Source of the DNA: Anaerofustis stercorihominis DSM 17244
GTDB lineage: Bacteria > Bacillota > Clostridia > Eubacteriales > Anaerofustaceae
Assembly: GCF_000154825.1 (NCBI RefSeq)
Contig: NZ_DS560019.1
Coordinates: 186,001-250,000 of the forward strand
Length of the DNA: 64,000 nt
Direction of reading: 5' to 3'
Shown: piece after piece, positions 1 to 64,000 of the stretch
Layout of the letters: each line of letters begins with the position of its first letter
Numbering within the stretch: position 1 is the stretch's first letter
Translations under genes and position numbers: made by a program
Notes under the pieces: generated by a model
Told to the model about the DNA's origin: nothing
What the model saw: only the letters and a program-made list of their open reading frames with translations
Databases searched by the model: none

Positions 1-801
1 TTCTTTAACAAATTCGATTGTAGCATCTAAAGCACCTTGAGCTAAACCAAGAGCTTGACATGCGATACCGATTCTACCACCATCAAGAGTTTGCATAGCA
101 ATACCAAATCCTCTACCTTCTTGACCAAGAAGATTTTCTTTAGGAATTCTGCAATCTGTAAAGATTAATTCATATGTAGAAGAACCTCTAATACCCATTT
201 TCTTTTCTTTAGTACCGAAAGTGAAACCAGGTGTTCCCTTTTCTACGATAAATGCAGAGATACCTTTTGTACCTTTAGACTTATCAGTCATTGCAAATAT
301 TACATATGTATCAGCTTCTTTACCGTTTGTGATAAAGATTTTTGATCCGTTAAGTACATATTCATCTCCGTCTAAAACGGCTTTTGTTTGTTGTCCTGAT
401 GCGTCTGTACCTGCGTTTGGTTCAGTTAAACCGAATGCACCAAGTTTTTCGCCACTGATAAGTGGTCTTAAATATTTTTCTTTTTGTTCCGGTGTACCGA
501 ATTTTTCGATAGGACCAGCACCTAATGATGTATGTGCTGAAACGATAACGCCTGTAGTACCGCATACTCTGGATAATTCTTCAACACATATAGCATATGT
601 TAATGTGTCACAGCCTTGTCCTCCGTATTCTTTAGGCATAGGAATTCCAAGGAATCCTAATTTTTGCATTTTTGCAACAGTTTCACTAGGGAAAACTTCT
701 GTTTCATCTACCTCTTGAGCTAGAGGTTTTACTTCTGTTTCAGCGAATTCTCTGAAAAGAGTTCTCGCCATTTCATGCTCTTTACTTAATGTAAAATCCA
801 T
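1..801 (-). CDS. bcd: Butyryl-CoA dehydrogenase, C-terminus cut by window edge
   Basis: Acyl-CoA dehydrogenase that reduces crotonyl-CoA to butyryl-CoA, usually with an electron-transfer flavoprotein. The visible 267 codons start MDFTLSKEHEMARTLFREFA and include the family signatures FGLTEPNAGTDASG (FAD/substrate loop) and LDGGRIGIACQALG. The C-terminal part with the catalytic glutamate lies outside the window. The ATG at 799-801 follows a strong AGGAGG. It is the fourth gene of the thl-crt-hbd-bcd operon, 15 bp after hbd, so it is very likely co-transcribed. In related operons etfB and etfA follow, but they cannot be seen here. Confidence 0.95.
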   Translation of the reverse strand, partial: MDFTLSKEHEMARTLFREFAETEVKPLAQEVDETEVFPSETVAKMQKLGFLGIPMPKEYGGQGCDTLTYAICVEELSRVCGTTGVIVSAHTSLGAGPIEKFGTPEQKEKYLRPLISGEKLGAFGLTEPNAGTDASGQQTKAVLDGDEYVLNGSKIFITNGKEADTYVIFAMTDKSKGTKGISAFIVEKGTPGFTFGTKEKKMGIRGSSTYELIFTDCRIPKENLLGQEGRGFGIAMQTLDGGRIGIACQALGLAQGALDATIEFVKE

Positions 802-816
802 TTGTTTTGAATCCTC

Positions 817-1653
817 CTATTTATAATCATAAAATCCTTTGCCAGATTTTTGACCTAATTGACCGCCACGTACCATTTTCTTAAGTAATGTGTGTGGACG
901 ATATTTAGGGTCGCCAGTTTCAGTGAAAAGTACATTCATAATTGCTAAGCAAATATCAAGACCAATCATATCACCTAATGCCAATGGTCCCATTGGATGG
1001 TTAGCACCAAGTTTCATAGCTGCGTCAATACCTTCTACACTAGCAACGCCTTCAGCATAAATACCGATAGCTTCATTAATCATAGGAATTAAGATTCTGT
1101 TTACTACAAAGCCAGGAGCTTCAGCAACTTCTACCGGAGTTTTACCGATTTCTTCAGAAATTTCCTTAATTTTATCCACTGTTTCAGCCGGAGTATTTAA
1201 ACCTGCGATAACTTCTACTAATTTCATTACAGGAGCCGGATTGAAGAAGTGCATACCAATGATAGGTCTGTTTACACCTGCTCCGATTTCTGTAACGGAA
1301 AGTGATGAAGTATTTGTAGCGAAGATACAATCTTCTTTACAAATTTTATCTAATTCTTTAAATGTGTCTTGTTTGATAGACATAACTTCTAGTACAGCTT
1401 CTACGATCAAATCGCAGTCACCGCAAATATCTTTAACACCTGTTGTGATTTTTCCTAAGATTTCGTCAGCTTTGGCTTGTTCCATCTTGCCTCTTGCTAC
1501 TCTTTTGTTTAAACCTGATTCGATTCTTTTTTTACCGTTTGCTGCAAATTCTTCGTTAATATCACATAAGCAAACTTCATAACCTTCTGTTTGTGCGAAT
1601 GCTTGAGCAATACCTGAACCCATTGCGCCAGCACCAATAATACCTACTTTCAT
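817..1653 (-). CDS. hbd: 3-hydroxybutyryl-CoA dehydrogenase
   Basis: NAD(P)H-dependent reduction of acetoacetyl-CoA to 3-hydroxybutyryl-CoA, step two of butyrate synthesis. The 278-aa length is normal for the family. The N-terminus has the Rossmann dinucleotide motif [14 protein letters not shown] (residues 4-17). The family block [16 protein letters not shown] carries the catalytic histidine region, and the C-terminal helical domain contains [15 protein letters not shown] and ends [10 protein letters not shown]. It lies between crt and bcd in the operon. A perfect stem-loop occupies the crt-hbd gap. Confidence 0.97.
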
Positions 1654-1681
1654 TCTTATCCTCCGTATTAATTATTATTTA

Positions 1682-1705
1682 TAGTCTAGGAATGATCCTA
1701 GACTA
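1682..1705 (-). other. Perfect 10-bp stem-loop in the crt-hbd intergenic gap
   Basis: TAGTCTAGGA and TCCTAGACTA pair exactly around a 4-nt ATGA loop. In the operon direction no T-run follows, so a simple terminator is unlikely. On the plus strand five T follow, but no plus-strand gene needs it. An mRNA-processing or stability hairpin that sets relative expression of operon genes is the likeliest role; this is inference. Confidence 0.5.
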
Positions 1706-1723
1706 TTTTTACTTATTTATAAA

Positions 1724-2494
1724 CTATTTATTTTGGAATTCAGCTTTACCTTTTTCAAGGAATGCTTTCATACCTGCTTTTTGATCTTCACTGTTGAAGC
1801 AGTCTCCGAATAATTTTTCTTCTACTACTATAGCTTGATCCATATCTACTTGTAAACCGTCATTCATAGCCTTTTTACAGTTTCTTACTGCAATCGGAGC
1901 TTGTTTTGCGATCTTTCCTGCTAATTTCATAGCTGCAGGCATTAATTCTTCAGGAGAGTAAACAGCGTTTACTAATCCTACTTCTAAAGCTTTATCAGCT
2001 TTAATGTTATATCCCGCATATACTAATTCTTTAGCCATACCGATACCGATTATTCTGCCAAGTCTTTGTGTTCCGCCAAATCCAGGAGTAATACCAAGAC
2101 CTACTTCAGGTTGACCGAATACAGCTTTATCAGAACAAATTCTGATATCGCAGCTCATTGCCAATTCATTTCCGCCGCCAAGTGCAAAACCGTTGATTGC
2201 TGCAATAACCGGAAGTGGGAATGTTTCAATTTTTCTAAATATATCATTACCGAATTTACCGAAAGCTTCGCCTTCTTCTGCTGTCATTGTGCTCATAGCA
2301 CCAATATCAGCGCCTGCAACAAATGATTTACCTGCACCTGTTACAACTACTGCTCTTGTAGTATCTAAATCAATAGCGTCAAATGCAGCTTCTAAATCTT
2401 TTAATACTTCTTCATTTAAAGCATTTAAAGCTTTTGGACGATCAATAGTAACGATACCTACAAAACCTTCTTGTTCATACTTAACAAAACCCAT
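1724..2494 (-). CDS. crt: 3-hydroxybutyryl-CoA dehydratase (crotonase)
   Basis: Enoyl-CoA hydratase family enzyme that dehydrates 3-hydroxybutyryl-CoA to crotonyl-CoA. At 256 aa it has full family length. Visible signatures are GADIGAM (CoA binding), the oxyanion segment FALGGGNELAMSCDIR and QPEVGLGITPGFGGTQRL, which supply the two catalytic glutamates of this family. It is the second gene after thl, 37 bp downstream, with a GGAG-type ribosome site. Its place in the thl-crt-hbd-bcd operon supports the specific crotonase role over a generic enoyl-CoA hydratase. Confidence 0.95.
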   Translation of the reverse strand: MGFVKYEQEGFVGIVTIDRPKALNALNEEVLKDLEAAFDAIDLDTTRAVVVTGAGKSFVAGADIGAMSTMTAEEGEAFGKFGNDIFRKIETFPLPVIAAINGFALGGGNELAMSCDIRICSDKAVFGQPEVGLGITPGFGGTQRLGRIIGIGMAKELVYAGYNIKADKALEVGLVNAVYSPEELMPAAMKLAGKIAKQAPIAVRNCKKAMNDGLQVDMDQAIVVEEKLFGDCFNSEDQKAGMKAFLEKGKAEFQNK

Positions 2495-2531
2495 TATTTA
2501 ATATCTCCTTAAAATTAATTACTAATTTAAA

Positions 2532-3716
2532 TTAGTCTCTTTCAACGATAGTAGCACAACCCATACCACCACCGATACAAAGTGTAGCTAAACCTTTTTT
2601 AGCATCTTGTTTTTGCATTTCATGTAATAATGTTACAAGTATACGACAACCTGAAGCACCAACAGGATGACCAAGAGCTATAGCTCCGCCGTTAACGTTT
2701 AATTTAGATAAATCAAATCCTAAATCTTTACCAACAGCAACTGATTGAGCAGCGAAAGCTTCGTTAGCTTCGATTAAATCGAAGTCTTCAACTTTCATGC
2801 CTGTTTTAGCTAAAACTTTCTTTGTTGCAGCAACAGGACCGATACCCATTATTGTTGGGTCAACACCTGCAAGGGCACCTGCAGTCCATGTAGCCATAGG
2901 TGTAACACCTAATTCTTTAGCTTTTTCTTCACTCATTACAACTATTGCAGCCGCACCGTCATTGATACCGGAAGCATTACCTGCAGTAACTTTTCCATCT
3001 TTATTGATTGGTCTAAGTTTAGCTAATGTTTCAGGAGTTGTTCCAGGACGAGGTCCTTCATCTTTATTAAATACTATTGTTTCTTTTCTCTTTTTAACTT
3101 CTACAGGAACGATTTCATCATCGAATTTTCCTGCTTCTTGTGCTGCGATAGCTTTTTGTTGACTAGCTGCAGCAAATTCATCTAATTCTTCTCTTGAAAG
3201 ATTCCATCTTTCATCAACACAAATATTGTCTGCTGTTTGAATCATGTGATATCCGTTGAATGCATCCCATAACGCATCATTAACCATTGTATCAACTAAT
3301 GTCGCATTATTCATTCTATGTCCGTAACGACCGTTCATATCAGCATATGGAGCCATTGACATATTTTCCATACCGCCTGCTACTACGATATCAGCATCAC
3401 CTGCATTAATCATTTGAGCAGCCATGTTAACACAGTTAAGACCTGAACCGCAAACTACGTTGATTGTAACGGCAGGTACTTCGATAGGTAAACCTGCATC
3501 GATTGACGCTTGTCTTGCTACGTTTTGACCTAAACCAGCTTGGATTACGCAACCCATATATACTTGATCAACTTGATCAGCCGGTACATTAGCTCTTTTT
3601 AAAGCTTCTTTGATTACGATTGAACCTAATTTTCTGGCAGGAGTCGTACTTAAAGTCCCACCCATTGTACCAATTGCAGTACGGCAAGCGCCTGCTAAAA
3701 CTACTTTTTTTGCCAT
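2532..3716 (-). CDS. thlA: Acetyl-CoA acetyltransferase (thiolase)
   Basis: Condenses two acetyl-CoA to acetoacetyl-CoA, the entry step of butyrate synthesis. The protein is 394 aa, typical for biosynthetic thiolases. The nucleophilic cysteine is in [12 protein letters not shown] (about residue 88), and the GHPVGASG histidine and CIGGGMGCA cysteine complete the active site near the C-terminus. It is the first gene of the operon; TAGGAGG lies just upstream of the ATG. The leader (3717-3939) has two near-identical direct repeats that may be regulatory. Confidence 0.97.
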
Positions 3717-3796
3717 ATTTTTTCCTCCTAAAATAAAACCTTTTTTTTATCATAGCAAAGGCAAGGCTATGAACTTATATATATAAGTCGGTGTAT

Positions 3797-3839
3797 TACC
3801 AAACTTTTATAAACAATAAACTACCAAACCCTTTATAAA
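3797..3839 (-). promoter_or_regulatory. Tandem direct repeats in the thl leader, candidate operator
   Basis: The motif TACCAAAC(C)TTTATAAA occurs twice on the plus strand, at 3797-3813 and 3822-3839, starts 25 bp apart, 80-120 bp upstream of thl. The rest of 3717-3939 is AT-rich, with a small CATAGC/GCTATG inverted repeat at 3751-3771 and a TTATATATATAA palindrome near 3775. No clear Rex box (TTGTTAA-N4-TTAACAA type) is visible, although rex adjoins. A regulatory role is inferred only from position and repetition. Confidence 0.3.
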
Positions 3840-3939
3840 TAAAGGATTTTATTTGGCATTATATATAATAATTATATAATAATACCTAAAACATTACAAT
3901 GAATATTTATTAATTAATCAATTTAAAAATTATATTAAA

Positions 3940-4584
3940 TTATTTTTCATTTTTCATCTTTTCTCTAAGATGCATTGATAAAAATGCAAGTGAAGCCGCA
4001 GTATTCTCATGCTGAACGAGGATATTATCCGGAACAACCAAATGACAAGGTGCAAAATTCCAAATCGCAAGTATCCCGCACTCTACCAGTTTGTCACAAG
4101 CTTCCTGTGCATTTTCCGCTGAAACTGTTATGATCCCTATATGTATATTATTTTTCTTACATACTCTATCAAGCATATCAATATGATAAATGGGCTTTCC
4201 TTTGAATTTCTTACCTACAACCGCATTATCGACATCAAATGCCGCCACTATTTCAAGTCCGTAATCCTCATAGCCGTTATAAGAAAGAAGCGCTCTGCCA
4301 AGCTGTCCCGCACCTATCAAAACTGCTTTATCGGTTTCATCATAACCAAGAAATACTTTAATATCCGAAATCAGGGTATCGACATTATATCCAAGTCTGG
4401 GTTTACCGCCGGTTGAACTTATTGCAGCCAAATCTTTTCTCACCTGAACTTCATTGAGTTTTAAATCGCTTGCAATAGTCGGAGAAGATATATTTTTAAC
4501 ATTCTCTCTTTTTGCCCAATTCAGATAGTTTAAATAAGAAGGTAATCTTTGTAATGCCTGTTTTGATATAGAGTATTTTTTCAT
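3940..4584 (-). CDS. rex: Redox-sensing transcriptional repressor Rex
   Basis: Rex senses the NADH/NAD+ ratio and represses fermentation genes. The 214-aa protein has an N-terminal winged helix (about 1-80, with LNEVQVRKDLAAISSTGGKPRLGYN) and a Rossmann domain starting at VLIGAGQLGRALLSYNGY, as in all Rex proteins. It is a single gene directly upstream of the butyrate operon, which known Rex proteins commonly control. Its own promoter lies under a 20-bp palindrome, suggesting autoregulation or control by another factor. Confidence 0.95.
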   Translation of the reverse strand: MKKYSISKQALQRLPSYLNYLNWAKRENVKNISSPTIASDLKLNEVQVRKDLAAISSTGGKPRLGYNVDTLISDIKVFLGYDETDKAVLIGAGQLGRALLSYNGYEDYGLEIVAAFDVDNAVVGKKFKGKPIYHIDMLDRVCKKNNIHIGIITVSAENAQEACDKLVECGILAIWNFAPCHLVVPDNILVQHENTAASLAFLSMHLREKMKNEK

Positions 4585-4625
4585 TTTTATGTATAGGCTC
4601 CCTTCTTATATATCAGTATTTTTTT

Positions 4626-4663
4626 ATCAGTATAATTATACTGATTTATTTAAACTATGTCAA
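4626..4663 (-). promoter_or_regulatory. Consensus rex promoter with a 20-bp palindrome over the -10
   Basis: On the minus strand TTGACA (4658-4663) and TATAAT (4635-4640) are separated by exactly 17 bp, a perfect housekeeping promoter. The -10 hexamer lies inside the perfect palindrome ATCAGTATAATTATACTGAT (4626-4645). A further ATCAGTAT half-copy is at 4612-4619. A dimeric repressor bound here would block RNA polymerase. The palindrome does not resemble a usual Rex site, so the binding protein is unknown. Confidence 0.65.
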
Positions 4664-4716
4664 TAAAAATAAACTTTATTTTAAAAATAAATATGTAAAA
4701 AAAATGAAATTAAATA

Positions 4717-4751
4717 GAGGCTTTCACAGGTTATTATTTAGTGAAAACCTC
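4717..4751 (-). terminator. Terminator-like hairpin overlapping the end of the spoIIP operon
   Basis: Arms at 4717-4727 and 4741-4751 pair over 11 bp with one G-U pair. On the minus strand the hairpin is followed by a T-rich tract ending in a run of eight T. It overlaps the stop of the 74-aa gene. Confidence 0.55.
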
Positions 4752-4958
4752 TAAATCGGGAACTTTAAATTCATATCCGAAAACATTTAAAACTTTATCT
4801 GTTTCATTATTATTTTCTACAAGCAAATTGGAATTTGTATTTTCATAAGTATCATAGTACATATCGGTTAAATCATACACCAAATATCCGGCAAAAGTTA
4901 TTATCATAATCAGTAAACAAATCATAATAGGTAAAGATATATTTCTTCTTCTATGCAT
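4734..4958 (-). CDS. Small single-pass membrane protein, unknown
   Basis: The 74-aa protein has a short basic N-terminus (MHRRRN), one hydrophobic helix (about residues 8-28, SLPIMICLLIMIITFAGYLV) and an acidic, asparagine-rich external part ending VFGYEFKVPDLEVFTK. Its ATG overlaps the spoIIP stop as TAATG, so translation is probably coupled. No family is recognised. Pairing with spoIIP suggests a sporulation or cell-envelope role, by context only. Confidence 0.75.
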   Translation of the reverse strand: MHRRRNISLPIMICLLIMIITFAGYLVYDLTDMYYDTYENTNSNLLVENNNETDKVLNVFGYEFKVPDLEVFTK

Positions 4959-5956
4959 TATTTACCTTTCATATCTTTTTTTATTACTTCACCGACAACT
5001 CGTCCCATAAGTTTCGCAGTATTTTTCGAATCCTGCAGATTATTAAGATTACTGCCGACTTCGAAAAGTATACTGTTACTGCTTAACCACTGGTTATACC
5101 TGTAAGGCTCCCTTTTTGTAACTCCGAGACAAATCGACGGGTACATTTTATCAAACTGATTATTAACTTTATCGGCAAATTTTAAATTCTTGCCGGAATT
5201 TTTATGATCCATACCTAACACTATCATCACCTTAGCAACATTTGTGCTTCCTACTTTTGCTTTATATTTTACATTATTATTTGAAGATGGAAGACCATCT
5301 CTATGTATATCAAAAACGTATTTTATACTCGGATTATCTTTTAATATTTTTTCAGCACTCTTAAGAGAATTATCATAAGCTGCATTATAGCTTGGATAGT
5401 CATGCTGAGCCGTATCATGGATGCTTTCTATACCATATTCATTTTTAAGTACATTGACCATTTCCTTACCCACAGCGACCATATTTTCGTTATTATTCCT
5501 TGAACGATATGTTCCCTTATTCGTTTTATCTTTAAAAGACTCGGTAGCATGAGTATGATATATCAAAACAAGCGGTTTATTTGTTGCCTTATTATCGGTA
5601 GAAGTACTGTCATTCATTTTCTTCTTGGCTGCTACCAATTTGGTTGTATCATCTTTAGTATCGTTTGTTATATCCTTTTTTATTTTAACTTCTTCATAGC
5701 CTGTCTCATTTAAATGCAAAAAAGGGAGTGCTGATACAAGTATGTTTTTTGTAAATCCATAAGAGCTTCCTTTTTTTTCTTCTTTTGCCGCATTATCATT
5801 CATGACCGCAACGCTTTGTTTTAAAATATCTTTATATATGGCTGCATTTTTAGTTTTTTCATCTATATGGTTTTTTATACTTATCGGAATAGAAAAATTA
5901 AATATAAGTAAACACGCTAAAATAAACGCTTTATTTTTAAAAATTCCACTTAACAC
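4958..5956 (-). CDS. spoIIP: Stage II sporulation protein P
   Basis: SpoIIP is a membrane-anchored amidase/endopeptidase that, with SpoIID, degrades peptidoglycan during forespore engulfment. The 332-aa protein has an N-terminal membrane helix (residues 9-26), a low-complexity linker rich in K, D and T, and a catalytic domain from about residue 128 that starts PLVLIYHTHATESF, the typical histidine motif. A second metal-site segment is YVFDIHRDGLP. Translation begins with GTG after AGGGTGA. Presence of SpoIIP suggests sporulation ability, though engulfment genes can persist in non-sporulating lines. Confidence 0.92.
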   Translation of the reverse strand: MLSGIFKNKAFILACLLIFNFSIPISIKNHIDEKTKNAAIYKDILKQSVAVMNDNAAKEEKKGSSYGFTKNILVSALPFLHLNETGYEEVKIKKDITNDTKDDTTKLVAAKKKMNDSTSTDNKATNKPLVLIYHTHATESFKDKTNKGTYRSRNNNENMVAVGKEMVNVLKNEYGIESIHDTAQHDYPSYNAAYDNSLKSAEKILKDNPSIKYVFDIHRDGLPSSNNNVKYKAKVGSTNVAKVMIVLGMDHKNSGKNLKFADKVNNQFDKMYPSICLGVTKREPYRYNQWLSSNSILFEVGSNLNNLQDSKNTAKLMGRVVGEVIKKDMKGK

Positions 5957-6067
5957 TTCGTCACCCTATTTCCTTTTATAGAATAATAAAGCTTTTCCAT
6001 AAAAAACTTTGTTTATCTGTGTCATGTTATTTTTTTTAATAAAATTTTAATATAACCAAAACATAAA

Positions 6068-6086
6068 AATAGATACAATATCTATT
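6068..6086. promoter_or_regulatory. Inverted repeat upstream of the PerR-like gene
   Basis: AATAGATA and TATCTATT pair perfectly around CAA, directly next to the Per-box-like site. It may be part of the control region between divergent spoIIP and perR. No known binding protein is assigned. Confidence 0.3.
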
Positions 6087-6088
6087 CC

Positions 6089-6103
6089 TTATAATAAAGA
6101 TAA
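6089..6103 (+). promoter_or_regulatory. Per-box-like site with overlapping -10
   Basis: TTATAATAAAGATAA matches the PerR consensus TTATAATNATTATAA at 12 of 14 defined positions. It includes the possible -10 TATAAT at 6090-6095. Position 70 bp ahead of a PerR-like gene fits autoregulation. Confidence 0.45.
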
Positions 6104-6171
6104 AATTCATTGTAAGGAAAGGTTTATATATGATATAATTATATAAATATAAAACAGTGGGGTATATAAAT

Positions 6172-6540
6172 ATGACTAAACAAAGAAGGCTTATTTATAG
6201 TATCATTACAAATTCCAAAGAACATTTATCAGCAGAAGAAATATATAAATCGGCAAAGAAAGAAATGCCAAATATCGCTATTGGGACAATATATAGAAAT
6301 TTAAACTTAATGATCAGAGATGGTGAAATAAGAAAAGTCGAAATACATAATGCACCGGACAGATTTGATAAAAATATAATCAATCACGATCATCTTATTT
6401 GCGATGAATGCGGTAAACTGAAAGACATAATAATTAAAAACTTTGATAAAATTATAGAAAAGCACTCAGTAGATAACATAACATCATATGATTTAAACAT
6501 TCATTATATATGCCCTGAATGTAAAAAGAAACAAGCTTAA
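6172..6540 (+). CDS. perR: Fur-family peroxide-responsive regulator, PerR-like
   Basis: The 122-aa DNA-binding metalloregulator has an N-terminal winged helix (1-75, with AIGTIYRNLNLM) and a C-terminal dimer domain. Two CXXC pairs (CDEC and CPEC) would hold structural zinc. APDRFDKN, NHDHLIC and KLKDI keep the Asp/His set used for the regulatory metal, including the Asp at the PerR-specific position. The ATG at 6172 is preferred over the GTG at 6157 because GTGGGG upstream can act as ribosome site, and the family normally starts close to TKQRR. Metal preference (Fe/Mn versus Zn) is inferred. Confidence 0.88.
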   Translation: MTKQRRLIYSIITNSKEHLSAEEIYKSAKKEMPNIAIGTIYRNLNLMIRDGEIRKVEIHNAPDRFDKNIINHDHLICDECGKLKDIIIKNFDKIIEKHSVDNITSYDLNIHYICPECKKKQA

Positions 6541-6566
6541 ACACCACTTTTAAAAGTGGTGTTTTT
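6541..6566 (+). terminator. Terminator of the PerR-like gene
   Basis: ACACCACTTT and AAAGTGGTGT form a stem with a short loop, followed by TTTTT. It starts right after the stop codon. Confidence 0.85.
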
Positions 6567-6594
6567 ATGTAATCTATAATATACTTAAACACAT

Positions 6595-6632
6595 CGGGGC
6601 ACTACGCCTGCCTTCGGCAGAATCCGCGCCCC
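6595..6632 (-). repeat. 38-nt GC-rich hairpin element, copy A
   Basis: Minus-strand reading: GGGGC outer arm, 7-nt internal-loop strand, CTGCC-GAA-GGCAG inner hairpin, 7-nt internal-loop strand, GCCCC outer arm. It is nearly identical to copy C (12930-12967) and shares everything but the inner stem with copies B and D. It lies between the convergent ends of perR and the BspA-like gene. The remainder of 6633-6976 holds two more hairpins and AT-rich sequence, and no gene. Confidence 0.8.
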
Positions 6633-6730
6633 TAACAAGCACTGCTAACAAAATTTCCCCTTAATCCCCAAACATTACCATACTAACAAAATCTTTAAAC
6701 AAGGTATAAACTATAAAACAAACATGGAAC

Positions 6731-6762
6731 TAAAAAAGACCCGTCGGGGTAGGGCCTTTTTT
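6731..6762. terminator. Bidirectional terminator-like hairpin
   Basis: AAAAAAG-A-CCC and GGG-C-CTTTTTT pair around a GTCGGGGTA loop with one mismatch. A- and T-runs on both sides allow use in either direction. It is 215 bp beyond the BspA-like stop. Confidence 0.6.
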
Positions 6763-6796
6763 AGGATCGGTGTTTTAAATATTACCTTTATATCAA

Positions 6797-6822
6797 GATG
6801 ATTTCTGCTGAGTGAAATCATC
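6797..6822. other. Perfect 9-bp stem-loop between converging genes
   Basis: GATGATTTC and GAAATCATC pair around TGCTGAGT. Weaker outer pairing, ATTACC (6781-6786) with GGGTAAC, suggests a larger folded RNA. No known RNA family is recognised. Confidence 0.4.
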
Positions 6823-6976
6823 CGGGTAACTTTTTCAAATAAATATGTATATATTTATTTTACTTCTCTAACTTATATATATTTTTATTCTTATATCTTA
6901 ATTGATTAAATATCTTATTTATTCTTATATATAAATCTTAGTTAATTATTTATCTTTTTTTTGTTTTTAGATTTTA

Positions 6977-9172
6977 CTATATATTCCTCTTTTTAAGCTT
7001 ATATCCTACGGTACCTACTGCTCCCAAAGATACAAGACCCAATAGGACATATAAAACCATATTCATTTCATCAGAAGTATGAGGAGTATTTACCGCTGTT
7101 TTATCACTTCCTGTTTTTGTCACGGTACTTCCGCTTGATGTTGAATTACCGTTATTACTTGGATTATTATTACTAGAACCGCTTACATTGTTGTCGTTGT
7201 TATTGTCATTTTTATCATCTTCTTTTACAATCTTAGGTATAATGACATCGGAACCTTCTTTTTTAGTACCGCAGACACTGCATTCTGTATGCTTTGAGCC
7301 TTCTTCTGTGTATGTAGCTTCTTTGTCTACAACTTCTTTATCAAATTTATGAGCAAGCATATCCGTATCTTTATACGAGTCATAATCAATTTCTCCGCAG
7401 CCACTGCATACCTTATGCTCTTTGCCTTTTACGGTGCATGTTGCAGGCTTATCCGTAACTGTTTCAAAAATATGATTTCCCGTTGCAGGAAGGACAACTG
7501 TAACTTCATCACTTACTTCATTACCGCATGCACAAGTTCCCGCTGTATATGTAACGCTACCTGCTTGTGTACACGTAGGTTCGACTTTTGTTCCTGCAAC
7601 TTCGGTGGTTCCGTGACATATTCCCTCTGTTTTAAATACCCAAGAACCAGGATCATTATCCAAATAATATTGATATAATGAACTTGGAGAGTCTGCAGAA
7701 CCTTTATGAGCAACAATCGTAAATCCTTCGATTTTCGCACCGCTGTTTTCTTCACCAAAACCACTGCCAATACTGATTGTGTTTGTACTCGTTGTTTTAA
7801 AAGTCTTAAAATTAGGATTAAAATAAATAGCATTATTATCTATCGTAGTCAATGCACTGCCTTCTTCGGTATCTACCGTTGTTAAATTAGGACACTGTTC
7901 TATAGCTCTTCCGGAAATTTTTGTAATATTTTTAGGGATTGTTATACTTTCAAGACCTACACGAGAAAATACATATTCTCCTATCGTCTTCAAAGCGCTT
8001 CCCGGTTCAAAGGTACATGAATTCAGGTCTTCACAAAGGAAAAAAGCATTCCTTGAAATCGTTTCTACCGACCTCGGTATCCTTATACTCTTTAATTTAC
8101 TATTAAAAAAAGCTTGCTCTGAGATTGTTTTTAATTTTGAACCTTCTTCAAAAGTTATATTTTCAATACCGCTGAAATTAAATCCATCTAAAACTTCCAA
8201 ACTTCTGGGTATGATTATAGTTTTTAAATTACTACAATCACGAAAAATCGCTGTTTCCATCGTTTTTATAGCACTGTCATTTTCAAAGGTACATGAAGCT
8301 AATGATGTACACTTATAAAAAGCACCTTCTTTTATTGTTTCTACAGTCTTCGGTATCGTTATGCTCTCCAAAGCAGTATCACTATCAAAGGCATTTTTTC
8401 CTATAATCTTCAAAACACTTCCTTCTTCGACATCAAAAGATTTCAGTGCTGAACACCCCGCAAAAGCATTTTCTCCTATTGTTTCTACAGACTTCGGCAG
8501 AGTTATATCCTTTAATTTATACATATAGTTAAATGCTCCTCTCGGTAAATCCTTTACTTCGAAGCCCTCTTCAAAAGTTATTTTCTCCACATTGGTAAAT
8601 GTAGACATATTTTGATCCGCTGACCAATTTTTAAGGTTTTTAGGTATTATCAATTCTTTTATCGAATTAAAATAACCGCTTGAAAAAGCATAACTGGATA
8701 TGTTTACTACCTTATATTTTTCATCGCTTCCCGCAACGTTTACTTCGTTGGGTAATTTAAAAGTTTCTCCGGTATAGCTAAAATTTTTATTACCGGTCAA
8801 AGTTGCTTCCTTTGTATCTTCATCATAACTGAATGTAAGTCCAGTTGCTTCATCGGTTTGGTTTGTCACCACTGCCTTAGCTGTCTTTGAAGTCGACTTA
8901 ACCGTTTTAGAAGACTCATTTGAAGAAGTACTTTCTTCAGATTTCTTTTCATCTTGTGCTGTTTTATCTTGCTCATATTTATCTGTTATAACAGCTTTTT
9001 CGTTATCTTTAACTTCCTCGCTGTTGTTTACGTCGGTTCCCTGTTGCTCTTCACTTACTACAACATTATCATTCGTGTTTTCACCTTTTAATTCTTCGGC
9101 AAACACGGGTGTCATGCTTCCTAACACCATAAATCCGCTCAGCATTACCGCCAGTAATCTCTTACTCTTCAT
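6977..9172 (-). CDS. BspA-type leucine-rich-repeat surface protein
   Basis: Secreted cell-surface protein of 731 aa. The start MKSKRLLAVM at 9172 is preferred over an upstream ATG at 9229 because GGGGGG precedes it and a signal peptide (to about residue 27, ending PVFA) begins there. An acidic Ser/Thr-rich linker (28-110) leads to about twelve BspA/LRR_5 units (about 150-480) of the type IPKTVETIKEGAFYKC. Cysteine-containing GTxxEPTCTQ-type repeats follow (about 525-660). The C-terminus has PHTSDE, a hydrophobic helix and KLKKRNI, resembling a variant sortase signal rather than LPXTG. Such proteins often bind host or bacterial partners. Confidence 0.9.
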   Translation of the reverse strand: MKSKRLLAVMLSGFMVLGSMTPVFAEELKGENTNDNVVVSEEQQGTDVNNSEEVKDNEKAVITDKYEQDKTAQDEKKSEESTSSNESSKTVKSTSKTAKAVVTNQTDEATGLTFSYDEDTKEATLTGNKNFSYTGETFKLPNEVNVAGSDEKYKVVNISSYAFSSGYFNSIKELIIPKNLKNWSADQNMSTFTNVEKITFEEGFEVKDLPRGAFNYMYKLKDITLPKSVETIGENAFAGCSALKSFDVEEGSVLKIIGKNAFDSDTALESITIPKTVETIKEGAFYKCTSLASCTFENDSAIKTMETAIFRDCSNLKTIIIPRSLEVLDGFNFSGIENITFEEGSKLKTISEQAFFNSKLKSIRIPRSVETISRNAFFLCEDLNSCTFEPGSALKTIGEYVFSRVGLESITIPKNITKISGRAIEQCPNLTTVDTEEGSALTTIDNNAIYFNPNFKTFKTTSTNTISIGSGFGEENSGAKIEGFTIVAHKGSADSPSSLYQYYLDNDPGSWVFKTEGICHGTTEVAGTKVEPTCTQAGSVTYTAGTCACGNEVSDEVTVVLPATGNHIFETVTDKPATCTVKGKEHKVCSGCGEIDYDSYKDTDMLAHKFDKEVVDKEATYTEEGSKHTECSVCGTKKEGSDVIIPKIVKEDDKNDNNNDNNVSGSSNNNPSNNGNSTSSGSTVTKTGSDKTAVNTPHTSDEMNMVLYVLLGLVSLGAVGTVGYKLKKRNI

Positions 9173-9213
9173 TTCTAACCCCCCTTTATTTTTCGACAAT
9201 AATATCAAAAATC

Positions 9214-9361
9214 GTACTTTTTGTGACATTTATGCTATACTCAAAATGTATTGTGATAATGTAAGAAATCACATATAACGACATATTAATATTACATATA
9301 AAAGATTATTTGTAATAAAATCCATATATTACAGATTTCTTATGTTAGTTACAAAAAGTAC
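9214..9361 (-). promoter_or_regulatory. Upstream region of the BspA-like gene with distant inverted 14-mers
   Basis: GTACTTTTTGTGAC (9214-9227) and GTTACAAAAAGTAC (9348-9361) are inverted copies with one mismatch, about 120 bp apart, just upstream of the gene. Several TGTAA/TTACA words lie between. This might be a looped operator. The remainder up to the next gene at 9675 is AT-rich apart from repeat copy B; no gene is visible there. Confidence 0.3.
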
Positions 9362-9558
9362 ACCTTTTTTACATTTTTTTTTGTAATTTAACTGATTATT
9401 GATTTTTGAAGAATATAATGATTGAAAATCAAAGCAACATAAAACACTTGATTTTTACCGTATTAAGGGACTAAATATCTAAAATAAAATATATATGAAT
9501 ACAACATCAAAAAATGAAAAGTCTTACTAATTATTATATGCGGATAAAAAGGCGGGAC

Positions 9559-9596
9559 GGGGCGCGGAATCTCACGCAGTGAGGCGTAGTGCCCCG
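9559..9596 (+). repeat. 38-nt GC-rich hairpin element, copy B
   Basis: GGGGC outer arm, GCGGAAT, CTCAC-GCA-GTGAG inner hairpin, GCGTAGT, GCCCC outer arm. Same layout as copies A and C, but two inner base pairs are exchanged in a compensated way. It lies between divergent genes. Confidence 0.8.
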
Positions 9597-9674
9597 ATGA
9601 TAAAATAAAATAATGACAAAAAAATAAAATGATGATAAACTATACTTAATTAAATTTTAAGCGAGGTAGATAAA

Positions 9675-10709
9675 TTGAGAAAGGTAATGTTATACGAGCC
9701 GGGAGATTTAAGGCTTATAGAGTGCGAAAGACCGAAAGCGGGAAAAGGAGAAGTACTTATAAAAAACGAAGTCTCTCTTACCTGCGGTTCCGATGTAAAA
9801 AGTTATATAAGGGGATATGCAAAGCATACGCCTCCGTATAATATCGGACATGAATGCAGCGGTATAGTTGCGGAAGTTGGAGAAGGAGTTACAAAATTCA
9901 AAGTCGGAGACAGAGTCGTTGCCCATAATTCGGCTCCGTGCAACGAATGTTACTACTGCAAAAAAGGGATACACTGCATGTGCGAAAATCTCATTACAAA
10001 TCAGCTGAAAAACGGAGGTTTCAGCGAGTATCAGCTCATACCTGAGATAATCGTAAAACAAAATATGTTCCGTATCCCCGATGATATGAGTTTCAAACAG
10101 GCTGCACTTCTCGAACCTTTTGCATGTGCGGTCTACGGAGTTTCACAGATACCCGTTGAACAGGGAGATTACGTAGCGGTAAACGGATGCGGTCCGTCGG
10201 GACTTATGTTCATAAGACTTTTATATTTAAAAGGAGCAAGAGTCATTGCATGCGATAAAAGCAAAGTAAGGCTCGAAGCGGCTAAAAAGCTCGGAGCATA
10301 CGATATAATAAACATAGAAGAAGTCGATGATCAGGTTCAGGCTGTCAAAGATTTGACGCCGGGAAAAAGAGGCGTTGACTCTGCCGTAGAAGCCGCGGGA
10401 AGCGTCAAAGTATGGGAAATGTCTATCAATATGGTTCGTCCGGGAGGATTTGCACTTCTTTACGGAGGCACAAAAGCGGGAGAAGAACTTACAGTAGACA
10501 CAAAACTGCTTCATTATTCCCAAGTTACGATAAAAGGACTGTACCATACGACTCCTTTATATGTAAACCAAGCATTTGAACTATTAAAAATGAAAGTCAT
10601 AGACGAAAAGGATTTTCTTTATAACGAATACAAGCTTGAAAACGTAAAAGAAGCATTGATGAACCATCATGAAGGAAATGTGATAAAGAACTACATAACA
10701 TATAATTAA
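9675..10709 (+). CDS. Zinc-dependent medium-chain alcohol/polyol dehydrogenase
   Basis: NAD(P)-linked oxidoreductase of 344 aa in the sorbitol/threonine dehydrogenase-like group. Catalytic zinc ligands are the Cys in LTCGSD (about 37) and His-Glu in IGHECSG. Structural zinc cysteines follow CXXCXXCX7C (about 89-103, CNECYYC onward). The cofactor fold includes AVNGCGPSGLM. The TTG start at 9675 is favoured because GCGAGGT lies 7 bp upstream. It is a single-gene unit with its own terminator, ahead of proBA. The substrate cannot be set from sequence. Confidence 0.88.
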   Translation: MRKVMLYEPGDLRLIECERPKAGKGEVLIKNEVSLTCGSDVKSYIRGYAKHTPPYNIGHECSGIVAEVGEGVTKFKVGDRVVAHNSAPCNECYYCKKGIHCMCENLITNQLKNGGFSEYQLIPEIIVKQNMFRIPDDMSFKQAALLEPFACAVYGVSQIPVEQGDYVAVNGCGPSGLMFIRLLYLKGARVIACDKSKVRLEAAKKLGAYDIINIEEVDDQVQAVKDLTPGKRGVDSAVEAAGSVKVWEMSINMVRPGGFALLYGGTKAGEELTVDTKLLHYSQVTIKGLYHTTPLYVNQAFELLKMKVIDEKDFLYNEYKLENVKEALMNHHEGNVIKNYITYN

Positions 10710-10717
10710 ATATAAAT

Positions 10718-10750
10718 AAAAAAGGAGTTTAGTTTTCTAAACTTCTTTTT
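10718..10750 (+). terminator. Terminator of the alcohol dehydrogenase gene
   Basis: AAAAAGGAGTTTAG and CTAAACTTCTTTTT pair around TTTT with one mismatch. The distal arm ends in a T-run. Confidence 0.8.
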
Positions 10751-10785
10751 AAAACCCATATTTGAATTATTATACATCAGTTTTC

Positions 10786-10815
10786 TTTACAACGAAGCTT
10801 GTTTTATTATATAAT
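10786..10815 (+). promoter_or_regulatory. Likely proBA promoter
   Basis: TTTACA (10786-10791) and TATAAT (10810-10815) are 18 bp apart, about 30 bp ahead of proB. Confidence 0.5.
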
Positions 10816-10843
10816 AATAAATAAAACAAAATAAGGGTAGATC

Positions 10844-11632
10844 ATGAAAAACGTAGTAAAAGCAAAAAAAATAGTCATAAAAATAGGGACTTCCACTCTT
10901 ACTCATAAAACGGGAAATATAAATATAAGAAGAGTGGAACATTTGGTAAAAATAATCGCAGACCTTAAAAATTCCGGAAGGGACATAATCCTCGTTTCTT
11001 CGGGTGCGGTAGGCGTGGGAATGGGTAAACTCGGGCTTGATAAAAAGCCCAGGGACCTATCACAAAAACAGGCTCTCGCAGCTATAGGACAGTGCGAACT
11101 TATGTATCTGTACGATAAGTTATTCGGGGAGTACAATCATAATGTAGCTCAGGTACTTATAACAAATGATGTAATATCCGAAAAAGAAGATATACTTAAA
11201 ATAACAAATACATTCGATAAACTTCTTAAGTACAATGTCATCCCTATAGTAAACGAAAACGACACGGTAAGCACGGAAGAACTTGAATTCGGAGATAACG
11301 ACACATTATCCGCCGTTGTAAGTTCCATAATAAAAGCAGACCTATTAGTTATCCTGACTGATATAGACGGACTATACACAGACAATCCGAGCAAGAATAA
11401 AGATGCAAAGAGGATAGAAGTCGTAGAGGAAATCACTGACGATATAATAAGCTGCTGCGCGGATACCGTAAATAATCTGGGTACGGGAGGCATGATAACC
11501 AAAATCAAAGCGGGACAAATAGCATTTGAAAACAATTTTGACATGGTCATACTATCATCAAAAGACCCGAACGACCTATACAGCTTATTTGACGGAGAAA
11601 ATAAGGGAACGTTATTTAAAGTAAGAAAGTGA
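10844..11632 (+). CDS. proB: Glutamate 5-kinase
   Basis: Phosphorylates glutamate to gamma-glutamyl phosphate, first step of proline synthesis. The 262-aa protein is an amino-acid-kinase domain with IVIKIGTSTLT at the N-terminus, VSSGAVGVGMGKL, VNENDTVSTEELEFGDND and TDIDGLYT. It lacks the C-terminal PUA domain present in the longer ProB of many bacteria, as is usual for the short class. proA starts 10 bp downstream, so the two enzymes, which pass on an unstable intermediate, are co-expressed. Confidence 0.95.
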   Translation: MKNVVKAKKIVIKIGTSTLTHKTGNINIRRVEHLVKIIADLKNSGRDIILVSSGAVGVGMGKLGLDKKPRDLSQKQALAAIGQCELMYLYDKLFGEYNHNVAQVLITNDVISEKEDILKITNTFDKLLKYNVIPIVNENDTVSTEELEFGDNDTLSAVVSSIIKADLLVILTDIDGLYTDNPSKNKDAKRIEVVEEITDDIISCCADTVNNLGTGGMITKIKAGQIAFENNFDMVILSSKDPNDLYSLFDGENKGTLFKVRK

Positions 11633-11642
11633 GGTAATACAA

Positions 11643-12890
11643 ATGTTTAACATGAACAGTTTAGGCAAAAAAGCTAAAATAGCAGGCAGAAGCATAAGCG
11701 ATTTGAATACAAACAAAAAAAACGAAGCTCTTGAATGCATAAAAAACGAACTTATCAATAATATGAAAAGTATCATAAAAGCAAACAAAGAAGATATTGT
11801 AAATGCCAAAGCAAACGGAATGAAAGAATCTATGATAGACAGGCTAACTCTTGACGAAGACAGAATAAAAGCCATAGCGAATTCTATAGATAAAGTCATC
11901 AATTTAAAAGACCCTGTGGGTATCATTTCGGGAGGGTCCAAAAGACCAAACGGAATGGAGATAGTAATAAAGAAAGTTCCTTACGGAGTGGTGGGTATAA
12001 TATTCGAATCACGTCCGAACGTTACGGTTGACGCGGGATGTTTATGTTTGAAATCAGGGAATGCATGTATCCTAAGAGGCGGTAAAGAAGCAATAAATAC
12101 AAATACCAGACTCGTAGAAGTAATGAGAGGTGCAGTAAAAAAAGCAGGACTCAACCACGATGTGATCCAGCTGGTTTTCGACACCGACAGGAAATACGTA
12201 TCCGAAATGGCTAAGCTTACGGAATACATAGACGTTTTAATACCAAGAGGCAGTGCAGGACTTATAAGATCCATAAAGGATATCGCAACGGTTCCGTTTA
12301 TCGAAACCGGAGCGGGGAATTGCCATATATATATAGATGAATTTGCCGATAACGATATGGCAGTTGATTTAACGGACAACGGGAAAACACAAAGACCTAG
12401 CGTGTGTAATTCACTGGAGACTCTTTTAGTCCATGAAAAGAAAGCAGAAGAAGTACTTCCTCTTATATATAACAAACTCAAAGAACATAATGTGGAATTC
12501 AGAGGAGACGAAAGAACTTTAAAAATCCTCGGAAGCAAAGCAAAAAAAGCTGACGAAGAAGATTATAAAACAGAATACAACGATTATATAATTGCTGTAA
12601 AAGTCGTAGAAAACATAGAAGAAGCAATAAATCACATCAATAAATATTCAACGAAACACTCCGAATGTATCGTTACGAACAATATCGAAAGCATGAATTT
12701 ATTTACTTCCAAAATAGACAGTGCATGTGTCTATGTGAATGTTTCCACAAGATTTACCGACGGAGAAGAATTCGGTTTCGGAAGTGAAATAGGTATAGCA
12801 ACTCAAAGGACACTTCCAAGAGGTCCTATGGGACTTAATGAACTTACGACAATCAAATATGTTATCACAGGAAACGGACAAATAAGATAA
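11643..12890 (+). CDS. proA: Gamma-glutamyl phosphate reductase
   Basis: NADPH-dependent reduction of gamma-glutamyl phosphate to glutamate semialdehyde. The 415-aa length is standard. The aldehyde-dehydrogenase fold has VPYGVVGIIFESRPNVTVDA, ILRGGKEA and KTQRPSVCNSLETLLVH with the catalytic cysteine. The C-terminal block is TRFTDGEEFGFGSEIGIATQ. GAGG precedes the ATG. proC is not in the window. Confidence 0.96.
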   Translation: MFNMNSLGKKAKIAGRSISDLNTNKKNEALECIKNELINNMKSIIKANKEDIVNAKANGMKESMIDRLTLDEDRIKAIANSIDKVINLKDPVGIISGGSKRPNGMEIVIKKVPYGVVGIIFESRPNVTVDAGCLCLKSGNACILRGGKEAINTNTRLVEVMRGAVKKAGLNHDVIQLVFDTDRKYVSEMAKLTEYIDVLIPRGSAGLIRSIKDIATVPFIETGAGNCHIYIDEFADNDMAVDLTDNGKTQRPSVCNSLETLLVHEKKAEEVLPLIYNKLKEHNVEFRGDERTLKILGSKAKKADEEDYKTEYNDYIIAVKVVENIEEAINHINKYSTKHSECIVTNNIESMNLFTSKIDSACVYVNVSTRFTDGEEFGFGSEIGIATQRTLPRGPMGLNELTTIKYVITGNGQIR

Positions 12891-12893
12891 AAT

Positions 12894-12919
12894 AAAAGCT
12901 CCCATATGGGAGCTTTTTT
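12894..12919 (+). terminator. Terminator of proBA
   Basis: AAAAGCTCCC and GGGAGCTTTT pair around ATAT, followed by more T. Confidence 0.9.
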
Positions 12920-12929
12920 ATTTGCCTTA

Positions 12930-12967
12930 CGGGGCACTACGCCTGCCTTCGGCAGATTCCGCGCCCC
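12930..12967 (-). repeat. 38-nt GC-rich hairpin element, copy C
   Basis: It differs from copy A at one position only (GATTC versus GAATC in plus-strand terms) and sits directly beyond the proBA terminator, between convergent proA and fhs. The rest of the gap (12968-13143) is AT-rich with no visible gene. Confidence 0.8.
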
Positions 12968-13143
12968 GCCTCCTCCAAACATCATACTCCAAAACAAGCA
13001 TGTGACCTTACCCTTTATACATAAATACACCTTTAAAACATCATATCAAATCATATTTCATCAATTGATACCAAAAGACAAAATCATCTTTAGTTAAAAC
13101 TCTTAATTTAACATTAAATATTCATATGTATATCTAAAAAAAC

Positions 13144-13172
13144 AAAATAAAAAGACCGCTTTCACGGTCTTT
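13144..13172 (-). terminator. Terminator of the folT-fhs operon
   Basis: AAAGACCG and CGGTCTTT form an 8-bp stem with a 6-nt loop, followed on the minus strand by a T-rich tract. Confidence 0.8.
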
Positions 13173-13189
13173 AAAATAAGTTTTATTTT

Positions 13190-14863
13190 CTAAAATAATC
13201 CTGAGATCTTTCCGTTTTCATCGACGTCGATTTTAAATGCAGCAGGTTCTTTTCCAAGCCCCGGCATTTTCATCACGTCCCCCGCAAGTGCAACTATAAA
13301 TCCTGCTCCCGCAGAAACGGTCATATCCTTTATCGTTATCCTGAAACCTTCCGGTTTTCCGAGTTTGGTTGGGTCATCGGAAAGCGAATACTGTGTTTTA
13401 GCTATACAGATAGGCATATTCCCAAAACCTAATTTCTCGAAATTATCCATTTCTTTCTTAGCTTTTGGAAGGAAGTCAACGCCGTCTGCTCCGTATACTT
13501 TTTTTGCTATCGCTTCGATTTTTTCTTTAATGCTTAAATCAGTGTCATAAGAGAATTTAAAGTTATTTTCTTCATCACAAAGCCTTATAACTTCTTTTGC
13601 AAGGTCTTCCCCGCCTTTGCCGCCTTTTTCCCATACTTCGCTTAAGACTACGTTTACGCCGAGTTCCTTACACTTATTTTCAATAAGACTGATTTCGGCT
13701 TCAGTATCATTGACGAATTTATTTATAGCAACAACACAAGGAAGTCCGAACACATTTTTTATGTTGTCAACGTGTTTAAGCAAGTTAGGAAGTCCCTTTT
13801 CAAGAGCTTCCAAGTTCTCTTCACCAAGTTCGTTCTTACTTACTCCCCCGTTGTATTTAAGAGCTTTTACCGTCGCAACTATGATTACCGCATCAGGTTT
13901 AAGGTCTGCAAGTCTGCATTTTATATCGAGGAATTTTTCCGCCCCGAGGTCTGCCCCGAAACCTGCTTCCGTTACTACATAATCACAGAAATGTCTAGCC
14001 ATTTTCGTTGCGATAACGCTGTTACATCCGTGAGCTATATTCGCAAAAGGTCCTCCGTGAATAAAAGCTGGAGTTCCTTCCAAAGACTGTACCAAATTCG
14101 GTTTCAAAGCGTCTTTAAGAAGTGTTGCCATAGCTCCGTTTGCTTTTAAATCTCTTGCGGTAACGGGATTTCCGTCCATGTTATATGCGGCAACTATATT
14201 ACCGAGCCTTTCTTTCAAATCAGTGATATTGTTGGCAAGACAGAATATAGCCATTACTTCGCTTGCTACGGTTATATCAAAACCATCTTCACGAGGAGTC
14301 CCGTTTACTTTTCCGCCGAGACCGCAGACGATATTCCTAAGCTGTCTGTCGTTCATGTCGATAGCTCTTCTCCAAACTATCCTTCTCGTATCGATATTAA
14401 GTTCGTTACCCTGCTGGATATGATTATCTATCATCGCCGCAAGAAGATTATTAGCGGCAGTAAGGGCATGTAAATCACCGGTAAAGTGGAGATTGATGTC
14501 TTCCATAGGAACGACCTGAGCATATCCGCCGCCGGCAGCTCCGCCTTTTATCCCGAACACAGGTCCGAGAGAAGGTTCTCTAAGCGCCATTATCGTGTTA
14601 TGACCAAGCCTTCTTATTGCGTCTGCAACGCCGATAGTAGTCGTTGTTTTCCCTTCCCCTGCCGGAGTGGGATTGATGGCAGTGGTAAGTATCAGTTTAC
14701 CTTTCTTACCTTCGGTCCTCTTTAAAACATTATAATCCACTTTTGCTTTATATTTTCCGTAAAGTTCTATATCGTCTTCGCTTAAACCTATTCTCTTTGC
14801 TACTTCCCTGATGTCTTCCATCTTTGCTTCCTGAGCAATTTCAATATCACTTTTGTAACCCAT
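13190..14863 (-). CDS. fhs: Formate-tetrahydrofolate ligase
   Basis: ATP-dependent synthesis of 10-formyl-tetrahydrofolate from formate and THF in one-carbon metabolism. At 557 aa it is full length. The ATP loop is [13 protein letters not shown] (about 66-78). Other conserved blocks are [20 protein letters not shown] and the Gly-rich [20 protein letters not shown] near the C-terminus. It lies 15 bp after folT, downstream of a THF riboswitch, so folate uptake and this folate-using enzyme share control. Confidence 0.97.
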
Positions 14864-14878
14864 TTTAAATCCTTCTCC

Positions 14879-15412
14879 TTAAACCTTTATTTTGTTTTTA
14901 GTATTATTATATAGAAAATAAATTATTGCACTGTTGAGAAAAATCATGACTACGGCTTTTATAAACCTTTGGGGTATCATAGCTATCGTAGCGTAACCGT
15001 ACATCTGGATAAGGAACACGGTATTTAAGAGTATCGAACATATAACTTCACACAGTACTACTATGAGTACAATATGTTTTAATTCAAGTTCGATATTTTT
15101 CTTTTTGACCATCATTGCAATAAGTCCGGGAATAAGTCCGTATAAGGCACTGGTAAGGGTAAAACCGAGGTGAAATGCACCTCCGTCCGACTTTATGACA
15201 AATTGGATAAAATCAGACAAAAACCCTATGGCAAAACCATAAACGGGTCCAAGGAGTATCCCCGAAAAAATCGTGGGAACGGTAGTAAACCCGATCCTGA
15301 AATTGGGTGTCACACTGATTTCAAACATCTTCAGTACTATCCCCATTGCAATCAGCAGTCCCGCGAAAACGATTTTTCTCGTACTAACTAAACTAGAGCT
15401 TGCTCTATTCAT
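14879..15412 (-). CDS. folT: Folate-specific ECF transporter S component
   Basis: Substrate-binding membrane subunit of an energy-coupling-factor folate importer; the shared EcfAA'T energising module is encoded elsewhere. The 177-aa protein has about six hydrophobic helices and the FolT-type N-terminal region (KIVFAGLLIAMGIVLK) and PNFRIGFTTVPTIFSGILLGPVYG. TAGGAGG precedes the ATG. First gene of the folT-fhs operon; the riboswitch upstream supports the folate assignment. Confidence 0.92.
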   Translation of the reverse strand: MNRASSSLVSTRKIVFAGLLIAMGIVLKMFEISVTPNFRIGFTTVPTIFSGILLGPVYGFAIGFLSDFIQFVIKSDGGAFHLGFTLTSALYGLIPGLIAMMVKKKNIELELKHIVLIVVLCEVICSILLNTVFLIQMYGYATIAMIPQRFIKAVVMIFLNSAIIYFLYNNTKNKIKV

Positions 15413-15475
15413 ACTTTTTACCTCCTAAGTATTACTAGACAAAGCTCCGCTATTCATGACATATTTAAATGTAAA

Positions 15476-15570
15476 TCCACAGCGGACGCAATAAGATACC
15501 GCAACTTTCGTTTTCGTTTAAAGGCAACTTCCCATCCTTTAACACTTAACGCATCTTATCTACTCTGCGA
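15476..15570 (-). ncRNA. Tetrahydrofolate (THF) riboswitch
   Basis: On the minus strand the leader contains AGAGTAGATAAGATGCGTTAAG, split here as AGAGTAGATAAGAT then GCGTTAAGTG, then GGATGGGA, AACGAAAACGAAAG, GCGGTATCTTATTGC and CCGCT. These are the conserved blocks of the THF riboswitch in the right order. P1 (GCAG with CTGT) and the ATAAGAT/ATCTTAT pairing are both visible. It begins at the expected transcription start and ends about 60 nt before the folT ATG, so ligand binding could act on translation through the AGGAGG site or on transcription. Confidence 0.92.
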
Positions 15571-15574
15571 AAAT

Positions 15575-15583
15575 ATTATAACA
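15575..15583 (-). promoter_or_regulatory. Extended -10 promoter for the folT-fhs operon
   Basis: TGTTATAAT on the minus strand is an extended -10 (TGnTATAAT) whose start site would fall at the 5' edge of the riboswitch. No convincing -35 is visible. Confidence 0.55.
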
Positions 15584-15693
15584 TAAAGTAATTACGATAT
15601 GGAGAAAATATTAAAAATATATTAAATAATTGATATTTTAATTTAAAAATAGTAAAATTAAGTAAAATCTTAAAATGGGGTTATGGGGTAAAA

Positions 15694-16974
15694 ATGGAGA
15701 TAACACTTGATAGCAGAATTTTAAACGGAAAAGTTACCGCTAAACCGGTTTTGGAAGACTTAAAAAGATATTTGATATGTTCTCTTTTTACGAATGAAAC
15801 AAGTATAATAAAAAATGTTTTACTCGATAAAGAAACGAAAGAGATACTTGATATATTGAGTCTGCTGGGAGCAAGGATAACCGTTGACGAATTTAAGGGC
15901 AAAAGAAAAACTTTAAGGATAAAAGGGTCCTATCCTTTTGACATAAAACTTGAAGAAATAGATTTAGGAAACAACTTAAATTTACTTAGGACTTTTGCAC
16001 CCATTTTGCTGATTTCAAAGACTAAATTCAATCTTAAATACAAAAACACGATTATACAAAATCCTTTGAACTCATTTTACAGTCTCTTTTTTGAAAAGGG
16101 ATTTACCAAGATACAAATGGAAAAAGGAGAATATCCGTTAAAAATAAAAACCGGCATTGATAAGTCTGTTTTTTATATAAGAGCCGACATCGAAAAAGAA
16201 TGTTTATCCACACTCCTTTCAATGCTGCCAAGAGCTTACAGAGCCTCTAAAGTAATAATAGTCGGAGAAATAAAAGATAAAGCTTATGTAAACAGGACCA
16301 TTCAAATCTTAAAAGACTTTGAAATAGACGTAAGAAACAATAACTTTAAAGAATTCGATATAATCAACACAAAGTATGAACCATGCAATGTAACCGTAGA
16401 AAACGACTTTACAATGGCAAGCATTTGGATAACCGCAAGCGCTCTCGGACATAAGGTAATGGTAAAAGATCTAAACCTAAAAAGCAGACAGGATAATAAA
16501 AAACTCTTGGATATTTTAAAAGTAATAGGGATAGATATTTTTGCAAGTCCCAACGGAGATATAATAGCAAGACCGAACAGGATAAACGCCTTTAACATAG
16601 ATATAAGCAAAGTGCCCGATTTGATGCCATACCTTGCAGTGATAGCAAGCGTTGCCGACGGGACCAGCAAGCTTAAAAACGTAGAGGATATATATGTAAA
16701 AGATACCTTAGCCGCAAACGATTTGTCTCACGCAATAAACTCCGTGGGCGGAGACAGCTTTATCTTCGGAGGAGACCTTATAATAAGAGGGAGAGAAATG
16801 TTAAAAGGCGGTACGGTAAACGATTTAAAGCTTCATGAAAGCATATTTGCACTGTGTGCCGTTTCAAGACAGGCACTGAGTCCAATAAAAGCAAAAGTAC
16901 CCTCAACCATGCCAAACTACTACAAAGAATTCTACAGAGATTTTACAAGACTTGGGGGAAAAAGACTTCACTAG
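15694..16974 (+). CDS. EPSP-synthase-like protein without catalytic motifs
   Basis: The 426-aa protein has the length and segment order of 3-phosphoshikimate 1-carboxyvinyltransferase (AroA). The C-terminal half aligns best: VPDLMPYLAVIASVADGTSK, then NVEDIYVKD, corresponds to the D(C/I)P-ALA-EGTT-KES region. Key motifs are altered. The N-terminal K-S-x-S-x-R is absent (KPVLEDLKRYLICSLF instead). GNSGT-R is reduced to GNNLNLLR. S-A-Q has become ADIEKE. KESDR is VKDTLA. HDHR is LHES. It is a single gene without shikimate neighbours. A pseudoenzyme or new activity is likely. The ribosome site is an unusual GGGG series upstream. Confidence 0.75.
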   Translation: MEITLDSRILNGKVTAKPVLEDLKRYLICSLFTNETSIIKNVLLDKETKEILDILSLLGARITVDEFKGKRKTLRIKGSYPFDIKLEEIDLGNNLNLLRTFAPILLISKTKFNLKYKNTIIQNPLNSFYSLFFEKGFTKIQMEKGEYPLKIKTGIDKSVFYIRADIEKECLSTLLSMLPRAYRASKVIIVGEIKDKAYVNRTIQILKDFEIDVRNNNFKEFDIINTKYEPCNVTVENDFTMASIWITASALGHKVMVKDLNLKSRQDNKKLLDILKVIGIDIFASPNGDIIARPNRINAFNIDISKVPDLMPYLAVIASVADGTSKLKNVEDIYVKDTLAANDLSHAINSVGGDSFIFGGDLIIRGREMLKGGTVNDLKLHESIFALCAVSRQALSPIKAKVPSTMPNYYKEFYRDFTRLGGKRLH

Positions 16975-17215
16975 GTTCTTTACAAGGGGCGCTGCCCATT
17001 TCACCCCTTAACTTTGTAGGGCACGCCCTACGACCCATTGTAAGGGACTTCCCTTAGGAACCCTGCGAATATTTTTCCGAAGCAAAAAATATTCGATAAA
17101 ATGCTTTCACTCAGTCGCCGTGATGGCTCTTAACGCTTCCTGATTTCCTGAGAAACGCTACCCGCGTTTCTTGGAAAAGAAGCTACCCCGCCCCCAATTA
17201 AAATAAAACTTTAAG
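16975..17215. repeat. GC-rich intergenic block with several hairpins
   Basis: This gene-free stretch after the EPSP-synthase-like gene is clearly richer in GC than its surroundings. It contains AAGGGGCGCTGCCC, GTAGGGCACGCCCTAC, a perfect 11-bp stem (17066-17076 with 17085-17095) and an 8-bp stem AGAAACGC/GCGTTTCT (17151-17171) extended by TTTCC/GGAAA. It resembles multi-hairpin intergenic repeats rather than decayed coding DNA. No open frame of convincing character is present. Confidence 0.5.
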
Positions 17216-17240
17216 ATATTTTTAAATAATAAAACAACAA

Positions 17241-17268
17241 AAAAAAGAATGCATTTGCATTCTTTTTT
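17241..17268. terminator. Strong terminator hairpin of the XRE gene
   Basis: AAAAAAGAATGCA and TGCATTCTTTTTT pair around TT. Usable in both directions; overlaps the stop of the minus-strand XRE gene. Confidence 0.85.
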
Positions 17269-17608
17269 ATTTGAACTTTTTTAATTGTGATTTTAAAGAT
17301 TTTAAATTCTCTATTAAAAATTCTTTTTCATCTTTTGCACAATCTTTAAATATCACATCTATTTCCGCTATCGGAACATGTCTTGTTTTTGTCCCGAAGT
17401 CGATACCTAAAATCTTATCAATACTTATATTTAGTACATTTGCAATATTCAAAACAGTCTGAAGCGATGTCTTGGTATTTCCGTTTTCAATATGGCTTAA
17501 ATGACTAACCGATAAATCCACAGCCTCCGCCAACTGCTCCTGTGTTAGCTTCTGTTTTATCCTCTGCCTTTTCAGCCTTTCTCCCATCATTAAATAGTCT
17601 ATTTTCAT
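17267..17608 (-). CDS. XRE-family transcriptional regulator
   Basis: The 113-aa protein has an N-terminal helix-turn-helix (about 10-65, RQRIKQKLTQEQLAEAVDLS then VSHLSHIENG) like Cro/SinR, and a charged helical tail (75-113) probably for dimerisation. GGAGG precedes the ATG. A divergent XRE gene starts 215 bp away, with a 15-bp palindrome between them. The target genes are unknown; self-control is likely. Confidence 0.9.
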   Translation of the reverse strand: MKIDYLMMGERLKRQRIKQKLTQEQLAEAVDLSVSHLSHIENGNTKTSLQTVLNIANVLNISIDKILGIDFGTKTRHVPIAEIDVIFKDCAKDEKEFLIENLKSLKSQLKKFK

Positions 17609-17685
17609 TTCTTTCCTCCTACATTTTATTAAATATTTATCTTACTTTATAATACTATATTTTAAAATGTAAAATAAGCTATGCA

Positions 17686-17700
17686 GACGTAGCATACGTC
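17686..17700. promoter_or_regulatory. Palindrome between divergent XRE genes, candidate operator
   Basis: GACGTA-GCA-TACGTC is a perfect inverted repeat in an AT-rich intergenic region. On the minus strand it overlaps a TTGACG -35-like hexamer for the 113-aa XRE gene. Confidence 0.45.
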
Positions 17701-17822
17701 AACATATATTATGTTTTCATATATAAAAAAATAAAATTTGAAGAAATTGAAATATTGTGTAATATTTTTTCTTGTGATGTAAATACTTACTTATAGAAGA
17801 AAAAAATCAGAGGACAAATGAT

Positions 17823-18068
17823 ATGAAAATTTCAAAAATCGTTTATAAAAGGATAACTGAGTTATTAAAAGAAAAAGGTACAAACATAAATAAATTTTGC
17901 AGGGAACATCAAATGCCTACGACCAGTATTTACAGCATAGGAGACGGGAAGTCTTCTTCACCGTCATTAAAACTTATAATTAGATTTTGTGATGCTCTCG
18001 ACATAAGCTTATATGAATTTTTTGATTATGAACCGTTTAAAAACAGGGATTATGATCAGGAAAAATAA
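17823..18068 (+). CDS. Small XRE-family regulator
   Basis: The 81-aa protein is almost entirely a helix-turn-helix domain: RITELLKEKGTNINKFCREH, recognition helix MPTTSIYSIGDGKS, then LIIRFCDALDISLYEFF. This matches short Cro/C1-type regulators of Clostridia. AGAGGA lies upstream of the ATG. It has its own terminator. No phage genes surround it, so it is not evidence for a prophage. Confidence 0.85.
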   Translation: MKISKIVYKRITELLKEKGTNINKFCREHQMPTTSIYSIGDGKSSSPSLKLIIRFCDALDISLYEFFDYEPFKNRDYDQEK

Positions 18069-18074
18069 ATAATG

Positions 18075-18110
18075 AAAAAGAACCTTTGTTTTCCCCTTGG
18101 GTTCTTTTTT
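18075..18110 (+). terminator. Terminator of the small XRE gene
   Basis: AAAAAGAACC and GGTTCTTTTT pair, ending in a T-run. Confidence 0.8.
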
Positions 18111-18119
18111 ATTATAAAT

Positions 18120-18460
18120 ATATTAAATATTCTATTTAGTGCAATATGCGGCGGGATAGCGGTCATTGGGAAAACTTGCGGTTTGCTTTTGAATATCGCC
18201 CGCGTTTTGTGAAATAACCTATATCTCACACATTACCTTGAAAAGTTTTATCTTATATTTAAGGTAATAAATCTTTTAGGTAATATGCGGGTGAATAACT
18301 TTAGTAAGTTTAATATCCCTTTTGCCGAAGGCTTAGGCACCGCGCCCAGCGGGGTCGTTTTGTCCATTTTTTGGACAAGCAAAAAATGGCGGGATGAAAG
18401 GGGCAGAGCCCCTTATTATGTCATTTCTTTGAAAAAGAAATCGAATTATGATATACTAAA
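18120..18460. repeat. Second GC-rich intergenic block with hairpins
   Basis: Gene-free. It contains GCGGCGGGATAGCG and ATCGCCCGCG parts, two AGGTAATA-type copies, a GTCCA-TTTTT-TGGAC hairpin, AAGCAAAAAAT (shared with the 16975-17215 block), GGGGCAGAGCCCC, and ATTTCTTT-GAA-AAAGAAAT. The composition differs from the AT-rich genes around it, suggesting an inserted or repeated intergenic element. Confidence 0.45.
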
Positions 18461-18480
18461 GTAGATTTTCAGGAGGAAAT

Positions 18481-19185
18481 ATGAACAGATTTACATTGAT
18501 CGTACTCACTGCAATATTAATGATTTTGCTTATTGTGATATTGTATTTTTCATTATCAACATTATTCGCTAAAATCAAAAATGCAATTTTTAATATCAAG
18601 ATAAAAAAATTTATCATAGCTGTCACGGAAAGCTTCGATAATCTATCCCACGGGAAATTCCCTCAAAGCGAAACCATAGAATTCATATGTTTGAATATAA
18701 ATAAAGATAAAGCTATGAAGGATTTATTTTATAAAAAGGCGGAAGAAGTTCTCACTGATACCGACCATGAAACCATTACGAGAAAATTCATGGATGAAAT
18801 AAATAATAAAATAAATCAAAATGTCAGCTTCATATATGAAGACAGTTATTCCGATGACCTGAATGACTTGATAACCATTACCGCTTCATATGACATAAAA
18901 GACGAAAAAGCAAACGAATTTCTTTTAAACTGTTTAAAAAGCAACTCCAAAAGAATAAGGACTCACGCTTTTTCTGTAATATCTCTTAGGGGCGACATAA
19001 ATACTTTTGCGAAAGCAGTAGTGATTACGTGCGATAAACTTGCAGATTATTCTTTTGAAGAAATCAAAACCGCACTCAATAAATTCAAAGACAGGAAAAT
19101 ACTGCTTCCCGTACTGAAAAGACTTAAAGACGAAACCGATAATATAAAACTAAAACTCACTTTAAGAGATTATCTGGAAAGTTAG
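18481..19185 (+). CDS. Membrane-anchored helical (HEAT-like) protein, unknown
   Basis: The 234-aa protein has one N-terminal membrane helix (about 5-28, LIVLTAILMILLIVILYF) followed by an all-helical cytoplasmic-type region. From about residue 130 there are two or three ~30-residue units of HEAT-like character (DEKANEFLLNCLKSNSKRIR; FAKAVVITCDKLADYSFEEI). GGAGG precedes the ATG. It ends 8 bp before a membrane glycosyltransferase-like gene, so the two probably form one complex. Similar repeat-protein/glycosyltransferase pairs occur in other bacteria; function here is unknown. Confidence 0.75.
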   Translation: MNRFTLIVLTAILMILLIVILYFSLSTLFAKIKNAIFNIKIKKFIIAVTESFDNLSHGKFPQSETIEFICLNINKDKAMKDLFYKKAEEVLTDTDHETITRKFMDEINNKINQNVSFIYEDSYSDDLNDLITITASYDIKDEKANEFLLNCLKSNSKRIRTHAFSVISLRGDINTFAKAVVITCDKLADYSFEEIKTALNKFKDRKILLPVLKRLKDETDNIKLKLTLRDYLES

Positions 19186-19193
19186 GAGGATAT

Positions 19194-21251
19194 ATGAACA
19201 CTTTATACATAATTTTTATAATAATGACGATATATATCCTTATGTATGGGATAGTATCTCTCTTTGCGGGAGTTATCCCCTCCGTTCTGGTATTCAGACA
19301 AATCCATAAAAACAACAAAAGATATAAAGAACTCATTGAAGATAAAAAATCAAAGAAAATATCTCTAATACTGAATGCCGAACCTAACATAAATAAGTTC
19401 ATGTTAAAGGTAAAAAATCTTTTAAGTTTGAATTATGATAATTACGACATATATATAGTAAATACTTCCGGTGATTTGAAATTTTCAAGAAAAATCATAG
19501 AATACTTCGATTTAAAGAAAAATATCGAAAGTATAAAATATAAAACCAATAAGAGCGAAATAATATCAATATACAAAAGCGATAAAATAAACCTTCTAAA
19601 CACGGAAAAGACAAACAAATGGAACGGTATCAATGCAGCCGCGGATAACACAAACGCCGATTTGATACTTGCTATAGAAGAAAATATCTTTATAGAAAAA
19701 AACGCACTCAAAAAGCTGACAAGAGAATTCCTTATAAACGACAACACTCTTTTTACTTCCGGGATAATCAAAGATGACAGCTATATACATAGAGAAAATC
19801 TTGAATATAAGGGTATAAAGACACATAATTTCTTCTCATGCTTTTCCATTCTGAGAAACATAAAAAACAAGTTATTTGAAAAGACTTATAATTTTGAATA
19901 TTTAAGCGGTGAAGAAATAGGAAACAGCTTTACCTTATACAATTTGGGGAAAATACGTGAAGTCGGAGGTTTCAACTGTGAAACATCAAATCCAAACAAC
20001 GATTTGAAACAAAGACTTACCGAAGAATATAATAATGATTTCAAAATCAATTATGCCGCATTGGCTTTTGAAGAAATAGATGATATACACGAATACGTCA
20101 CCGACGACATCATAGACAGATATATCATAAAGAAAGACATAAATAATTCAAATCCATATAATACCATAAGCAGGTTATACGATTTATTCACGAGTATAAT
20201 AAATCCCATACTGGAATTCCCTATAATCATCTTATCCGTATTATTTACAATAATAAAAGTGATTTCTCCGTTGACATTACTTTGTTTTATGCTTTTATAT
20301 ATAAGTTTTGATATAGCTAAAAATATACTCCTTCATATAACCGACAAAGTATCCTTAAGAAAAAACATAAATATATCGGAAAGCTTGGAATTTATAGGAT
20401 TTACGCTCATTTATAACTTTGGGTTCAGACAGCTTTATAACTTAAACAAATTATTATTAAGGTTTGGTTTGAAATCAAGAAGAGAAGCCTATTATAAAGA
20501 AAAAGAAATCTACGGGTATATAAATGAATTTGAATTGACGGAAGATAAAGGGTATGAAAAAGAACTAATAAAGTCTGCCCCAATAACTGATATCAATGAT
20601 ACTTATACAAAAGCTATAAAAGAAACAGAGAAAACCGCAGCTACTGAGCTTAATGAAGAATATTCAATCATTGAAGAGGAAAATGAAGAAGATATAACTC
20701 AAATCATAGAAGAAATTAACGAAATCAATGCAGAAGAAACAGAAGCAGGAACAGAAGAAGAACCTATATTAAAAGAAGAACATGCTGAAGCCGTTAGAGA
20801 AACAAATACGGAAACGGTAATCGAAGAAACTTCAGATGATGAAGAGATACTGATAAAAGAACTGGAAAATTTTGATATAGAAGAAGTGGCAAAATCGGAA
20901 CCCTTTAAAAAAGAGGAAGTATTCAAAAAAAAGAAAGCTGAAAGCGAGCTGGACAGAATAATGAGAGAGCTTGCAAAAACAACAAGCAAAATAGAAAAGC
21001 TCGAAGCCGAGGTTAAAAAAGAATTATTAAATATCGAAAGAAGAGCAAGAGATAAAGACATCGACGAAGAACTCAATAAATTAAAAGCAGAAGTATTAAA
21101 AGTCGAAGAAAACATAGATACAATAAAGGATAATGAACATCAAGAAGCCGAAGCGCTAAAAGAAATCGCATCGGTAAAGGATAAAGAAGATGATGAGCTT
21201 AACTTCAGCGATGACGAAATGGACGAAGAGTTCAGTAATATCACAATTTAA
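19194..21251 (+). CDS. Membrane glycosyltransferase-2-like protein with long acidic tail
   Basis: The 685-aa protein has an N-terminal membrane helix (1-32), a GT-A-like domain (about 52-310: ISLILNAEPNINKFMLKVKN; NKWNGINAAADNTNADLILA; REVGGFNCE), a pair of membrane helices (about 340-385), and an unusual Glu/Lys-rich coiled-coil tail (about 455-685). The usual DXD is EEN and no QXXRW is evident, so catalysis is doubtful. It follows the helical membrane protein by 8 bp. It may be a scaffold or regulator of envelope assembly derived from a processive glycosyltransferase. Confidence 0.7.
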   Translation: MNTLYIIFIIMTIYILMYGIVSLFAGVIPSVLVFRQIHKNNKRYKELIEDKKSKKISLILNAEPNINKFMLKVKNLLSLNYDNYDIYIVNTSGDLKFSRKIIEYFDLKKNIESIKYKTNKSEIISIYKSDKINLLNTEKTNKWNGINAAADNTNADLILAIEENIFIEKNALKKLTREFLINDNTLFTSGIIKDDSYIHRENLEYKGIKTHNFFSCFSILRNIKNKLFEKTYNFEYLSGEEIGNSFTLYNLGKIREVGGFNCETSNPNNDLKQRLTEEYNNDFKINYAALAFEEIDDIHEYVTDDIIDRYIIKKDINNSNPYNTISRLYDLFTSIINPILEFPIIILSVLFTIIKVISPLTLLCFMLLYISFDIAKNILLHITDKVSLRKNINISESLEFIGFTLIYNFGFRQLYNLNKLLLRFGLKSRREAYYKEKEIYGYINEFELTEDKGYEKELIKSAPITDINDTYTKAIKETEKTAATELNEEYSIIEEENEEDITQIIEEINEINAEETEAGTEEEPILKEEHAEAVRETNTETVIEETSDDEEILIKELENFDIEEVAKSEPFKKEEVFKKKKAESELDRIMRELAKTTSKIEKLEAEVKKELLNIERRARDKDIDEELNKLKAEVLKVEENIDTIKDNEHQEAEALKEIASVKDKEDDELNFSDDEMDEEFSNITI

Positions 21252-21277
21252 AAAAGACCGTGAAATCGGTCTTTTTT
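21250..21277. terminator. Bidirectional terminator between converging genes
   Basis: AAAAAGACCG and CGGTCTTTTT pair around TGAAAT, serving the glycosyltransferase-like gene and the HAD genes. Confidence 0.85.
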
Positions 21278-21279
21278 AT

Positions 21280-21927
21280 TTATTTTAATACTATATCAAG
21301 TATCCCAAGCGGAGTATCTGTAATATGAGTCGGATTACACTTATCGATTTCATCTTTAGAACCGTATCCATAGGTAACACCTATTGTATCAAGTCCGTTC
21401 TCTACTCCTCCTTCAAGGTCATTATATCTGTCCCCTACCATTACTGCTTCTTTTTTATCTTCTACACCCATATGTTCAAGAGTCATTCTTATAAAGTCAC
21501 CTTTTGTTCCTCTGGTTTGAGTATAATCATTACCGATAATAATTTCAAAATACTTAGCTAAATCAAAATGTTCAAGCTGCATGATAGAAGGTTCTTCGGG
21601 TTTATTGGTAGCTATCGCCATTTTGATCCCATTTTCTTTAAGAGTTTTTAAAAGTTTTGGAATACCTTCATAAATCTTACATTCATATATTCCCTTTTCT
21701 TTCAATCTCTTCATATGTATTTTCATTGCCGCGGCACCTTCTTCTTCACTTAAACCATATTTTGTGATAATGGTTCTTGAAAGAGGAGGTCCGAGCAATT
21801 TCCTTATATTATCGACGCTCTCTTCGATACCTGCTGATTTAAGTGCTTGCTGAAAGCATATACATATTCCCTCATGTGAATCCACTATTGTTCCGTCTAA
21901 ATCAAATACTACATATTTATATCCCAT
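21280..21927 (-). CDS. HAD-family phosphatase (phosphoglycolate-phosphatase-like), copy 1
   Basis: The 215-aa HAD hydrolase has all motifs: FDLDGTIVDS (nucleophile Asp), ATNKPEEPS (motif II Thr), and MVGDRYNDLEGG (motif IV Asp). The cap carries LLGPPLSRTI, as in Gph/PpaX relatives. It is a tandem paralogue of the next upstream gene; the C-terminal 40 residues are nearly identical. The substrate may be a small phosphorylated metabolite or pyrophosphate. Last gene of a protease-HAD-HAD operon. Confidence 0.9.
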   Translation of the reverse strand: MGYKYVVFDLDGTIVDSHEGICICFQQALKSAGIEESVDNIRKLLGPPLSRTIITKYGLSEEEGAAAMKIHMKRLKEKGIYECKIYEGIPKLLKTLKENGIKMAIATNKPEEPSIMQLEHFDLAKYFEIIIGNDYTQTRGTKGDFIRMTLEHMGVEDKKEAVMVGDRYNDLEGGVENGLDTIGVTYGYGSKDEIDKCNPTHITDTPLGILDIVLK

Positions 21928-21936
21928 AATATATAC

Positions 21937-22584
21937 CTACCCTAATACGATATCTGCAATATCCAAAGGAGTTTTAGCGATATGAGTAGGATTACATCCT
22001 TCGATTTCCTCTACTGAACCATATCCATATGTAACACCTATTGTATCGAGTCCGTTTTCAACTCCGCCTTCAAGGTCATTGTATCTGTCCCCTACCATTA
22101 CTGCTTCTTTTTTATCAACAACACCTATAGCGTCCATTGCCATTTTAATAAATTCAGCTTTTGTTCCTCTATTTTGTGCTTCATTGTTTCCGACAATAAA
22201 ATCAAAATAATCTTTTAATTTTAAATGTTCCAACTGCTTAATGGAAATTTCTTCGGGTTTATTCGTAGCTATTGCGATTTTTATGCCATTTTCCTTTAAC
22301 TTATCCAGCATTTCAAACATCCCGTCATAATACTCAGCATCAAAAATACCTTTAGTTTTTAAATAATCAAAATGGAGCTTCATAGCCGCTTTTCCGTCTT
22401 CTTCGCTAAAACCGTATTTTGTAATGATAGTCTTTGAAAGAGGTGGTCCCAATAATTTTTTAATGTTTTCCAAGCTTTCTTCTACACCGTACGCTTTGAG
22501 TGCACCTTGAAATCCCTTGCAGCTTCCAAGCTGTGAATCAACGATCGTTCCGTCCAAATCGAATATTACATATTTGTATCCCAT
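21937..22584 (-). CDS. HAD-family phosphatase, copy 2
   Basis: Also exactly 215 aa, with FDLDGTIVDS, ATNKPEEIS and MVGDRYNDLEGG motifs. It is clearly a duplicate of the gene 9 bp downstream, with most differences in the cap region (about 15-80) and around residues 100-145, where substrate choice is usually set. AGGAG precedes the ATG. Divergence in the cap with conserved core suggests two related substrates. Confidence 0.9.
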   Translation of the reverse strand: MGYKYVIFDLDGTIVDSQLGSCKGFQGALKAYGVEESLENIKKLLGPPLSKTIITKYGFSEEDGKAAMKLHFDYLKTKGIFDAEYYDGMFEMLDKLKENGIKIAIATNKPEEISIKQLEHLKLKDYFDFIVGNNEAQNRGTKAEFIKMAMDAIGVVDKKEAVMVGDRYNDLEGGVENGLDTIGVTYGYGSVEEIEGCNPTHIAKTPLDIADIVLG

Positions 22585-22600
22585 ATTCTTTCTCCTTTTA

Positions 22601-23818
22601 TTATTTTATATTTTGTTTTAAATATTTAATAGCACTTTGTAGTTGATTATCTTCTTTTTCAGATAATTGATTTAATGATTTCTTACTATTTAGTTTTACT
22701 GTTTGATTAGGCGTAATGCCTTTTTTATGAATTTTATGTCCTAAAGGACTCACATACTCATCTGAAGTTATTGTAACTCCCGAACCGTCAAGAAGAGATT
22801 TTACTTCTTGGATTATTCCTTTTCCATATGATTTAACTCCCATTATCGTCGCCACTTTGTTGTCCTGTAATGCACAAGATAAAATTTCCGAAGATGAGGC
22901 AGAATTTTCATTTATTAAGACAACAATAGGAACCTTAGCATATTCGCTTGTGGTATCTTTTACGGTCTGAGTCTTTCCTGACTTGTTAGTCGTAGAAATA
23001 ATCGTACTGTTTTCCTTTAATAACAAGTTAGCTATTTCGGTAGCCTCATTTACAAGGCCTCCCGGATTATCCCTCAAATCGATAATAAGACCTTTCATAT
23101 TTTTATTGGTATATTCATTATAATAATTTTCAAATTGTTTGCCTACTTTATCGGTAAATTCGGTTATTTTTATATAACCCAAATCACCTATCATTTTACC
23201 GGAAACCCTCTTCATATCGATCTTGTCCCTGGTGATTACCATTGTTATTTCTTTTTTATCCCTAAGAACGGTAACGGTTACTTTTGTATGAGTTTTTCCT
23301 CTTAACTTTTTAGAAACATCTGAAGTGGAAGCCTTTGTGGTATCCATATCATCCACTTTTGTTATTATATCCCCTGCTTTCATACCTGATTTTTCCGCAG
23401 GTGAACCTTGAAATATAGAATCGACTATTACTTGACTATTTTCATTATTCATTATTTGTATGCCGACACCGGAATAATTACTGTCAAATCCTTCGGTATA
23501 AGAATTAAATTCTTCTTCGGTATAATAAGTGGAATACGGATCTCCGGTTCCCGCATATAAACCTTTAAACGCATAATTCCATAATTTCTGTTCATCTAAC
23601 TCGGTATAATAATCTTCTTTAAGTAGTTTTTCAAGTGATACCAATTTTGTTATATTCTTAGCACTCGTAGTACTTGGTGTATTTATAAGAACTTTATTTC
23701 CTATTGCCAAATTACAAGAAGATGTTATTAAAAAGGTAAGTAAGTTAGTCACTATCACTATAGCCGCAACGATACCGATGACTACTATCTTTCCTTTATT
23801 TTTTTTATTATTTTCCAT
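22601..23818 (-). CDS. S41-family C-terminal processing protease
   Basis: Membrane-anchored serine protease of the CtpA/Prc type, 405 aa. There is one N-terminal membrane helix (about 11-35), then a PDZ domain (about 105-190, GVGIQIMNNENSQVIVDSIF and PAEKSGMKAGDIITKVDDMD) and the peptidase domain with the catalytic Ser in ENSASSSEIL and Lys in SYGKGIIQ. It acts outside the membrane on exported substrates. First gene of the operon with two HAD phosphatases. Confidence 0.93.
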   Translation of the reverse strand: MENNKKNKGKIVVIGIVAAIVIVTNLLTFLITSSCNLAIGNKVLINTPSTTSAKNITKLVSLEKLLKEDYYTELDEQKLWNYAFKGLYAGTGDPYSTYYTEEEFNSYTEGFDSNYSGVGIQIMNNENSQVIVDSIFQGSPAEKSGMKAGDIITKVDDMDTTKASTSDVSKKLRGKTHTKVTVTVLRDKKEITMVITRDKIDMKRVSGKMIGDLGYIKITEFTDKVGKQFENYYNEYTNKNMKGLIIDLRDNPGGLVNEATEIANLLLKENSTIISTTNKSGKTQTVKDTTSEYAKVPIVVLINENSASSSEILSCALQDNKVATIMGVKSYGKGIIQEVKSLLDGSGVTITSDEYVSPLGHKIHKKGITPNQTVKLNSKKSLNQLSEKEDNQLQSAIKYLKQNIK

Positions 23819-23980
23819 AAATGAACTTCCTTTTAATGCTATTTTTTAACTATTATATTATATGTCAATGTCCCTTTAATATCAATATTTATTACAAAAG
23901 TTTATTTTTTATAAATATTGAAATTATGCTTATTTTATAAGCATTATAATATATCATATTAATTAGAATTTAATTAAAAT

Positions 23981-24010
23981 TTGTATAAATATAAAATATG
24001 GTGTTATAAT
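23981..24010 (+). promoter_or_regulatory. Possible promoter of the COG4091-like gene
   Basis: TTGTAT (23981-23986) and TATAAT (24005-24010) lie 18 bp apart in the divergent intergenic region; the start codon follows 70 bp downstream. Confidence 0.4.
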
Positions 24011-24080
24011 TATCCTGCTTAAATATGTACAAGTTTGAGGGGATTTGTAAAAAGTTTAAGAGAAAAGAGGAAATAAATTT

Positions 24081-25373
24081 ATGCTAGGAATGAATTACAG
24101 ATTAAAAGAACTGCAAGAAAACAACAGACCTATTAAAGTAGGTATTGTGGGAGCAGGACAAATGGGCAGAGGATTGATTAGCCAGCTTTATAAAATGAAG
24201 GGAATGACACCTTCCGTGATTTGTGATATAGATGTGGATAAAGTATTATACGCATTCACTAAATCCAATATAACAAAAGATGACTACATAATAACAAACA
24301 AATTATCTGAAGCAAACGACGCCATCAATAAAGGAAAAATCGTTGTCAGCGAAGATAAAAGCATAGCTTCATTCGTAGAGGGTACAGATGCGGTAGTAGA
24401 CGCTACAGGATTTACGGATATCGGAGCGGAAATAGCAATAGATACAATAAATAACGAAAAGCATATCATAATGCTTGACGTTGAAGCAGACGTAGTAGTA
24501 GGACCGATACTAAAACAAAAAGCGGATAAAGCAGGTGTTATATATACGGGAAGTGCGGGAGACGAACCGGGTGCGGTAAAAGAAATGTTTGATTTCTGCG
24601 AAGCTTTGGCATTCGATATCAAAGTCATCGGTAAAGGTAAAAACAATGAGGTAGACCACTCATGCACACCTGACAGTATAAGAGATTATGCAATAAGCAG
24701 AGGTGTTAGCCCCAAAATGCAGTGTTCTTTCTCGGACGGAACAAAAAATATGGTTGAACTTTGCTGTATGGCAAACTCTACAGGGCTTGTTCCGGATGTA
24801 AGAGGAGGTCACGGACCAAAAAGCGATATCAAAGAATTGGTTAAAATATTATCTTTGAAAGAAGAAGGTGGTATTTTAAATAATTACGGAGTTGTGGAAT
24901 GGGTAAACGGTATTGCACCGGGAGTATTCTGCATAATATCAACAGATCTTGAATTCGTTCATCACGAACTTCAGTATTTAAGGATAGGTGACGGACCTAA
25001 TTACGTATTATACAGACCTTATCATTTATGCGGAATGGAAACACCACTTACAATTGCAAGAGCGGTCCTTGATAAAGCAAATACAATAGTTCCAATGAAC
25101 GGTTTGGTATGCGAAACGATAACCGTAGCAAAGAAAGACCTTAAAAAAGGAGAAAAAATCGATGGTATCGGAGGATTTTCAACTTACGGAACTATAGATA
25201 AAAGAGAAGTTGCAAAGGAATTGAATGCTCTTCCTATAGGACTTATAAATTCTAATACATATATGGCAAAAGATGTTAGAAAAGGCGAAGTAATAACTTA
25301 TGATGATGTTATTCTTGATGAAAACTCACTTGTTGTAAAACTCAGAAAAGAACAAGATAATATATTTGAATAA
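24081..25373 (+). CDS. NAD(P)-binding homoserine-dehydrogenase-like protein with SAF domain
   Basis: The 430-aa protein is of the COG4091 type, annotated as predicted homoserine dehydrogenase but of unproven activity. An N-terminal Rossmann fold (GIVGAGQMGRGL, about 21-32) is followed by a dehydrogenase-like middle (MLDVEADVVVGPILKQKA; YTGSAGDEPGA). A C-terminal SAF domain (about 345-425, AKKDLKKGEKIDGIGGFSTY; KDVRKGEVITYDDVIL) occurs in sialic-acid synthases and altronate dehydratases. This suggests action on a sugar acid or related metabolite. Single gene with its own terminator; neighbours give no clue. Confidence 0.8.
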   Translation: MLGMNYRLKELQENNRPIKVGIVGAGQMGRGLISQLYKMKGMTPSVICDIDVDKVLYAFTKSNITKDDYIITNKLSEANDAINKGKIVVSEDKSIASFVEGTDAVVDATGFTDIGAEIAIDTINNEKHIIMLDVEADVVVGPILKQKADKAGVIYTGSAGDEPGAVKEMFDFCEALAFDIKVIGKGKNNEVDHSCTPDSIRDYAISRGVSPKMQCSFSDGTKNMVELCCMANSTGLVPDVRGGHGPKSDIKELVKILSLKEEGGILNNYGVVEWVNGIAPGVFCIISTDLEFVHHELQYLRIGDGPNYVLYRPYHLCGMETPLTIARAVLDKANTIVPMNGLVCETITVAKKDLKKGEKIDGIGGFSTYGTIDKREVAKELNALPIGLINSNTYMAKDVRKGEVITYDDVILDENSLVVKLRKEQDNIFE

Positions 25374-25379
25374 TAACAT

Positions 25380-25412
25380 AAAGAAATCCTTAAAATAAGG
25401 GTTTCTTTTTTT
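25380..25412 (+). terminator. Terminator of the COG4091-like gene
   Basis: AAAGAAATCCTT and AAGGGTTTCTTT pair with one mismatch, then a T-run. Confidence 0.75.
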
Positions 25413-25519
25413 ATAAATAGGAACTAAACCATAGGTTTACCAAATTCTACTTTGTATGGATAGCCTTTATTTTAATGATAATTTATAATATAATTAATCA
25501 AAGATAAAGGAGCAATTAA

Positions 25520-25918
25520 ATGGACAACGAAATGGGTAGACTCATAAGCAGTCTCAGAAAAGAAAAAAACATGACTCAGCAGGAACTCGCCGACAAATTA
25601 AATATTACAGATAAAGCGGTATCAAAATGGGAAAGAGGACTTTCTTATCCGGATATATCATTGATACCCAAATTAGCGGATATTTTGGATATCGACCCCA
25701 ATAAATTACTGGGAAGCAGCAATAATGAAATAAGCAAAACAGACAAATCAAACATAAAAGATACTATAATGCTTGTTTTCAAATGTGTGGGATTTGCTTT
25801 GGCTGTCGCGGTTTTGGTATTAAATATTATAGGAAAAACAAATGTGAATGACAGCATTACACTTTTAAGTTTATCCCTCGTTTGTATCGGAATTACGCTT
25901 TTAAATAAAGAACAGTAA
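25520..25918 (+). CDS. XRE-family regulator with membrane helices
   Basis: The 132-aa protein has a helix-turn-helix domain (8-63, RKEKNMTQQELADKLNITDK, AVSKWERGLSYPD) and two C-terminal hydrophobic segments (about 84-103 and 110-126). This is a common Clostridia layout in which the repressor is tethered to the membrane. AAAGGAG precedes the ATG. The target is unknown. Confidence 0.88.
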   Translation: MDNEMGRLISSLRKEKNMTQQELADKLNITDKAVSKWERGLSYPDISLIPKLADILDIDPNKLLGSSNNEISKTDKSNIKDTIMLVFKCVGFALAVAVLVLNIIGKTNVNDSITLLSLSLVCIGITLLNKEQ

Positions 25919-25921
25919 AAT

Positions 25922-25952
25922 AAAAGGACTGTCATAAATGACAGTCCTTTTT
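25922..25952. terminator. Bidirectional terminator
   Basis: AAAAGGACTGTCA and TGACAGTCCTTTT form a 13-bp stem with a TAAA loop between the convergent XRE and hsp20 genes. Confidence 0.9.
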
Positions 25953-25957
25953 ATATG

Positions 25958-26407
25958 TTATCCCTCTATAGAAATAATTCGTTTACCTTCTATCTGTTTT
26001 ACATCTTTCTTAGGTATAACCATTTTTAATATTCCATCTTCATACTTAGCACTGATTTCATCTTCCTTAACATCACTTCCAACATAAAAACTTCTGGCAT
26101 AAGAACCGCTGTAACGTTCTTTTCTGATGTACTTTCCTTCTTTGTTTTTTTCTTCCTTGTCAAGGTCTTTACTGGCACTAATTGTTAGATATCCGTCTTT
26201 TAATTCAGCTGAAATTTGGTCTTTTTTAAACCCCGGTAAATCAATATCGACTTCATAGTTATCGTCTTTTTCTTTTACGTCGGTCTTCATAAGATTTTTT
26301 TCGCGTTTCCCATATAAAGGATTTTTACCGCCAAAGAAATCTTTTTCTAAAGGAAAGTCCATTAAATCATCAAATAAGCTTTCTGACAAAATTCTAGGTA
26401 ACATCAT
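25958..26407 (-). CDS. Small heat-shock protein, Hsp20/alpha-crystallin family
   Basis: ATP-independent holdase chaperone of 149 aa. The alpha-crystallin domain (about 42-138) includes DNYEVDIDLPGFKKDQISAE, YSGSYARSFYVG and ISAKYEDGILKMVIPKK. The C-terminal tail ends KRIISIEG. GGGAGG lies upstream of the ATGATG start; either ATG is possible. A CIRCE element over its promoter shows probable HrcA control. Confidence 0.95.
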   Translation of the reverse strand: MMLPRILSESLFDDLMDFPLEKDFFGGKNPLYGKREKNLMKTDVKEKDDNYEVDIDLPGFKKDQISAELKDGYLTISASKDLDKEEKNKEGKYIRKERYSGSYARSFYVGSDVKEDEISAKYEDGILKMVIPKKDVKQIEGKRIISIEG

Positions 26408-26500
26408 AAGTCATTCCTCCCATCATATTAAATGCTTCCTAAATTTTGAACTACTTGGATTTAAATCTCTTTTGAAAGGTCCTCCTCTTTGTTCAACTAT

Positions 26501-26529
26501 AATATACCACTTTTGATTAGCACTGTCAA
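26501..26529 (-). promoter_or_regulatory. hsp20 promoter
   Basis: On the minus strand TTGACA (26524-26529) and TATATT (26501-26506) are 17 bp apart. The -35 lies inside the CIRCE element. Confidence 0.8.
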
Positions 26530-26543
26530 GACTAGAGTGCTAA
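26517..26543 (-). promoter_or_regulatory. CIRCE element (HrcA operator)
   Basis: TTAGCACTG-N9-GAGTGCTAA matches the consensus TTAGCACTC-N9-GAGTGCTAA with one mismatch. It covers the hsp20 -35 hexamer, so HrcA binding would block initiation until heat shock. Confidence 0.92.
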
Positions 26544-26647
26544 TTTTGATTAATATTTTTCGCTATTTTGTATTATTATATTTAATTTACCGATATTATG
26601 TTACAATAAACCAAACATATCTCTTATAATCTATATATTCCTAAATA

Positions 26648-27010
26648 TTATTTAGTCATCTTTTCTACAGCGATATCAATATCTTCTACGAAAAAGAAAT
26701 CTCTGCCATTGTTGCTTTCGTATATAAAATCATTCAAAGCCTTACTATCATATCCCGAAAAATCTCCGATAAAAGCTATCTTTATATTATAATTGATATA
26801 CTTTTGTAATAGTTCCCCAAGCATCCTGTTTTTTAAATCAAAGAAAACATCATTTACAGCTTCCTTATTCAAAATTATATTATTTATTCCCGTCATATTG
26901 GAAACTTCCATAGCAAAATCAAGCCCGGAACCTACATCATTTATTAATATATCTTCACTTTCAACCACAGAAATATCTTCGTTATTTTTGTTTATATTAT
27001 ATATTTTCAT
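26648..27010 (-). CDS. DUF4180 domain protein
   Basis: The 120-aa protein resembles DUF4180: an alternating beta/alpha pattern with VVESEDILINDVGSGLDFAM, IILNKEAVNDVFFDLKNRML, LGELLQKYINYNIKIAFIGD and a terminal NGRDFFFVED segment. The biochemical role of the family is unknown. No signal peptide or membrane helix. AAGGAG is present upstream of the ATG. It is monocistronic between hsp20 and a repeat element. Confidence 0.8.
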   Translation of the reverse strand: MKIYNINKNNEDISVVESEDILINDVGSGLDFAMEVSNMTGINNIILNKEAVNDVFFDLKNRMLGELLQKYINYNIKIAFIGDFSGYDSKALNDFIYESNNGRDFFFVEDIDIAVEKMTK

Positions 27011-27087
27011 ATTTTATCTCCTTTATTTAGTATTTAAATTTTAACACGACTTCATTTTAAAATCCACATTTATTGTACAATAATCAC

Positions 27088-27124
27088 TGGGCGCGAAATC
27101 TCACGCAGTGAGGCATAGTGCCCC
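27088..27124 (+). repeat. 38-nt GC-rich hairpin element, copy D (diverged)
   Basis: It has the same CTCAC-GCA-GTGAG inner hairpin as copy B, with GCGAAAT and GCATAGT internal-loop strands and a slightly weakened outer stem. It sits beside the terminator of the ABC permease gene. Confidence 0.75.
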
Positions 27125-27126
27125 AT

Positions 27127-27158
27127 AAAAAAGACACCTTATCAAAGATGTCTTTTTT
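27127..27158 (-). terminator. Terminator of the GntR-ABC operon
   Basis: AAAAAAGACACCTT and AAGATGTCTTTTTT pair with one mismatch around ATCA. Confidence 0.8.
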
Positions 27159-27160
27159 AA

Positions 27161-27799
27161 TTACAATTCTCTTTTCTCATAGAAATTAACTGAGATCCAA
27201 AATGAAATTATTAGTAAAATCACTGCGGCAATAGGATAAACGATATTCGGTATACTCGAAAATATACTGACAAAGAAATCTCCGCCTTCTTCGGCACTAG
27301 CTGCACTGGCTCCAAATATACCTCCTACTAAAGCACAAAGGATGATCATCGCAAGTCTTCCCTTTTCCGCTCCGAACTTAAATATAATAGGAAAGTTTAT
27401 GGAACTGAAAAGTATGGCAACAAGTATCATAGGAAGCATTGAAGTCATCATACCCGGTAACTTGGATAAGCTTCCATCCATGATCAATAATGTTGTGCCT
27501 CTTAGTATCAAATATAAAATACTCATAGAAAGTATCCCGATAAGCGACAATATATATTTGCTTAAAACCATTTCTTTTCTTGTATATGGCATAGTGATCG
27601 CATAGCTGTCCCATTTGCTTTTTTCGTCATAAGCCATAAGCGTAATAGGAAGCATTGAAATGAATACTATAGCAAATGCCAAGAAAAATGTTGAACTTTC
27701 ACCCATTATTGCTATTATCATATAAACCAAACATAATAAAACAACAAATCTGCACTGCTTTATAAGTTCATACAAATCTTTAATAATCAGACCTTTCAT
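27161..27799 (-). CDS. ABC-2 type transporter permease
   Basis: Integral membrane protein of 212 aa with about six hydrophobic helices, beginning MKGLIIKDLYELIKQCRF and carrying the AYDEKSKWDSYAITMPYTRK segment of the ABC2_membrane_5 group. It follows its ATPase gene directly. With the GntR regulator it forms a YtrA-type operon; such systems usually answer cell-wall stress. The transported substrate is unknown. Confidence 0.88.
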   Translation of the reverse strand: MKGLIIKDLYELIKQCRFVVLLCLVYMIIAIMGESSTFFLAFAIVFISMLPITLMAYDEKSKWDSYAITMPYTRKEMVLSKYILSLIGILSMSILYLILRGTTLLIMDGSLSKLPGMMTSMLPMILVAILFSSINFPIIFKFGAEKGRLAMIILCALVGGIFGASAASAEEGGDFFVSIFSSIPNIVYPIAAVILLIISFWISVNFYEKREL

Positions 27800-28642
27800 T
27801 TATTTAACCTCCTTAGCCATAAAAACAATAATATCTTCAATATTTGGTTTTTCAAGTTTAAAAGCGTTATTTACCTTATCTTTTAATACCAAAGCTTCTA
27901 CTCCGTAGTCCGTTCGCCTTACACCTTTTACGGCATCTTTGTCAATATCGTCAAACTCGGCATTACTGCATTTCAGTATCCTGTACTTTTCAAGAAGGAT
28001 ATCTTTTTCTTCTACGAATAATAATTTTCCTTTATGAAGGAATGCAATATAATCACATAGCTTCTCAAGGTCGGAAACTATATGCGAAGAAATTAAGATC
28101 GAATGACTTTCATCTCTTGTAAAATCATAGAATAAGTCCAATATCTCATCTCTTACTATAGGATCGAGTCCGCTTGTAGCCTCGTCTAAAATCAATAGCT
28201 TTGCGTCATGGGAAAGAGCAACCGCAATCATAAGCTTCATCTTCATTCCTCTTGAAAAATCTTTAAAACTCTTTTTAAGAGGCAAGGAAAATTTATTTAT
28301 ATATTCGAAGAATACTTTTTCATCCCAATTTTTATAAGTATTTCTCATTATCACATTAACTTGTTTTGCATTGACACCTTCGGGAAAATGAGCTTCATCT
28401 AAAACTACACCAATATCTTCTTTTGTAACTTTAAAATTATCCTTATTGCTTTTTCCTAAAATGCTGATTTCACCTTTATCTGCATTTATAGCATTTAACA
28501 GAAGTTTGATCGTTGTACTTTTTCCTGCACCATTCTCTCCTATAAGCCCCATTATATACCCGCTTGGTAAGGTTAGACTTATATCATCCAATTTAAAATC
28601 TTTATATTCTTTGGTTAAGTTATTAATTTCAATAGCATTCAT
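27800..28642 (-). CDS. ABC transporter ATP-binding protein
   Basis: The 280-aa ATPase has Walker A GENGAGKST, signature FSRGMKMKL, Walker B LLILDEATSGLDP and the H-loop ISSHIV. It is the energy subunit for the adjacent ABC-2 permease; it is separated from both neighbours by only a few bases. It is likely repressed by the upstream GntR protein. Confidence 0.93.
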   Translation of the reverse strand: MNAIEINNLTKEYKDFKLDDISLTLPSGYIMGLIGENGAGKSTTIKLLLNAINADKGEISILGKSNKDNFKVTKEDIGVVLDEAHFPEGVNAKQVNVIMRNTYKNWDEKVFFEYINKFSLPLKKSFKDFSRGMKMKLMIAVALSHDAKLLILDEATSGLDPIVRDEILDLFYDFTRDESHSILISSHIVSDLEKLCDYIAFLHKGKLLFVEEKDILLEKYRILKCSNAEFDDIDKDAVKGVRRTDYGVEALVLKDKVNNAFKLEKPNIEDIIVFMAKEVK

Positions 28643-28644
28643 TT

Positions 28645-29025
28645 CTATTCCTCCGCCATAAGCTTAAACATTTCAAGTAATTCTTCATTATCAAGATCGC
28701 ATACTTTTGCAAGCACCATTATCTCTTTGATATAATCTTCTATTTTTTTTAGATTTTCCTCTTTAATAAGCTTTGTGTCCTTTTTATTAACAAAAGACCC
28801 TTTTGCCTTTAAAGTATAGACATATCCGTCTTTTTCGAGTTCGTCATAAGCCCTTTTTGTGGTTATGACACTTATTCTCAAATCCTTTGCAAGACTTCTT
28901 ATGGAAGGAAGAGGATCGCCTTCCTTTAATTTCCCGGAAACAATCAAATTTTTGATTTGTGTATAAATTTGTTCATATATTGGTTTATCGTCGACATTAC
29001 TAATAATTATATCCAATATCCTCAC
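28645..29025 (-). CDS. GntR-family regulator, YtrA type
   Basis: The 126-aa protein has the N-terminal GntR winged helix (about 10-75, KPIYEQIYTQIKNLIVSGKL; RSLAKDLRISVITTKRAYDE) and a short C-terminal helical part, as in the YtrA subfamily that controls ABC transporters. It is the first gene of the operon. Its promoter is overlapped by CTGTATAT-type palindromic sequence, the likely operator. Confidence 0.92.
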   Translation of the reverse strand: MRILDIIISNVDDKPIYEQIYTQIKNLIVSGKLKEGDPLPSIRSLAKDLRISVITTKRAYDELEKDGYVYTLKAKGSFVNKKDTKLIKEENLKKIEDYIKEIMVLAKVCDLDNEELLEMFKLMAEE

Positions 29026-29033
29026 CTCTTTTT

Positions 29034-29074
29034 CTGTATATATACAGTATATACAGATATAACAGATATGTCAA
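29034..29074 (-). promoter_or_regulatory. Promoter and operator of the GntR-ABC operon
   Basis: On the minus strand TTGACA (29069-29074) and TATACT (29046-29051) are 17 bp apart. The palindrome CTGTATATATACAG (29034-29047) overlaps the -10, and further CTGTATAT / CTGTTATAT half-sites fill the spacer, a plausible site for the encoded GntR protein. Confidence 0.7.
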
Positions 29075-29084
29075 GTAAAATATA

Positions 29085-29117
29085 AAAAAATAAGCCTTTT
29101 ATTTAGGCTTATTTTTT
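29085..29117. terminator. Terminator of the XRE/YxlEFG-like operon
   Basis: AAAAAATAAGCCT and AGGCTTATTTTTT form a 13-bp stem between the two ABC operons. Confidence 0.88.
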
Positions 29118-29874
29118 ATATCTGTTTTTTATTAAATATAGGTATTGCCGATATAATAAATACAAAGCACATTACAGTTAATGTCATTAAAGCAAATTTA
29201 AAGTCACCGACCGACAGTTTACTTTGAAGTAATGACATATTATCATTGATAAGCATCAAAGGATTATATTTTTGTATTTTAGGAACTATATTTATAAGGA
29301 ATAATATCACAGTTACTCCCCCGGTAAATAATAACACACCATAATTGCTATTAAACATACTGCTTGCAAATATCATAACGGATATTATAAGTATTCCAAA
29401 TATATAATACATCAAAGCTGCGTATATTATATTATTTATATTCTCGGGAAAAAGATAAATCGTATAAACATAAGTAACCATAAAATATAATAAATATGCA
29501 AAAGTCCACATGATTAACATGGTCAATAGTTTAGATATTATAACATTTGCCCTTCTTAAACCTTTAGTCAGCATATTTATAAGAGTACCGTTACTTATCT
29601 CGACCGTCAAAATCCCGGAAAATACAATCACAAAAACGATAAGACACAAAGGCAAGTTTTTATAAAACTGCATCCACGAATCCATTGCACTCGGCTCAGG
29701 TATTGTAATATTCATTCCTGCAGGCATAAAATTTTCAACAAGTAAAGGGGTAATCTTTGCAATTATCGGATTCATCATAGAAAAAACAAGGAATACTGCC
29801 AATATTATAAGTATTTTATATGTTCTAAAAAGCTCCAAAAATTCTTTTTTTGTAAAGGCTATAAAACTTTTCAT
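29116..29874 (-). CDS. ABC-2 permease, YxlG-like
   Basis: Membrane protein of 252 aa with about six helices, starting MKSFIAFTKKEFLELFRTYK, a typical ABC-2 permease N-terminus, and VEISNGTLINMLTKGLRRAN. Its start overlaps the stop of the ATPase gene by 4 bp (ATGA type). In the order regulator, PLDc_N protein, ATPase, permease it matches the Bacillus yxlEFG arrangement. The substrate is unknown. Confidence 0.88.
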   Translation of the reverse strand: MKSFIAFTKKEFLELFRTYKILIILAVFLVFSMMNPIIAKITPLLVENFMPAGMNITIPEPSAMDSWMQFYKNLPLCLIVFVIVFSGILTVEISNGTLINMLTKGLRRANVIISKLLTMLIMWTFAYLLYFMVTYVYTIYLFPENINNIIYAALMYYIFGILIISVMIFASSMFNSNYGVLLFTGGVTVILFLINIVPKIQKYNPLMLINDNMSLLQSKLSVGDFKFALMTLTVMCFVFIISAIPIFNKKQI

Positions 29875-30788
29875 TTTACCACCTCCATAAATAAATTCTC
29901 TAAAGTAGGCTCTAATATTTCTATTTTAGCAGGAAGTATATTTTCTTTACCCAGTTCAAAAAGTACATATCTTTGTACTTTACCGATATTATTTGAGGAT
30001 ATCAACACATTTTTTCCTTCAACATTTATATGCTCTTTATAATCAAGTATCTTCTCAAACATCATAAATTTATTTAAATCCGTTTGTTCAGTAAATTCTA
30101 TGGACAAAACATCTTTTCGTTTGCCTTGTTTTAATTTTTCAACTTCGCCGCTAAGTGCGATATTACCTTTATGAAGAATTGCTATACTGTCGCATATCTT
30201 TTCAACATCTGATAAAATATGTGTTGAAAAGATAACAGTGCTCTTCCCCTTTATTTTAAGAAGTATATCAAGGATCTCTTTTCTTCCAACAGGATCAAGG
30301 GCTGAAGTCGGTTCATCGCAGATCAAAAGTTTTGGTTCATTTAATAATGACTGTGCAATCCCAAGCCTTTGTTTCATTCCCCTGGAAAAACCACCTATTT
30401 TTTTATTATTATTTTCCAGTCCCACTAGATTTAATAATTCTTCAATTCTTCTCTTTAATATCTTACCGTCCATCCCCGTTATTTCACCGCATAATTTAAG
30501 ATATTCAATTGGTTTCATATATCCATAAAAAGCGGGAACATCAGGAAGATATCCTATAAATCTGTTCGTTTTGGTTTCTCCGTAATAAACTTCTTCTCCG
30601 CAAACTTTGATAATCCCGTCATCTTTTTTAAGCAGCCCCAATATCATTTTCATCGTCGTTGTCTTTCCGGCTCCGTTTTCTCCCAAAAAACCAAAAATCG
30701 AACCTTGAGGGACAGAAAATGAAATGCTATCTATTATTCTATTGGAGCCGAAACTCTTTGATAAATTCTCTATTATTAAGCTATCCAT
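29871..30788 (-). CDS. ABC transporter ATP-binding protein, YxlF-like
   Basis: The 305-aa ATPase has Walker A GENGAGKTT, signature FSRGMKQRLG, Walker B LLICDEPTSALDP and H-loop STHILSDVE. The C-terminal ~85 residues form an extra domain typical of drug/peptide ABC-2 exporters, ending LEPTLENLFMEVVK. It is coupled to the PLDc_N gene upstream (no gap) and the permease downstream. Confidence 0.93.
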   Translation of the reverse strand: MDSLIIENLSKSFGSNRIIDSISFSVPQGSIFGFLGENGAGKTTTMKMILGLLKKDDGIIKVCGEEVYYGETKTNRFIGYLPDVPAFYGYMKPIEYLKLCGEITGMDGKILKRRIEELLNLVGLENNNKKIGGFSRGMKQRLGIAQSLLNEPKLLICDEPTSALDPVGRKEILDILLKIKGKSTVIFSTHILSDVEKICDSIAILHKGNIALSGEVEKLKQGKRKDVLSIEFTEQTDLNKFMMFEKILDYKEHINVEGKNVLISSNNIGKVQRYVLFELGKENILPAKIEILEPTLENLFMEVVK

Positions 30789-30998
30789 CTATTCGTCACT
30801 TCTTCCGAAAACAAAGTAAATTACAGGACCTATTATTTGTATAAATACAACTATAACAATCCAAACAGGTCTGTTTAAAATTTTATAGTTATCATGTCTG
30901 AGCACATGTATTAAAGCTGTTACCATAAGTACCAATTCTATTATGATAATAGGGATCAAAAATGGTAAATATTCTCCTATATTACTAATCGTATTCAT
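30789..30998 (-). CDS. Small PLDc_N domain membrane protein, YxlE-like
   Basis: The 69-aa protein has two membrane helices (about 11-31 and 43-63) and the PLDc_N signature ending in GPVIYFVFGRSDE. In Bacillus yxlE sits next to an ABC exporter in the sigma-Y operon. Here it sits between an XRE regulator and the ATPase, with no gap to the latter. It may be an accessory subunit of the exporter. Confidence 0.85.
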   Translation of the reverse strand: MNTISNIGEYLPFLIPIIIIELVLMVTALIHVLRHDNYKILNRPVWIVIVVFIQIIGPVIYFVFGRSDE

Positions 30999-30999
30999 T

Positions 31000-32115
31000 T
31001 TAATTATCTCCTAAATTTATTTTTAATTCATTAAGTATATTCTGAAATTCTTTACTTTCATTCAGACTTTTAAAGTCGTGCTCCGTATCAATTAAATTCA
31101 CTAAATCGTCTTTAATGGATTTTTCACTTCTGGGAGCTTTTTCCCCCAAGTCAAAATCTTTAAACCAAGTATCTATCATATCAAAATAATCATCTCCATG
31201 AAGAGTTAATGGAAATAAATCTCTTACAGCAACATCTTTATATTTCCTGATTATCTTGATAGCTTTATCGGACTCATCAAAACTCATATATAATTTTGCG
31301 GCAGTATAGTAAACTTGGATCATGGAATTAGGGTTTAATCTGTTTATATGATAAGTATCATTTAATTTTTCAAGCCTTTTTAACGTCTCTTCAAAAACCT
31401 CTTTATTATCATGATTTAGGGAAAGATATACAAGCATATTCCCGACCAAATCCATCAAATTTTGAAATATAGTTATCTGTGTGATTTCTTTTGCTTTTTT
31501 ATAATCTCCCATCAGCTCATATGCTCTGGATATAAGAGAATCGCTGTTAGCAGTGGGAACTATTTCTTCTCCCAAAAGTTCTATAACTTGATCGGGCTTT
31601 CCGGTCATTAAATATATATTCGCTTCCAAAATAACACTTTGCTTTACTATAGAAATATCTTCACATTCACTTTTTATTCTTTTCAATAATTCTAAAATCG
31701 TATTGATGACTTTTTGAGAATTTTCTTCATTGCCGGCTAATGCATAATGATTAATAAGTAAAAGTACCATTTGCAGAAGCAAAGGAAAACATGAATAATA
31801 TTCTTTTATTATTTCATCACATTTATTGAATACATTATCAAAATCTTCATTTGCAAAATCATCTGCTAAGCTATGATAGATTTTTCTTATTTCTTCTTTT
31901 GTAAGGTTTGGATTATATCCAAGTAACTCATCCAAAGAAATATTATAAAAGGTTGCGAGTTTTGGAAGTAATTCTATATCCGGATAACTTCCTCCTGTCT
32001 CCCATTTCGAAACAGAAGCCTTGGAAACCCCCATATAATTTGCAACATCTTCCTGAGTGAGCTTCTTTTCTCTTCGTTTTTCAATTAATATATTTGAAAT
32101 GTTTATTTCTTTCAT
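31000..32115 (-). CDS. XRE regulator with TPR-like sensor domain
   Basis: The 371-aa protein has an N-terminal helix-turn-helix (about 12-66, KKLTQEDVANYMGVSKASVS; KWETGGSYPDIELL) and a long all-helical C-terminus (80-370) resembling tetratricopeptide repeats, as in peptide-sensing XRE regulators. ATG 32115 is preferred over GTG 32124 because the GTG lies in the AGAGGTG ribosome site. It heads the operon with the ABC exporter and probably controls it. The direct repeats at 32181-32209 are candidate binding sites. Confidence 0.88.
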   Translation of the reverse strand: MKEINISNILIEKRREKKLTQEDVANYMGVSKASVSKWETGGSYPDIELLPKLATFYNISLDELLGYNPNLTKEEIRKIYHSLADDFANEDFDNVFNKCDEIIKEYYSCFPLLLQMVLLLINHYALAGNEENSQKVINTILELLKRIKSECEDISIVKQSVILEANIYLMTGKPDQVIELLGEEIVPTANSDSLISRAYELMGDYKKAKEITQITIFQNLMDLVGNMLVYLSLNHDNKEVFEETLKRLEKLNDTYHINRLNPNSMIQVYYTAAKLYMSFDESDKAIKIIRKYKDVAVRDLFPLTLHGDDYFDMIDTWFKDFDLGEKAPRSEKSIKDDLVNLIDTEHDFKSLNESKEFQNILNELKINLGDN

Positions 32116-32180
32116 TTTATTCACCTCTTAATATTATTATATTAGTAAAGGAAATATAAACAATGGATTTAAAGTTAATT

Positions 32181-32209
32181 TTAGTTGATAAAATCAATTA
32201 TTAGTTGAT
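32181..32209. promoter_or_regulatory. Direct repeats TTAGTTGAT upstream of the XRE operon
   Basis: TTAGTTGAT occurs at 32181-32189 and 32201-32209 with an intervening inverted ATCAA. It lies between the divergent XRE operon and lipoprotein gene. Confidence 0.35.
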
Positions 32210-32236
32210 TTAATGTATAATTTTTTTATAAATAAT

Positions 32237-32265
32237 TTGACAAATTTTATACTATATATTACGAT
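32237..32265 (+). promoter_or_regulatory. Possible promoter of the lipoprotein gene
   Basis: TTGACA (32237-32242) is followed at 17 bp by TACGAT (32260-32265), a partial -10 match; a TATATT at shorter spacing is an alternative. Confidence 0.4.
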
Positions 32266-32305
32266 TTAATTAAGAAAAAATAATAAAATAGGGAGAACGA
32301 AAAAG

Positions 32306-32761
32306 ATGAAAAAAGTTCTAAAAGTAATACTGGCATTGGGTCTTGTATTCATAATGGCGGGATGCGGTTCTAAAGCACAAACAGCAACATTTAATTACAG
32401 TTCGAACGGGGTTGATGTAAAGATGGTTGCTGATGCAGAAGGTGATACGATTATAAAATTAACGCAAACTTCTACAATAAACACAAAAAACTTTAACAGC
32501 AGCCAAATAAAACAATTAAAAAAAGTAGTTGAAGAATCAAAAGATACTTATAAGAATATCAAGGGTATTACATATAAGGCAGAAGAAAGCGGAGATAAGA
32601 TCGTAGAAACAATCATTATACCGACAGACGAGGAAACTTTAAAAACAGTAATATCAAAAGGCTTGCTTCCTGTAACAGGTTCAAGCGGTGAGGTAACAAA
32701 ATTATCTTTGGATAAAACTAAAGAAAGTCTACAAAAAGCAGGCTGGACATTAGAAGAATAG
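32306..32761 (+). CDS. DUF1307 (YehR-like) lipoprotein
   Basis: The 151-aa secreted lipoprotein has signal peptide MKKVLKVILALGLVFIMAGC with the lipobox cysteine at residue 20. The mature part is short, with an alternating beta/helix pattern like the YehR/DUF1307 family, of unknown role. It ends KESLQKAGWTLEE, typical for that family. GGGAG precedes the ATG. Single gene. Confidence 0.85.
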   Translation: MKKVLKVILALGLVFIMAGCGSKAQTATFNYSSNGVDVKMVADAEGDTIIKLTQTSTINTKNFNSSQIKQLKKVVEESKDTYKNIKGITYKAEESGDKIVETIIIPTDEETLKTVISKGLLPVTGSSGEVTKLSLDKTKESLQKAGWTLEE

Positions 32762-32774
32762 TATATAAAAAATA

Positions 32775-32804
32775 AAAATGCAGTTTATTTAACTGCATTT
32801 TTTT
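32775..32804. terminator. Bidirectional terminator
   Basis: AAAATGCAGTT and AACTGCATTTT pair around TATTT between the converging lipoprotein and channel genes. Confidence 0.88.
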
Positions 32805-32824
32805 ATTACAAATATTGATAAAAA

Positions 32825-33478
32825 TTATTTTTTTACCTTAGGAAGAGACCATTTATATTTTCTTGAAAGAAGTCTTATAAATATAATAGAAAAAATACCT
32901 ATAAGAACAGATATATCAGAATTCACATTATTTTTAAGCAGTACCAAATAAACGCCTCCTCCAACGATGCAGGCAAGAGCATAGATCCTTTTTCTTAGAA
33001 CAAAGGGTATATCCGAGACCATTATATCTCTGAGCATTCCTCCTCCAATACCCGTAATGACACCTACAAAAATAAGAAGAAAATTATTATAGGTAAATCC
33101 CGCAAAAATAGCCGAGTTCATCCCAAGTATCACAAATACACCAAGTCCTATGGCATCAAACACATTAAGAGCATTGTTAAATAAGTTTATATGATCCTCA
33201 ATATATTTATAATTATAATAAGAAAAAATAAATACCACCAAAGCGGCAACAGCCGCAAGAGCCGCATAAGTTCCGTTCGTAAACATATTCGGTGGCAGCA
33301 TACCAAGTATGATATCCCTTATTATTCCTCCTCCCAGAGCGGTTGTAACGCCTAAAACGACAACACCGAATACATCCAAGTCTTTTTCTATGGCAACCAT
33401 GGCTCCGGAAATTGCAAAAGCTATTATACCAATAATTTCACATATATTTATAAACTGTTCCGTAAAAATAAAATTCAT
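32825..33478 (-). CDS. TRIC-type cation channel family protein (UPF0126)
   Basis: The 217-aa membrane protein has seven helices made of two inverted three-helix repeats. Each repeat carries the glycine-rich signature: ALGGGIIRDIILG (about 47-59) and GIGGGMLRDIMVSD (about 142-155). Prokaryotic TRIC proteins conduct potassium and other small cations. It follows the CBS gene by 8 bp, possibly in one transcript. Confidence 0.92.
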   Translation of the reverse strand: MNFIFTEQFINICEIIGIIAFAISGAMVAIEKDLDVFGVVVLGVTTALGGGIIRDIILGMLPPNMFTNGTYAALAAVAALVVFIFSYYNYKYIEDHINLFNNALNVFDAIGLGVFVILGMNSAIFAGFTYNNFLLIFVGVITGIGGGMLRDIMVSDIPFVLRKRIYALACIVGGGVYLVLLKNNVNSDISVLIGIFSIIFIRLLSRKYKWSLPKVKK

Positions 33479-33486
33479 AATTCTCC

Positions 33487-34188
33487 CTATTTATATCCTA
33501 TTACATCATATGGAGTAATAAGACCGATCAATCTTTCAATTTCTTTCCCATTTTCCGTAATGAAGATAGCCCCTATCCTCTCATTTCTCTTATATGCATT
33601 ATATAACATATCTTCTATTTCTATCATTAAAGTATTTTTATGTACAAAAAGAAACTTTTCGAGTATCGGATTATCGAGAGATAAATATCTTTTTATATGA
33701 AAAAATCTGGTTTTATCATTGATCTCATCTATACCTTCATCAAGCACACACTGAAAAACAGTATTTTCTCCAAATACACCTCGGACAATCCCGTTCTCAT
33801 TCATTATTGGAATATGACTTATTTTTTTATTATCCATTTTATTCATAAAATCCATTACATTATCACCAATGTAAGCTTTTATTATATCATTGTAATCTAC
33901 AGCAAACTCTATAGCTTTCTTTGGAGTTTCAATTTGCTTTAAAATATTAGATAACAGTTCTATCATGGCATTACTTGGTTCAATCGCATACTCATCGTTT
34001 ACTTTGGGATTATGCTGAAGTATATTTCTTATTTCTTTGCAGTATTCCAACTCTCTTCTGATATGTTTATAACATTTTAAATTTATTAACCTGCTTATAC
34101 TTTTTCCGTCCTTAGGAAAATTATATTCCATAACAGCTGTCTGTTCCAATTTTTTATAGAGCTGCAAGAATTCTTCTGTTCTGTTCAT
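33487..34188 (-). CDS. CBS-domain protein
   Basis: The 233-aa protein has a helical N-terminal part (1-95, with LEYCKEIRNILQHNPKVNDE) and a C-terminal CBS pair (about 96-233), with ISHIPIMNENGIVRGVFGE and GAIFITENGKEIERLIGLIT strands. CBS pairs bind adenosyl nucleotides. No catalytic domain is visible. It lies just before the TRIC-like gene and might regulate it; this is inferred from position only. GGAGG is upstream. Confidence 0.82.
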   Translation of the reverse strand: MNRTEEFLQLYKKLEQTAVMEYNFPKDGKSISRLINLKCYKHIRRELEYCKEIRNILQHNPKVNDEYAIEPSNAMIELLSNILKQIETPKKAIEFAVDYNDIIKAYIGDNVMDFMNKMDNKKISHIPIMNENGIVRGVFGENTVFQCVLDEGIDEINDKTRFFHIKRYLSLDNPILEKFLFVHKNTLMIEIEDMLYNAYKRNERIGAIFITENGKEIERLIGLITPYDVIGYK

Positions 34189-34246
34189 AAGCTCCTCCTT
34201 TCTATATTATACACATACTTATTTATAAAAAAATAAAAATTTATAA

Positions 34247-34274
34247 TAAAAAGGAACCTGCTTAGGTCCCTTTA
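34247..34274 (-). terminator. Terminator of the mrp-Dabb operon
   Basis: AAAGGGACCT and AGGTTCCTTT pair with one mismatch around AAGC in the minus direction, then a T-rich tail. Confidence 0.75.
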
Positions 34275-34277
34275 AAA

Positions 34278-34571
34278 TTAATCTATTACATAATCTACAG
34301 CAATACTCGTTTCTCTTACTTTATGCATATAAGTCTTTACCACATCCACATGATATGGATCATGCTGATACGCCTCAAGAGCTTCTTCATTATCCAAAAC
34401 AACTTCCAAAATGATATCATAAGACCTGTCGGAATGAAGGAAATCTATACCCACATTAATATCTTTGATCATATCTACATGACCTTTCATGGACATCAAT
34501 GTTTCCTTAGCCATTTTACATGATTTCTCACTGCTGTCTTTTAATTTAAAACAAACGATATGTTTTATCAT
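34278..34571 (-). CDS. Dabb-family stress-responsive alpha/beta-barrel protein
   Basis: The 97-aa protein has the Dabb pattern: MIKHIVCFKLKDSS start, the SYDIILEVVLDNEEALEAYQ block and HVDVVKTYMHKVRET. Members form small dimeric barrels of mostly unknown activity. It follows mrp by 10 bp, so the two are co-transcribed. Confidence 0.9.
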   Translation of the reverse strand: MIKHIVCFKLKDSSEKSCKMAKETLMSMKGHVDMIKDINVGIDFLHSDRSYDIILEVVLDNEEALEAYQHDPYHVDVVKTYMHKVRETSIAVDYVID

Positions 34572-34581
34572 ATATATCCTC

Positions 34582-35409
34582 CTATAGTTCCTTTAACTTT
34601 TCTATGGCTTTATCTACATAGTTTTTATTCAAATCTTCGATTTCGCCTTTATCGCATTTTTCTGCTATTTCCGGGTCTATAGGGATATTTGCAAGAACAT
34701 CTAAATTATATTTTTCAGCTATTTCATCTACATGGCTTTCACCGAAAACATTTATCTTTTTACCGCAGTCCGGACATTCGATATAACTCATATTCTCAAC
34801 CAAGCCCAAAACTTTTACATTCATCATATTTGCCATATGAACAGCCTTTTCCACTATCATGGAAACTAGTTCCTGAGGAGATGCAACTATTACTATACCA
34901 TCTACAGGAAGAGTTTGAAAAACAGTCAGAGGAACATCACCTGTTCCCGGAGGCATATCCACAAACATATAATCTATATCTTCCCATATGATATCCGTCC
35001 AAAACTGACCTACGGCTCCCGCTATAACCGGACCACGCCATACGACAGGCTTTGTATCGTCATCCAAAAGCAAGTTTATAGACATGATATCTACCCCGCC
35101 TTTACTACTTTTTGGATAAGCGCCCTCTTTTGTCGCATATACATTTCCGCTTACTCCGAATATCTTGGGAATAGAAGGCCCTGTTATATCAGCATCCAAA
35201 ATCCCGACATTATAACCTTCCTTTTTCATATTAGAAGCTAAAAGCGAAGTAACGAGAGATTTTCCTACGCCCCCTTTACCGCTTACAACTCCTATTACTT
35301 TTTTTATATTACTTTTTTTATGTGGTTTTACTAAAAAATCTTCTTTTGTTTGCTCTCTCGAAGAACAATTAGCAGAACATGTTGAACAATCATGTGAACA
35401 TTCACTCAT
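34582..35409 (-). CDS. Mrp/NBP35-type P-loop ATPase, iron-sulfur carrier
   Basis: The 275-aa ApbC/Mrp ATPase helps assemble Fe-S clusters. It has the deviant Walker A GVVSGKGGVGKSLVTSLLA (about 38-56), the switch DMPPGTGDVPLTVFQTLP and a CXXC (ECPDCGKK) for cluster binding. The N-terminus is unusual and cysteine-rich (CSHDCSTCSANC, residues 4-15), resembling the extra cysteine site of the Nbp35 type. No Fe-S target is adjacent. Confidence 0.93.
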   Translation of the reverse strand: MSECSHDCSTCSANCSSREQTKEDFLVKPHKKSNIKKVIGVVSGKGGVGKSLVTSLLASNMKKEGYNVGILDADITGPSIPKIFGVSGNVYATKEGAYPKSSKGGVDIMSINLLLDDDTKPVVWRGPVIAGAVGQFWTDIIWEDIDYMFVDMPPGTGDVPLTVFQTLPVDGIVIVASPQELVSMIVEKAVHMANMMNVKVLGLVENMSYIECPDCGKKINVFGESHVDEIAEKYNLDVLANIPIDPEIAEKCDKGEIEDLNKNYVDKAIEKLKEL

Positions 35410-35529
35410 ATCAATACCTCTTTAATTATAAAAATATACATTTTCTATACATTATAGCACCATTATGCTTATTTTTATACATTTAATATTAATTTTTAGT
35501 ACAAATAAAGTGAAATAAACAAATCATAA

Positions 35530-36654
35530 TCATACTTTGTATATTCTCTTAAGCCTTTCTCCCAGCCTGCTTAATATTTCATTTGTTATAGTATCAAGAT
35601 TATTCGCCATATCCTCTGCACTGATTTCTTCATTCCCTGATTGTCCTATAAAAACAACTTCATCATCTCTTTTCACATCATCGACCTTTGAAACATCTAT
35701 AAATAATTGATCCATACATATCCTTGCGATTATAGGAACTTTTATACCATTTATTAAAACAAATCCGTTGTTATTGGATAATTTTCTCGAAATACCGTCC
35801 GCATAACCTATTGATACAACCGCTATCTTACATTTTTTCTCGGCTTTAAAATCCAGACCGTAACCAACAGTTTCGTTTTTCATAAGTTCTCTGACAACTT
35901 CTACTCTTGCTTTTAAAGATAAAACCGGTTTTAAATCCAAGTCTAATTTAATTTTATCACTTTTTTTGCTTAATACTCCGTATAGTGCAATCCCGACTCT
36001 TGCATAGTCATATTTTAAATCGGGATAATTGAGTACTCCGTAACTCCCCTGAATATGAAATTTCAAATTTGTATAACCATTCTCTTTTAATACTTTGACT
36101 ATATTATTAAAATGATTTATTTGAAGTTTTGTAAACTCTATATCCTTTTTATCAATACTGTCACTTACACATAAATGACTAAATACTCCCTTAACATCTA
36201 TATTTTTAAAACTTAGTATTCTAATTATATTTGTTATATTCTCAAAATGTTCACCCAGTCTATGCATTCCCGTATCGATTTTTATATGTACTTTTATATT
36301 TAACTTACATTCGTCTAACGAACTTGCATATCTATAGTCAATTACTGTTTGAGTCAAATCGTATTTCTTTACTAAATTTATATTGCTTAAGTGAGTATAT
36401 CCAAGTATCAGTATTTCTCCTTTAACACCGGCTTTCCTTAGCCTTATCCCTTCCGAAATCTCTGCCACACAAAAATGATAAATCTCCATTTTATTTAACG
36501 CTTCGGCTGTTTCCACCAGTCCATGTCCATAAGCATTTGCCTTTATTGCAGGCATTAATTCACATCCCTTAGGCAGTACTCTTTTAAACTCATTTACATT
36601 ATTATTTAAATTATTTATATCCAGTTCTATCCAAGCCCTGCCTTTATCATACAT
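35530..36654 (-). CDS. vanTr: Serine/alanine racemase domain protein, VanTr-like
   Basis: PLP-dependent racemase, expected to make D-serine for the D-Ala-D-Ser ligase. The 374-aa alanine-racemase fold has the PLP lysine in AIKANAYGHG and the catalytic Tyr region VSIGYADGISRK; LARVGIALYG-like YARVGIALYG is present. ATG 36654 is chosen (AAGGAGTGG upstream) instead of an upstream start inside the neighbouring gene. It overlaps the membrane-part gene by 8 bp. In VanT of VanC/G these two parts are one protein; in VanL they are separate, as here. Confidence 0.88.
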   Translation of the reverse strand: MYDKGRAWIELDINNLNNNVNEFKRVLPKGCELMPAIKANAYGHGLVETAEALNKMEIYHFCVAEISEGIRLRKAGVKGEILILGYTHLSNINLVKKYDLTQTVIDYRYASSLDECKLNIKVHIKIDTGMHRLGEHFENITNIIRILSFKNIDVKGVFSHLCVSDSIDKKDIEFTKLQINHFNNIVKVLKENGYTNLKFHIQGSYGVLNYPDLKYDYARVGIALYGVLSKKSDKIKLDLDLKPVLSLKARVEVVRELMKNETVGYGLDFKAEKKCKIAVVSIGYADGISRKLSNNNGFVLINGIKVPIIARICMDQLFIDVSKVDDVKRDDEVVFIGQSGNEEISAEDMANNLDTITNEILSRLGERLKRIYKV

Positions 36655-37666
36655 TTCTCCACTCCTTATACTTAGTAAAGAGAGTATTGAATATAACAGC
36701 AAATAATAAAGATAAGATACTCACTATAAAATAATTCAACATAGAATTATCAATAAAAACACTCATAGAACCAAAGACCTTTACAAACATTCTCACGGTA
36801 ATTATAAAAGCAGGATGGATAATATAAATATACATAGAAATATTTCTTAAATCCTTGTATCTATCGCCCTTTATATCCAATAATATTTGAAAGAAGAAAA
36901 ACATGGATGGCAGTAAAAATATATACATGCTCGTATGCCTTTGTATATCAAAATAATGAAGCAAAAGTCCTTCCATAAGCATTAATGACATTGAAATAAC
37001 AAAAAATATAACTTTTGATTTAAATTGCATATTGCATTTTACTTTTCTTAAAACCATACCAAGAACCAAAAATACAGGAGCGTAAAAAATCCCGTTTCTG
37101 GTAAAAGAAGTTACTTTAAATATAATGTCATAAAAGTAATTTATAAAATGCATATTCTTTATAAATCCGTAATAACTATCTCCGAATAAACCTATCAGAT
37201 ATAAAAACAGTGAAATGATAAATACATTTTTGATATTTACTTTCCTGCAAAGTAAATAGACAAAGATACAGCCAATTAAAACGGCAGGAAGATACCATAA
37301 ATGATAAAAGGTTCCGTCTAAGAAAAACGCTCTTATAACACCCCAAATACTAAATGATTTATTGAATGCTCCCGAATAAATATTAACAGGCAAATATAAT
37401 ATTACAGAAACTACATATAAAATAAGAGTGCCCTTTAAAAATGCTAAAAATCGAGAGTTATCATTTCCCTCTACAGCGACGGGATACAATATAAAATATC
37501 CCGTCGTCATCAAAAAGAAAGGAACCGCTATCCTGCATAAAACATATGTAAAACCAAAATCCAATGTATTATTTATACTGCTAAGAGGACCGATATGTAT
37601 GGCAATGATCAAAAATGCGGCAATCAATCTAAAACAGTCTATGCCGTTATATTTAAAAGTCTTCAT
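36647..37666 (-). CDS. vanTm: Acyltransferase-like membrane protein, VanTm-like
   Basis: The 339-aa protein has about ten membrane helices of the acyltransferase-3 type. It starts MKTFKYNGIDCFRLIAAFLI, followed by AIHIGPL and RIAVPFFLMTTGYFIL, which match the membrane half of VanT serine racemases. That half is thought to move L-serine into the cell. It ends where the racemase gene begins, so the two genes are translationally coupled. GGAG upstream overlaps the vanXY end. Confidence 0.88.
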   Translation of the reverse strand: MKTFKYNGIDCFRLIAAFLIIAIHIGPLSSINNTLDFGFTYVLCRIAVPFFLMTTGYFILYPVAVEGNDNSRFLAFLKGTLILYVVSVILYLPVNIYSGAFNKSFSIWGVIRAFFLDGTFYHLWYLPAVLIGCIFVYLLCRKVNIKNVFIISLFLYLIGLFGDSYYGFIKNMHFINYFYDIIFKVTSFTRNGIFYAPVFLVLGMVLRKVKCNMQFKSKVIFFVISMSLMLMEGLLLHYFDIQRHTSMYIFLLPSMFFFFQILLDIKGDRYKDLRNISMYIYIIHPAFIITVRMFVKVFGSMSVFIDNSMLNYFIVSILSLLFAVIFNTLFTKYKEWRNV

Positions 37667-37667
37667 A

Positions 37668-38420
37668 TCAGGATCTCCATAATGTCAATATATAACCATC
37701 GACATTATTTCCCGAAATAACATACGGAGAGTTATCGGGTATAGATATTAAATTTTTTTCGCTTTCGAAGCATATATATGATATTTCTATATTTAAATTT
37801 TTATCTTTAACAATAAGGGATTTTTTACCATATTTAAAATCCTTTATAAATTCAATATACTCTTCCAGCACCATATTTTTATCCGTGATTATTTTGGAAT
37901 GAGGAAAGCCCACATATCTGAAATGCCAAGGTTCCGCTGATATTCCAGTTACCCTTTCTTTCTCTTTTATATATCTTTCAATAAATCCGAATGCGGGAGC
38001 CTTTTCTCTAAACTCTTTATATATACCTTCATTAGGGAAATCGGGTCTTATAAAATCAATATCCCCGTTATTCTTTGCTAAATCTATAGCAAATCCGGTC
38101 TGATGTTCACTGTGCCCGGGAAGAGCCACATATTTATTTGTAAAATCTTCTCCGTTTTCATTAAGAGAATTATTGTAAATCTCTATTTGTTCTTCAAGCG
38201 TTCTATATCCGCTTACATATGCTATCTCATCAGTGCTGCCAATTTCAAACAGCAATTCTTTTAATATATAATCAACATTCTTATTTAAGTAAACCTTACT
38301 GTCTTTATCTATTTGGCATATATTTTCGTAAGGAATTATTTCCCTAATAGGATTATCCTTATTTACCAATATAAGTTCCCCGCTGAATACCTGATTTCTA
38401 TCTAAGCACAACTTTTTCAT
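37668..38420 (-). CDS. vanXY: D,D-dipeptidase/carboxypeptidase, VanXY-like
   Basis: M15-family zinc peptidase of 250 aa that would remove D-Ala-ended precursors. The zinc motif is PGHSEHQTGFAIDLA and the C-terminal motif is SAEPWHFRYVGFPHS; SGYRTLEEQ is also typical. There is no signal peptide or membrane helix, so it should act in the cytoplasm like VanXY and unlike membrane-bound VanY. It lies between the ligase and vanT genes, as in vanC/E/G/L clusters. Confidence 0.88.
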   Translation of the reverse strand: MKKLCLDRNQVFSGELILVNKDNPIREIIPYENICQIDKDSKVYLNKNVDYILKELLFEIGSTDEIAYVSGYRTLEEQIEIYNNSLNENGEDFTNKYVALPGHSEHQTGFAIDLAKNNGDIDFIRPDFPNEGIYKEFREKAPAFGFIERYIKEKERVTGISAEPWHFRYVGFPHSKIITDKNMVLEEYIEFIKDFKYGKKSLIVKDKNLNIEISYICFESEKNLISIPDNSPYVISGNNVDGYILTLWRS

Positions 38421-38422
38421 GA

Positions 38423-39457
38423 TTACACCGCCAATGAAATAATTTTATTTACTATTTCATCAAAATCCATACCTATACCTTTAAGCATATTAGGAAATCT
38501 GCTATGAGCTGTAAAGCCGGGTATAGTGTTGACTTCGTTAAATACAATATCTCTATCTTTCGTTATAAACATATCAATACGTGCAAAATCCTTACAGTCC
38601 AATATTTTATATATTTTCAGTGCGGTTTCTTTAATGACTTTTGCATTTTCTTCGGTTATCCTTGCAGGCATGTGTATTTTAGAAGTTTTTAAATTATACT
38701 TTTCAACATAATCAAAAAATCCTTTGGAAAGTTCTATTTCATCTACTTCGCCGATTATCGGCTTTTCATTACCAAGCACGGCACATCCGACTTCAAAACC
38801 GTCGATATTTTCTTCCAGTACTACTTTATCATCGTATTCAAAAGCCTTATCGACCGCTTTAAATAAGTCTTTTTTATCTTCAACTTTTGTAATACCAAAA
38901 GATGAACCTGCTTTTAATGGTTTTACAAATATCGGAAAACCTAAATATTCAATATGATTACTGAAATCATTTATGCTTTTATTAATCAAAACAGATTTAG
39001 GCACTTTAATCCCCATGCTTTCAACTAACTTATGAGCCCTGTATTTATCCATACATAAAGCCGAAGATAATACACCGCAGCCGATAATAGGTATACCGCC
39101 AAGCTCCAATAATCCCTGTATCGTTCCGTCCTCTCCGTTTTTCCCATGTAATATAGGAAAAGCAGCGTCTATATGTATTATTATTAATTCATCATTTTTA
39201 AAAACGACAATACCATGCTCTGATGTATTTCCCGATATCAAAGCATCATAACAATTCTTATCCAAATGCCAAGTATCATTTCTTATCTTTTCAATATCAC
39301 CTTCATATAAATAAAAATCTCCGCTGCGACTAACTCCAATTAGTTTTATATCATACAGATCTTTGTTTATTGAATTAATAACGGAATAAGCTGATTTAAG
39401 AGATACATCGTACTCCGGAGAATTCCCGCCAAACAGTACCAAAATAGATTTTTTCAT
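38423..39457 (-). CDS. D-alanine--D-serine ligase, VanG/VanL-like
   Basis: ATP-grasp ligase of 344 aa. It has LFGGNSPEYDVSLKSAYSVI at the start, ILHGKNGEDGTIQGLLEL, and IVFNEVNTIPGFTAHSRFPN at the end. The specificity loop reads FFDYVEKYNLKTSKIHMPAR. The EKY(N) form is like the EKYQ-type loop of D-Ala-D-Ser ligases, and the following VanXY and VanT genes agree. ATG 39457 is chosen (TTAGGAAG upstream). First gene of the cluster. A normal D-Ala-D-Ala ligase cannot be fully excluded from sequence alone. Confidence 0.85.
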   Translation of the reverse strand: MKKSILVLFGGNSPEYDVSLKSAYSVINSINKDLYDIKLIGVSRSGDFYLYEGDIEKIRNDTWHLDKNCYDALISGNTSEHGIVVFKNDELIIIHIDAAFPILHGKNGEDGTIQGLLELGGIPIIGCGVLSSALCMDKYRAHKLVESMGIKVPKSVLINKSINDFSNHIEYLGFPIFVKPLKAGSSFGITKVEDKKDLFKAVDKAFEYDDKVVLEENIDGFEVGCAVLGNEKPIIGEVDEIELSKGFFDYVEKYNLKTSKIHMPARITEENAKVIKETALKIYKILDCKDFARIDMFITKDRDIVFNEVNTIPGFTAHSRFPNMLKGIGMDFDEIVNKIISLAV

Positions 39458-39526
39458 TTTATCACTTCCTAAAATCATTTTTTAAAACTAAATCAAATAC
39501 TTTGCAAAGATTTTATTTATAAAAAA

Positions 39527-39561
39527 ATATCAAATTTAATATTAATTACTAAATTTGATAT
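39527..39561. promoter_or_regulatory. Inverted repeat upstream of the van cluster
   Basis: ATATCAAATTTA and TAAATTTGATAT pair exactly around 11 nt, 70 bp before the ligase start. AAATTTGATATTT also occurs near 40590 upstream of the patatin gene. It could be an operator or, being AT-rich, chance. Confidence 0.4.
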
Positions 39562-39707
39562 TATTATATATTTTTTATTAAATTTAATCTTGAAGCCTCG
39601 TTTAAGATAGTATTAAAAATAATTTCTTATTTATTAACAAGATTTAATAATCTATTAACAATAATTAAATATGTATTAAAATAAATAAAAAGCTATAAAT
39701 GAGTAGC

Positions 39708-40556
39708 CTAATTTGACAAGAAACCAATTAAATCATCATAACTGTTTTTCGCGTCTTTATAACCCAAATCATACAGTGCTTTCAGTTTATCCCTGTCTTT
39801 TTCCAGTCTTCCTATATTCATATTTTCGCTGGGTCTTATAACAAATGCACTTCCCTTATTTACTTCTTCATCTATTATACCGAGAGATTCATTATAATTA
39901 ATATGTCGCTTAGCTGTAGCATTTACAAAATCAGGATACTTTCTATACTTTATTTTTATCATAGGAAGCAGTTTATTTTTACTTTTTTGATATCCCTCAG
40001 GCTGAGTAAGAACTACAACATTTTTTTTATTACCGTCTTCAATGGATTTTCTAATCGGGATAGAATCGGAAATACCTCCGTCTAAATATTCTTTTCCGTT
40101 AATAGGTACATTCCTTGATAAAAGAGGAAGTGAACTGGAAGCTCTTACATATATGATATCTTCATTCATATCATTAAGCTTTATATATTCCGCTTTTCCC
40201 GTTTCTATATTGGTAACGACCGCATATAAACTACCTTCAAATTCATCATAAGTCTTAAAATCAAAAGGATATAATTCATTTGGGATTATATTATATAACA
40301 TATCCGCACCGAAATAATCCCCGGTAGTAATCAAACTGTAAAAGCTTGCATATCGTTTATCATCAAGATAATCTACATTTACTCTGTAAGCTCTGTTTCG
40401 TTGTTTGGCTAAATAAGAACATGCATGGCATATCCCCGCAGAAACTCCATAGTTATTTTTAAAATAAATATCTTTATCAATAAAAAAGTCAAGTACACCG
40501 GCAGTATAGATACCTCTCATTCCGCCGCCTTCCAATATAAGTCCGCTGTTATACAT
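39708..40556 (-). CDS. Patatin-like phospholipase
   Basis: Lipid acyl hydrolase of 282 aa with the Ser-Asp dyad: oxyanion loop LEGGGMRGIYTAGVLDFF, nucleophile elbow GVSAG and catalytic Asp in LDGGISDSIP. It resembles the RssA/YlbK group of cytoplasmic patatins with no signal peptide. GGAGG precedes the ATG. It is a single gene upstream of the van cluster, and a weak hairpin at 39686-39706 could end its transcript. Confidence 0.92.
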   Translation of the reverse strand: MYNSGLILEGGGMRGIYTAGVLDFFIDKDIYFKNNYGVSAGICHACSYLAKQRNRAYRVNVDYLDDKRYASFYSLITTGDYFGADMLYNIIPNELYPFDFKTYDEFEGSLYAVVTNIETGKAEYIKLNDMNEDIIYVRASSSLPLLSRNVPINGKEYLDGGISDSIPIRKSIEDGNKKNVVVLTQPEGYQKSKNKLLPMIKIKYRKYPDFVNATAKRHINYNESLGIIDEEVNKGSAFVIRPSENMNIGRLEKDRDKLKALYDLGYKDAKNSYDDLIGFLSN

Positions 40557-40652
40557 AATGCCTCCATATAAAATATTTTATATTATATCACTAAAATTTG
40601 ATATTTAAAATAATTTAATTTGATTTAATAAAAATAAGTATTTATCCAAATC

Positions 40653-40676
40653 AAAAAAGCTCGGTCAAACCGAGCC
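40653..40676 (-). terminator. Terminator of the aminotransferase gene
   Basis: GCTCGGT and ACCGAGC pair around a 3-nt loop; six T follow on the minus strand. Confidence 0.85.
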
Positions 40677-40680
40677 TTAT

Positions 40681-41847
40681 TTATTTTAAAATGTTTGATT
40701 TATCTATACTTTCGATGGCCTTTATTATTTCCTCTTCGTCCTGAACAAGAGCCATCCTTACATAGCCTTCTCCTGAAGGTCCGAATGCACTTCCCGGTGT
40801 GACCAATACTCCGGTTCTATCTAACAGGTCAAAACAGAATTTTTCCGAAGAAGTATATTTTTTAGGTATTTTAGCCCAAACAAACATTGTTGAAGAACAT
40901 CTTTTTATATCCCAGCCTATACCGCTAAGCCCGTCACAAAGTATATTTCTTCTCTTTTCATATGCCTTTCTCGTAACCTCAACGCAAGACTGATCTCCCG
41001 TTATGGCAGCTACGGCAGCTTTTTGGACGGGAAGGAACATACCGTAATCCATGTTTGATTTCAGTTTGCTTAAGTTACTTACCACGTCTTTATTACCTAC
41101 ACAAAACCCTACTCTTGCTCCCGCCAGTCCATAAGTCTTTGAAAGAGAGTTAAATTCAACTCCAACGTCTTTAGCACCTTCAAACCTTAAAAAGCTTCCG
41201 CATTCTTTACCGTCAAACACCAAATCGCTGTACGCATTATCGTGAAGTACGATAATATCATATTTTTTGGCAAAGTCTATTAAATCCTTGTAAAAGCTGT
41301 CCGGTGCCATTGCAGTCGTAGGATTATTTGGATAAGATACTATCATCAATTTAGCTTTTTGTCTTATATCTTCTGTTATATCATCGAGATTGATAACATA
41401 TCCGTTCTCTTCTCTTTGAGGCATATAATATAGCTCCGCCCCAGCAAGCTTAGGTCCGTCAGCAAAGACAGGATAACATGGGTCGGGAACTAGAACAACA
41501 TCTCCCGTATCAACAACGGAAAACGAGATATGAGCAAGTCCCTCTTGTGAACCAAGCAAAGACTGAACTTCCGTATCAGGGTCCAAATCAACTCCGTAAC
41601 GATTTTTATACCACTTTGCCACTGACTCTTTTAAATCCTCTTTATCATTCAACGGATACAAATAGCTGTTTATATCCTTAGCCTGTTTGGTCAAAGCATC
41701 AATAATATGCTTTGCAGGAGGTATATTGGGTGTACCTACACTCAAGTCAACTACATGCATCCCTTCCTTTATTTTTTCTTCTTTTAAATTAGCAAGTTTA
41801 GAAAAAATCCCTTCTGTGAACATATCCATCCTTTTTGCAAATTTCAT
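40681..41847 (-). CDS. Class I/II aminotransferase (DapL/aspartate type)
   Basis: PLP-dependent aminotransferase of 388 aa. The PLP lysine is in FNSLSKTYGLAGARVGF, with IVSYPNNPTTAMAP and HDNAYSDLVFDG as other fold-type I blocks; the start MKFAKRMDMFTEGIFSKL is characteristic of a Bacillota group often annotated as LL-diaminopimelate or aspartate aminotransferase. ATG 41847 follows TAGGAGG, so an earlier start at 41913 is rejected. The exact amino acid cannot be set. Single gene. Confidence 0.88.
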   Translation of the reverse strand: MKFAKRMDMFTEGIFSKLANLKEEKIKEGMHVVDLSVGTPNIPPAKHIIDALTKQAKDINSYLYPLNDKEDLKESVAKWYKNRYGVDLDPDTEVQSLLGSQEGLAHISFSVVDTGDVVLVPDPCYPVFADGPKLAGAELYYMPQREENGYVINLDDITEDIRQKAKLMIVSYPNNPTTAMAPDSFYKDLIDFAKKYDIIVLHDNAYSDLVFDGKECGSFLRFEGAKDVGVEFNSLSKTYGLAGARVGFCVGNKDVVSNLSKLKSNMDYGMFLPVQKAAVAAITGDQSCVEVTRKAYEKRRNILCDGLSGIGWDIKRCSSTMFVWAKIPKKYTSSEKFCFDLLDRTGVLVTPGSAFGPSGEGYVRMALVQDEEEIIKAIESIDKSNILK

Positions 41848-42031
41848 TAATATTCCTCCTAGTTTGATACTTGCTATAAAATATAATGTAATAACCAAAG
41901 AAAAGTCTATCACATCTGTTTATTATATGCAATTAAAAAAATAATGTTAGAACCTTGTCAATATATATACTTTATTACGATTTAAAGTTATAATATGAAA
42001 TAATAAAAAAATCATATTGAAGGTAAAGCAT

Positions 42032-42469
42032 ATGGATATAAATTCAGCTATGATAAAAAAAGCTATTAATTTAGCTTTCAGTGCACATGAAGGACAAACA
42101 GATAAAGGAGACATGGCATATATAATGCATCCTTTTTATATAGCAAGTAAATTAAATGATGAAGATGAAATCATTACCGCACTTTTGCATGATACGCTGG
42201 AAGATAGTGACCTTACAAAAAAAGACTTAATAAATGCAGGGTTTAATACTAATATAGTTGAAGCTGTCGATACTTTAACAAGAAATAATGAGGATTATTT
42301 TTATTATATCAGCAGGATAAAGAAAAATAACCTTGCAAGAAAAATAAAAATACTGGATTTAAAACATAATATGGACTTATCAAGACTCGATAAAATAACA
42401 AGTGAAGATATCAAAAGATATGAAAAATACAAAAAAGCAATTGAAATATTAACAGACAATAAAGAATAA
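42032..42469 (+). CDS. HD-domain phosphohydrolase, SpoT/RelA hydrolase-like
   Basis: The 145-aa protein is only an HD domain: HEGQTDKGDMAYIMHPFYIA then ALLHDTLEDSDLT (metal HD pair) and KILDLKHNMDLSRLD (downstream Asp). It matches small alarmone (ppGpp) hydrolase-like proteins lacking a synthetase domain. ATG 42032 is preferred over an upstream TTG because GAAGG lies before it. It could degrade (p)ppGpp; not shown. Confidence 0.85.
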   Translation: MDINSAMIKKAINLAFSAHEGQTDKGDMAYIMHPFYIASKLNDEDEIITALLHDTLEDSDLTKKDLINAGFNTNIVEAVDTLTRNNEDYFYYISRIKKNNLARKIKILDLKHNMDLSRLDKITSEDIKRYEKYKKAIEILTDNKE

Positions 42470-42536
42470 GCGAGTACTTGTGATATTCGTATTAAGATAT
42501 CTAGTGCAGTGCAGTAAATATTTGTGCCAAAATAAT

Positions 42537-42561
42537 AAAAAAGACCTTATTGGTCTTTTTT
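42537..42561. terminator. Bidirectional terminator
   Basis: AAAAAAGACC and GGTCTTTTTT pair around TTATT between the HD and Hpt genes. Confidence 0.85.
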
Positions 42562-42910
42562 ATTTATATTTCTTTATTATATTTACAATCCTGTCATATT
42601 CATCTTCTATCTTTTGCATATCTTTTTCAATTTCATGATCATTGGCTCTGATTTTTATTACTACATTATCACATTCTTTATATAAATCAGTCATACCTAA
42701 ATTAGCACTTACACCTTTTAATGTATGTACGCCAACTAATACCTTCTCAAAATCCTTTTCGTTTAAAGCTTCTTTTGCCTCATTAAAGCTCTTATCATCC
42801 ACAAATTTAAGTATAAATTTCGTACAAAGCCCTTCATTTCCGGCAAATCTTTCAATGACGGATTTAATATCTACGCCATTTTCATTCAATTCATTTAAAA
42901 CACCATTCAT
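42560..42910 (-). CDS. Histidine phosphotransfer (Hpt) protein
   Basis: The 116-aa four-helix protein has the phospho-accepting His in VHTLKGVSANLGM (about residue 62) and YKECDNVV helix. It is a free-standing Hpt domain 19 bp after the GGDEF-REC-HD-GYP gene, probably its partner in a phosphorelay. No histidine kinase gene is nearby, so the phosphate source is elsewhere. Confidence 0.9.
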   Translation of the reverse strand: MNGVLNELNENGVDIKSVIERFAGNEGLCTKFILKFVDDKSFNEAKEALNEKDFEKVLVGVHTLKGVSANLGMTDLYKECDNVVIKIRANDHEIEKDMQKIEDEYDRIVNIIKKYK

Positions 42911-42929
42911 AACTTATACATCCTCTCGC

Positions 42930-45290
42930 TTAACTTTTACTTTTGTCTACCTTTTCGAATTGATCCAATACTGCAATAAATGCTGATATCAAATCATCCG
43001 AAAAAGCCCCGCATTTTCCGTTTATTATCATTTCAGAAGCTTTTGAATGAGAAATAGGATTTCCGTTAGGAGTTCCCATAGTAAGCGCATCATAAACATC
43101 TATTAGCCCGACTACTTGAGCAGACACTGGAATATTATCCCCTTTTAAACCATAAGGGTATCCTTTCCCGTCATATCTTTCATGGTGATACAATGCTATA
43201 TCTCTGCTTGCTATATAATACTCATCTTTCGTTTCTAAAATTTTTGATAAAAATTTAGCACCTTGAATAGTATGTGTCTTCATTATCTCATTTTCTTCAT
43301 AATTTAAAATCGAACCCTTTTTAATTATATTATCCGGGACTGCTATTTTACCCAAATCATGAAGTGCCGCTGCTTCCGTTATTACATCTATTTCTTCTTT
43401 ACTAATATCGTACTTTGAATTGTTTATTTTTACAAGTGCTTTTAATAAAATATTAACATATTTTTTTATTCTGTTTACATGTCCCCCGCTTTTCAAACTT
43501 CTGAATTCAATTAAAGTACTCAAATTGGATAATATCCTTGACTGGCTTTCCTGAAGAGATTTCATCTGTCTGTCTATTTTTTTCTTTTGCTCATCAACTA
43601 AATTGACTAAATGATTACGATATTTAAATAAGTCAATTAAGTTCTTGGCTCTATTCTTAACTTCAAAATTATCAAAAGGCTTTCTCATTATATCCTCAAC
43701 ACCTATTTGATAGATCATATCGTTCATATTTTCAGAAACACCTGCTGAAATAACTATAACAGGTATATCTTTTTCATTGAGCTCATTACGAAGTATAGTT
43801 AAAAATTGAACCCCATCCATTTTAGGCATGACTATATCAAGTAAAATAAGCACTACCTTATTTTTATTCTCTTCCAATACTTTTAAAGCTTCCTCACCGT
43901 CAGCAGCCATTAATATATTATATTCATCCTCAAGGGCTATTTTTAGAATTTCTCTGTTTAATTCTTCATCATCTACAATTAAAATACTTTCTCTTTTTTT
44001 AATTTCTTTTTTTATCTTTTCCCTATTTTCTTCTCTTTTAGGTTCATTGCCGCTATAACAAATCACCTTTTCATTTTTATTTAATTTAGCCTGATACATT
44101 GCAATATCCGCTTTTGAAAATAATGCTATATAATCCTTACCGTCATTGGGATATATACTTATTCCAATACTGACACTTATAGGGAAAGGATCGTTCATTA
44201 ATTTATCTTTTAGTTCGTTTCCTTTTCTTATTATAATGTCGTTATCTGCATTCTTTAGAAAAACAATAAATTCATCCCCGCCTATCCTTCCTATGGTATC
44301 TGTAGAACGAAAAGTATTATCCAGTATTTTCGCAATCAGCGTTATTACGCTGTCACCTTTTTTATGTCCGTAAGAATCATTGATGTTTTTAAAGTCATCT
44401 ACATCTATTACCAATAATCCATGTTTATTTTCTTTATCATTTGAATTCTCAATAAGTTCTTTTATAATAGATTCACTGGCAACTTTATTCAAAATACCTG
44501 TCAGAGGATCGAGGCTTAATTGCTTTTCAAGCTTTATCCTGGCTTGCTTTTCACTTTCTATAACTGAAAACCTGCCAATTATTTTATTTAATTTTTTATT
44601 GTCATCCCTTAAATAAAAGTAACTCATTTTAAGCCAAAAAAATTCGGAATTATTTAATCTGCTTCCTCTATATTCAAAACTTCCTTTATCACTTTTACTT
44701 CTGCCTTCAAAAATATTTTTAAATTTAGTTATATAATCCGGATGAACATGCCTATCGATATTATATTTTATAAAATCAGAAGTAACAGCAGGAATATCTT
44801 TTTCCTGAGCCTCATCGAAAGGGATAGTTATGGTGTCAAAAAAACAATCATATTCAAATTGTACATCTTTAGAAATAGAATCTATCAATTTTGATGTCTC
44901 AATTTTAGATACGAGTCTATTGACAACCTGCTTTTGTTTATTTATATCTACCAAAACAAAAATGATCTTTGGACCATTTTCTTCGTATGCGAGTTTTAGC
45001 CTGACTAAAACCCATTTTTCATTATTACCTTTTAATCTAACTTCAAATTCACTGGAATATTCTTCCTTAAATTTAAGAGCATTAAAAATAGCATCTTTTT
45101 CTTTATTGAATATTTCTTCTCCGCATAATTCAAATATAACATTTTTTATCTCTGTGTTACTTATTGCTTCTTTATTTATAGATACAATATCATAAAAATT
45201 ATCGTTTCCTTCTTCAAATTTTATGGTATGTTCATCTATAACAGCGACTTTTAAAACACCAACAGGCAATAAGCTTAATGCATTCTCCAT
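42930..45290 (-). CDS. c-di-GMP turnover protein: PAS-like, GGDEF, REC, HD-GYP
   Basis: A 786-aa cytoplasmic signalling protein. Domains in order are PAS-like folds (1-250), GGDEF diguanylate cyclase (257-390, LDPLTGILNK and RIGGDEFIVFL intact), REC receiver (433-550, ILIVDDEELNREI and the phospho-Asp in LILLDIVMPKMDG), and HD-GYP phosphodiesterase (597-765, AALHDLGKIAVPD and HHERYDGKGYPYGLKG intact). Both synthesis and breakdown sites look active. The REC domain between them and the adjacent Hpt gene suggest phosphorylation chooses between the two. Confidence 0.93.
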   Translation of the reverse strand: MENALSLLPVGVLKVAVIDEHTIKFEEGNDNFYDIVSINKEAISNTEIKNVIFELCGEEIFNKEKDAIFNALKFKEEYSSEFEVRLKGNNEKWVLVRLKLAYEENGPKIIFVLVDINKQKQVVNRLVSKIETSKLIDSISKDVQFEYDCFFDTITIPFDEAQEKDIPAVTSDFIKYNIDRHVHPDYITKFKNIFEGRSKSDKGSFEYRGSRLNNSEFFWLKMSYFYLRDDNKKLNKIIGRFSVIESEKQARIKLEKQLSLDPLTGILNKVASESIIKELIENSNDKENKHGLLVIDVDDFKNINDSYGHKKGDSVITLIAKILDNTFRSTDTIGRIGGDEFIVFLKNADNDIIIRKGNELKDKLMNDPFPISVSIGISIYPNDGKDYIALFSKADIAMYQAKLNKNEKVICYSGNEPKREENREKIKKEIKKRESILIVDDEELNREILKIALEDEYNILMAADGEEALKVLEENKNKVVLILLDIVMPKMDGVQFLTILRNELNEKDIPVIVISAGVSENMNDMIYQIGVEDIMRKPFDNFEVKNRAKNLIDLFKYRNHLVNLVDEQKKKIDRQMKSLQESQSRILSNLSTLIEFRSLKSGGHVNRIKKYVNILLKALVKINNSKYDISKEEIDVITEAAALHDLGKIAVPDNIIKKGSILNYEENEIMKTHTIQGAKFLSKILETKDEYYIASRDIALYHHERYDGKGYPYGLKGDNIPVSAQVVGLIDVYDALTMGTPNGNPISHSKASEMIINGKCGAFSDDLISAFIAVLDQFEKVDKSKS

Positions 45291-45312
45291 TTCATTTCCT
45301 TCCCCGATAAGG

Positions 45313-45348
45313 AAAAAACCTATTAAGTAAAATACCTCATAGGTTTTT
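45313..45348 (-). terminator. Terminator of the 138-aa gene
   Basis: AAAAACCTAT and ATAGGTTTTT pair around a 15-nt loop; a T-run follows on the minus strand. Confidence 0.65.
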
Positions 45349-45387
45349 CTCTTTAAAGATTATAAAATTTTGATTTGTATAAGTTTA

Positions 45388-45804
45388 TTATTTAAGAACA
45401 CTATCCATCAATACCAATAATTCGTAAACGCTTCTGAACTGGCTCACCGTATTATCCTCTACCCAAACGATAGAACCTTGCCATGTAGCATTTTGTCTAA
45501 ATAAAACTTTGATATTAAAAGTTGCCAAAATTTCCTTTTCTTTAAGTTCTTCTATAGACAGTTCTTCTTTATTTTCCTTATTATCTACAAAAGTCCTGCA
45601 TTCATTGATTGCCTGAGGATAGTCCATATCATCCATAGTTTGTTCTATTAAGTTTAATAAGTTAAATGTGGATAAAAACTTTTTTTCAACCTTTAAATAT
45701 GGATTATATAAAGTTCCAATCAAATTATTATTATCATAATTATAAATTTTAACAATACTTGTTTTCATTTCGTTGGGAATAAATTTTGTAGGTGTTAGTG
45801 CCAT
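45388..45804 (-). CDS. Conserved-type hypothetical protein, 138 aa
   Basis: The protein is not recognised. It has no signal peptide or membrane helix and appears alpha/beta. Features are SIVKIYNYDNNNLIGTLYNP near the N-terminus, an acidic lysine-rich middle (ENKEELSIEELKEKE), and VLFRQNATWQGSIVWVEDNT near the end. AGAGGG precedes the ATG. It lies between the c-di-GMP protein and the large surface protein, so it might work with either. Coding status is supported by ribosome site, composition and own terminator. Confidence 0.75.
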   Translation of the reverse strand: MALTPTKFIPNEMKTSIVKIYNYDNNNLIGTLYNPYLKVEKKFLSTFNLLNLIEQTMDDMDYPQAINECRTFVDNKENKEELSIEELKEKEILATFNIKVLFRQNATWQGSIVWVEDNTVSQFRSVYELLVLMDSVLK

Positions 45805-45925
45805 ATCAAAAACCCTCTTTCTTAGTATTACTTCTTTTATATTAGTATAATATCATAATTCAGTTACATACCAGTTACAATTGAAATTTAAAATGAGAGT
45901 TTTTCTTATAATTTATAATTTTAAT

Positions 45926-45957
45926 AAAAAAAGACCTTAAAATCAAGGTCTTTTTTA
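45926..45957 (-). terminator. Terminator of the large surface-protein gene
   Basis: AAAAAAGACCTT and AAGGTCTTTTTT pair around AAAATC. Confidence 0.85.
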
Positions 45958-45983
45958 TAATATCCATCTTTTGCTATTTACAC

Positions 45984-48900
45984 TTAAGCTTCGGCTGTTT
46001 CTTCTTCAGCTTCTTCCTTTGCATTTTTATATCCCATTACTAATGTTACTCCGGATATCAATGCAAATACTACCATGAATATAGTCCACTTATCTATAAG
46101 AGCCATTGGTAAACTCATATCTTCCGTTAGTATAAATACGATAAGTGCTATTATTCCGTCAACAGCTGCTAAAATCTTTGTAAATAATCTTCTCTTTTTC
46201 TTTTCTTCCAAATATTCGTCCGCATCGGCGTATTCAGTTTCATAATATTCCTCTGCGTAATATTCTTCCTTTTTCTTTCTGGCAAATATTAGAAGTACTA
46301 ATCCTGATATCAAAGAGAAAATAGTGCATAATAGATTTATCAATGCCCAGCTTGCTCCGCCTTCTGCCAAAGGAACTTTTTCGTCCGGAATATTTACGGT
46401 CCCTCCGTTATCGAGAGGCGTTACGGCGTCATTTATCGTCGTTGCAGGATTATTGGTTGTCGGTGCATTTGCAGCAGGTGCTGCCGGAGCCGCTGCAGGT
46501 GCTCCGCCCCCGTTAACTGTAGTCGTACCTGTCCCGGTTGTTGCGGGAGGTGTCGATTGAGGTGTGGTTGGTCTTGTTGGATTTGTAGGAGTCGGAATTA
46601 CCAGATTATTTTCCTCTTCTTTATCATAAACAAATACTATTATATTATTTTCAGTATCCATTACTATTGACTGTGTATTACTGCTTACCAATTTATAACC
46701 ATTTATATTAACTGCTTTTTCACTTACCTTATCTCCGAAAGCAGCTTTCATGATTTTATCATTATATAATCTATTGTTATTTCTATCTACATAATACACT
46801 CTGTATTCATAGATATTTTTATTATAAACAAAAGTTATTTCATTATTTTCAACATCTATATCTATCTTTTGTTCATCACTGCCTTGGACACTGTAGCCTT
46901 TTATATCTAACGCTTTTTCCACTACTTTATCTTTATACTCGGCGTTACCTTTTTTATCATCAACTAACTTATTTCCGTCAATATCAACATAATGAACGAT
47001 ATAATCATAACTATTCTTTTCATATACAAAGGTTATTTCATTATTTTCGGTATCCATAGTTATACTTTGCTGATCATTTCCCTGTATATGATAACCTTTT
47101 ATATCTATTGCATTTTCGGTAACTGTTTCTCCATACTTTTTATTTTCATATTTGTCTTTAACTAATTTATTTCCTTCAGTATCTACATAATGAACTACAT
47201 ATGGATAATCATTTGCTTTCCATTCTGCGGTTAAAGTAATATCTTCAGCAGGCATATTGAAATGTGTTCCATCGGAATATCTATTATTATACTTATCATA
47301 ATATCCTTGAAGAGTATAACCTTTAACACTTATATTACCACCGTTAACTTCAACATCTGAATTAAAATCATATTTTTTATCTTCAGTGAGCATACCTTCC
47401 AAAATGCCACCATTAGGAACATTAGCATCATAATTTACAGAATATTGATTAACTTTCCATTTTGCTAAAAGAGTAACATTATTATCAGGCATTGTAAACT
47501 TAGCGTTTACATCAATATCAGTTATATTTTCAAGTCCTTTTACCGTCCAGCCATCAAAAGTATATCCTTTAACGTCGATACCCTTGGAATCCGAAACTTC
47601 TACACTGGTATTATATTTATATAAAGTTGCCTCAGGTAATTTATCTTCATTGTTAACTACAGCACCTTCATAAGGAGGATTAGCATCGTAACTTACCGCA
47701 TGCTCGTTAGCCTTATATGCAAATGTTATTACCTTTGCATTTTTATCGCTGCCATCATTTTTTAAGATTTCATTAATAACTATAGGATAATCGGAATTAT
47801 TTTCTACTAATGTATATCCCTTTATAACCCCCTTGGCTTTAGCATTTACATTAAGAGTACTGCCATAGTCTGCTGTCAAGGTCTCTTTATTTTTTATCTC
47901 TTTTTTAGTATCAACATCAATGTACTTTATAACATATTTTGATTTGATCTTTTTAAATTTCGCATATACTACTATATCCTTATTTACCCATTTAAGTTCA
48001 TGATCTTGAAGTTTTATATCGTCTTTGTAATACCATCCATCAAATTCGTAACCTTCTTCATAGGGATTAACTTCAGGTTTATCCACTCCGGTATTATCTT
48101 CTACTTTCGGATAGGATTTAACGACATGATCATATCCTTCAAATATATTATCTTTTATAGAATTATCATATTCATTAATAAAGACAACTTTATGATAAGT
48201 GGTAGTATCATATGCGACACCATCTACATGCCATCCGTCAGTACCGTCATATTTAATTACATACCATCTTATAGATATCTTGCCGTTATCTATATCTTTT
48301 TCACTGTATCCGGCTGCTATCAATGCTTTTTTCTGAGCTTCCATACTAGGGATTTGTACCAGATTACCATCCCTGTCAACACCGTTTTCACTGGTATTAT
48401 CGTATATAGACTTACTGATGGATTTATTTATTTTTCCCGCTCCTACGTATTTATAATTTGAAGGTTTATCGGGAGAAGCACTGCCCGGTACATTAGCGGT
48501 ATTCTTTAAAACATAGAAGTTTGCAGCACCGCTTGATTGCCAAATAGCATATAACTTTGAGTTTTCTTTTAGCTCATAATTATCACCAGGCTTATAAGAC
48601 ACGCCGCTTCCGTTAGATTTTGTATTCCACTCTTTAAATTCGAATCCAACTTTAGCTTTGGGAACTTCATTTATTATATTTACGTTACCCTCTTTTTGAG
48701 TTATTTTAGTAAACAATCCATTTCCATTATTTGTCCAATATTCTAGAGTATAATCCTTTTTTTCTTCATCAGGTTTGTTTACGTCCTCAGTATTTTTACC
48801 ATCCTTTATCCAGCCTGCATATAAATCAAGGACTCCATTATTCGTTTCTATCACCCATGGATTGATAACTGCTTCGGCTCTGTTTTCATAATATCTGCCG

Positions 48901-49481
48901 TCCCCATTGGGAATTCCTTCTGATTTTTCATAATCTCTTCCGTCTTTACTGTTTACGAACCATCCTGCAAATGTATAACCGCTTCGTACAGCCTTATGAT
49001 TGTTATAAACATCTACATTAAATGGAGTTGTATAACTCTCAACAACATGATTACTAGGCTTATATGTCACTTCATTTGCAACTTTATCATTTTCATAATG
49101 ATATGCAATTTTTATCTTATAAGGTTCTTTTTCCCATACCGGTCTGAATACAGTATCAACATCCGGAACGACAAAATCAGAACCTGCTTTTACTACTTTT
49201 TCAGTCCAGTTCGTTGACGAATTACTGTACTTCCAGCCTGCAAACTTATAATTAAGTCTTTTAAGCGTACCCGTTCTTATACTTATGGTTTCTCCGACAT
49301 TATACTTATGAGTTTCAGGGACCTCTCCGGTAACTCCTTCGTCCCATCCTTTTTCATAAGAAATACTTACGGTTTTATCATTTTTACTTTCTATCTCTTT
49401 AGCAAAAACATTTGCAGGGATAGTACCTAATATCATTAATGAAATAAGCAATAAGCTTAATATTCTCTTTAACCTTTTCAT
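45984..49481 (-). CDS. Large repeat-rich surface protein, MucBP/List-Bact type
   Basis: Adhesin-like protein of 1165 aa. ATG 49481 follows GGAGG. Signal peptide (1-28, ending NVFAK). InlB/Listeria-Bacteroides-type repeats (about 40-320 and 590-755, with YTFAGWFVNSK, YTFDGWTVKG forms) alternate with MucBP-like units; three close MucBP-like copies lie at about 757-957 (VHYVD-GNKLV-IKGY-ENNEITFVY). A Pro/Thr/Ala linker (about 960-1035) precedes IPDEKVPLAEGGASWALINL and three membrane helices with a charged cytoplasmic loop. There is no LPXTG; the C-terminus looks like a polytopic anchor found in Clostridia surface proteins. Confidence 0.88.
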   Translation of the reverse strand: MKRLKRILSLLLISLMILGTIPANVFAKEIESKNDKTVSISYEKGWDEGVTGEVPETHKYNVGETISIRTGTLKRLNYKFAGWKYSNSSTNWTEKVVKAGSDFVVPDVDTVFRPVWEKEPYKIKIAYHYENDKVANEVTYKPSNHVVESYTTPFNVDVYNNHKAVRSGYTFAGWFVNSKDGRDYEKSEGIPNGDGRYYENRAEAVINPWVIETNNGVLDLYAGWIKDGKNTEDVNKPDEEKKDYTLEYWTNNGNGLFTKITQKEGNVNIINEVPKAKVGFEFKEWNTKSNGSGVSYKPGDNYELKENSKLYAIWQSSGAANFYVLKNTANVPGSASPDKPSNYKYVGAGKINKSISKSIYDNTSENGVDRDGNLVQIPSMEAQKKALIAAGYSEKDIDNGKISIRWYVIKYDGTDGWHVDGVAYDTTTYHKVVFINEYDNSIKDNIFEGYDHVVKSYPKVEDNTGVDKPEVNPYEEGYEFDGWYYKDDIKLQDHELKWVNKDIVVYAKFKKIKSKYVIKYIDVDTKKEIKNKETLTADYGSTLNVNAKAKGVIKGYTLVENNSDYPIVINEILKNDGSDKNAKVITFAYKANEHAVSYDANPPYEGAVVNNEDKLPEATLYKYNTSVEVSDSKGIDVKGYTFDGWTVKGLENITDIDVNAKFTMPDNNVTLLAKWKVNQYSVNYDANVPNGGILEGMLTEDKKYDFNSDVEVNGGNISVKGYTLQGYYDKYNNRYSDGTHFNMPAEDITLTAEWKANDYPYVVHYVDTEGNKLVKDKYENKKYGETVTENAIDIKGYHIQGNDQQSITMDTENNEITFVYEKNSYDYIVHYVDIDGNKLVDDKKGNAEYKDKVVEKALDIKGYSVQGSDEQKIDIDVENNEITFVYNKNIYEYRVYYVDRNNNRLYNDKIMKAAFGDKVSEKAVNINGYKLVSSNTQSIVMDTENNIIVFVYDKEEENNLVIPTPTNPTRPTTPQSTPPATTGTGTTTVNGGGAPAAAPAAPAANAPTTNNPATTINDAVTPLDNGGTVNIPDEKVPLAEGGASWALINLLCTIFSLISGLVLLIFARKKKEEYYAEEYYETEYADADEYLEEKKKRRLFTKILAAVDGIIALIVFILTEDMSLPMALIDKWTIFMVVFALISGVTLVMGYKNAKEEAEEETAEA

Positions 49482-49635
49482 AGTATCCTCCACAATCTAT
49501 ATAAATACACATTAGTAATAGATTTAATCTTTATTTTATAGTTATAATATCATCGCCTAGTTACATATGAGTAACATATCAAATTTAAAATCAAATAATT
49601 AAATTATTTTATTACTGGTAATTTTTTGCAAATAA

Positions 49636-49659
49636 AAAAGACTATTATAATAGTCTTTT
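49636..49659 (-). terminator. Terminator of pheA
   Basis: AAAAGACTATTA and TAATAGTCTTTT form a 12-bp palindrome overlapping the pheA stop. Confidence 0.75.
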
Positions 49660-50488
49660 AATTAACAGAATAAAATCCCAAAATCTTTATTTTATAATCC
49701 TCTTTTATCTTGTTTATAGTATTAATGATTTTTTCCTTTTGTTTGAAATCTCCGTTTATTTCCAAATAAAAATTATATGTTCCCATATCCAGTTTTGTTG
49801 GTCTTGACATTATTGAAACAAGATTTATTTTATTTAAAGAAAATTCTTTTAGTATATCAAATAGTATTCCGGGACGGTCATTATCAGGCATTATATATAA
49901 GGGAACTTTTATATCTTTATTATTAGCTATATCTACTTTAAGCGCCCCCTCCCTTACAACTATAAAACGTGTATGATTATTAATCGCATCGGTTACATTT
50001 TTAATCTTAAACGGTGCCGATGAATGTTCAAGCATATGACCGGGGATTATTGCGGCTTCACCGATATTTCCTTCTTTTATTTTATCAAAAGATTCCATAT
50101 TGCTCTCAGTCGTTATTATTTGTACATCATTCAAACTATCAATAAATTTTCTGCATTGTCCGTTTGTCTTGAACTGAACATACAATTTTTTTATATCTTC
50201 GATATTTTTAGTATTACTGATCAAAGAGAACTGTACGGGAATACTTATTTCATTTTCTATATAAACATTCATTTCAAGGAGTAAATCCAAAGTCCTTTGA
50301 ACATAGCCATCCAAAGTATTTTCAACGGGTATAATCCCGACTTCGCATTCTGATCCCACACTATGAAAAGCATCGTCGATGGTTGAATAATAAATTTGTT
50401 CTAAATCATTATTAAATTTTTTTATATATTGTATTGATGCACTGTCACTGAAAGTGCCCCTAGGTCCTAAAACCGCAATTTTTTCCAC
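49658..50488 (-). CDS. pheA: Prephenate dehydratase
   Basis: Converts prephenate to phenylpyruvate in phenylalanine synthesis. The 276-aa protein has VLGPRGTFSDSASIQYI at the start, VGIIPVENTLDGYVQRTLD and NHTRFIVV (catalytic domain, 1-180). A C-terminal ACT domain (about 195-270, PGILFDILKEFSLNKINLVS; ESRP-like MSRPTKLDMGTYNFYLEI) gives Phe feedback control. Translation starts with GTG after ATGGAG. It stands alone, with no other aromatic gene close by except the distant EPSP-synthase-like pseudoenzyme. Confidence 0.94.
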   Translation of the reverse strand: MEKIAVLGPRGTFSDSASIQYIKKFNNDLEQIYYSTIDDAFHSVGSECEVGIIPVENTLDGYVQRTLDLLLEMNVYIENEISIPVQFSLISNTKNIEDIKKLYVQFKTNGQCRKFIDSLNDVQIITTESNMESFDKIKEGNIGEAAIIPGHMLEHSSAPFKIKNVTDAINNHTRFIVVREGALKVDIANNKDIKVPLYIMPDNDRPGILFDILKEFSLNKINLVSIMSRPTKLDMGTYNFYLEINGDFKQKEKIINTINKIKEDYKIKILGFYSVN

Positions 50489-50891
50489 TATGTAATCTCC
50501 ATATTATAATTTTATATTTTATTATAACATAAAACTCAATATCTAAATAAAAATATCTCAAAGACCTAAAAATTAAAGGGATTTTTATAATATATATACT
50601 TTATTTTATAATTAATCTATAAACCTCCTGATTTCTCCTTCTTATGATAAATAATATTTAAATTACAAATAATAATAAAACTTTATAAATAATATTAATG
50701 GGGTAACTATATAGTATTATTGATTATATTTTTTAGAAATATAATCAAAATTTATTTACTTATCTTGAGTAAAAATATACAATTATATAAAAGAAAAAAA
50801 CAGCTTTAAATTCAAATAGGATAGCAGAAAACAGTTGATATTTATAGGCTGATTCAAAGAAATCGCAATACTATACATTAATTGTTCAGCA
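50489..50891. other. Gene-free AT-rich region
   Basis: About 400 bp between pheA and the SARP-like gene. No open frame with a ribosome site was found. GGAGAAATCAGGAGG on the minus strand (near 50630) looks like tandem ribosome sites, but no start or frame follows. Confidence 0.5.
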
Positions 50892-50920
50892 TTGTTTTTC
50901 CACCTGATTTAGTGTATAAT
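50892..50920 (+). promoter_or_regulatory. Promoter of the SARP-like regulator
   Basis: TTGTTT (50892-50897) and TATAAT (50915-50920) are separated by 17 bp, 18 bp before the ATG, giving a very short leader. Confidence 0.6.
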
Positions 50921-50938
50921 TATTCTGGGAGATAAGTT

Positions 50939-52132
50939 ATGGATAATAATTTAAAAATTAAAATGCTGGGAGAATTTTCAATTTCATATAATGATAATAC
51001 ATTGAACGACTCTACGAGCAGGTTTAAAAAAGTATGGTCATTACTTGAGTATCTTATTACTTTTAGAGAAAAAGAAATATCTCAAAATGAATTGATCGAA
51101 GTCCTGTGGGAAGATGAAAATCTTTCTTCACCGACAAACAATTTGAAAACTTTGGTACACAGAGCAAGAAATGTTCTGGACAGCTTAGGTTATACCGAAG
51201 GGAAAAATATGATTAAATTTTCTAGAGGATCATATCATTGGAATAATGATCTTGATTTTGAAATTGATATTGAGATATTTAAAAACTTGATCGATAAAGC
51301 TAAATTCTCCGATAACAAAGATGAAAAATTAGAATATTATTTTAAGGCAATTGATGTTTATAAAGGAACTTTTTTACCTAAAAGTGCATATGAGTCATGG
51401 GCTGTCCCGGTAGCTACATATTATCAAAATATGTATATTACCATGATAAATGACATGATAAATATATTAAAAGAAAAAAATGACTATCAGTCTATTTCAG
51501 AAATTTGTGAAAAAGCGGTTATAATAGATCCATATGATGAAGATCTGCATTATCATTTGATTTATGCATTAGCAAAAAATGAAAAAAATAAAGAAGCATT
51601 GGAACATTACGAATATGTAGTAGACTTATTTTATAAACAGTTCGGACTAAATCTTTCAGACAAACTTACGAGTTTATATAAAACAATATTGGATACCACT
51701 AAAAATGTTGAGTTAGACCTAAATATCATCAAGGAAAATTTAAAGGAAAAGACTTATTCCAAGGGTGCTTTTTACTGCGAGCTTGGTTTATTCAAAGAGT
51801 TATGTCAGATAGAAGCAAGGTCTATTGCACGAACCGGAGTATCCATTAATTTGGCATTATTTACAATAATAGATATAAACGGAGCTCCTATCAAACAGCA
51901 TATCATGAATAAATACATGGATAAACTTCATTCTTCAATACAAGAATCTCTTAGGAGAGGAGACGTATTTACCAGATACAGTTTATGTCAATATATAGTA
52001 ATGCTTCCGTCAACAAGCTTTGAAAATGCGGATATGGTATCGGGAAGGATTGCCAGAGATTTTAAAAAGAAAATTGCAAAACCGGATTTGGATATCAAAT
52101 TTACGATTTCCCCCCTGGAACCTAACAACTAA
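50939..52132 (+). CDS. SARP-like regulator with BTAD and degenerate GGDEF tail
   Basis: The 397-aa protein has an N-terminal OmpR-type winged helix (about 5-95, FKKVWSLLEYLITFREKEIS; NNLKTLVHRARNVLDSLGY) and a BTAD helical domain (110-245, TFLPKSAYESWAVPVATYYQ; AVIIDPYDEDLHYHLIYALA), as in SARP activators. The C-terminal part (about 275-390) resembles a GGDEF domain in which the motif reads YSLCQ before YIVML, so it cannot make c-di-GMP. It converges with the pilus operon and is a candidate regulator of it. GGGAGA precedes the ATG. Confidence 0.83.
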   Translation: MDNNLKIKMLGEFSISYNDNTLNDSTSRFKKVWSLLEYLITFREKEISQNELIEVLWEDENLSSPTNNLKTLVHRARNVLDSLGYTEGKNMIKFSRGSYHWNNDLDFEIDIEIFKNLIDKAKFSDNKDEKLEYYFKAIDVYKGTFLPKSAYESWAVPVATYYQNMYITMINDMINILKEKNDYQSISEICEKAVIIDPYDEDLHYHLIYALAKNEKNKEALEHYEYVVDLFYKQFGLNLSDKLTSLYKTILDTTKNVELDLNIIKENLKEKTYSKGAFYCELGLFKELCQIEARSIARTGVSINLALFTIIDINGAPIKQHIMNKYMDKLHSSIQESLRRGDVFTRYSLCQYIVMLPSTSFENADMVSGRIARDFKKKIAKPDLDIKFTISPLEPNN

Positions 52133-52137
52133 TAAAC

Positions 52138-52171
52138 AAAAAACCTTATTCTAAAATGAATAAGGTTTTTT
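52138..52171. terminator. Bidirectional terminator between SARP-like gene and pilus operon
   Basis: AAAAAACCTTATTC and GAATAAGGTTTTTT form a 14-bp stem around TAAAAT. Confidence 0.9.
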
Positions 52172-52173
52172 GT

Positions 52174-53235
52174 TTATAATTCTATTCGCTTTGATAAGTT
52201 ATCGGGATTAAGTGCATAACGTATAGCTACGTCTTTTGATATAACTCCTTTTTTATAAAGCTCCAAAAGACTGTTGTCCATGCTTATCATACCTTCGGAC
52301 GCACTGGAAACTATCGTTGCATTCAGCTGATGAGTCTTACTTTCTCTTATCATATTTCTTATTGCATTATTTGCATACATTATTTCAAAAACGGGAACCA
52401 GTCCTCCGTCTACGGTCGGAACAAGCTGCTGAGAAACGATTGCCTGAAGTAGCATTGCTAGCTGAACTCTGATTTGTGGCTGCTGATTTGCGGGAAAAAC
52501 ATCTATTATCCTATCAACCGTATTGCTGGCACCCAAAGTATGAAGAGTGGATATAACAAGGTGACCGGTCTCTGCGGCAGTCATCGCCGTACTTATAGTC
52601 TCATAATCCCTCATTTCTCCAACCAATATAACATCAGGAGCCTGCCTTAAAGAAGCTCTTAAAGCAGATACATAATCCATTGTATCGAATTCGATTTCCC
52701 TTTGGGAAATTATTGACTTATCATTTCTATGAAGATATTCTATTGGTTCTTCAAGCGTTATTATATGAGAATTTCTCGAATGGTTTATCCTGTCTATCAT
52801 ACAAGCCAGAGTAGTGGATTTACCGCCTCCTGCAGGCCCTGTAACGAGGATAAGCCCTTTTGTCTTGTTTACTACGTCCATTACATTTTCCCCGATACCA
52901 AGCTTCTTGTAATCAGGTATACCAAATGGAACTATACGAATGACCGCGGCAAAAGAACCTCTTTGTCTGTAAACGCTGACTCTGAAACGAGAAAGTCCCC
53001 TGATAGTAACGGAAAAATCATCATCCCCCGTTTCAATATACTTATCGATATTTCTATCCGCAATATCAAAGATTTCTCTTATCATACTCTCTGAAACATC
53101 AGGCATAACTATTTCACTGTCTATTTCTTTTATAACTCCGTTGACTTTATATGAAAGTCCTCTTCCTGCAATGATAAATACATCAGAAGCATTATCATCT
53201 ACGGCTCTTTTAAGAAGTTCATTTAAACTAATCAC
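52174..53235 (-). CDS. pilT: Type IV pilus ATPase, PilT class
   Basis: Hexameric motor ATPase of 353 aa that powers pilin disassembly, or assembly in single-motor systems. Motifs are Walker A VTGPAGGGKSTTLA, Asp box ITLEEPIEY, Walker B DVILVGEMRDYETI, His box HLVISTLHT and the PilT-typical ANNAIRNMIRESKTHQL. The GTG start follows GGGAGGAG and overlaps the upstream pilin-like gene by 8 bp. It is the last gene of the operon, and no PilB/GspE partner is in the window. Confidence 0.92.
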   Translation of the reverse strand: MISLNELLKRAVDDNASDVFIIAGRGLSYKVNGVIKEIDSEIVMPDVSESMIREIFDIADRNIDKYIETGDDDFSVTIRGLSRFRVSVYRQRGSFAAVIRIVPFGIPDYKKLGIGENVMDVVNKTKGLILVTGPAGGGKSTTLACMIDRINHSRNSHIITLEEPIEYLHRNDKSIISQREIEFDTMDYVSALRASLRQAPDVILVGEMRDYETISTAMTAAETGHLVISTLHTLGASNTVDRIIDVFPANQQPQIRVQLAMLLQAIVSQQLVPTVDGGLVPVFEIMYANNAIRNMIRESKTHQLNATIVSSASEGMISMDNSLLELYKKGVISKDVAIRYALNPDNLSKRIEL

Positions 53236-53668
53236 CTAATTCTCCTCCCCAAACGTCAAGTTTATTATTGTAATCTTCACTTGCTTCATTGACTTCTGCC
53301 CATTTAACAATCTTCAAATCATTTCCGCTGCGTTTAAGCTCCACAACCAACTTTTTATTTTCATCGATTTTAACACTATATCCGATATAGCTGATTCCAT
53401 TTATATTCTTTTCATAATCCGCAAAGGAAGCAATGCTTTTACCGTTAGCTATATTATTTTCTATTTTATTTTTGATTTCTGTTGCTTTATAATCGGCTTC
53501 ATAATATGCTTTTGTTTCATTTGAAACTTTTAAAGCCAAGTTCTTTTCATTTAAAGCAGTTTTATATGCAAGTAAAGAGAAGACCACAAGACACAGAAGA
53601 GCAAATATCATAATCAAGGTACTGCTTCCGATATTAATCCCATATTCATTGCTGTTACTTTTCTTCAT
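53228..53668 (-). CDS. Small membrane-anchored pilin-like protein, 146 aa
   Basis: It begins MKKSNSNEYGINIGSSTLIM, with one N-terminal hydrophobic helix (about 15-36) and a soluble C-terminal part rich in K, N and E, with YEADYKATEIKNKIENNIA. This is the layout of a minor pilin, but no clear prepilin peptidase motif (G then FTLIE) is seen. ATG 53668 lies 1 bp after the preceding stop and is preferred over 53683 because a GGGGG run sits 8 bp upstream. It overlaps pilT. Confidence 0.75.
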   Translation of the reverse strand: MKKSNSNEYGINIGSSTLIMIFALLCLVVFSLLAYKTALNEKNLALKVSNETKAYYEADYKATEIKNKIENNIANGKSIASFADYEKNINGISYIGYSVKIDENKKLVVELKRSGNDLKIVKWAEVNEASEDYNNKLDVWGGELGD

Positions 53669-53669
53669 A

Positions 53670-54050
53670 TTATTTACCCCCATTTCCTACTTTTAAAGAA
53701 AATAAGGATTTACTCATATCATTTTCTCCGCTCATATTTACATAAACATTTGCTTCTTCTTCGTTTCCTACAATATATAAATCCAAGTCACCCTTTACGA
53801 CAACAGTATCATCATCAATTTTTCCGCCAAGTTCTTCCGCAACTTTACTTAAATCTCCGTTATAAGCCTTATAGCATTCAGCTCCGTCCTGTGCAAGAAC
53901 ACATGCATTGTTTAGGTTATCACTGTAATCAGACATTGTCTTTGCGGAGGCAAAAACCTTAAGACAAATACTTGAGCATATAGAAAAAAAGAATATTATC
54001 AAAATAAGTTCCATAAGAAACAGTACGGATTTAGACCTCTTATTTTCCAT
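53670..54050 (-). CDS. Small membrane-anchored pilin-like protein, 126 aa
   Basis: It begins MENKRSKSVLFLMELILIIF with an N-terminal helix (about 8-32) that has a Glu at the place used by the conserved Glu+5 in pilins (LMELI). The outer part (35-126) has NNACVLAQDGAECYKAYNGD and ends VGNGGK. GGAGG precedes the ATG, which overlaps the upstream gene by 11 bp. No exact family is recognised; pilin-like by position and architecture. Confidence 0.72.
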   Translation of the reverse strand: MENKRSKSVLFLMELILIIFFFSICSSICLKVFASAKTMSDYSDNLNNACVLAQDGAECYKAYNGDLSKVAEELGGKIDDDTVVVKGDLDLYIVGNEEEANVYVNMSGENDMSKSLFSLKVGNGGK

Positions 54051-54543
54051 GGTTGGTACCTCCGTATTCGGATTTCAAGGAGATATAAATATCCTTTTTA
54101 TCTCCCTTATTATCTATGCAATATATTTTCAATAGATTGTTTTTTAATTTTTTAAATTCTATACTTTTGATCGGCACTATATCCTGACCGCTGCTTAATC
54201 CCAATTTTTTACCTTCTTCTGCAGTCAGCTCCTTAACGTATCCATCATAATAATAAATAATAGTATTAAATTCTTTTCCATCAATTTTATTTTTAATATA
54301 TAATGCATTTCTACCGTTAAAATCTTTTATATCAATACTATCTTCCTTATCATTATACTTTACTTTGGAAGATATATAATTAAGACAGGTCCTGCTTTCA
54401 TATCTGCTGGAAAGTTTAGAAGAAATAGAGCTGTAAGATTTAACACCGCTGGTCAACACCAAAAGAATGCTTACTAAAAATAAGCAAAACATAATAAGTG
54501 CCATAGCAGTTTGAATTGTATGAGAATTATTATTATTTTTCAT
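54040..54543 (-). CDS. DUF4860-like pilin-associated protein
   Basis: The 167-aa protein has a short polar start (MKNNNNSHTIQTAM), one hydrophobic helix (about 13-34) and an exported beta-rich domain with YNDKEDSIDIKDFNGRNALY and FNTIIYYYDGYVKELTAEEG. This resembles DUF4860 proteins found beside pilC/pilT in Clostridia. Start overlaps nothing; it ends inside the next gene. It is probably a minor pilin or pilus-tip protein. Confidence 0.72.
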   Translation of the reverse strand: MKNNNNSHTIQTAMALIMFCLFLVSILLVLTSGVKSYSSISSKLSSRYESRTCLNYISSKVKYNDKEDSIDIKDFNGRNALYIKNKIDGKEFNTIIYYYDGYVKELTAEEGKKLGLSSGQDIVPIKSIEFKKLKNNLLKIYCIDNKGDKKDIYISLKSEYGGTNHGK

Positions 54544-54548
54544 ACTAC

Positions 54549-54878
54549 TTACCTTTCTATTATTGTCACATCAGGAAAAATATTTGAAGCAAATATCTGA
54601 TAGTTCACTTTATATTTGTCTTCATTGATATGTACTCCGTAGTTTTTAGCCAAATAATCAAAATCTTTAGGATATTTACCTTCTATAGCATAACAGCTGA
54701 CTATCGCTTTATTGATACTGTCTTTTGCTATTTTCATTTCTTCATCTTTACTCTTACTCCCAAGAGAATTTATCCCGGAAATGATAAATATAAAAATGAA
54801 TAAAAATAAAATTATTCCAAACAAATTGGACTTTATAAGAGAAAATATCCCATTTTCTTTATAAATACTCTTTTTCAT
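54549..54878 (-). CDS. Small pilin-like protein with GspG-type helix
   Basis: The 109-aa protein has one N-terminal hydrophobic helix (about 18-40) after MKKSIYKENGIFSLIKSNLF. The following segment AKDSINKAIVSCYAIEGKYP (about 52-71) recalls the start of the globular domain in major pilins/pseudopilins, where AIVxCYAxEG-YP is usual. It may be the major subunit, although the cleavage motif is not canonical. It lies directly after pilC. Confidence 0.72.
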   Translation of the reverse strand: MKKSIYKENGIFSLIKSNLFGIILFLFIFIFIISGINSLGSKSKDEEMKIAKDSINKAIVSCYAIEGKYPKDFDYLAKNYGVHINEDKYKVNYQIFASNIFPDVTIIER

Positions 54879-54882
54879 ATCC

Positions 54883-55914
54883 CTATCCTATAAGCGAAAT
54901 TATATTTGCAAGAGGTATCATCACCGATAATAATATAGCTCCGGTTATCACAGCCAAAACAATTACAAGACTTGGTTCCACTTTACTTATCAAACTGTTT
55001 ATATGCTCTTTCGCTTCCTCTTCGCTTCTGTCGGCAATCTGTTTCATTACCTTATCTACGCTACCTGTCTTTACACCTACACTTAAAAATCTTGCATCTA
55101 TTTCAGAAAGAAGTTTTACTTCGTTAACAGCATCTGAAAAGCTCATGCCTTCTGACATTCTTCCTTTTAGAGACTTAACCTTTTCTCCCATGTCTATATC
55201 ATTAGTAGTCTCCATTGATAAATCAAGAGCCTCATCTATTTCCAACCCGCTTCCGAGAGCCATTGCCATTACGGATGAAAATCTTGACTTAACGATTTCT
55301 CCGTATAGATTACTTTTTCTTAACTTACTAATAAGTATAGTTTTTCCTTTTTCACTTTTTAAAAGCCAAATAAGTAAAATTATTATAACGGCAACAATGA
55401 TTATGAAAGGAAGTGCATATTGATTTAAAAACTTTCCTATATTGAGCATTGCAAGTGAAAATCCTGTCAATGTACTGCCCATTTGCTCATATACTTCACT
55501 GAATATCGGCATTACCTTAGTTATAAGAACCAATATTACCGCAAGCATCATAACAGCCAGAATAGAAGGGTAGAAAACAGCGTTTTTAATACTGTTATTG
55601 AGTCTGTCCATTCTGTCATAATATTCGTATAGGGACTTTAGAGTATCTTCCAAATGCCCTGTTGTCTCCCCTGCTTTTATCATCTTCGTCATATAGTGAG
55701 GAAAAACTTTTGAATTATCGATTGCAGTATGTAAATCTTTTCCTTCAAGCAAATCTTTTAAAAGAGAATTTAATAGTTCCTTACTCTCCTTATTGCTCTC
55801 CCCTTTGGATAACATACCTATGGATTCATCTAAAGGTACACCAGCCTTAACAAGTAAGTAAAGCTGCTCCAAAAAAGATGAGATATATCTGTCCGTTACT
55901 AATTTTTTATTCAT
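54883..55914 (-). CDS. pilC: Type II secretion F / PilC inner-membrane platform protein
   Basis: Platform protein of pilus and type II secretion systems, 343 aa. It has two repeated cytoplasmic helical domains (about 10-130: FLEQLYLLVKAGVPLDESIG, MIKAGETTGHLEDTL; and 215-310: SRFSSVMAMALGSGLEIDEA, GVKTGSVDKVM) and membrane helices near 115-140, 165-190 and 315-340. ATG 55914 is chosen since AAAGGAG is too close to the ATG at 55920. It lies 12 bp after the transglutaminase gene. Confidence 0.92.
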   Translation of the reverse strand: MNKKLVTDRYISSFLEQLYLLVKAGVPLDESIGMLSKGESNKESKELLNSLLKDLLEGKDLHTAIDNSKVFPHYMTKMIKAGETTGHLEDTLKSLYEYYDRMDRLNNSIKNAVFYPSILAVMMLAVILVLITKVMPIFSEVYEQMGSTLTGFSLAMLNIGKFLNQYALPFIIIVAVIIILLIWLLKSEKGKTILISKLRKSNLYGEIVKSRFSSVMAMALGSGLEIDEALDLSMETTNDIDMGEKVKSLKGRMSEGMSFSDAVNEVKLLSEIDARFLSVGVKTGSVDKVMKQIADRSEEEAKEHINSLISKVEPSLVIVLAVITGAILLSVMIPLANIISLIG

Positions 55915-55926
55915 ATTCATTCTCCT

Positions 55927-56904
55927 TTAATATACGTACTTTTCTTGATATTTTGTTCCGTCCCCTATATATTCCTGAAGCTCATCTTCATCTTTATAAG
56001 AAGAAGAAAAAGTCGGGTCCATCAGGACATAATCTTTACCGTCAAATTTAATTACCTTATCGATTTCTCCGCTTTCTTTGGAATATACATTTACCCATGC
56101 GTGATATACTTCTCCGGAGTATCCTATTATAAGCTTAGTCGGTATATCCCGGCTTCTGAGCATTGCCGTCATGACAACAGCATAGTCAAAACAAATACCT
56201 TTACCGCTTTCGAGAACACTATCTATATTTGGTATATATCCGCTGGTTTCGCCGTTCAAAACTTTTGCGGCGAGTTCATTATCATAAGATATTTTATCAG
56301 TTACATAATTATATATGGTTTCAATAATTTCAAGCTGAGTCTTATCATCTTTTGTTATATCACTTGCAACTTTTATGGTTTCATCATTTTCATCAAACTT
56401 TACATATGCATTGGGAAGAAGAAACGGCATGAATTTATCTTTTATTTCAACATCCAAATCAGTTGAATAAACTGTGGAGTATTGATTTCCCGATATATTT
56501 TTATATACTCCTACATTATAAGTCCCGCTGCCATGAGGAAATGAAATAGTTTCAAAGTTTCCGTCACCTTCCAAATCATAATTACAGCTTTCACCGTTTG
56601 GTGAATTTACCAAAATTTTTAGTCTCTTATCGGTTTTGCCTTTGTATTTGACCATTACATATCCGTCTTTTATATTGGAAGCATCTATTTCGGCTTCATC
56701 ATTTCCGTAAACTTTTTTACCGTCGGCACTGGGTTTATGGGATATATAAAAAGGAGTTTTATTATTATCAACGGTAGCTGTCTTTGCCTCGGCTCCGCCT
56801 GAATTATTTCCTTCATCAGAAGAACATGAACACATAAAAAAAACAAATAAAATACATATCATTATAGATAAAAATGATTTTATTTTGTTACTCTCAAGTG
56901 ACAT
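55927..56904 (-). CDS. Transglutaminase-like lipoprotein
   Basis: The 325-aa exported protein starts at ATG 56904 after AAAAGGAG. A signal peptide of about 25 residues ends in a cysteine-rich FMCSCS segment, a probable lipobox. The transglutaminase core (about 205-310) has Cys in ESGKGICFDYAVVMTAMLRS, His in YHAWVNVY and Asp in VLMDPTF, an intact triad. It heads the pilus-like operon. It might cross-link or cleave surface proteins or pilus subunits; this is inference. Confidence 0.87.
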   Translation of the reverse strand: MSLESNKIKSFLSIMICILFVFFMCSCSSDEGNNSGGAEAKTATVDNNKTPFYISHKPSADGKKVYGNDEAEIDASNIKDGYVMVKYKGKTDKRLKILVNSPNGESCNYDLEGDGNFETISFPHGSGTYNVGVYKNISGNQYSTVYSTDLDVEIKDKFMPFLLPNAYVKFDENDETIKVASDITKDDKTQLEIIETIYNYVTDKISYDNELAAKVLNGETSGYIPNIDSVLESGKGICFDYAVVMTAMLRSRDIPTKLIIGYSGEVYHAWVNVYSKESGEIDKVIKFDGKDYVLMDPTFSSSYKDEDELQEYIGDGTKYQEKYVY

Positions 56905-56979
56905 AATATTCTCCTTTTTCAAATATTTATTCTATTATATCATTTTATTACAAAAAAAGAAAATGCAGAAAGAAAATAA

Positions 56980-57007
56980 AAAAGATATATCTTCTGATAT
57001 ATCTTTT
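56980..57007 (-). terminator. Terminator of the polysaccharide cluster
   Basis: AAAAGATATATC and GATATATCTTTT form a 12-bp stem around TTCT, overlapping the wzx stop. Confidence 0.75.
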
Positions 57008-58463
57008 ATTTCCTCGATGACAAAACAGATTTTATCTTATTAAGCATATATGTATACGCATCTAGTTTTAATATATGACAACCTACAATATAAATCATAA
57101 TACCTATTATAATCTGTATTATCAATAATAAAATATTTGGGATATTAAGTATTAAGCTTAAAGAATAGACCAATATGGACATTATAACTGCCAAAATCAA
57201 ATAAGGAATGATATCCCTCCATTGTTCTTTTATAGAGTAGTTTATAAGATACTTATTGGGGAAACCGTTGACAATCGTTGCAACCAAAGAAAACAATATT
57301 TCACTCCCAACAATAGCATATACACCAAAAGGAAAACTTAAGCCAATCAAACATAGACCTATCACGCGTTTTATTACTTCCAATTTAAGTGCAACATCAC
57401 TTCTTCCCAGTGCATTTATGGCTTGAAGATTAGCGGAATGCATAGGATAAAATGCGTATGCAATACAAACAAGCTGCATAAAAGGAACTGCATTTAACCA
57501 CTTATCCGTAAATAAAATAAGTATCAGCGGCTTTGATACCGCAACAAGACCGAACATTACGGGAAATATCACAAAACAATTAAGTGACATCGTCCTCCTG
57601 AGCATTTTTTTCATTTCATCTATTTTGTCCTGTTTAGTTGATAAAACAGGAAGCATAACTGCATTTATAGCACCGGTAAGACCGTTCATAAGACTGGAAC
57701 CGAGCATATCCCCTCTGTTATAGTAACCGAGAGTATCGGATTTAAAAGCTTTACCTATAATCAGAGTCCTTACATTGGTATAAATAACACTGACTAAAGA
57801 TGAACAGACAAGCTTCCAGCTGAATGAAAATAACGTTTTTACTCGCTTCAATGAAAATATCAGTTTTGGTCTCCATCTTACACTAAACCAAAGCACTACG
57901 GTCAAAACAAAATTATTAACTATTGTAGAAATAGCAAGCGCCCATATACCGGCTCCCGCATAGGCAAGACCGACCCCAGTTATGCCTGACGCAATACAGC
58001 CGAGTAAACTTGCCTTAAAATTCTTCTTAAATTCCAGATTTCTTGCTAAGATAGCCTGCTGAACAGTATTAAAGGCACCGAAAACCAATATTATGGCTTC
58101 GGCTCTAAGCAAATTTTTAAGTATATCCTGATGATAAAAATCCGCAACGTACGGAGCTACGAAAAATAATATTATGTAGAGGATAAAAGAAGCGGAGATA
58201 CTAAAATAAAAAATCGAAGAGCTGTCAAGTTCATCAATCTCCGCTTTTTGAATCAAAGCTGTTCCGAAACCGCTTTGAACGAATATTGTTGCAATATTAA
58301 TAAAAACAGTAATAATAGCTACTGCCGCAAAATCTTCCGGAAACAATTTCCTTGCAAGCAATATTTGTATGATCAGGTTTATTGCTTGTACACTGATACG
58401 TTCCATAAATTTCCAGATAAGATTGATTATAATATTTCCTGAAGAAATATTTCTTTCAGCCAT
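57006..58463 (-). CDS. Polysaccharide flippase, Wzx/RfbX-like
   Basis: The 485-aa membrane protein of the MOP flippase superfamily has twelve or more helices. It moves lipid-linked repeat units across the membrane for capsule or surface glycan assembly. Typical blocks are FPEDFAAVAIITVFINIATI near the N-terminus and LGYYNRGDMLGSSLMNGLTG in the middle. It is the last gene of the cluster, after the asparagine-synthase-like gene. Confidence 0.9.
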   Translation of the reverse strand: MAERNISSGNIIINLIWKFMERISVQAINLIIQILLARKLFPEDFAAVAIITVFINIATIFVQSGFGTALIQKAEIDELDSSSIFYFSISASFILYIILFFVAPYVADFYHQDILKNLLRAEAIILVFGAFNTVQQAILARNLEFKKNFKASLLGCIASGITGVGLAYAGAGIWALAISTIVNNFVLTVVLWFSVRWRPKLIFSLKRVKTLFSFSWKLVCSSLVSVIYTNVRTLIIGKAFKSDTLGYYNRGDMLGSSLMNGLTGAINAVMLPVLSTKQDKIDEMKKMLRRTMSLNCFVIFPVMFGLVAVSKPLILILFTDKWLNAVPFMQLVCIAYAFYPMHSANLQAINALGRSDVALKLEVIKRVIGLCLIGLSFPFGVYAIVGSEILFSLVATIVNGFPNKYLINYSIKEQWRDIIPYLILAVIMSILVYSLSLILNIPNILLLIIQIIIGIMIYIVGCHILKLDAYTYMLNKIKSVLSSRK

Positions 58464-58476
58464 ACTTTAATTTCCT

Positions 58477-60189
58477 TTACAATAAATTATAATATTTTAT
58501 AGTAGCAATTGCTGTTAAAATCTGAGTTTTTTCAGAAGCATTTCCGTTTTCAAATAAATACATTAAATCATTATAAAGATCTTTATCAAAGTCATATTTT
58601 ACGATTTCTTCGTTAAAATAACCATTTATGAAATTCTGCACATTTTTATCATTATCATACCAATAATTAAATGGATTCATATTGTATTTTGCCCAAGTGT
58701 TTTTTCCGATTCCAATTGTATTCGCTAATTTAAATTTAGCCCTTTTTACGATTTCCTTGTATTTTTTCATAAATTTTGGCTCATTAATTCTGGCATTTAT
58801 ATTTTCCCATTTAAAATCGGCAGCCTTAGGGTATTTTTTTAATATCCACTTAAAATAAATATTATGATTTATTCTATACTTAAGAGGGATACTCAAACAA
58901 AATTCCAAAAAATCCACATCTAAAAACGGGGACGTTACAATCGTATAATTAGATCTTATCATATGCGTGCTTAAAGCTCCATGAAATCCTCTAATATACA
59001 TAAGCTGTATCTCTTTATCTTCATAATTTTTAAATTGTTCAGAGTCTATTCTATTTACCAATTTTACAGAATAAACTTTACTTATTTCTTTATCATTAAT
59101 TTCTGATTCATCTTTTAAAAAAGTCCCAACTATTGCATCACCGACTTGCCCTGTATGTTCAACCCCATATGATTCTAAATTCAGACAATCAAGTAATCTT
59201 AAGCCTCCTGATATCCCTGAATAAATACTTAAACCATAATTCATTTTTATTATTTGATCAACATCATATAAAAACTTATGGTCATCTAAAGTTTTTACTA
59301 ATATCTCTTCATTTAAATAAGATGCTATTTCCTTTGCTATAACTTCATCCAAATAATTAGACTGACAAAAATTTGATATTAACATATTTTTATATCCCAA
59401 ATCATGTGCAACCCAAATAGTCATTCTAGAATCAAGCCCACCACTCAAATCACAAAAATGTTTATAATTATATTCAATATCCTTTTCAAATTCTCTTTGA
59501 ACAGCTATACGAAATTTTTTATCCAATAAATCAATAATCTGATTTTCTGACATATTTTCATATTTTTTATAAAAATGAGTTAATCTATGATATGTATGTA
59601 CTGAAATCTTATCTTTGTTAATTTTTATATATTGTCCAGGTTCCAATCTTTTTATTTGTTTTGCATATGTAGTGTTATCCGGCATATATCCATAAGTTAT
59701 CATATAATATATTGCATTTTTATCCAAAGATAATTTATTATTAGATGTATTAAAAGCATCTAATACATAATTAAATTGAGAGCCAATAAAAAAAGAATCG
59801 TTAATATTGCCATAGAATATGGTGCTATCACCAATATGATTAGTAAAAACGATCCATTCATCTTTTAACTTATAATATATACATCCGGAATAAGGACCTC
59901 TAAACTCTTTAAAAAACTCATCGTTAGAAGTTATTACTTCAAATAGTTGGGATAAAGAATCTTTATTATATTTTTTTAAAAGTTCTTGTTTATTTAACAG
60001 AATACCTTCTGTTACAACTATTATTTGATCATTTTCAAATAATACCTTATCATCTAAAAATTTATTTAAAGTGTTTCTTGCTATATAATATTTTTTATTA
60101 TTAAACAAGTCATACTTACATTTTTCATTATTATAATTATTTAATTTATAATTATATTCTTTATTATTACATATAAAAAAACCCAGCAT
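58477..60189 (-). CDS. Asparagine-synthase-like protein lacking the glutaminase cysteine
   Basis: The 570-aa protein has the two-domain plan of class B asparagine synthetases. The C-terminal domain keeps the ATP pyrophosphatase loop DLSGGLDSRMTIW (about residue 238). The N-terminal glutaminase-like domain begins MLGFFICN with no Cys at position 2, so glutamine hydrolysis is unlikely. ATG 60189 is preferred over a TTG at 60210 (GGAG lies between). In a glycan cluster such proteins may amidate or otherwise modify a sugar acid, using free ammonia or another donor. Confidence 0.85.
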   Translation of the reverse strand: MLGFFICNNKEYNYKLNNYNNEKCKYDLFNNKKYYIARNTLNKFLDDKVLFENDQIIVVTEGILLNKQELLKKYNKDSLSQLFEVITSNDEFFKEFRGPYSGCIYYKLKDEWIVFTNHIGDSTIFYGNINDSFFIGSQFNYVLDAFNTSNNKLSLDKNAIYYMITYGYMPDNTTYAKQIKRLEPGQYIKINKDKISVHTYHRLTHFYKKYENMSENQIIDLLDKKFRIAVQREFEKDIEYNYKHFCDLSGGLDSRMTIWVAHDLGYKNMLISNFCQSNYLDEVIAKEIASYLNEEILVKTLDDHKFLYDVDQIIKMNYGLSIYSGISGGLRLLDCLNLESYGVEHTGQVGDAIVGTFLKDESEINDKEISKVYSVKLVNRIDSEQFKNYEDKEIQLMYIRGFHGALSTHMIRSNYTIVTSPFLDVDFLEFCLSIPLKYRINHNIYFKWILKKYPKAADFKWENINARINEPKFMKKYKEIVKRAKFKLANTIGIGKNTWAKYNMNPFNYWYDNDKNVQNFINGYFNEEIVKYDFDKDLYNDLMYLFENGNASEKTQILTAIATIKYYNLL

Positions 60190-60260
60190 ATTTATATTCA
60201 CTCCAATCAATTATATTTTTATTTATTAAAAATATTAATTTACTGTACATTATAACGTAA

Positions 60261-61631
60261 TTAATCCATATTTTCAATATATATAAATCCTATTACAAAA
60301 TAATATACTATTGATATTGCACTTATATATGGATAATATACTGATGAAAGGACCATTGTTATCTCGCACCCTATCAGCATAGAACCTATAAATAAGTATT
60401 TAATATCTAAATTTCTATTTTTAATTCCTTTAAATATAATTCTTAGTAAATATATTAAAAATAAAATATTCATAATAAAAAAACTAAGTCCAGCAATTAT
60501 ACCAGCAGCATAAGCTACTTGTAAATAAGAATTATGGGAATTCGCTTCGATATATCCACCCTGATAAGGAACTTTTAATTTACCTGCAGGATGCCCCAAT
60601 AAATTTATATTATTAATATACTTTCCCCAAATCTCAAATCTTCCGGAAGATAGATTATTATCATCTGTTATGCCTTTTTTACTTCTGTCTGCAGCAGAGT
60701 TCAATTGCTCAATAAGCGTCATAAATCCCTCGTTTTTACCTTCATCATTAAAAGTAACTATAAATGCATTTCCAAATACATTTTTTTCAATATTAATTAT
60801 AAAATTATTTACATATGTAAGCATTGAAAATAACATAACAGTCCCGAGAACGGAAGATAATATTATTTTAAATAATCTAAATAAAATTTCTTTTATATTT
60901 ATCCTATTTATAAACAAATATAATATATAAACAACCCCGATAAATATAAACGATAGATATGTGGTCCTAGATTTAACAAATACAGATAATGCAAATACAC
61001 ACCCAATCAATATTATATTTAAAATCTTATTTGTTTTATCTCCTGCTGCCTCAAATAAATATAATAAAGCAGGGAGAACTATTGTCAGATAAGCACCCAG
61101 TCCATTTGGATTTGCAAGGAATGAAGCATACTGCCCGGAAGTCAAAGGAGAGATAAATACAGAAACGATTATCAATAATATAAAACTATATTTTATCCCA
61201 TTATTAAAACTTAATAAAAATTTGCTATATCCGTTTTCACTATTAAATATTATATAAAAAACAGGAAACAGAACAGCAAAAATCAGAGAACATAATATAT
61301 ATGCCATAACTCTATGTAATATTCCGGAAATCAAGAAAAATCCTGATATAATATATAATAAAATTAGCAAATTTTTATTTATCTCTATTTTTTCTATTTT
61401 TTCACTGACACTGAATAAAATAATAACAAAAGTTATAATAACTCCTATCAGTGCGGCAACTGAAGTACTTCCTTTATACACCCCTGCTGTGGATAAAAAC
61501 ATATTTATAAATAGCATAAAAAAGCTAAAAACAACTATTTTAGCCTTAAAATCTTCAGATATATGACGAGTCTTTTCATATATATAATTTATAAAATTCA
61601 TATATATCCTATTAAATAATTTATCCCCCAT
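60261..61631 (-). CDS. O-antigen ligase/polymerase family protein, Wzy-like
   Basis: The 456-aa membrane protein has 11-12 helices and a large outside loop (about 255-345) containing GRFEIWGKYINNINLLGHPA and EANSHNSYLQVAYAAGIIAG, which is the Wzy_C/WaaL signature (H-N-x-Y/L). It polymerises or ligates glycan repeat units outside the membrane. It lies between the glycosyltransferase and the asparagine-synthase-like gene. Confidence 0.88.
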   Translation of the reverse strand: MGDKLFNRIYMNFINYIYEKTRHISEDFKAKIVVFSFFMLFINMFLSTAGVYKGSTSVAALIGVIITFVIILFSVSEKIEKIEINKNLLILLYIISGFFLISGILHRVMAYILCSLIFAVLFPVFYIIFNSENGYSKFLLSFNNGIKYSFILLIIVSVFISPLTSGQYASFLANPNGLGAYLTIVLPALLYLFEAAGDKTNKILNIILIGCVFALSVFVKSRTTYLSFIFIGVVYILYLFINRINIKEILFRLFKIILSSVLGTVMLFSMLTYVNNFIINIEKNVFGNAFIVTFNDEGKNEGFMTLIEQLNSAADRSKKGITDDNNLSSGRFEIWGKYINNINLLGHPAGKLKVPYQGGYIEANSHNSYLQVAYAAGIIAGLSFFIMNILFLIYLLRIIFKGIKNRNLDIKYLFIGSMLIGCEITMVLSSVYYPYISAISIVYYFVIGFIYIENMD

Positions 61632-61648
61632 AAAATCATCCTCGTTTA

Positions 61649-62788
61649 CTATTTATATAATTTAAGCCAATCCTCTTTTACCGCATTCCATGAATACTTT
61701 TTATACAATTCCCGTACTTTACCATTGTTACTGATTTTAATTTTACCGTCGGTAATATCCTTAATAATCATAGGCAATTCATCAAATGAATTATATTTTA
61801 TATAATCTATACCTATATCATCGAATTCTTTATACATTATCCAAGATGGATTTACCAATATAGAACCTGCGTAAACGCACTCCTGTATAGATGCGGAAAA
61901 AGCATCGCTTTCCTGTGCATGAATAAAAATATCTGTAGCAATCCTAAGCATAGCAGACTCATCTTTATTCAAAAAATTATTAATTATTACATGTTTAACA
62001 TTTATTTTACTGATTTCGTCTATAATATTTTGTCTATATTCATCACAGGTAAGACCATAACTCAGCTGAATAACAATATTTAATTTATCCAAGATGTCAC
62101 TGTTAAGCTTAGACAGTTCATTGATAACTCTTAAATGCTGTTGTCTTAAACTTCCGTTATAACCTATAGCGACACTTATTTTATCTTTTTCTATATTAAA
62201 GAACTCTTTGCATTCATCTTTTGTCTTATGTTTCTTTTCTTCATCTATAACATCATAAATGGATATACCGAATTTAGCCCTTACTATCTTTTCATTATAA
62301 ATATCACCGAAAACCTCATGAAAATAGCTGTCCATACCATCAGAAGAATAAGATATACATTCCGCTTTATCTAAACAAGGTATTGCTTTCATAAGCTGTT
62401 CTCTGGTTTTAGAAAGTAAATCAGACCCCCAGTAAGTACAAACTATTTTTTTACCAAATCTGACTATAAACTTATTTAAGAAAGTAATCATAAAGTTACT
62501 TGGAACAGAGTGGATATGAATAACATCAAACATACCATTTCCTGCTTCTTTTTTTACTTTCCTAAACATATTCACTAACGTCTTTAACTTTGGTATACGA
62601 TCAAATAAAAATGTACCTCTATCTGTTTGTAAAATATTTATATTATGTTTATTATAAAAATCCTTAAAATCTTTATTTATAACACTTTTACTGGCAATAA
62701 ATATCTCATTACACTCCTCTAAGAGGATATACTCCGTATATTCCTTGATCCAAAAGGAATTTGCATTACCGATTATCAATATTTTCAT
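61649..62788 (-). CDS. Glycosyltransferase, GT4-like (GT-B fold)
   Basis: Cytoplasmic sugar transferase of 379 aa. The N-terminal half has FDVIHIHSVPSNFM and CTYWGSDLL. The C-terminal nucleotide-sugar domain has IGYNGSLRQQHLRVI and ADIFIHAQESDAFSASIQECVYAG-like text (about 293-315), in which E-x7-E of GT4 is replaced by AQESDAFSASIQE. The sugar is unknown. Its start directly follows the DegT stop. Confidence 0.87.
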   Translation of the reverse strand: MKILIIGNANSFWIKEYTEYILLEECNEIFIASKSVINKDFKDFYNKHNINILQTDRGTFLFDRIPKLKTLVNMFRKVKKEAGNGMFDVIHIHSVPSNFMITFLNKFIVRFGKKIVCTYWGSDLLSKTREQLMKAIPCLDKAECISYSSDGMDSYFHEVFGDIYNEKIVRAKFGISIYDVIDEEKKHKTKDECKEFFNIEKDKISVAIGYNGSLRQQHLRVINELSKLNSDILDKLNIVIQLSYGLTCDEYRQNIIDEISKINVKHVIINNFLNKDESAMLRIATDIFIHAQESDAFSASIQECVYAGSILVNPSWIMYKEFDDIGIDYIKYNSFDELPMIIKDITDGKIKISNNGKVRELYKKYSWNAVKEDWLKLYK

Positions 62789-63925
62789 TTATTTAATTCC
62801 GTAAAAAAATTCTTTTATCTTATCGGTTACTCGTAAGATTTCATCATCTTTTAAATAAGGATGCATAGGTAAAGACAAAACGGTATCACAAAGGGAAATG
62901 GTATTCTTAAAATCTTCCCCTTTATATTCTAGATAATCAAATGCTTTTTGTTCATGCATTGGTTTCGGATAATAAATCATTGTAGGAATGTCATTATCTT
63001 TTAAATATTTTTGTAAATCGTCTCTGACTTTTTTACTATCCAAAGTAATGGTATACTGAGCGTAACTTGAATAAAATCCTTTAGGTATATACGGAGTTTT
63101 CACCACTCCCTCAAGTTTTTCACTGTACTTATCAGCTACCCTATTTATATCTTTAAGCTCATATTCTCTAAAGGCTTTCAATTTAACAGATAATATTGCC
63201 GCTTGAATGGTATCGAGTCTTGAATTGACACCAATCCTTACATTATCGTATTTCATAGCACCTTTTCCGTGTACTCTGTAAGACTTTAAAAGCTCACATA
63301 TGTTATCATCATCAGTAAAAACAGCACCTCCATCACCGTAGCAACCGAGAGGCTTTGCAGGGAAAAATGAAGTCGTACTTATATCACCGAAACTGCAGGC
63401 TTTTTTACCTTCTATTTCTCCGCCAAAACCCTGAGCACCGTCTTCAAGTATCAAAAGTCCATACTTATCAGCTACTTTTTTTATTTCATTATAATCAGCG
63501 GGCAAACCAAATAAGTCAACTCCAACAACAACTTTTGGATTTAATCTGCCGTCTTTTTTTACTTTCAATACAGCATTTTCAAGGCTCTTTGCAGAAATAT
63601 TAAAAGTATCCTTATCCACATCTACAAATACAGGAGTAGCTCCTATATGAGAAACGACTTCACCTGAAGCAAAGAATGTAAAATCGGGAACAAAAACAGC
63701 GTCGCTCTCTTTTATATACCAAGCCATTAAAGCAAGAGATAAAGCGTCCGTACCGTTTGCACAGCTTACGCAGTGTTTAACTCCGACATATTCAGCAAGC
63801 TCTTTTTCCAATTCCTCTACTTGCTTGCCGCTTATAAAGTTACAATTAGTCATAACTTCAACAACGGCTTTATCTATATCATCTTTTAATACCTTATATT
63901 GTGTTTTTAAATCTCTGAATTCCAT
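62789..63925 (-). CDS. DegT/DnrJ/EryC1-family sugar aminotransferase
   Basis: PLP enzyme of 378 aa that adds an amino group to a nucleotide keto-sugar. The PLP lysine is in TSFFPAKPLGCYGDGGAVF; other blocks are SCANGTDALSLALMAW and LEDGAQGFGGEI. ATG 63925 (GTGAGG upstream) is chosen over an earlier ATG. It implies an amino sugar, such as a 3- or 4-amino-deoxyhexose, in the glycan. Confidence 0.92.
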   Translation of the reverse strand: MEFRDLKTQYKVLKDDIDKAVVEVMTNCNFISGKQVEELEKELAEYVGVKHCVSCANGTDALSLALMAWYIKESDAVFVPDFTFFASGEVVSHIGATPVFVDVDKDTFNISAKSLENAVLKVKKDGRLNPKVVVGVDLFGLPADYNEIKKVADKYGLLILEDGAQGFGGEIEGKKACSFGDISTTSFFPAKPLGCYGDGGAVFTDDDNICELLKSYRVHGKGAMKYDNVRIGVNSRLDTIQAAILSVKLKAFREYELKDINRVADKYSEKLEGVVKTPYIPKGFYSSYAQYTITLDSKKVRDDLQKYLKDNDIPTMIYYPKPMHEQKAFDYLEYKGEDFKNTISLCDTVLSLPMHPYLKDDEILRVTDKIKEFFYGIK

Positions 63926-63933
63926 AACTATCC

Positions 63934-64000
63934 TCACTTCAATATATCATCATACAAATCATATAATACTTTTTCATCTATACTCCAGTTAAAATGCTCT
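63934..64000 (-). CDS. C-terminal end of an upstream gene, partial
   Basis: Only 22 codons are visible (EHFNWSIDEKVLYDLYDDIL then K-stop). The stop TGA overlaps the upstream part of the DegT ribosome site. The ending FNWSIDEKVLYDLYDDILK is like the last helix of a GT4 glycosyltransferase, which would fit the cluster, but the fragment is too short for certainty. Confidence 0.5.
   Translation of the reverse strand, partial: EHFNWSIDEKVLYDLYDDILK

Follow-up and report, generated by a model that had tools for sequence, protein, structure and literature searches.

According to a 2023 review (PMC10191384), no type IV filament system lacks a pilin, a prepilin peptidase, an extension ATPase, or a membrane platform, and these four parts likely make up the minimal machinery. 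Tip complexes have as their cap a subunit that lacks Glu5 (PMC10191384), and a single motor can work in both directions, as described for MSHA PilT of V. cholerae (PMC9815625) and for CpaF of the Tad system (PMC11300603). In archaea, clade 1 type IV pili have been linked to surface peptidases of the transglutaminase family, the role of which is unknown (PMC4858521).

Here we describe an operon of Anaerofustis stercorihominis DSM 17244 that occupies positions 52174-56904 on the minus strand of a 64,000-nucleotide window, the whole stretch of DNA analysed. Its seven genes, in the order TG (a transglutaminase-fold protein), PilC, p1, p2, p3, p4, and PilT (Table 1), are separated by gaps of 4-6 bases, except at three junctions, which overlap. 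We are highly confident of the anatomy of a minimal machine, in which a PilC platform and PilT as sole motor are combined with four pilin-like proteins and a surface TG. What this machine does is less certain, and we put at roughly 40% the probability that it represents a widespread class of type IV filament system that dispenses with prepilin processing, uses PilT as its only motor, and forms a tethered pseudopilus coupled to the surface TG.

Table 1. Genes and signals at the locus, with positions counted from the first letter of the window.
Feature	Positions	Strand	Basis and remarks
TG	55927-56904	-	First gene; Transglut_core match, lipobox-like Cys; ATG at 56904 preceded by AAGGAG
PilC (PilC/GspF-type membrane platform)	54883-55920	-	T2SSF 153.8 bits, 2.6e-45, two matched stretches
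p1, GspG-like pilin candidate	54549-54878	-	CYxxEGxYPxxxxYL; without Glu5, without cleavage motif
p2, DUF4860 = GspJ/PilW-type minor pseudopilin (predicted)	54040-54543	-	DUF4860 96 bits, 1.3e-27; fold
p3, pilin with invariant Glu5 (LFLME)	53670-54050	-	Val in place of the cleavage Gly, which varies between loci
p4, GspK/ComGG-like tip subunit candidate	53228-53683	-	Invariant Gly before helix without Glu5
PilT	52174-53235	-	TIGR01420 424.9 bits (cut-off 319.1), 2.5e-127
Bidirectional intrinsic terminator	52132-52177	both	20-pair stem; closes operon and convergent regulator
BTAD/SARP-type regulator with degenerate GGDEF-like end	50939-52132	+	BTAD 1.1e-14; neighbour outside operon

An earlier sequence-only reading had proposed a single operon of a transglutaminase lipoprotein, PilC, four small proteins, and PilT with overlapping starts, and all seven genes are as it claimed. 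The span that it assigned to the system, 50939-56904, needs trimming: 52174-56904 stands as the operon, and 50939-52132 on the opposite strand belongs to a regulator that we regard as a neighbour rather than a member because it is convergent and lies behind the common terminator, the hairpin being the sole terminator-like site within 50400-57100.

The operon resembles several described systems in part. Like the Com pilus of monoderms (ComGA-GG, ComC), it is a single operon in which a motor and a platform are encoded together with small pilins and without PilM, PilN, or PilO, and its p4, a candidate tip subunit, has a weak, sub-threshold likeness to ComGG; unlike the Com pilus, it has a PilT-type motor instead of ComGA, lacks ComC and class III signal peptides, and includes TG. 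With the type II secretion pseudopilus (GspG-J-I-K) it shares the predicted GspJ fold of p2 (Z 8.8-9.8) and a Glu5 in the I-like but not the K-like subunit, whereas GspE and a peptidase are missing, GspL, GspM, GspC, and the secretin are outside the operon, and the hosts are monoderms. As in type IVa pili, the platform is of the PilC type and PilT is nested in the type IVa PilT clade, but PilB is absent, no peptidase is detectable in the genome, and the subunits are without the cleavage motif. The archaeal clade 1 pili also have a TG-family surface enzyme at a type IV pilus locus, a likeness that does not imply kinship, and they differ in being archaeal and in having a prepilin peptidase. Because the extension motor, the peptidase, and the cleavage motifs were each tested for and not found, we do not assign the operon to the type IV pili, the Com pili, or the type II secretion systems; within the type IV filament superfamily it is a real and conserved sub-class, apparently not described before, which has the same parts as other type IV filament machines and probably works like a short pseudopilus. 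A search of the literature on DUF4860, FILTED, and PilT-only or peptidase-less systems found no earlier description. Two of the four parts deemed minimal are missing genome-wide here, yet the operon is conserved and selected across Clostridia; if true, a processing-free class powered by PilT only would contradict the view that none of these four parts can be dispensed with. The operon thus offers a small system for two questions, namely the need for pilin cleavage and the ability of PilT to power a machine alone, and DUF4860, to which no function was previously assigned, would gain the role of a GspJ-type minor pseudopilin.

The case for a sole motor comes from family-model searches of the genome (2,284,703 bases in 5 contigs, 99.2% complete), in which the operon PilT was the only T2SSE-family motor above the cut-off and the operon PilC the only T2SSF match. 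The lack of PilB and the position of PilT as single motor, noted earlier for the window, therefore hold for the whole genome, where no T2SSE match above the cut-off represents an extension ATPase (PilB, GspE, or ComGA). This PilT scored 134.7 bits against the ComGA model, for which 300 are needed, and 140.4 bits against the GspE model TIGR02533, for which 630 are needed. A tree of 73 motors placed the operon PilTs in one group inside the PilT clade, apart from PilB and CpaF-type motors, the exception being that of locus L062, which was placed near the base with low support; by this sequence-based placement, the operon PilT falls inside the retraction-PilT clade. The ATPase (Walker) motifs are intact in 91-93 of 95 sequences. 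A family search of the operon genes found none of PilM, PilN, and PilO, which are dispensable in Com pili. In both G169 and G439, the locus is about 40 kb from the gene most closely related to the operon PilT.

The sequence-only reading had likewise seen no prepilin peptidase in the window, and this too extends to the genome, in which neither Peptidase_A24 (PF01478) nor the A24 N-domain (A24_N_bact, PF06750) was matched. The second model was added because the first gives no match in a Lactococcus lactis control; together they detect peptidases in the relatives G010, G202, and G224, and the absence is to be read as that of two families, which a highly divergent or unrelated peptidase would escape. 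A pilB/pilD set encoded elsewhere, which that reading had named as evidence against a distinct machine, was looked for genome-wide and not found. A24 is undetectable in eight of the 29 DUF4860 genomes (G000, G008, G047, G048, G049, G234, G309, and G324), and in seven of these eight, all except G309, the operon PilT is the only motor, that of the fragmented draft G047 being split across contigs. G309 has PilC and p1-p4, no motor in its genome, and no TG beside them, which suggests that the motor or TG may be dispensable.

The four small proteins have their counterparts in the pseudopilus subunits G, J, I, and K, an assignment that is well supported for p2 and p3 and less so for p1 and p4. None of p1-p4 in this operon has a class III signal peptide (Gly or Ala at -1, Glu at +5). 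When the motif [GA]xxxx[DE] followed by a helix was sought across loci, it was found in p1 at 0 of 104, in p2 at 1 of 104 (L062), in p3 at 31 of 103, and in p4 at 0 of 101; the earlier statement that all four lack a clear prepilin motif is thus borne out for p1, p2 (103 of 104), and p4, and p3, with Val at -1 in this operon, has a partial motif across loci. Canonical prepilin motifs, which that reading had also named as evidence against it, did not emerge. The leader segments are positively charged, with a median net charge of +1 to +3. The GspG-like segment noticed earlier lies in p1, which is conserved in 104 loci and whose profile matches the TcpA and CFA/III pilins weakly (E about 1). An HMM search identified p2 as DUF4860, and structure prediction gave it a pilin-type fold (AF2 model, pLDDT 91.5): type IV pilins fill the first ten places among its PDB alignments (Z 7.6-10.0, the next row scoring 4.7), with ComZ TTHA1219, XcpW, EpsJ, GspJ, and PilB of S. 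sanguinis among them. With Foldseek by itself, neither p2 nor p4 reached an E below 0.001, and the fold call for p2 comes from a second structural alignment; when profiles of p2 and p4 were compared with PDB sequences, only chance matches came up. As modelled, p2 has a GspJ-type minor-pseudopilin fold. The Glu of p3 is present in 103 of 103 loci and in register with the Glu5 of solved type IV pilins in a profile comparison (E 0.005). Position -1, by contrast, varies: 27 loci have Gly there, another 27 Ser, and 14 Arg, with other residues elsewhere. In p4, one Gly is kept in 101 of 101 loci and is followed by a hydrophobic helix with no Glu at +5. The AF2 model starts the helix at this Gly, the best fold match is the S. 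sanguinis minor pilin PilA (Z 6.0, amid unrelated rows at 5.5), and the match to the ComGG model is weak (20.2 bits, cut-off 40), so that we call p4 pilin-like, not proven. The presence of Glu5 in p3 and its absence from p4 fit the rule that a subunit without Glu5 caps the tip (PMC10191384).

These features could also be read as those of an ordinary extending pilus, in which PilT would be bidirectional, the peptidase unrecognised, and p1 a real if thin filament. Motors that serve both directions are known (PMC9815625), p1 has its CYxxEGxYP segment and its weak likeness to TcpA and CFA/III, p3 retains Gly or Ala at -1 in 31 of 103 loci, and the invariant Gly of p4, at which the predicted helix begins, could mean that p4 is still cut. 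Against this stand the cleavage motif, which is never found in p1 and is found in p2 only in L062, the lack of Glu5 in p1, and the eight genomes without a detectable A24 or A24 N-domain, and we consider an extending pilus unlikely, though worth keeping in mind.

An A24 gene is present in the other 21 of the 29 DUF4860 genomes, outside the operon in all but G202, and processing in trans is possible there. The operon could be imagined as a hybrid served by the PilB and prepilin peptidase of a second pilus system in the same cell; peptidases common to several systems are known (PMC6668835), and many carriers (e.g., G022, G025, G029, G031-G036, and G169) also have PilB-like motors and A24. The seven genomes, this one included, that have the operon PilT only and no detectable peptidase speak against such borrowing, as do the cleavage motifs, which are missing even where a peptidase is encoded, and we regard it as improbable. 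The single operon-internal peptidase among 109 loci scanned with a single-sequence profile is that of L062 (genome G202), where all seven families recur, arranged as PilT-PilC-p1-p2-p3-p4 followed by a PilD-type (A24) peptidase and then TG. Its p2 starts with GKGYTLVELLL (motif GYTLVE) and scores above the cut-off for DUF4860 and below that for N_methyl; its p3, which starts with EKGFTLVEVMI (motif GFTLVE), exceeds the Pfam N_methyl cut-off; the p3 of L061, with SAFALAEI, is intermediate. Since L062 has both, the motifs and the peptidase were probably lost together; most simply, the ancestral operon encoded a peptidase of its own along with pilins that were cleaved, and later lineages lost the two, the direction of change being inferred. 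TG as a replacement for the peptidase was considered and is disfavoured, L062 carrying both.

The enzyme with an intact Cys-His-Asp triad that had been placed first in the operon is indeed the 5'-most gene. It matches Pfam Transglut_core at 68.4 bits (cut-off 23; 8e-19), and its triad, Cys244-His274-Asp302 when numbered from a TTG at 56922, is invariant in 17 aligned sequences; the motifs GICFDY, YHAW, and DPT are present in 105-107 of 107 sequences, and a lipobox-like motif was detected in 58 of 107. Its matches among solved structures are 3isr, a putative cysteine protease by annotation, and 6g49, annotated as a protein-glutamine gamma-glutamyltransferase, and transglutaminase-fold proteins in bacteria are often cysteine proteases. 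TG is predicted to be a surface lipoprotein of the transglutaminase/cysteine-protease fold and an enzyme, either a protease or a transamidase.

A possible substrate was sought among large surface proteins, which would be sorted or secreted by a TG-centred system through FILTED or similar C-terminal tails. A large neighbour (45984-49493) ends in a FILTED domain (NF052597), as does a neighbour in G048, and in the order survey eight of nine FILTED genomes carry DUF4860 (chance about 3e-4, hypergeometric, ignoring kinship). FILTED occurs without DUF4860 in G014, however, and in the phylum sample it exceeds the cut-off only in this genome, against 12 others with DUF4860; a nearby protein with a TPL-plus-membrane tail was found at only 6 of 80 named loci. 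FILTED-tail proteins were rejected as the substrate, the association seen in the order being lost in the phylum sample and in the flanks of the 80 named loci, and a sorting system of this kind appears very doubtful.

Conservation was assessed at three depths. Among 50 genomes of the same order, 17 carry DUF4860, and each of the other 16 loci keeps the seven-gene order, TG being encoded on the opposite strand in L030 and PilT being cut by a contig end in L028; among 398 genomes of the phylum sample, 13 carry DUF4860, mostly with the same operon. A TG-alignment scan of 84,980 species, at one genome per species, found at least 593 relatives, and the exact order TG-PilC-p1-p2-p3-p4-PilT is present in 68 of 80 named Clostridia loci, these being the best 80 of those relatives, several of the remaining loci being interrupted by contig ends. 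Because the order is kept in 16 of 16 comparison loci and 68 of 80 named loci, the operon is not a product of chance. The sequence-only reading is supported in its proposal of a separate, minimal machine in which PilT and PilC are joined by four non-canonical pilins and a TG that is conserved, PilB and a detectable PilD being absent from this genome; its idea of protein export or cross-linking stays a conjecture. Named carriers include Acetobacterium, Anaerotignum, Pseudobutyrivibrio, Enterocloster, Dorea, Butyricicoccus, Anaerotruncus, and Intestinimonas. The carriers are gut and anaerobic bacteria, many of them from animal guts. Sequence comparison with G008, of the same genus, gives dN/dS values of 0.012 for PilT and 0.046-0.173 for the other six genes, which indicates that all seven are under purifying selection. 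That the operon is a type IV pilus locus in decay, as the missing PilB, PilD, and motifs and the motorless G309 might suggest, is hardly credible and already disfavoured given dN/dS of 0.01-0.17 in all seven genes, the order kept in 68 of 80 loci, and intact catalytic motifs.

Under the preferred reading of a tethered pseudopilus, the ancestral machine would have had cleaved pilins and a dedicated peptidase, and most of its descendants would have lost both. The proteins p1-p4 would then stay uncleaved, held in the membrane by their positively charged leaders, and because these leaders are retained they could not build a long filament and would instead form a short membrane-tethered pseudopilus. 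In such a structure, p4 would serve as the cap, p3 would dock on p4 through Glu5, and p2 and p1 would follow, while PilT under PilC would move the stub in short strokes; we rate a PilT/PilC-driven pseudopilus of this type at even odds. At the outer face, the stub may present, activate, or feed the TG lipoprotein, which in turn might trim or cross-link envelope proteins. Joint action of TG and pseudopilus on envelope proteins, proposed on the basis of operon membership, is tentative, and the role of TG and the need for motion are the weakest step of the mechanism, since in G309 neither TG nor a motor accompanies PilC and p1-p4.

The convergent regulator has relatives next to the operon at 11 of 29 loci and at another 25 named ones. 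The gene adjoining p4 in G169 is CheY-like.

In p1, the first of the four small pilin-like proteins, the extracellular Cys of the CYxxEG motif is near-invariant and, in 89 of 104 p1 sequences, is the sole Cys past residue 40; it is a possible site of attachment or cross-linking.

Apart from p1, the proteins listed below are neighbours of the operon in the window or in comparison genomes. The BTAD/SARP-type regulator with its degenerate GGDEF-like C-terminus is a recurrent neighbour, present in the window and in 35 other operon flanks, and it possibly regulates the operon. The FILTED domain (NF052597) of the window's surface protein has three more, weaker matches in the same genome. About 10 further members of the R-D/Q-N-x-x-W-Q-G small-protein family were found besides the four listed, and the family has no Pfam match.

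Features in and near the pilus-like operon and its relatives in comparison genomes (L, locus; G, genome)
Feature	Location	Strand	Description
p1	window 54549-54878		small pilin-like protein
BTAD/SARP-type regulator	window 50939-52132	+	C-terminus GGDEF-like, degenerate (RYSxxQYxxMLP)
GGDEF + response-regulator protein	window 42930-45290	-	near operon; end c-di-GMP phosphodiesterase-like
Surface protein	window 45984-49493	-	1169 aa; Listeria-Bacteroides and MucBP repeats; C-terminal FILTED
Asp-Ala repeat protein and sortase-like gene	L056 (G362) 13624-15450 and 9639-10271		near operon; long protein, LPQTG at end
Small-protein family	L096:9588-10013, L100:13887-14333, L112:9385-9804, L143:14560-15012		adjoins operon; ~140-150 aa; C-terminal R-D/Q-N-x-x-W-Q-G
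CheY-like response regulator	L054:9257-9619 (G169)		directly after p4

The operon of G309 (L064) retains PilC and p1-p4 without PilT or an adjacent transglutaminase-fold lipoprotein, and neither another T2SSE-family motor nor an A24-family prepilin peptidase was found in this genome, which is listed as 100% complete. In G169, the CheY-like response regulator occupies the usual place of PilT, a relative of which lies approximately 40 kb from the operon.
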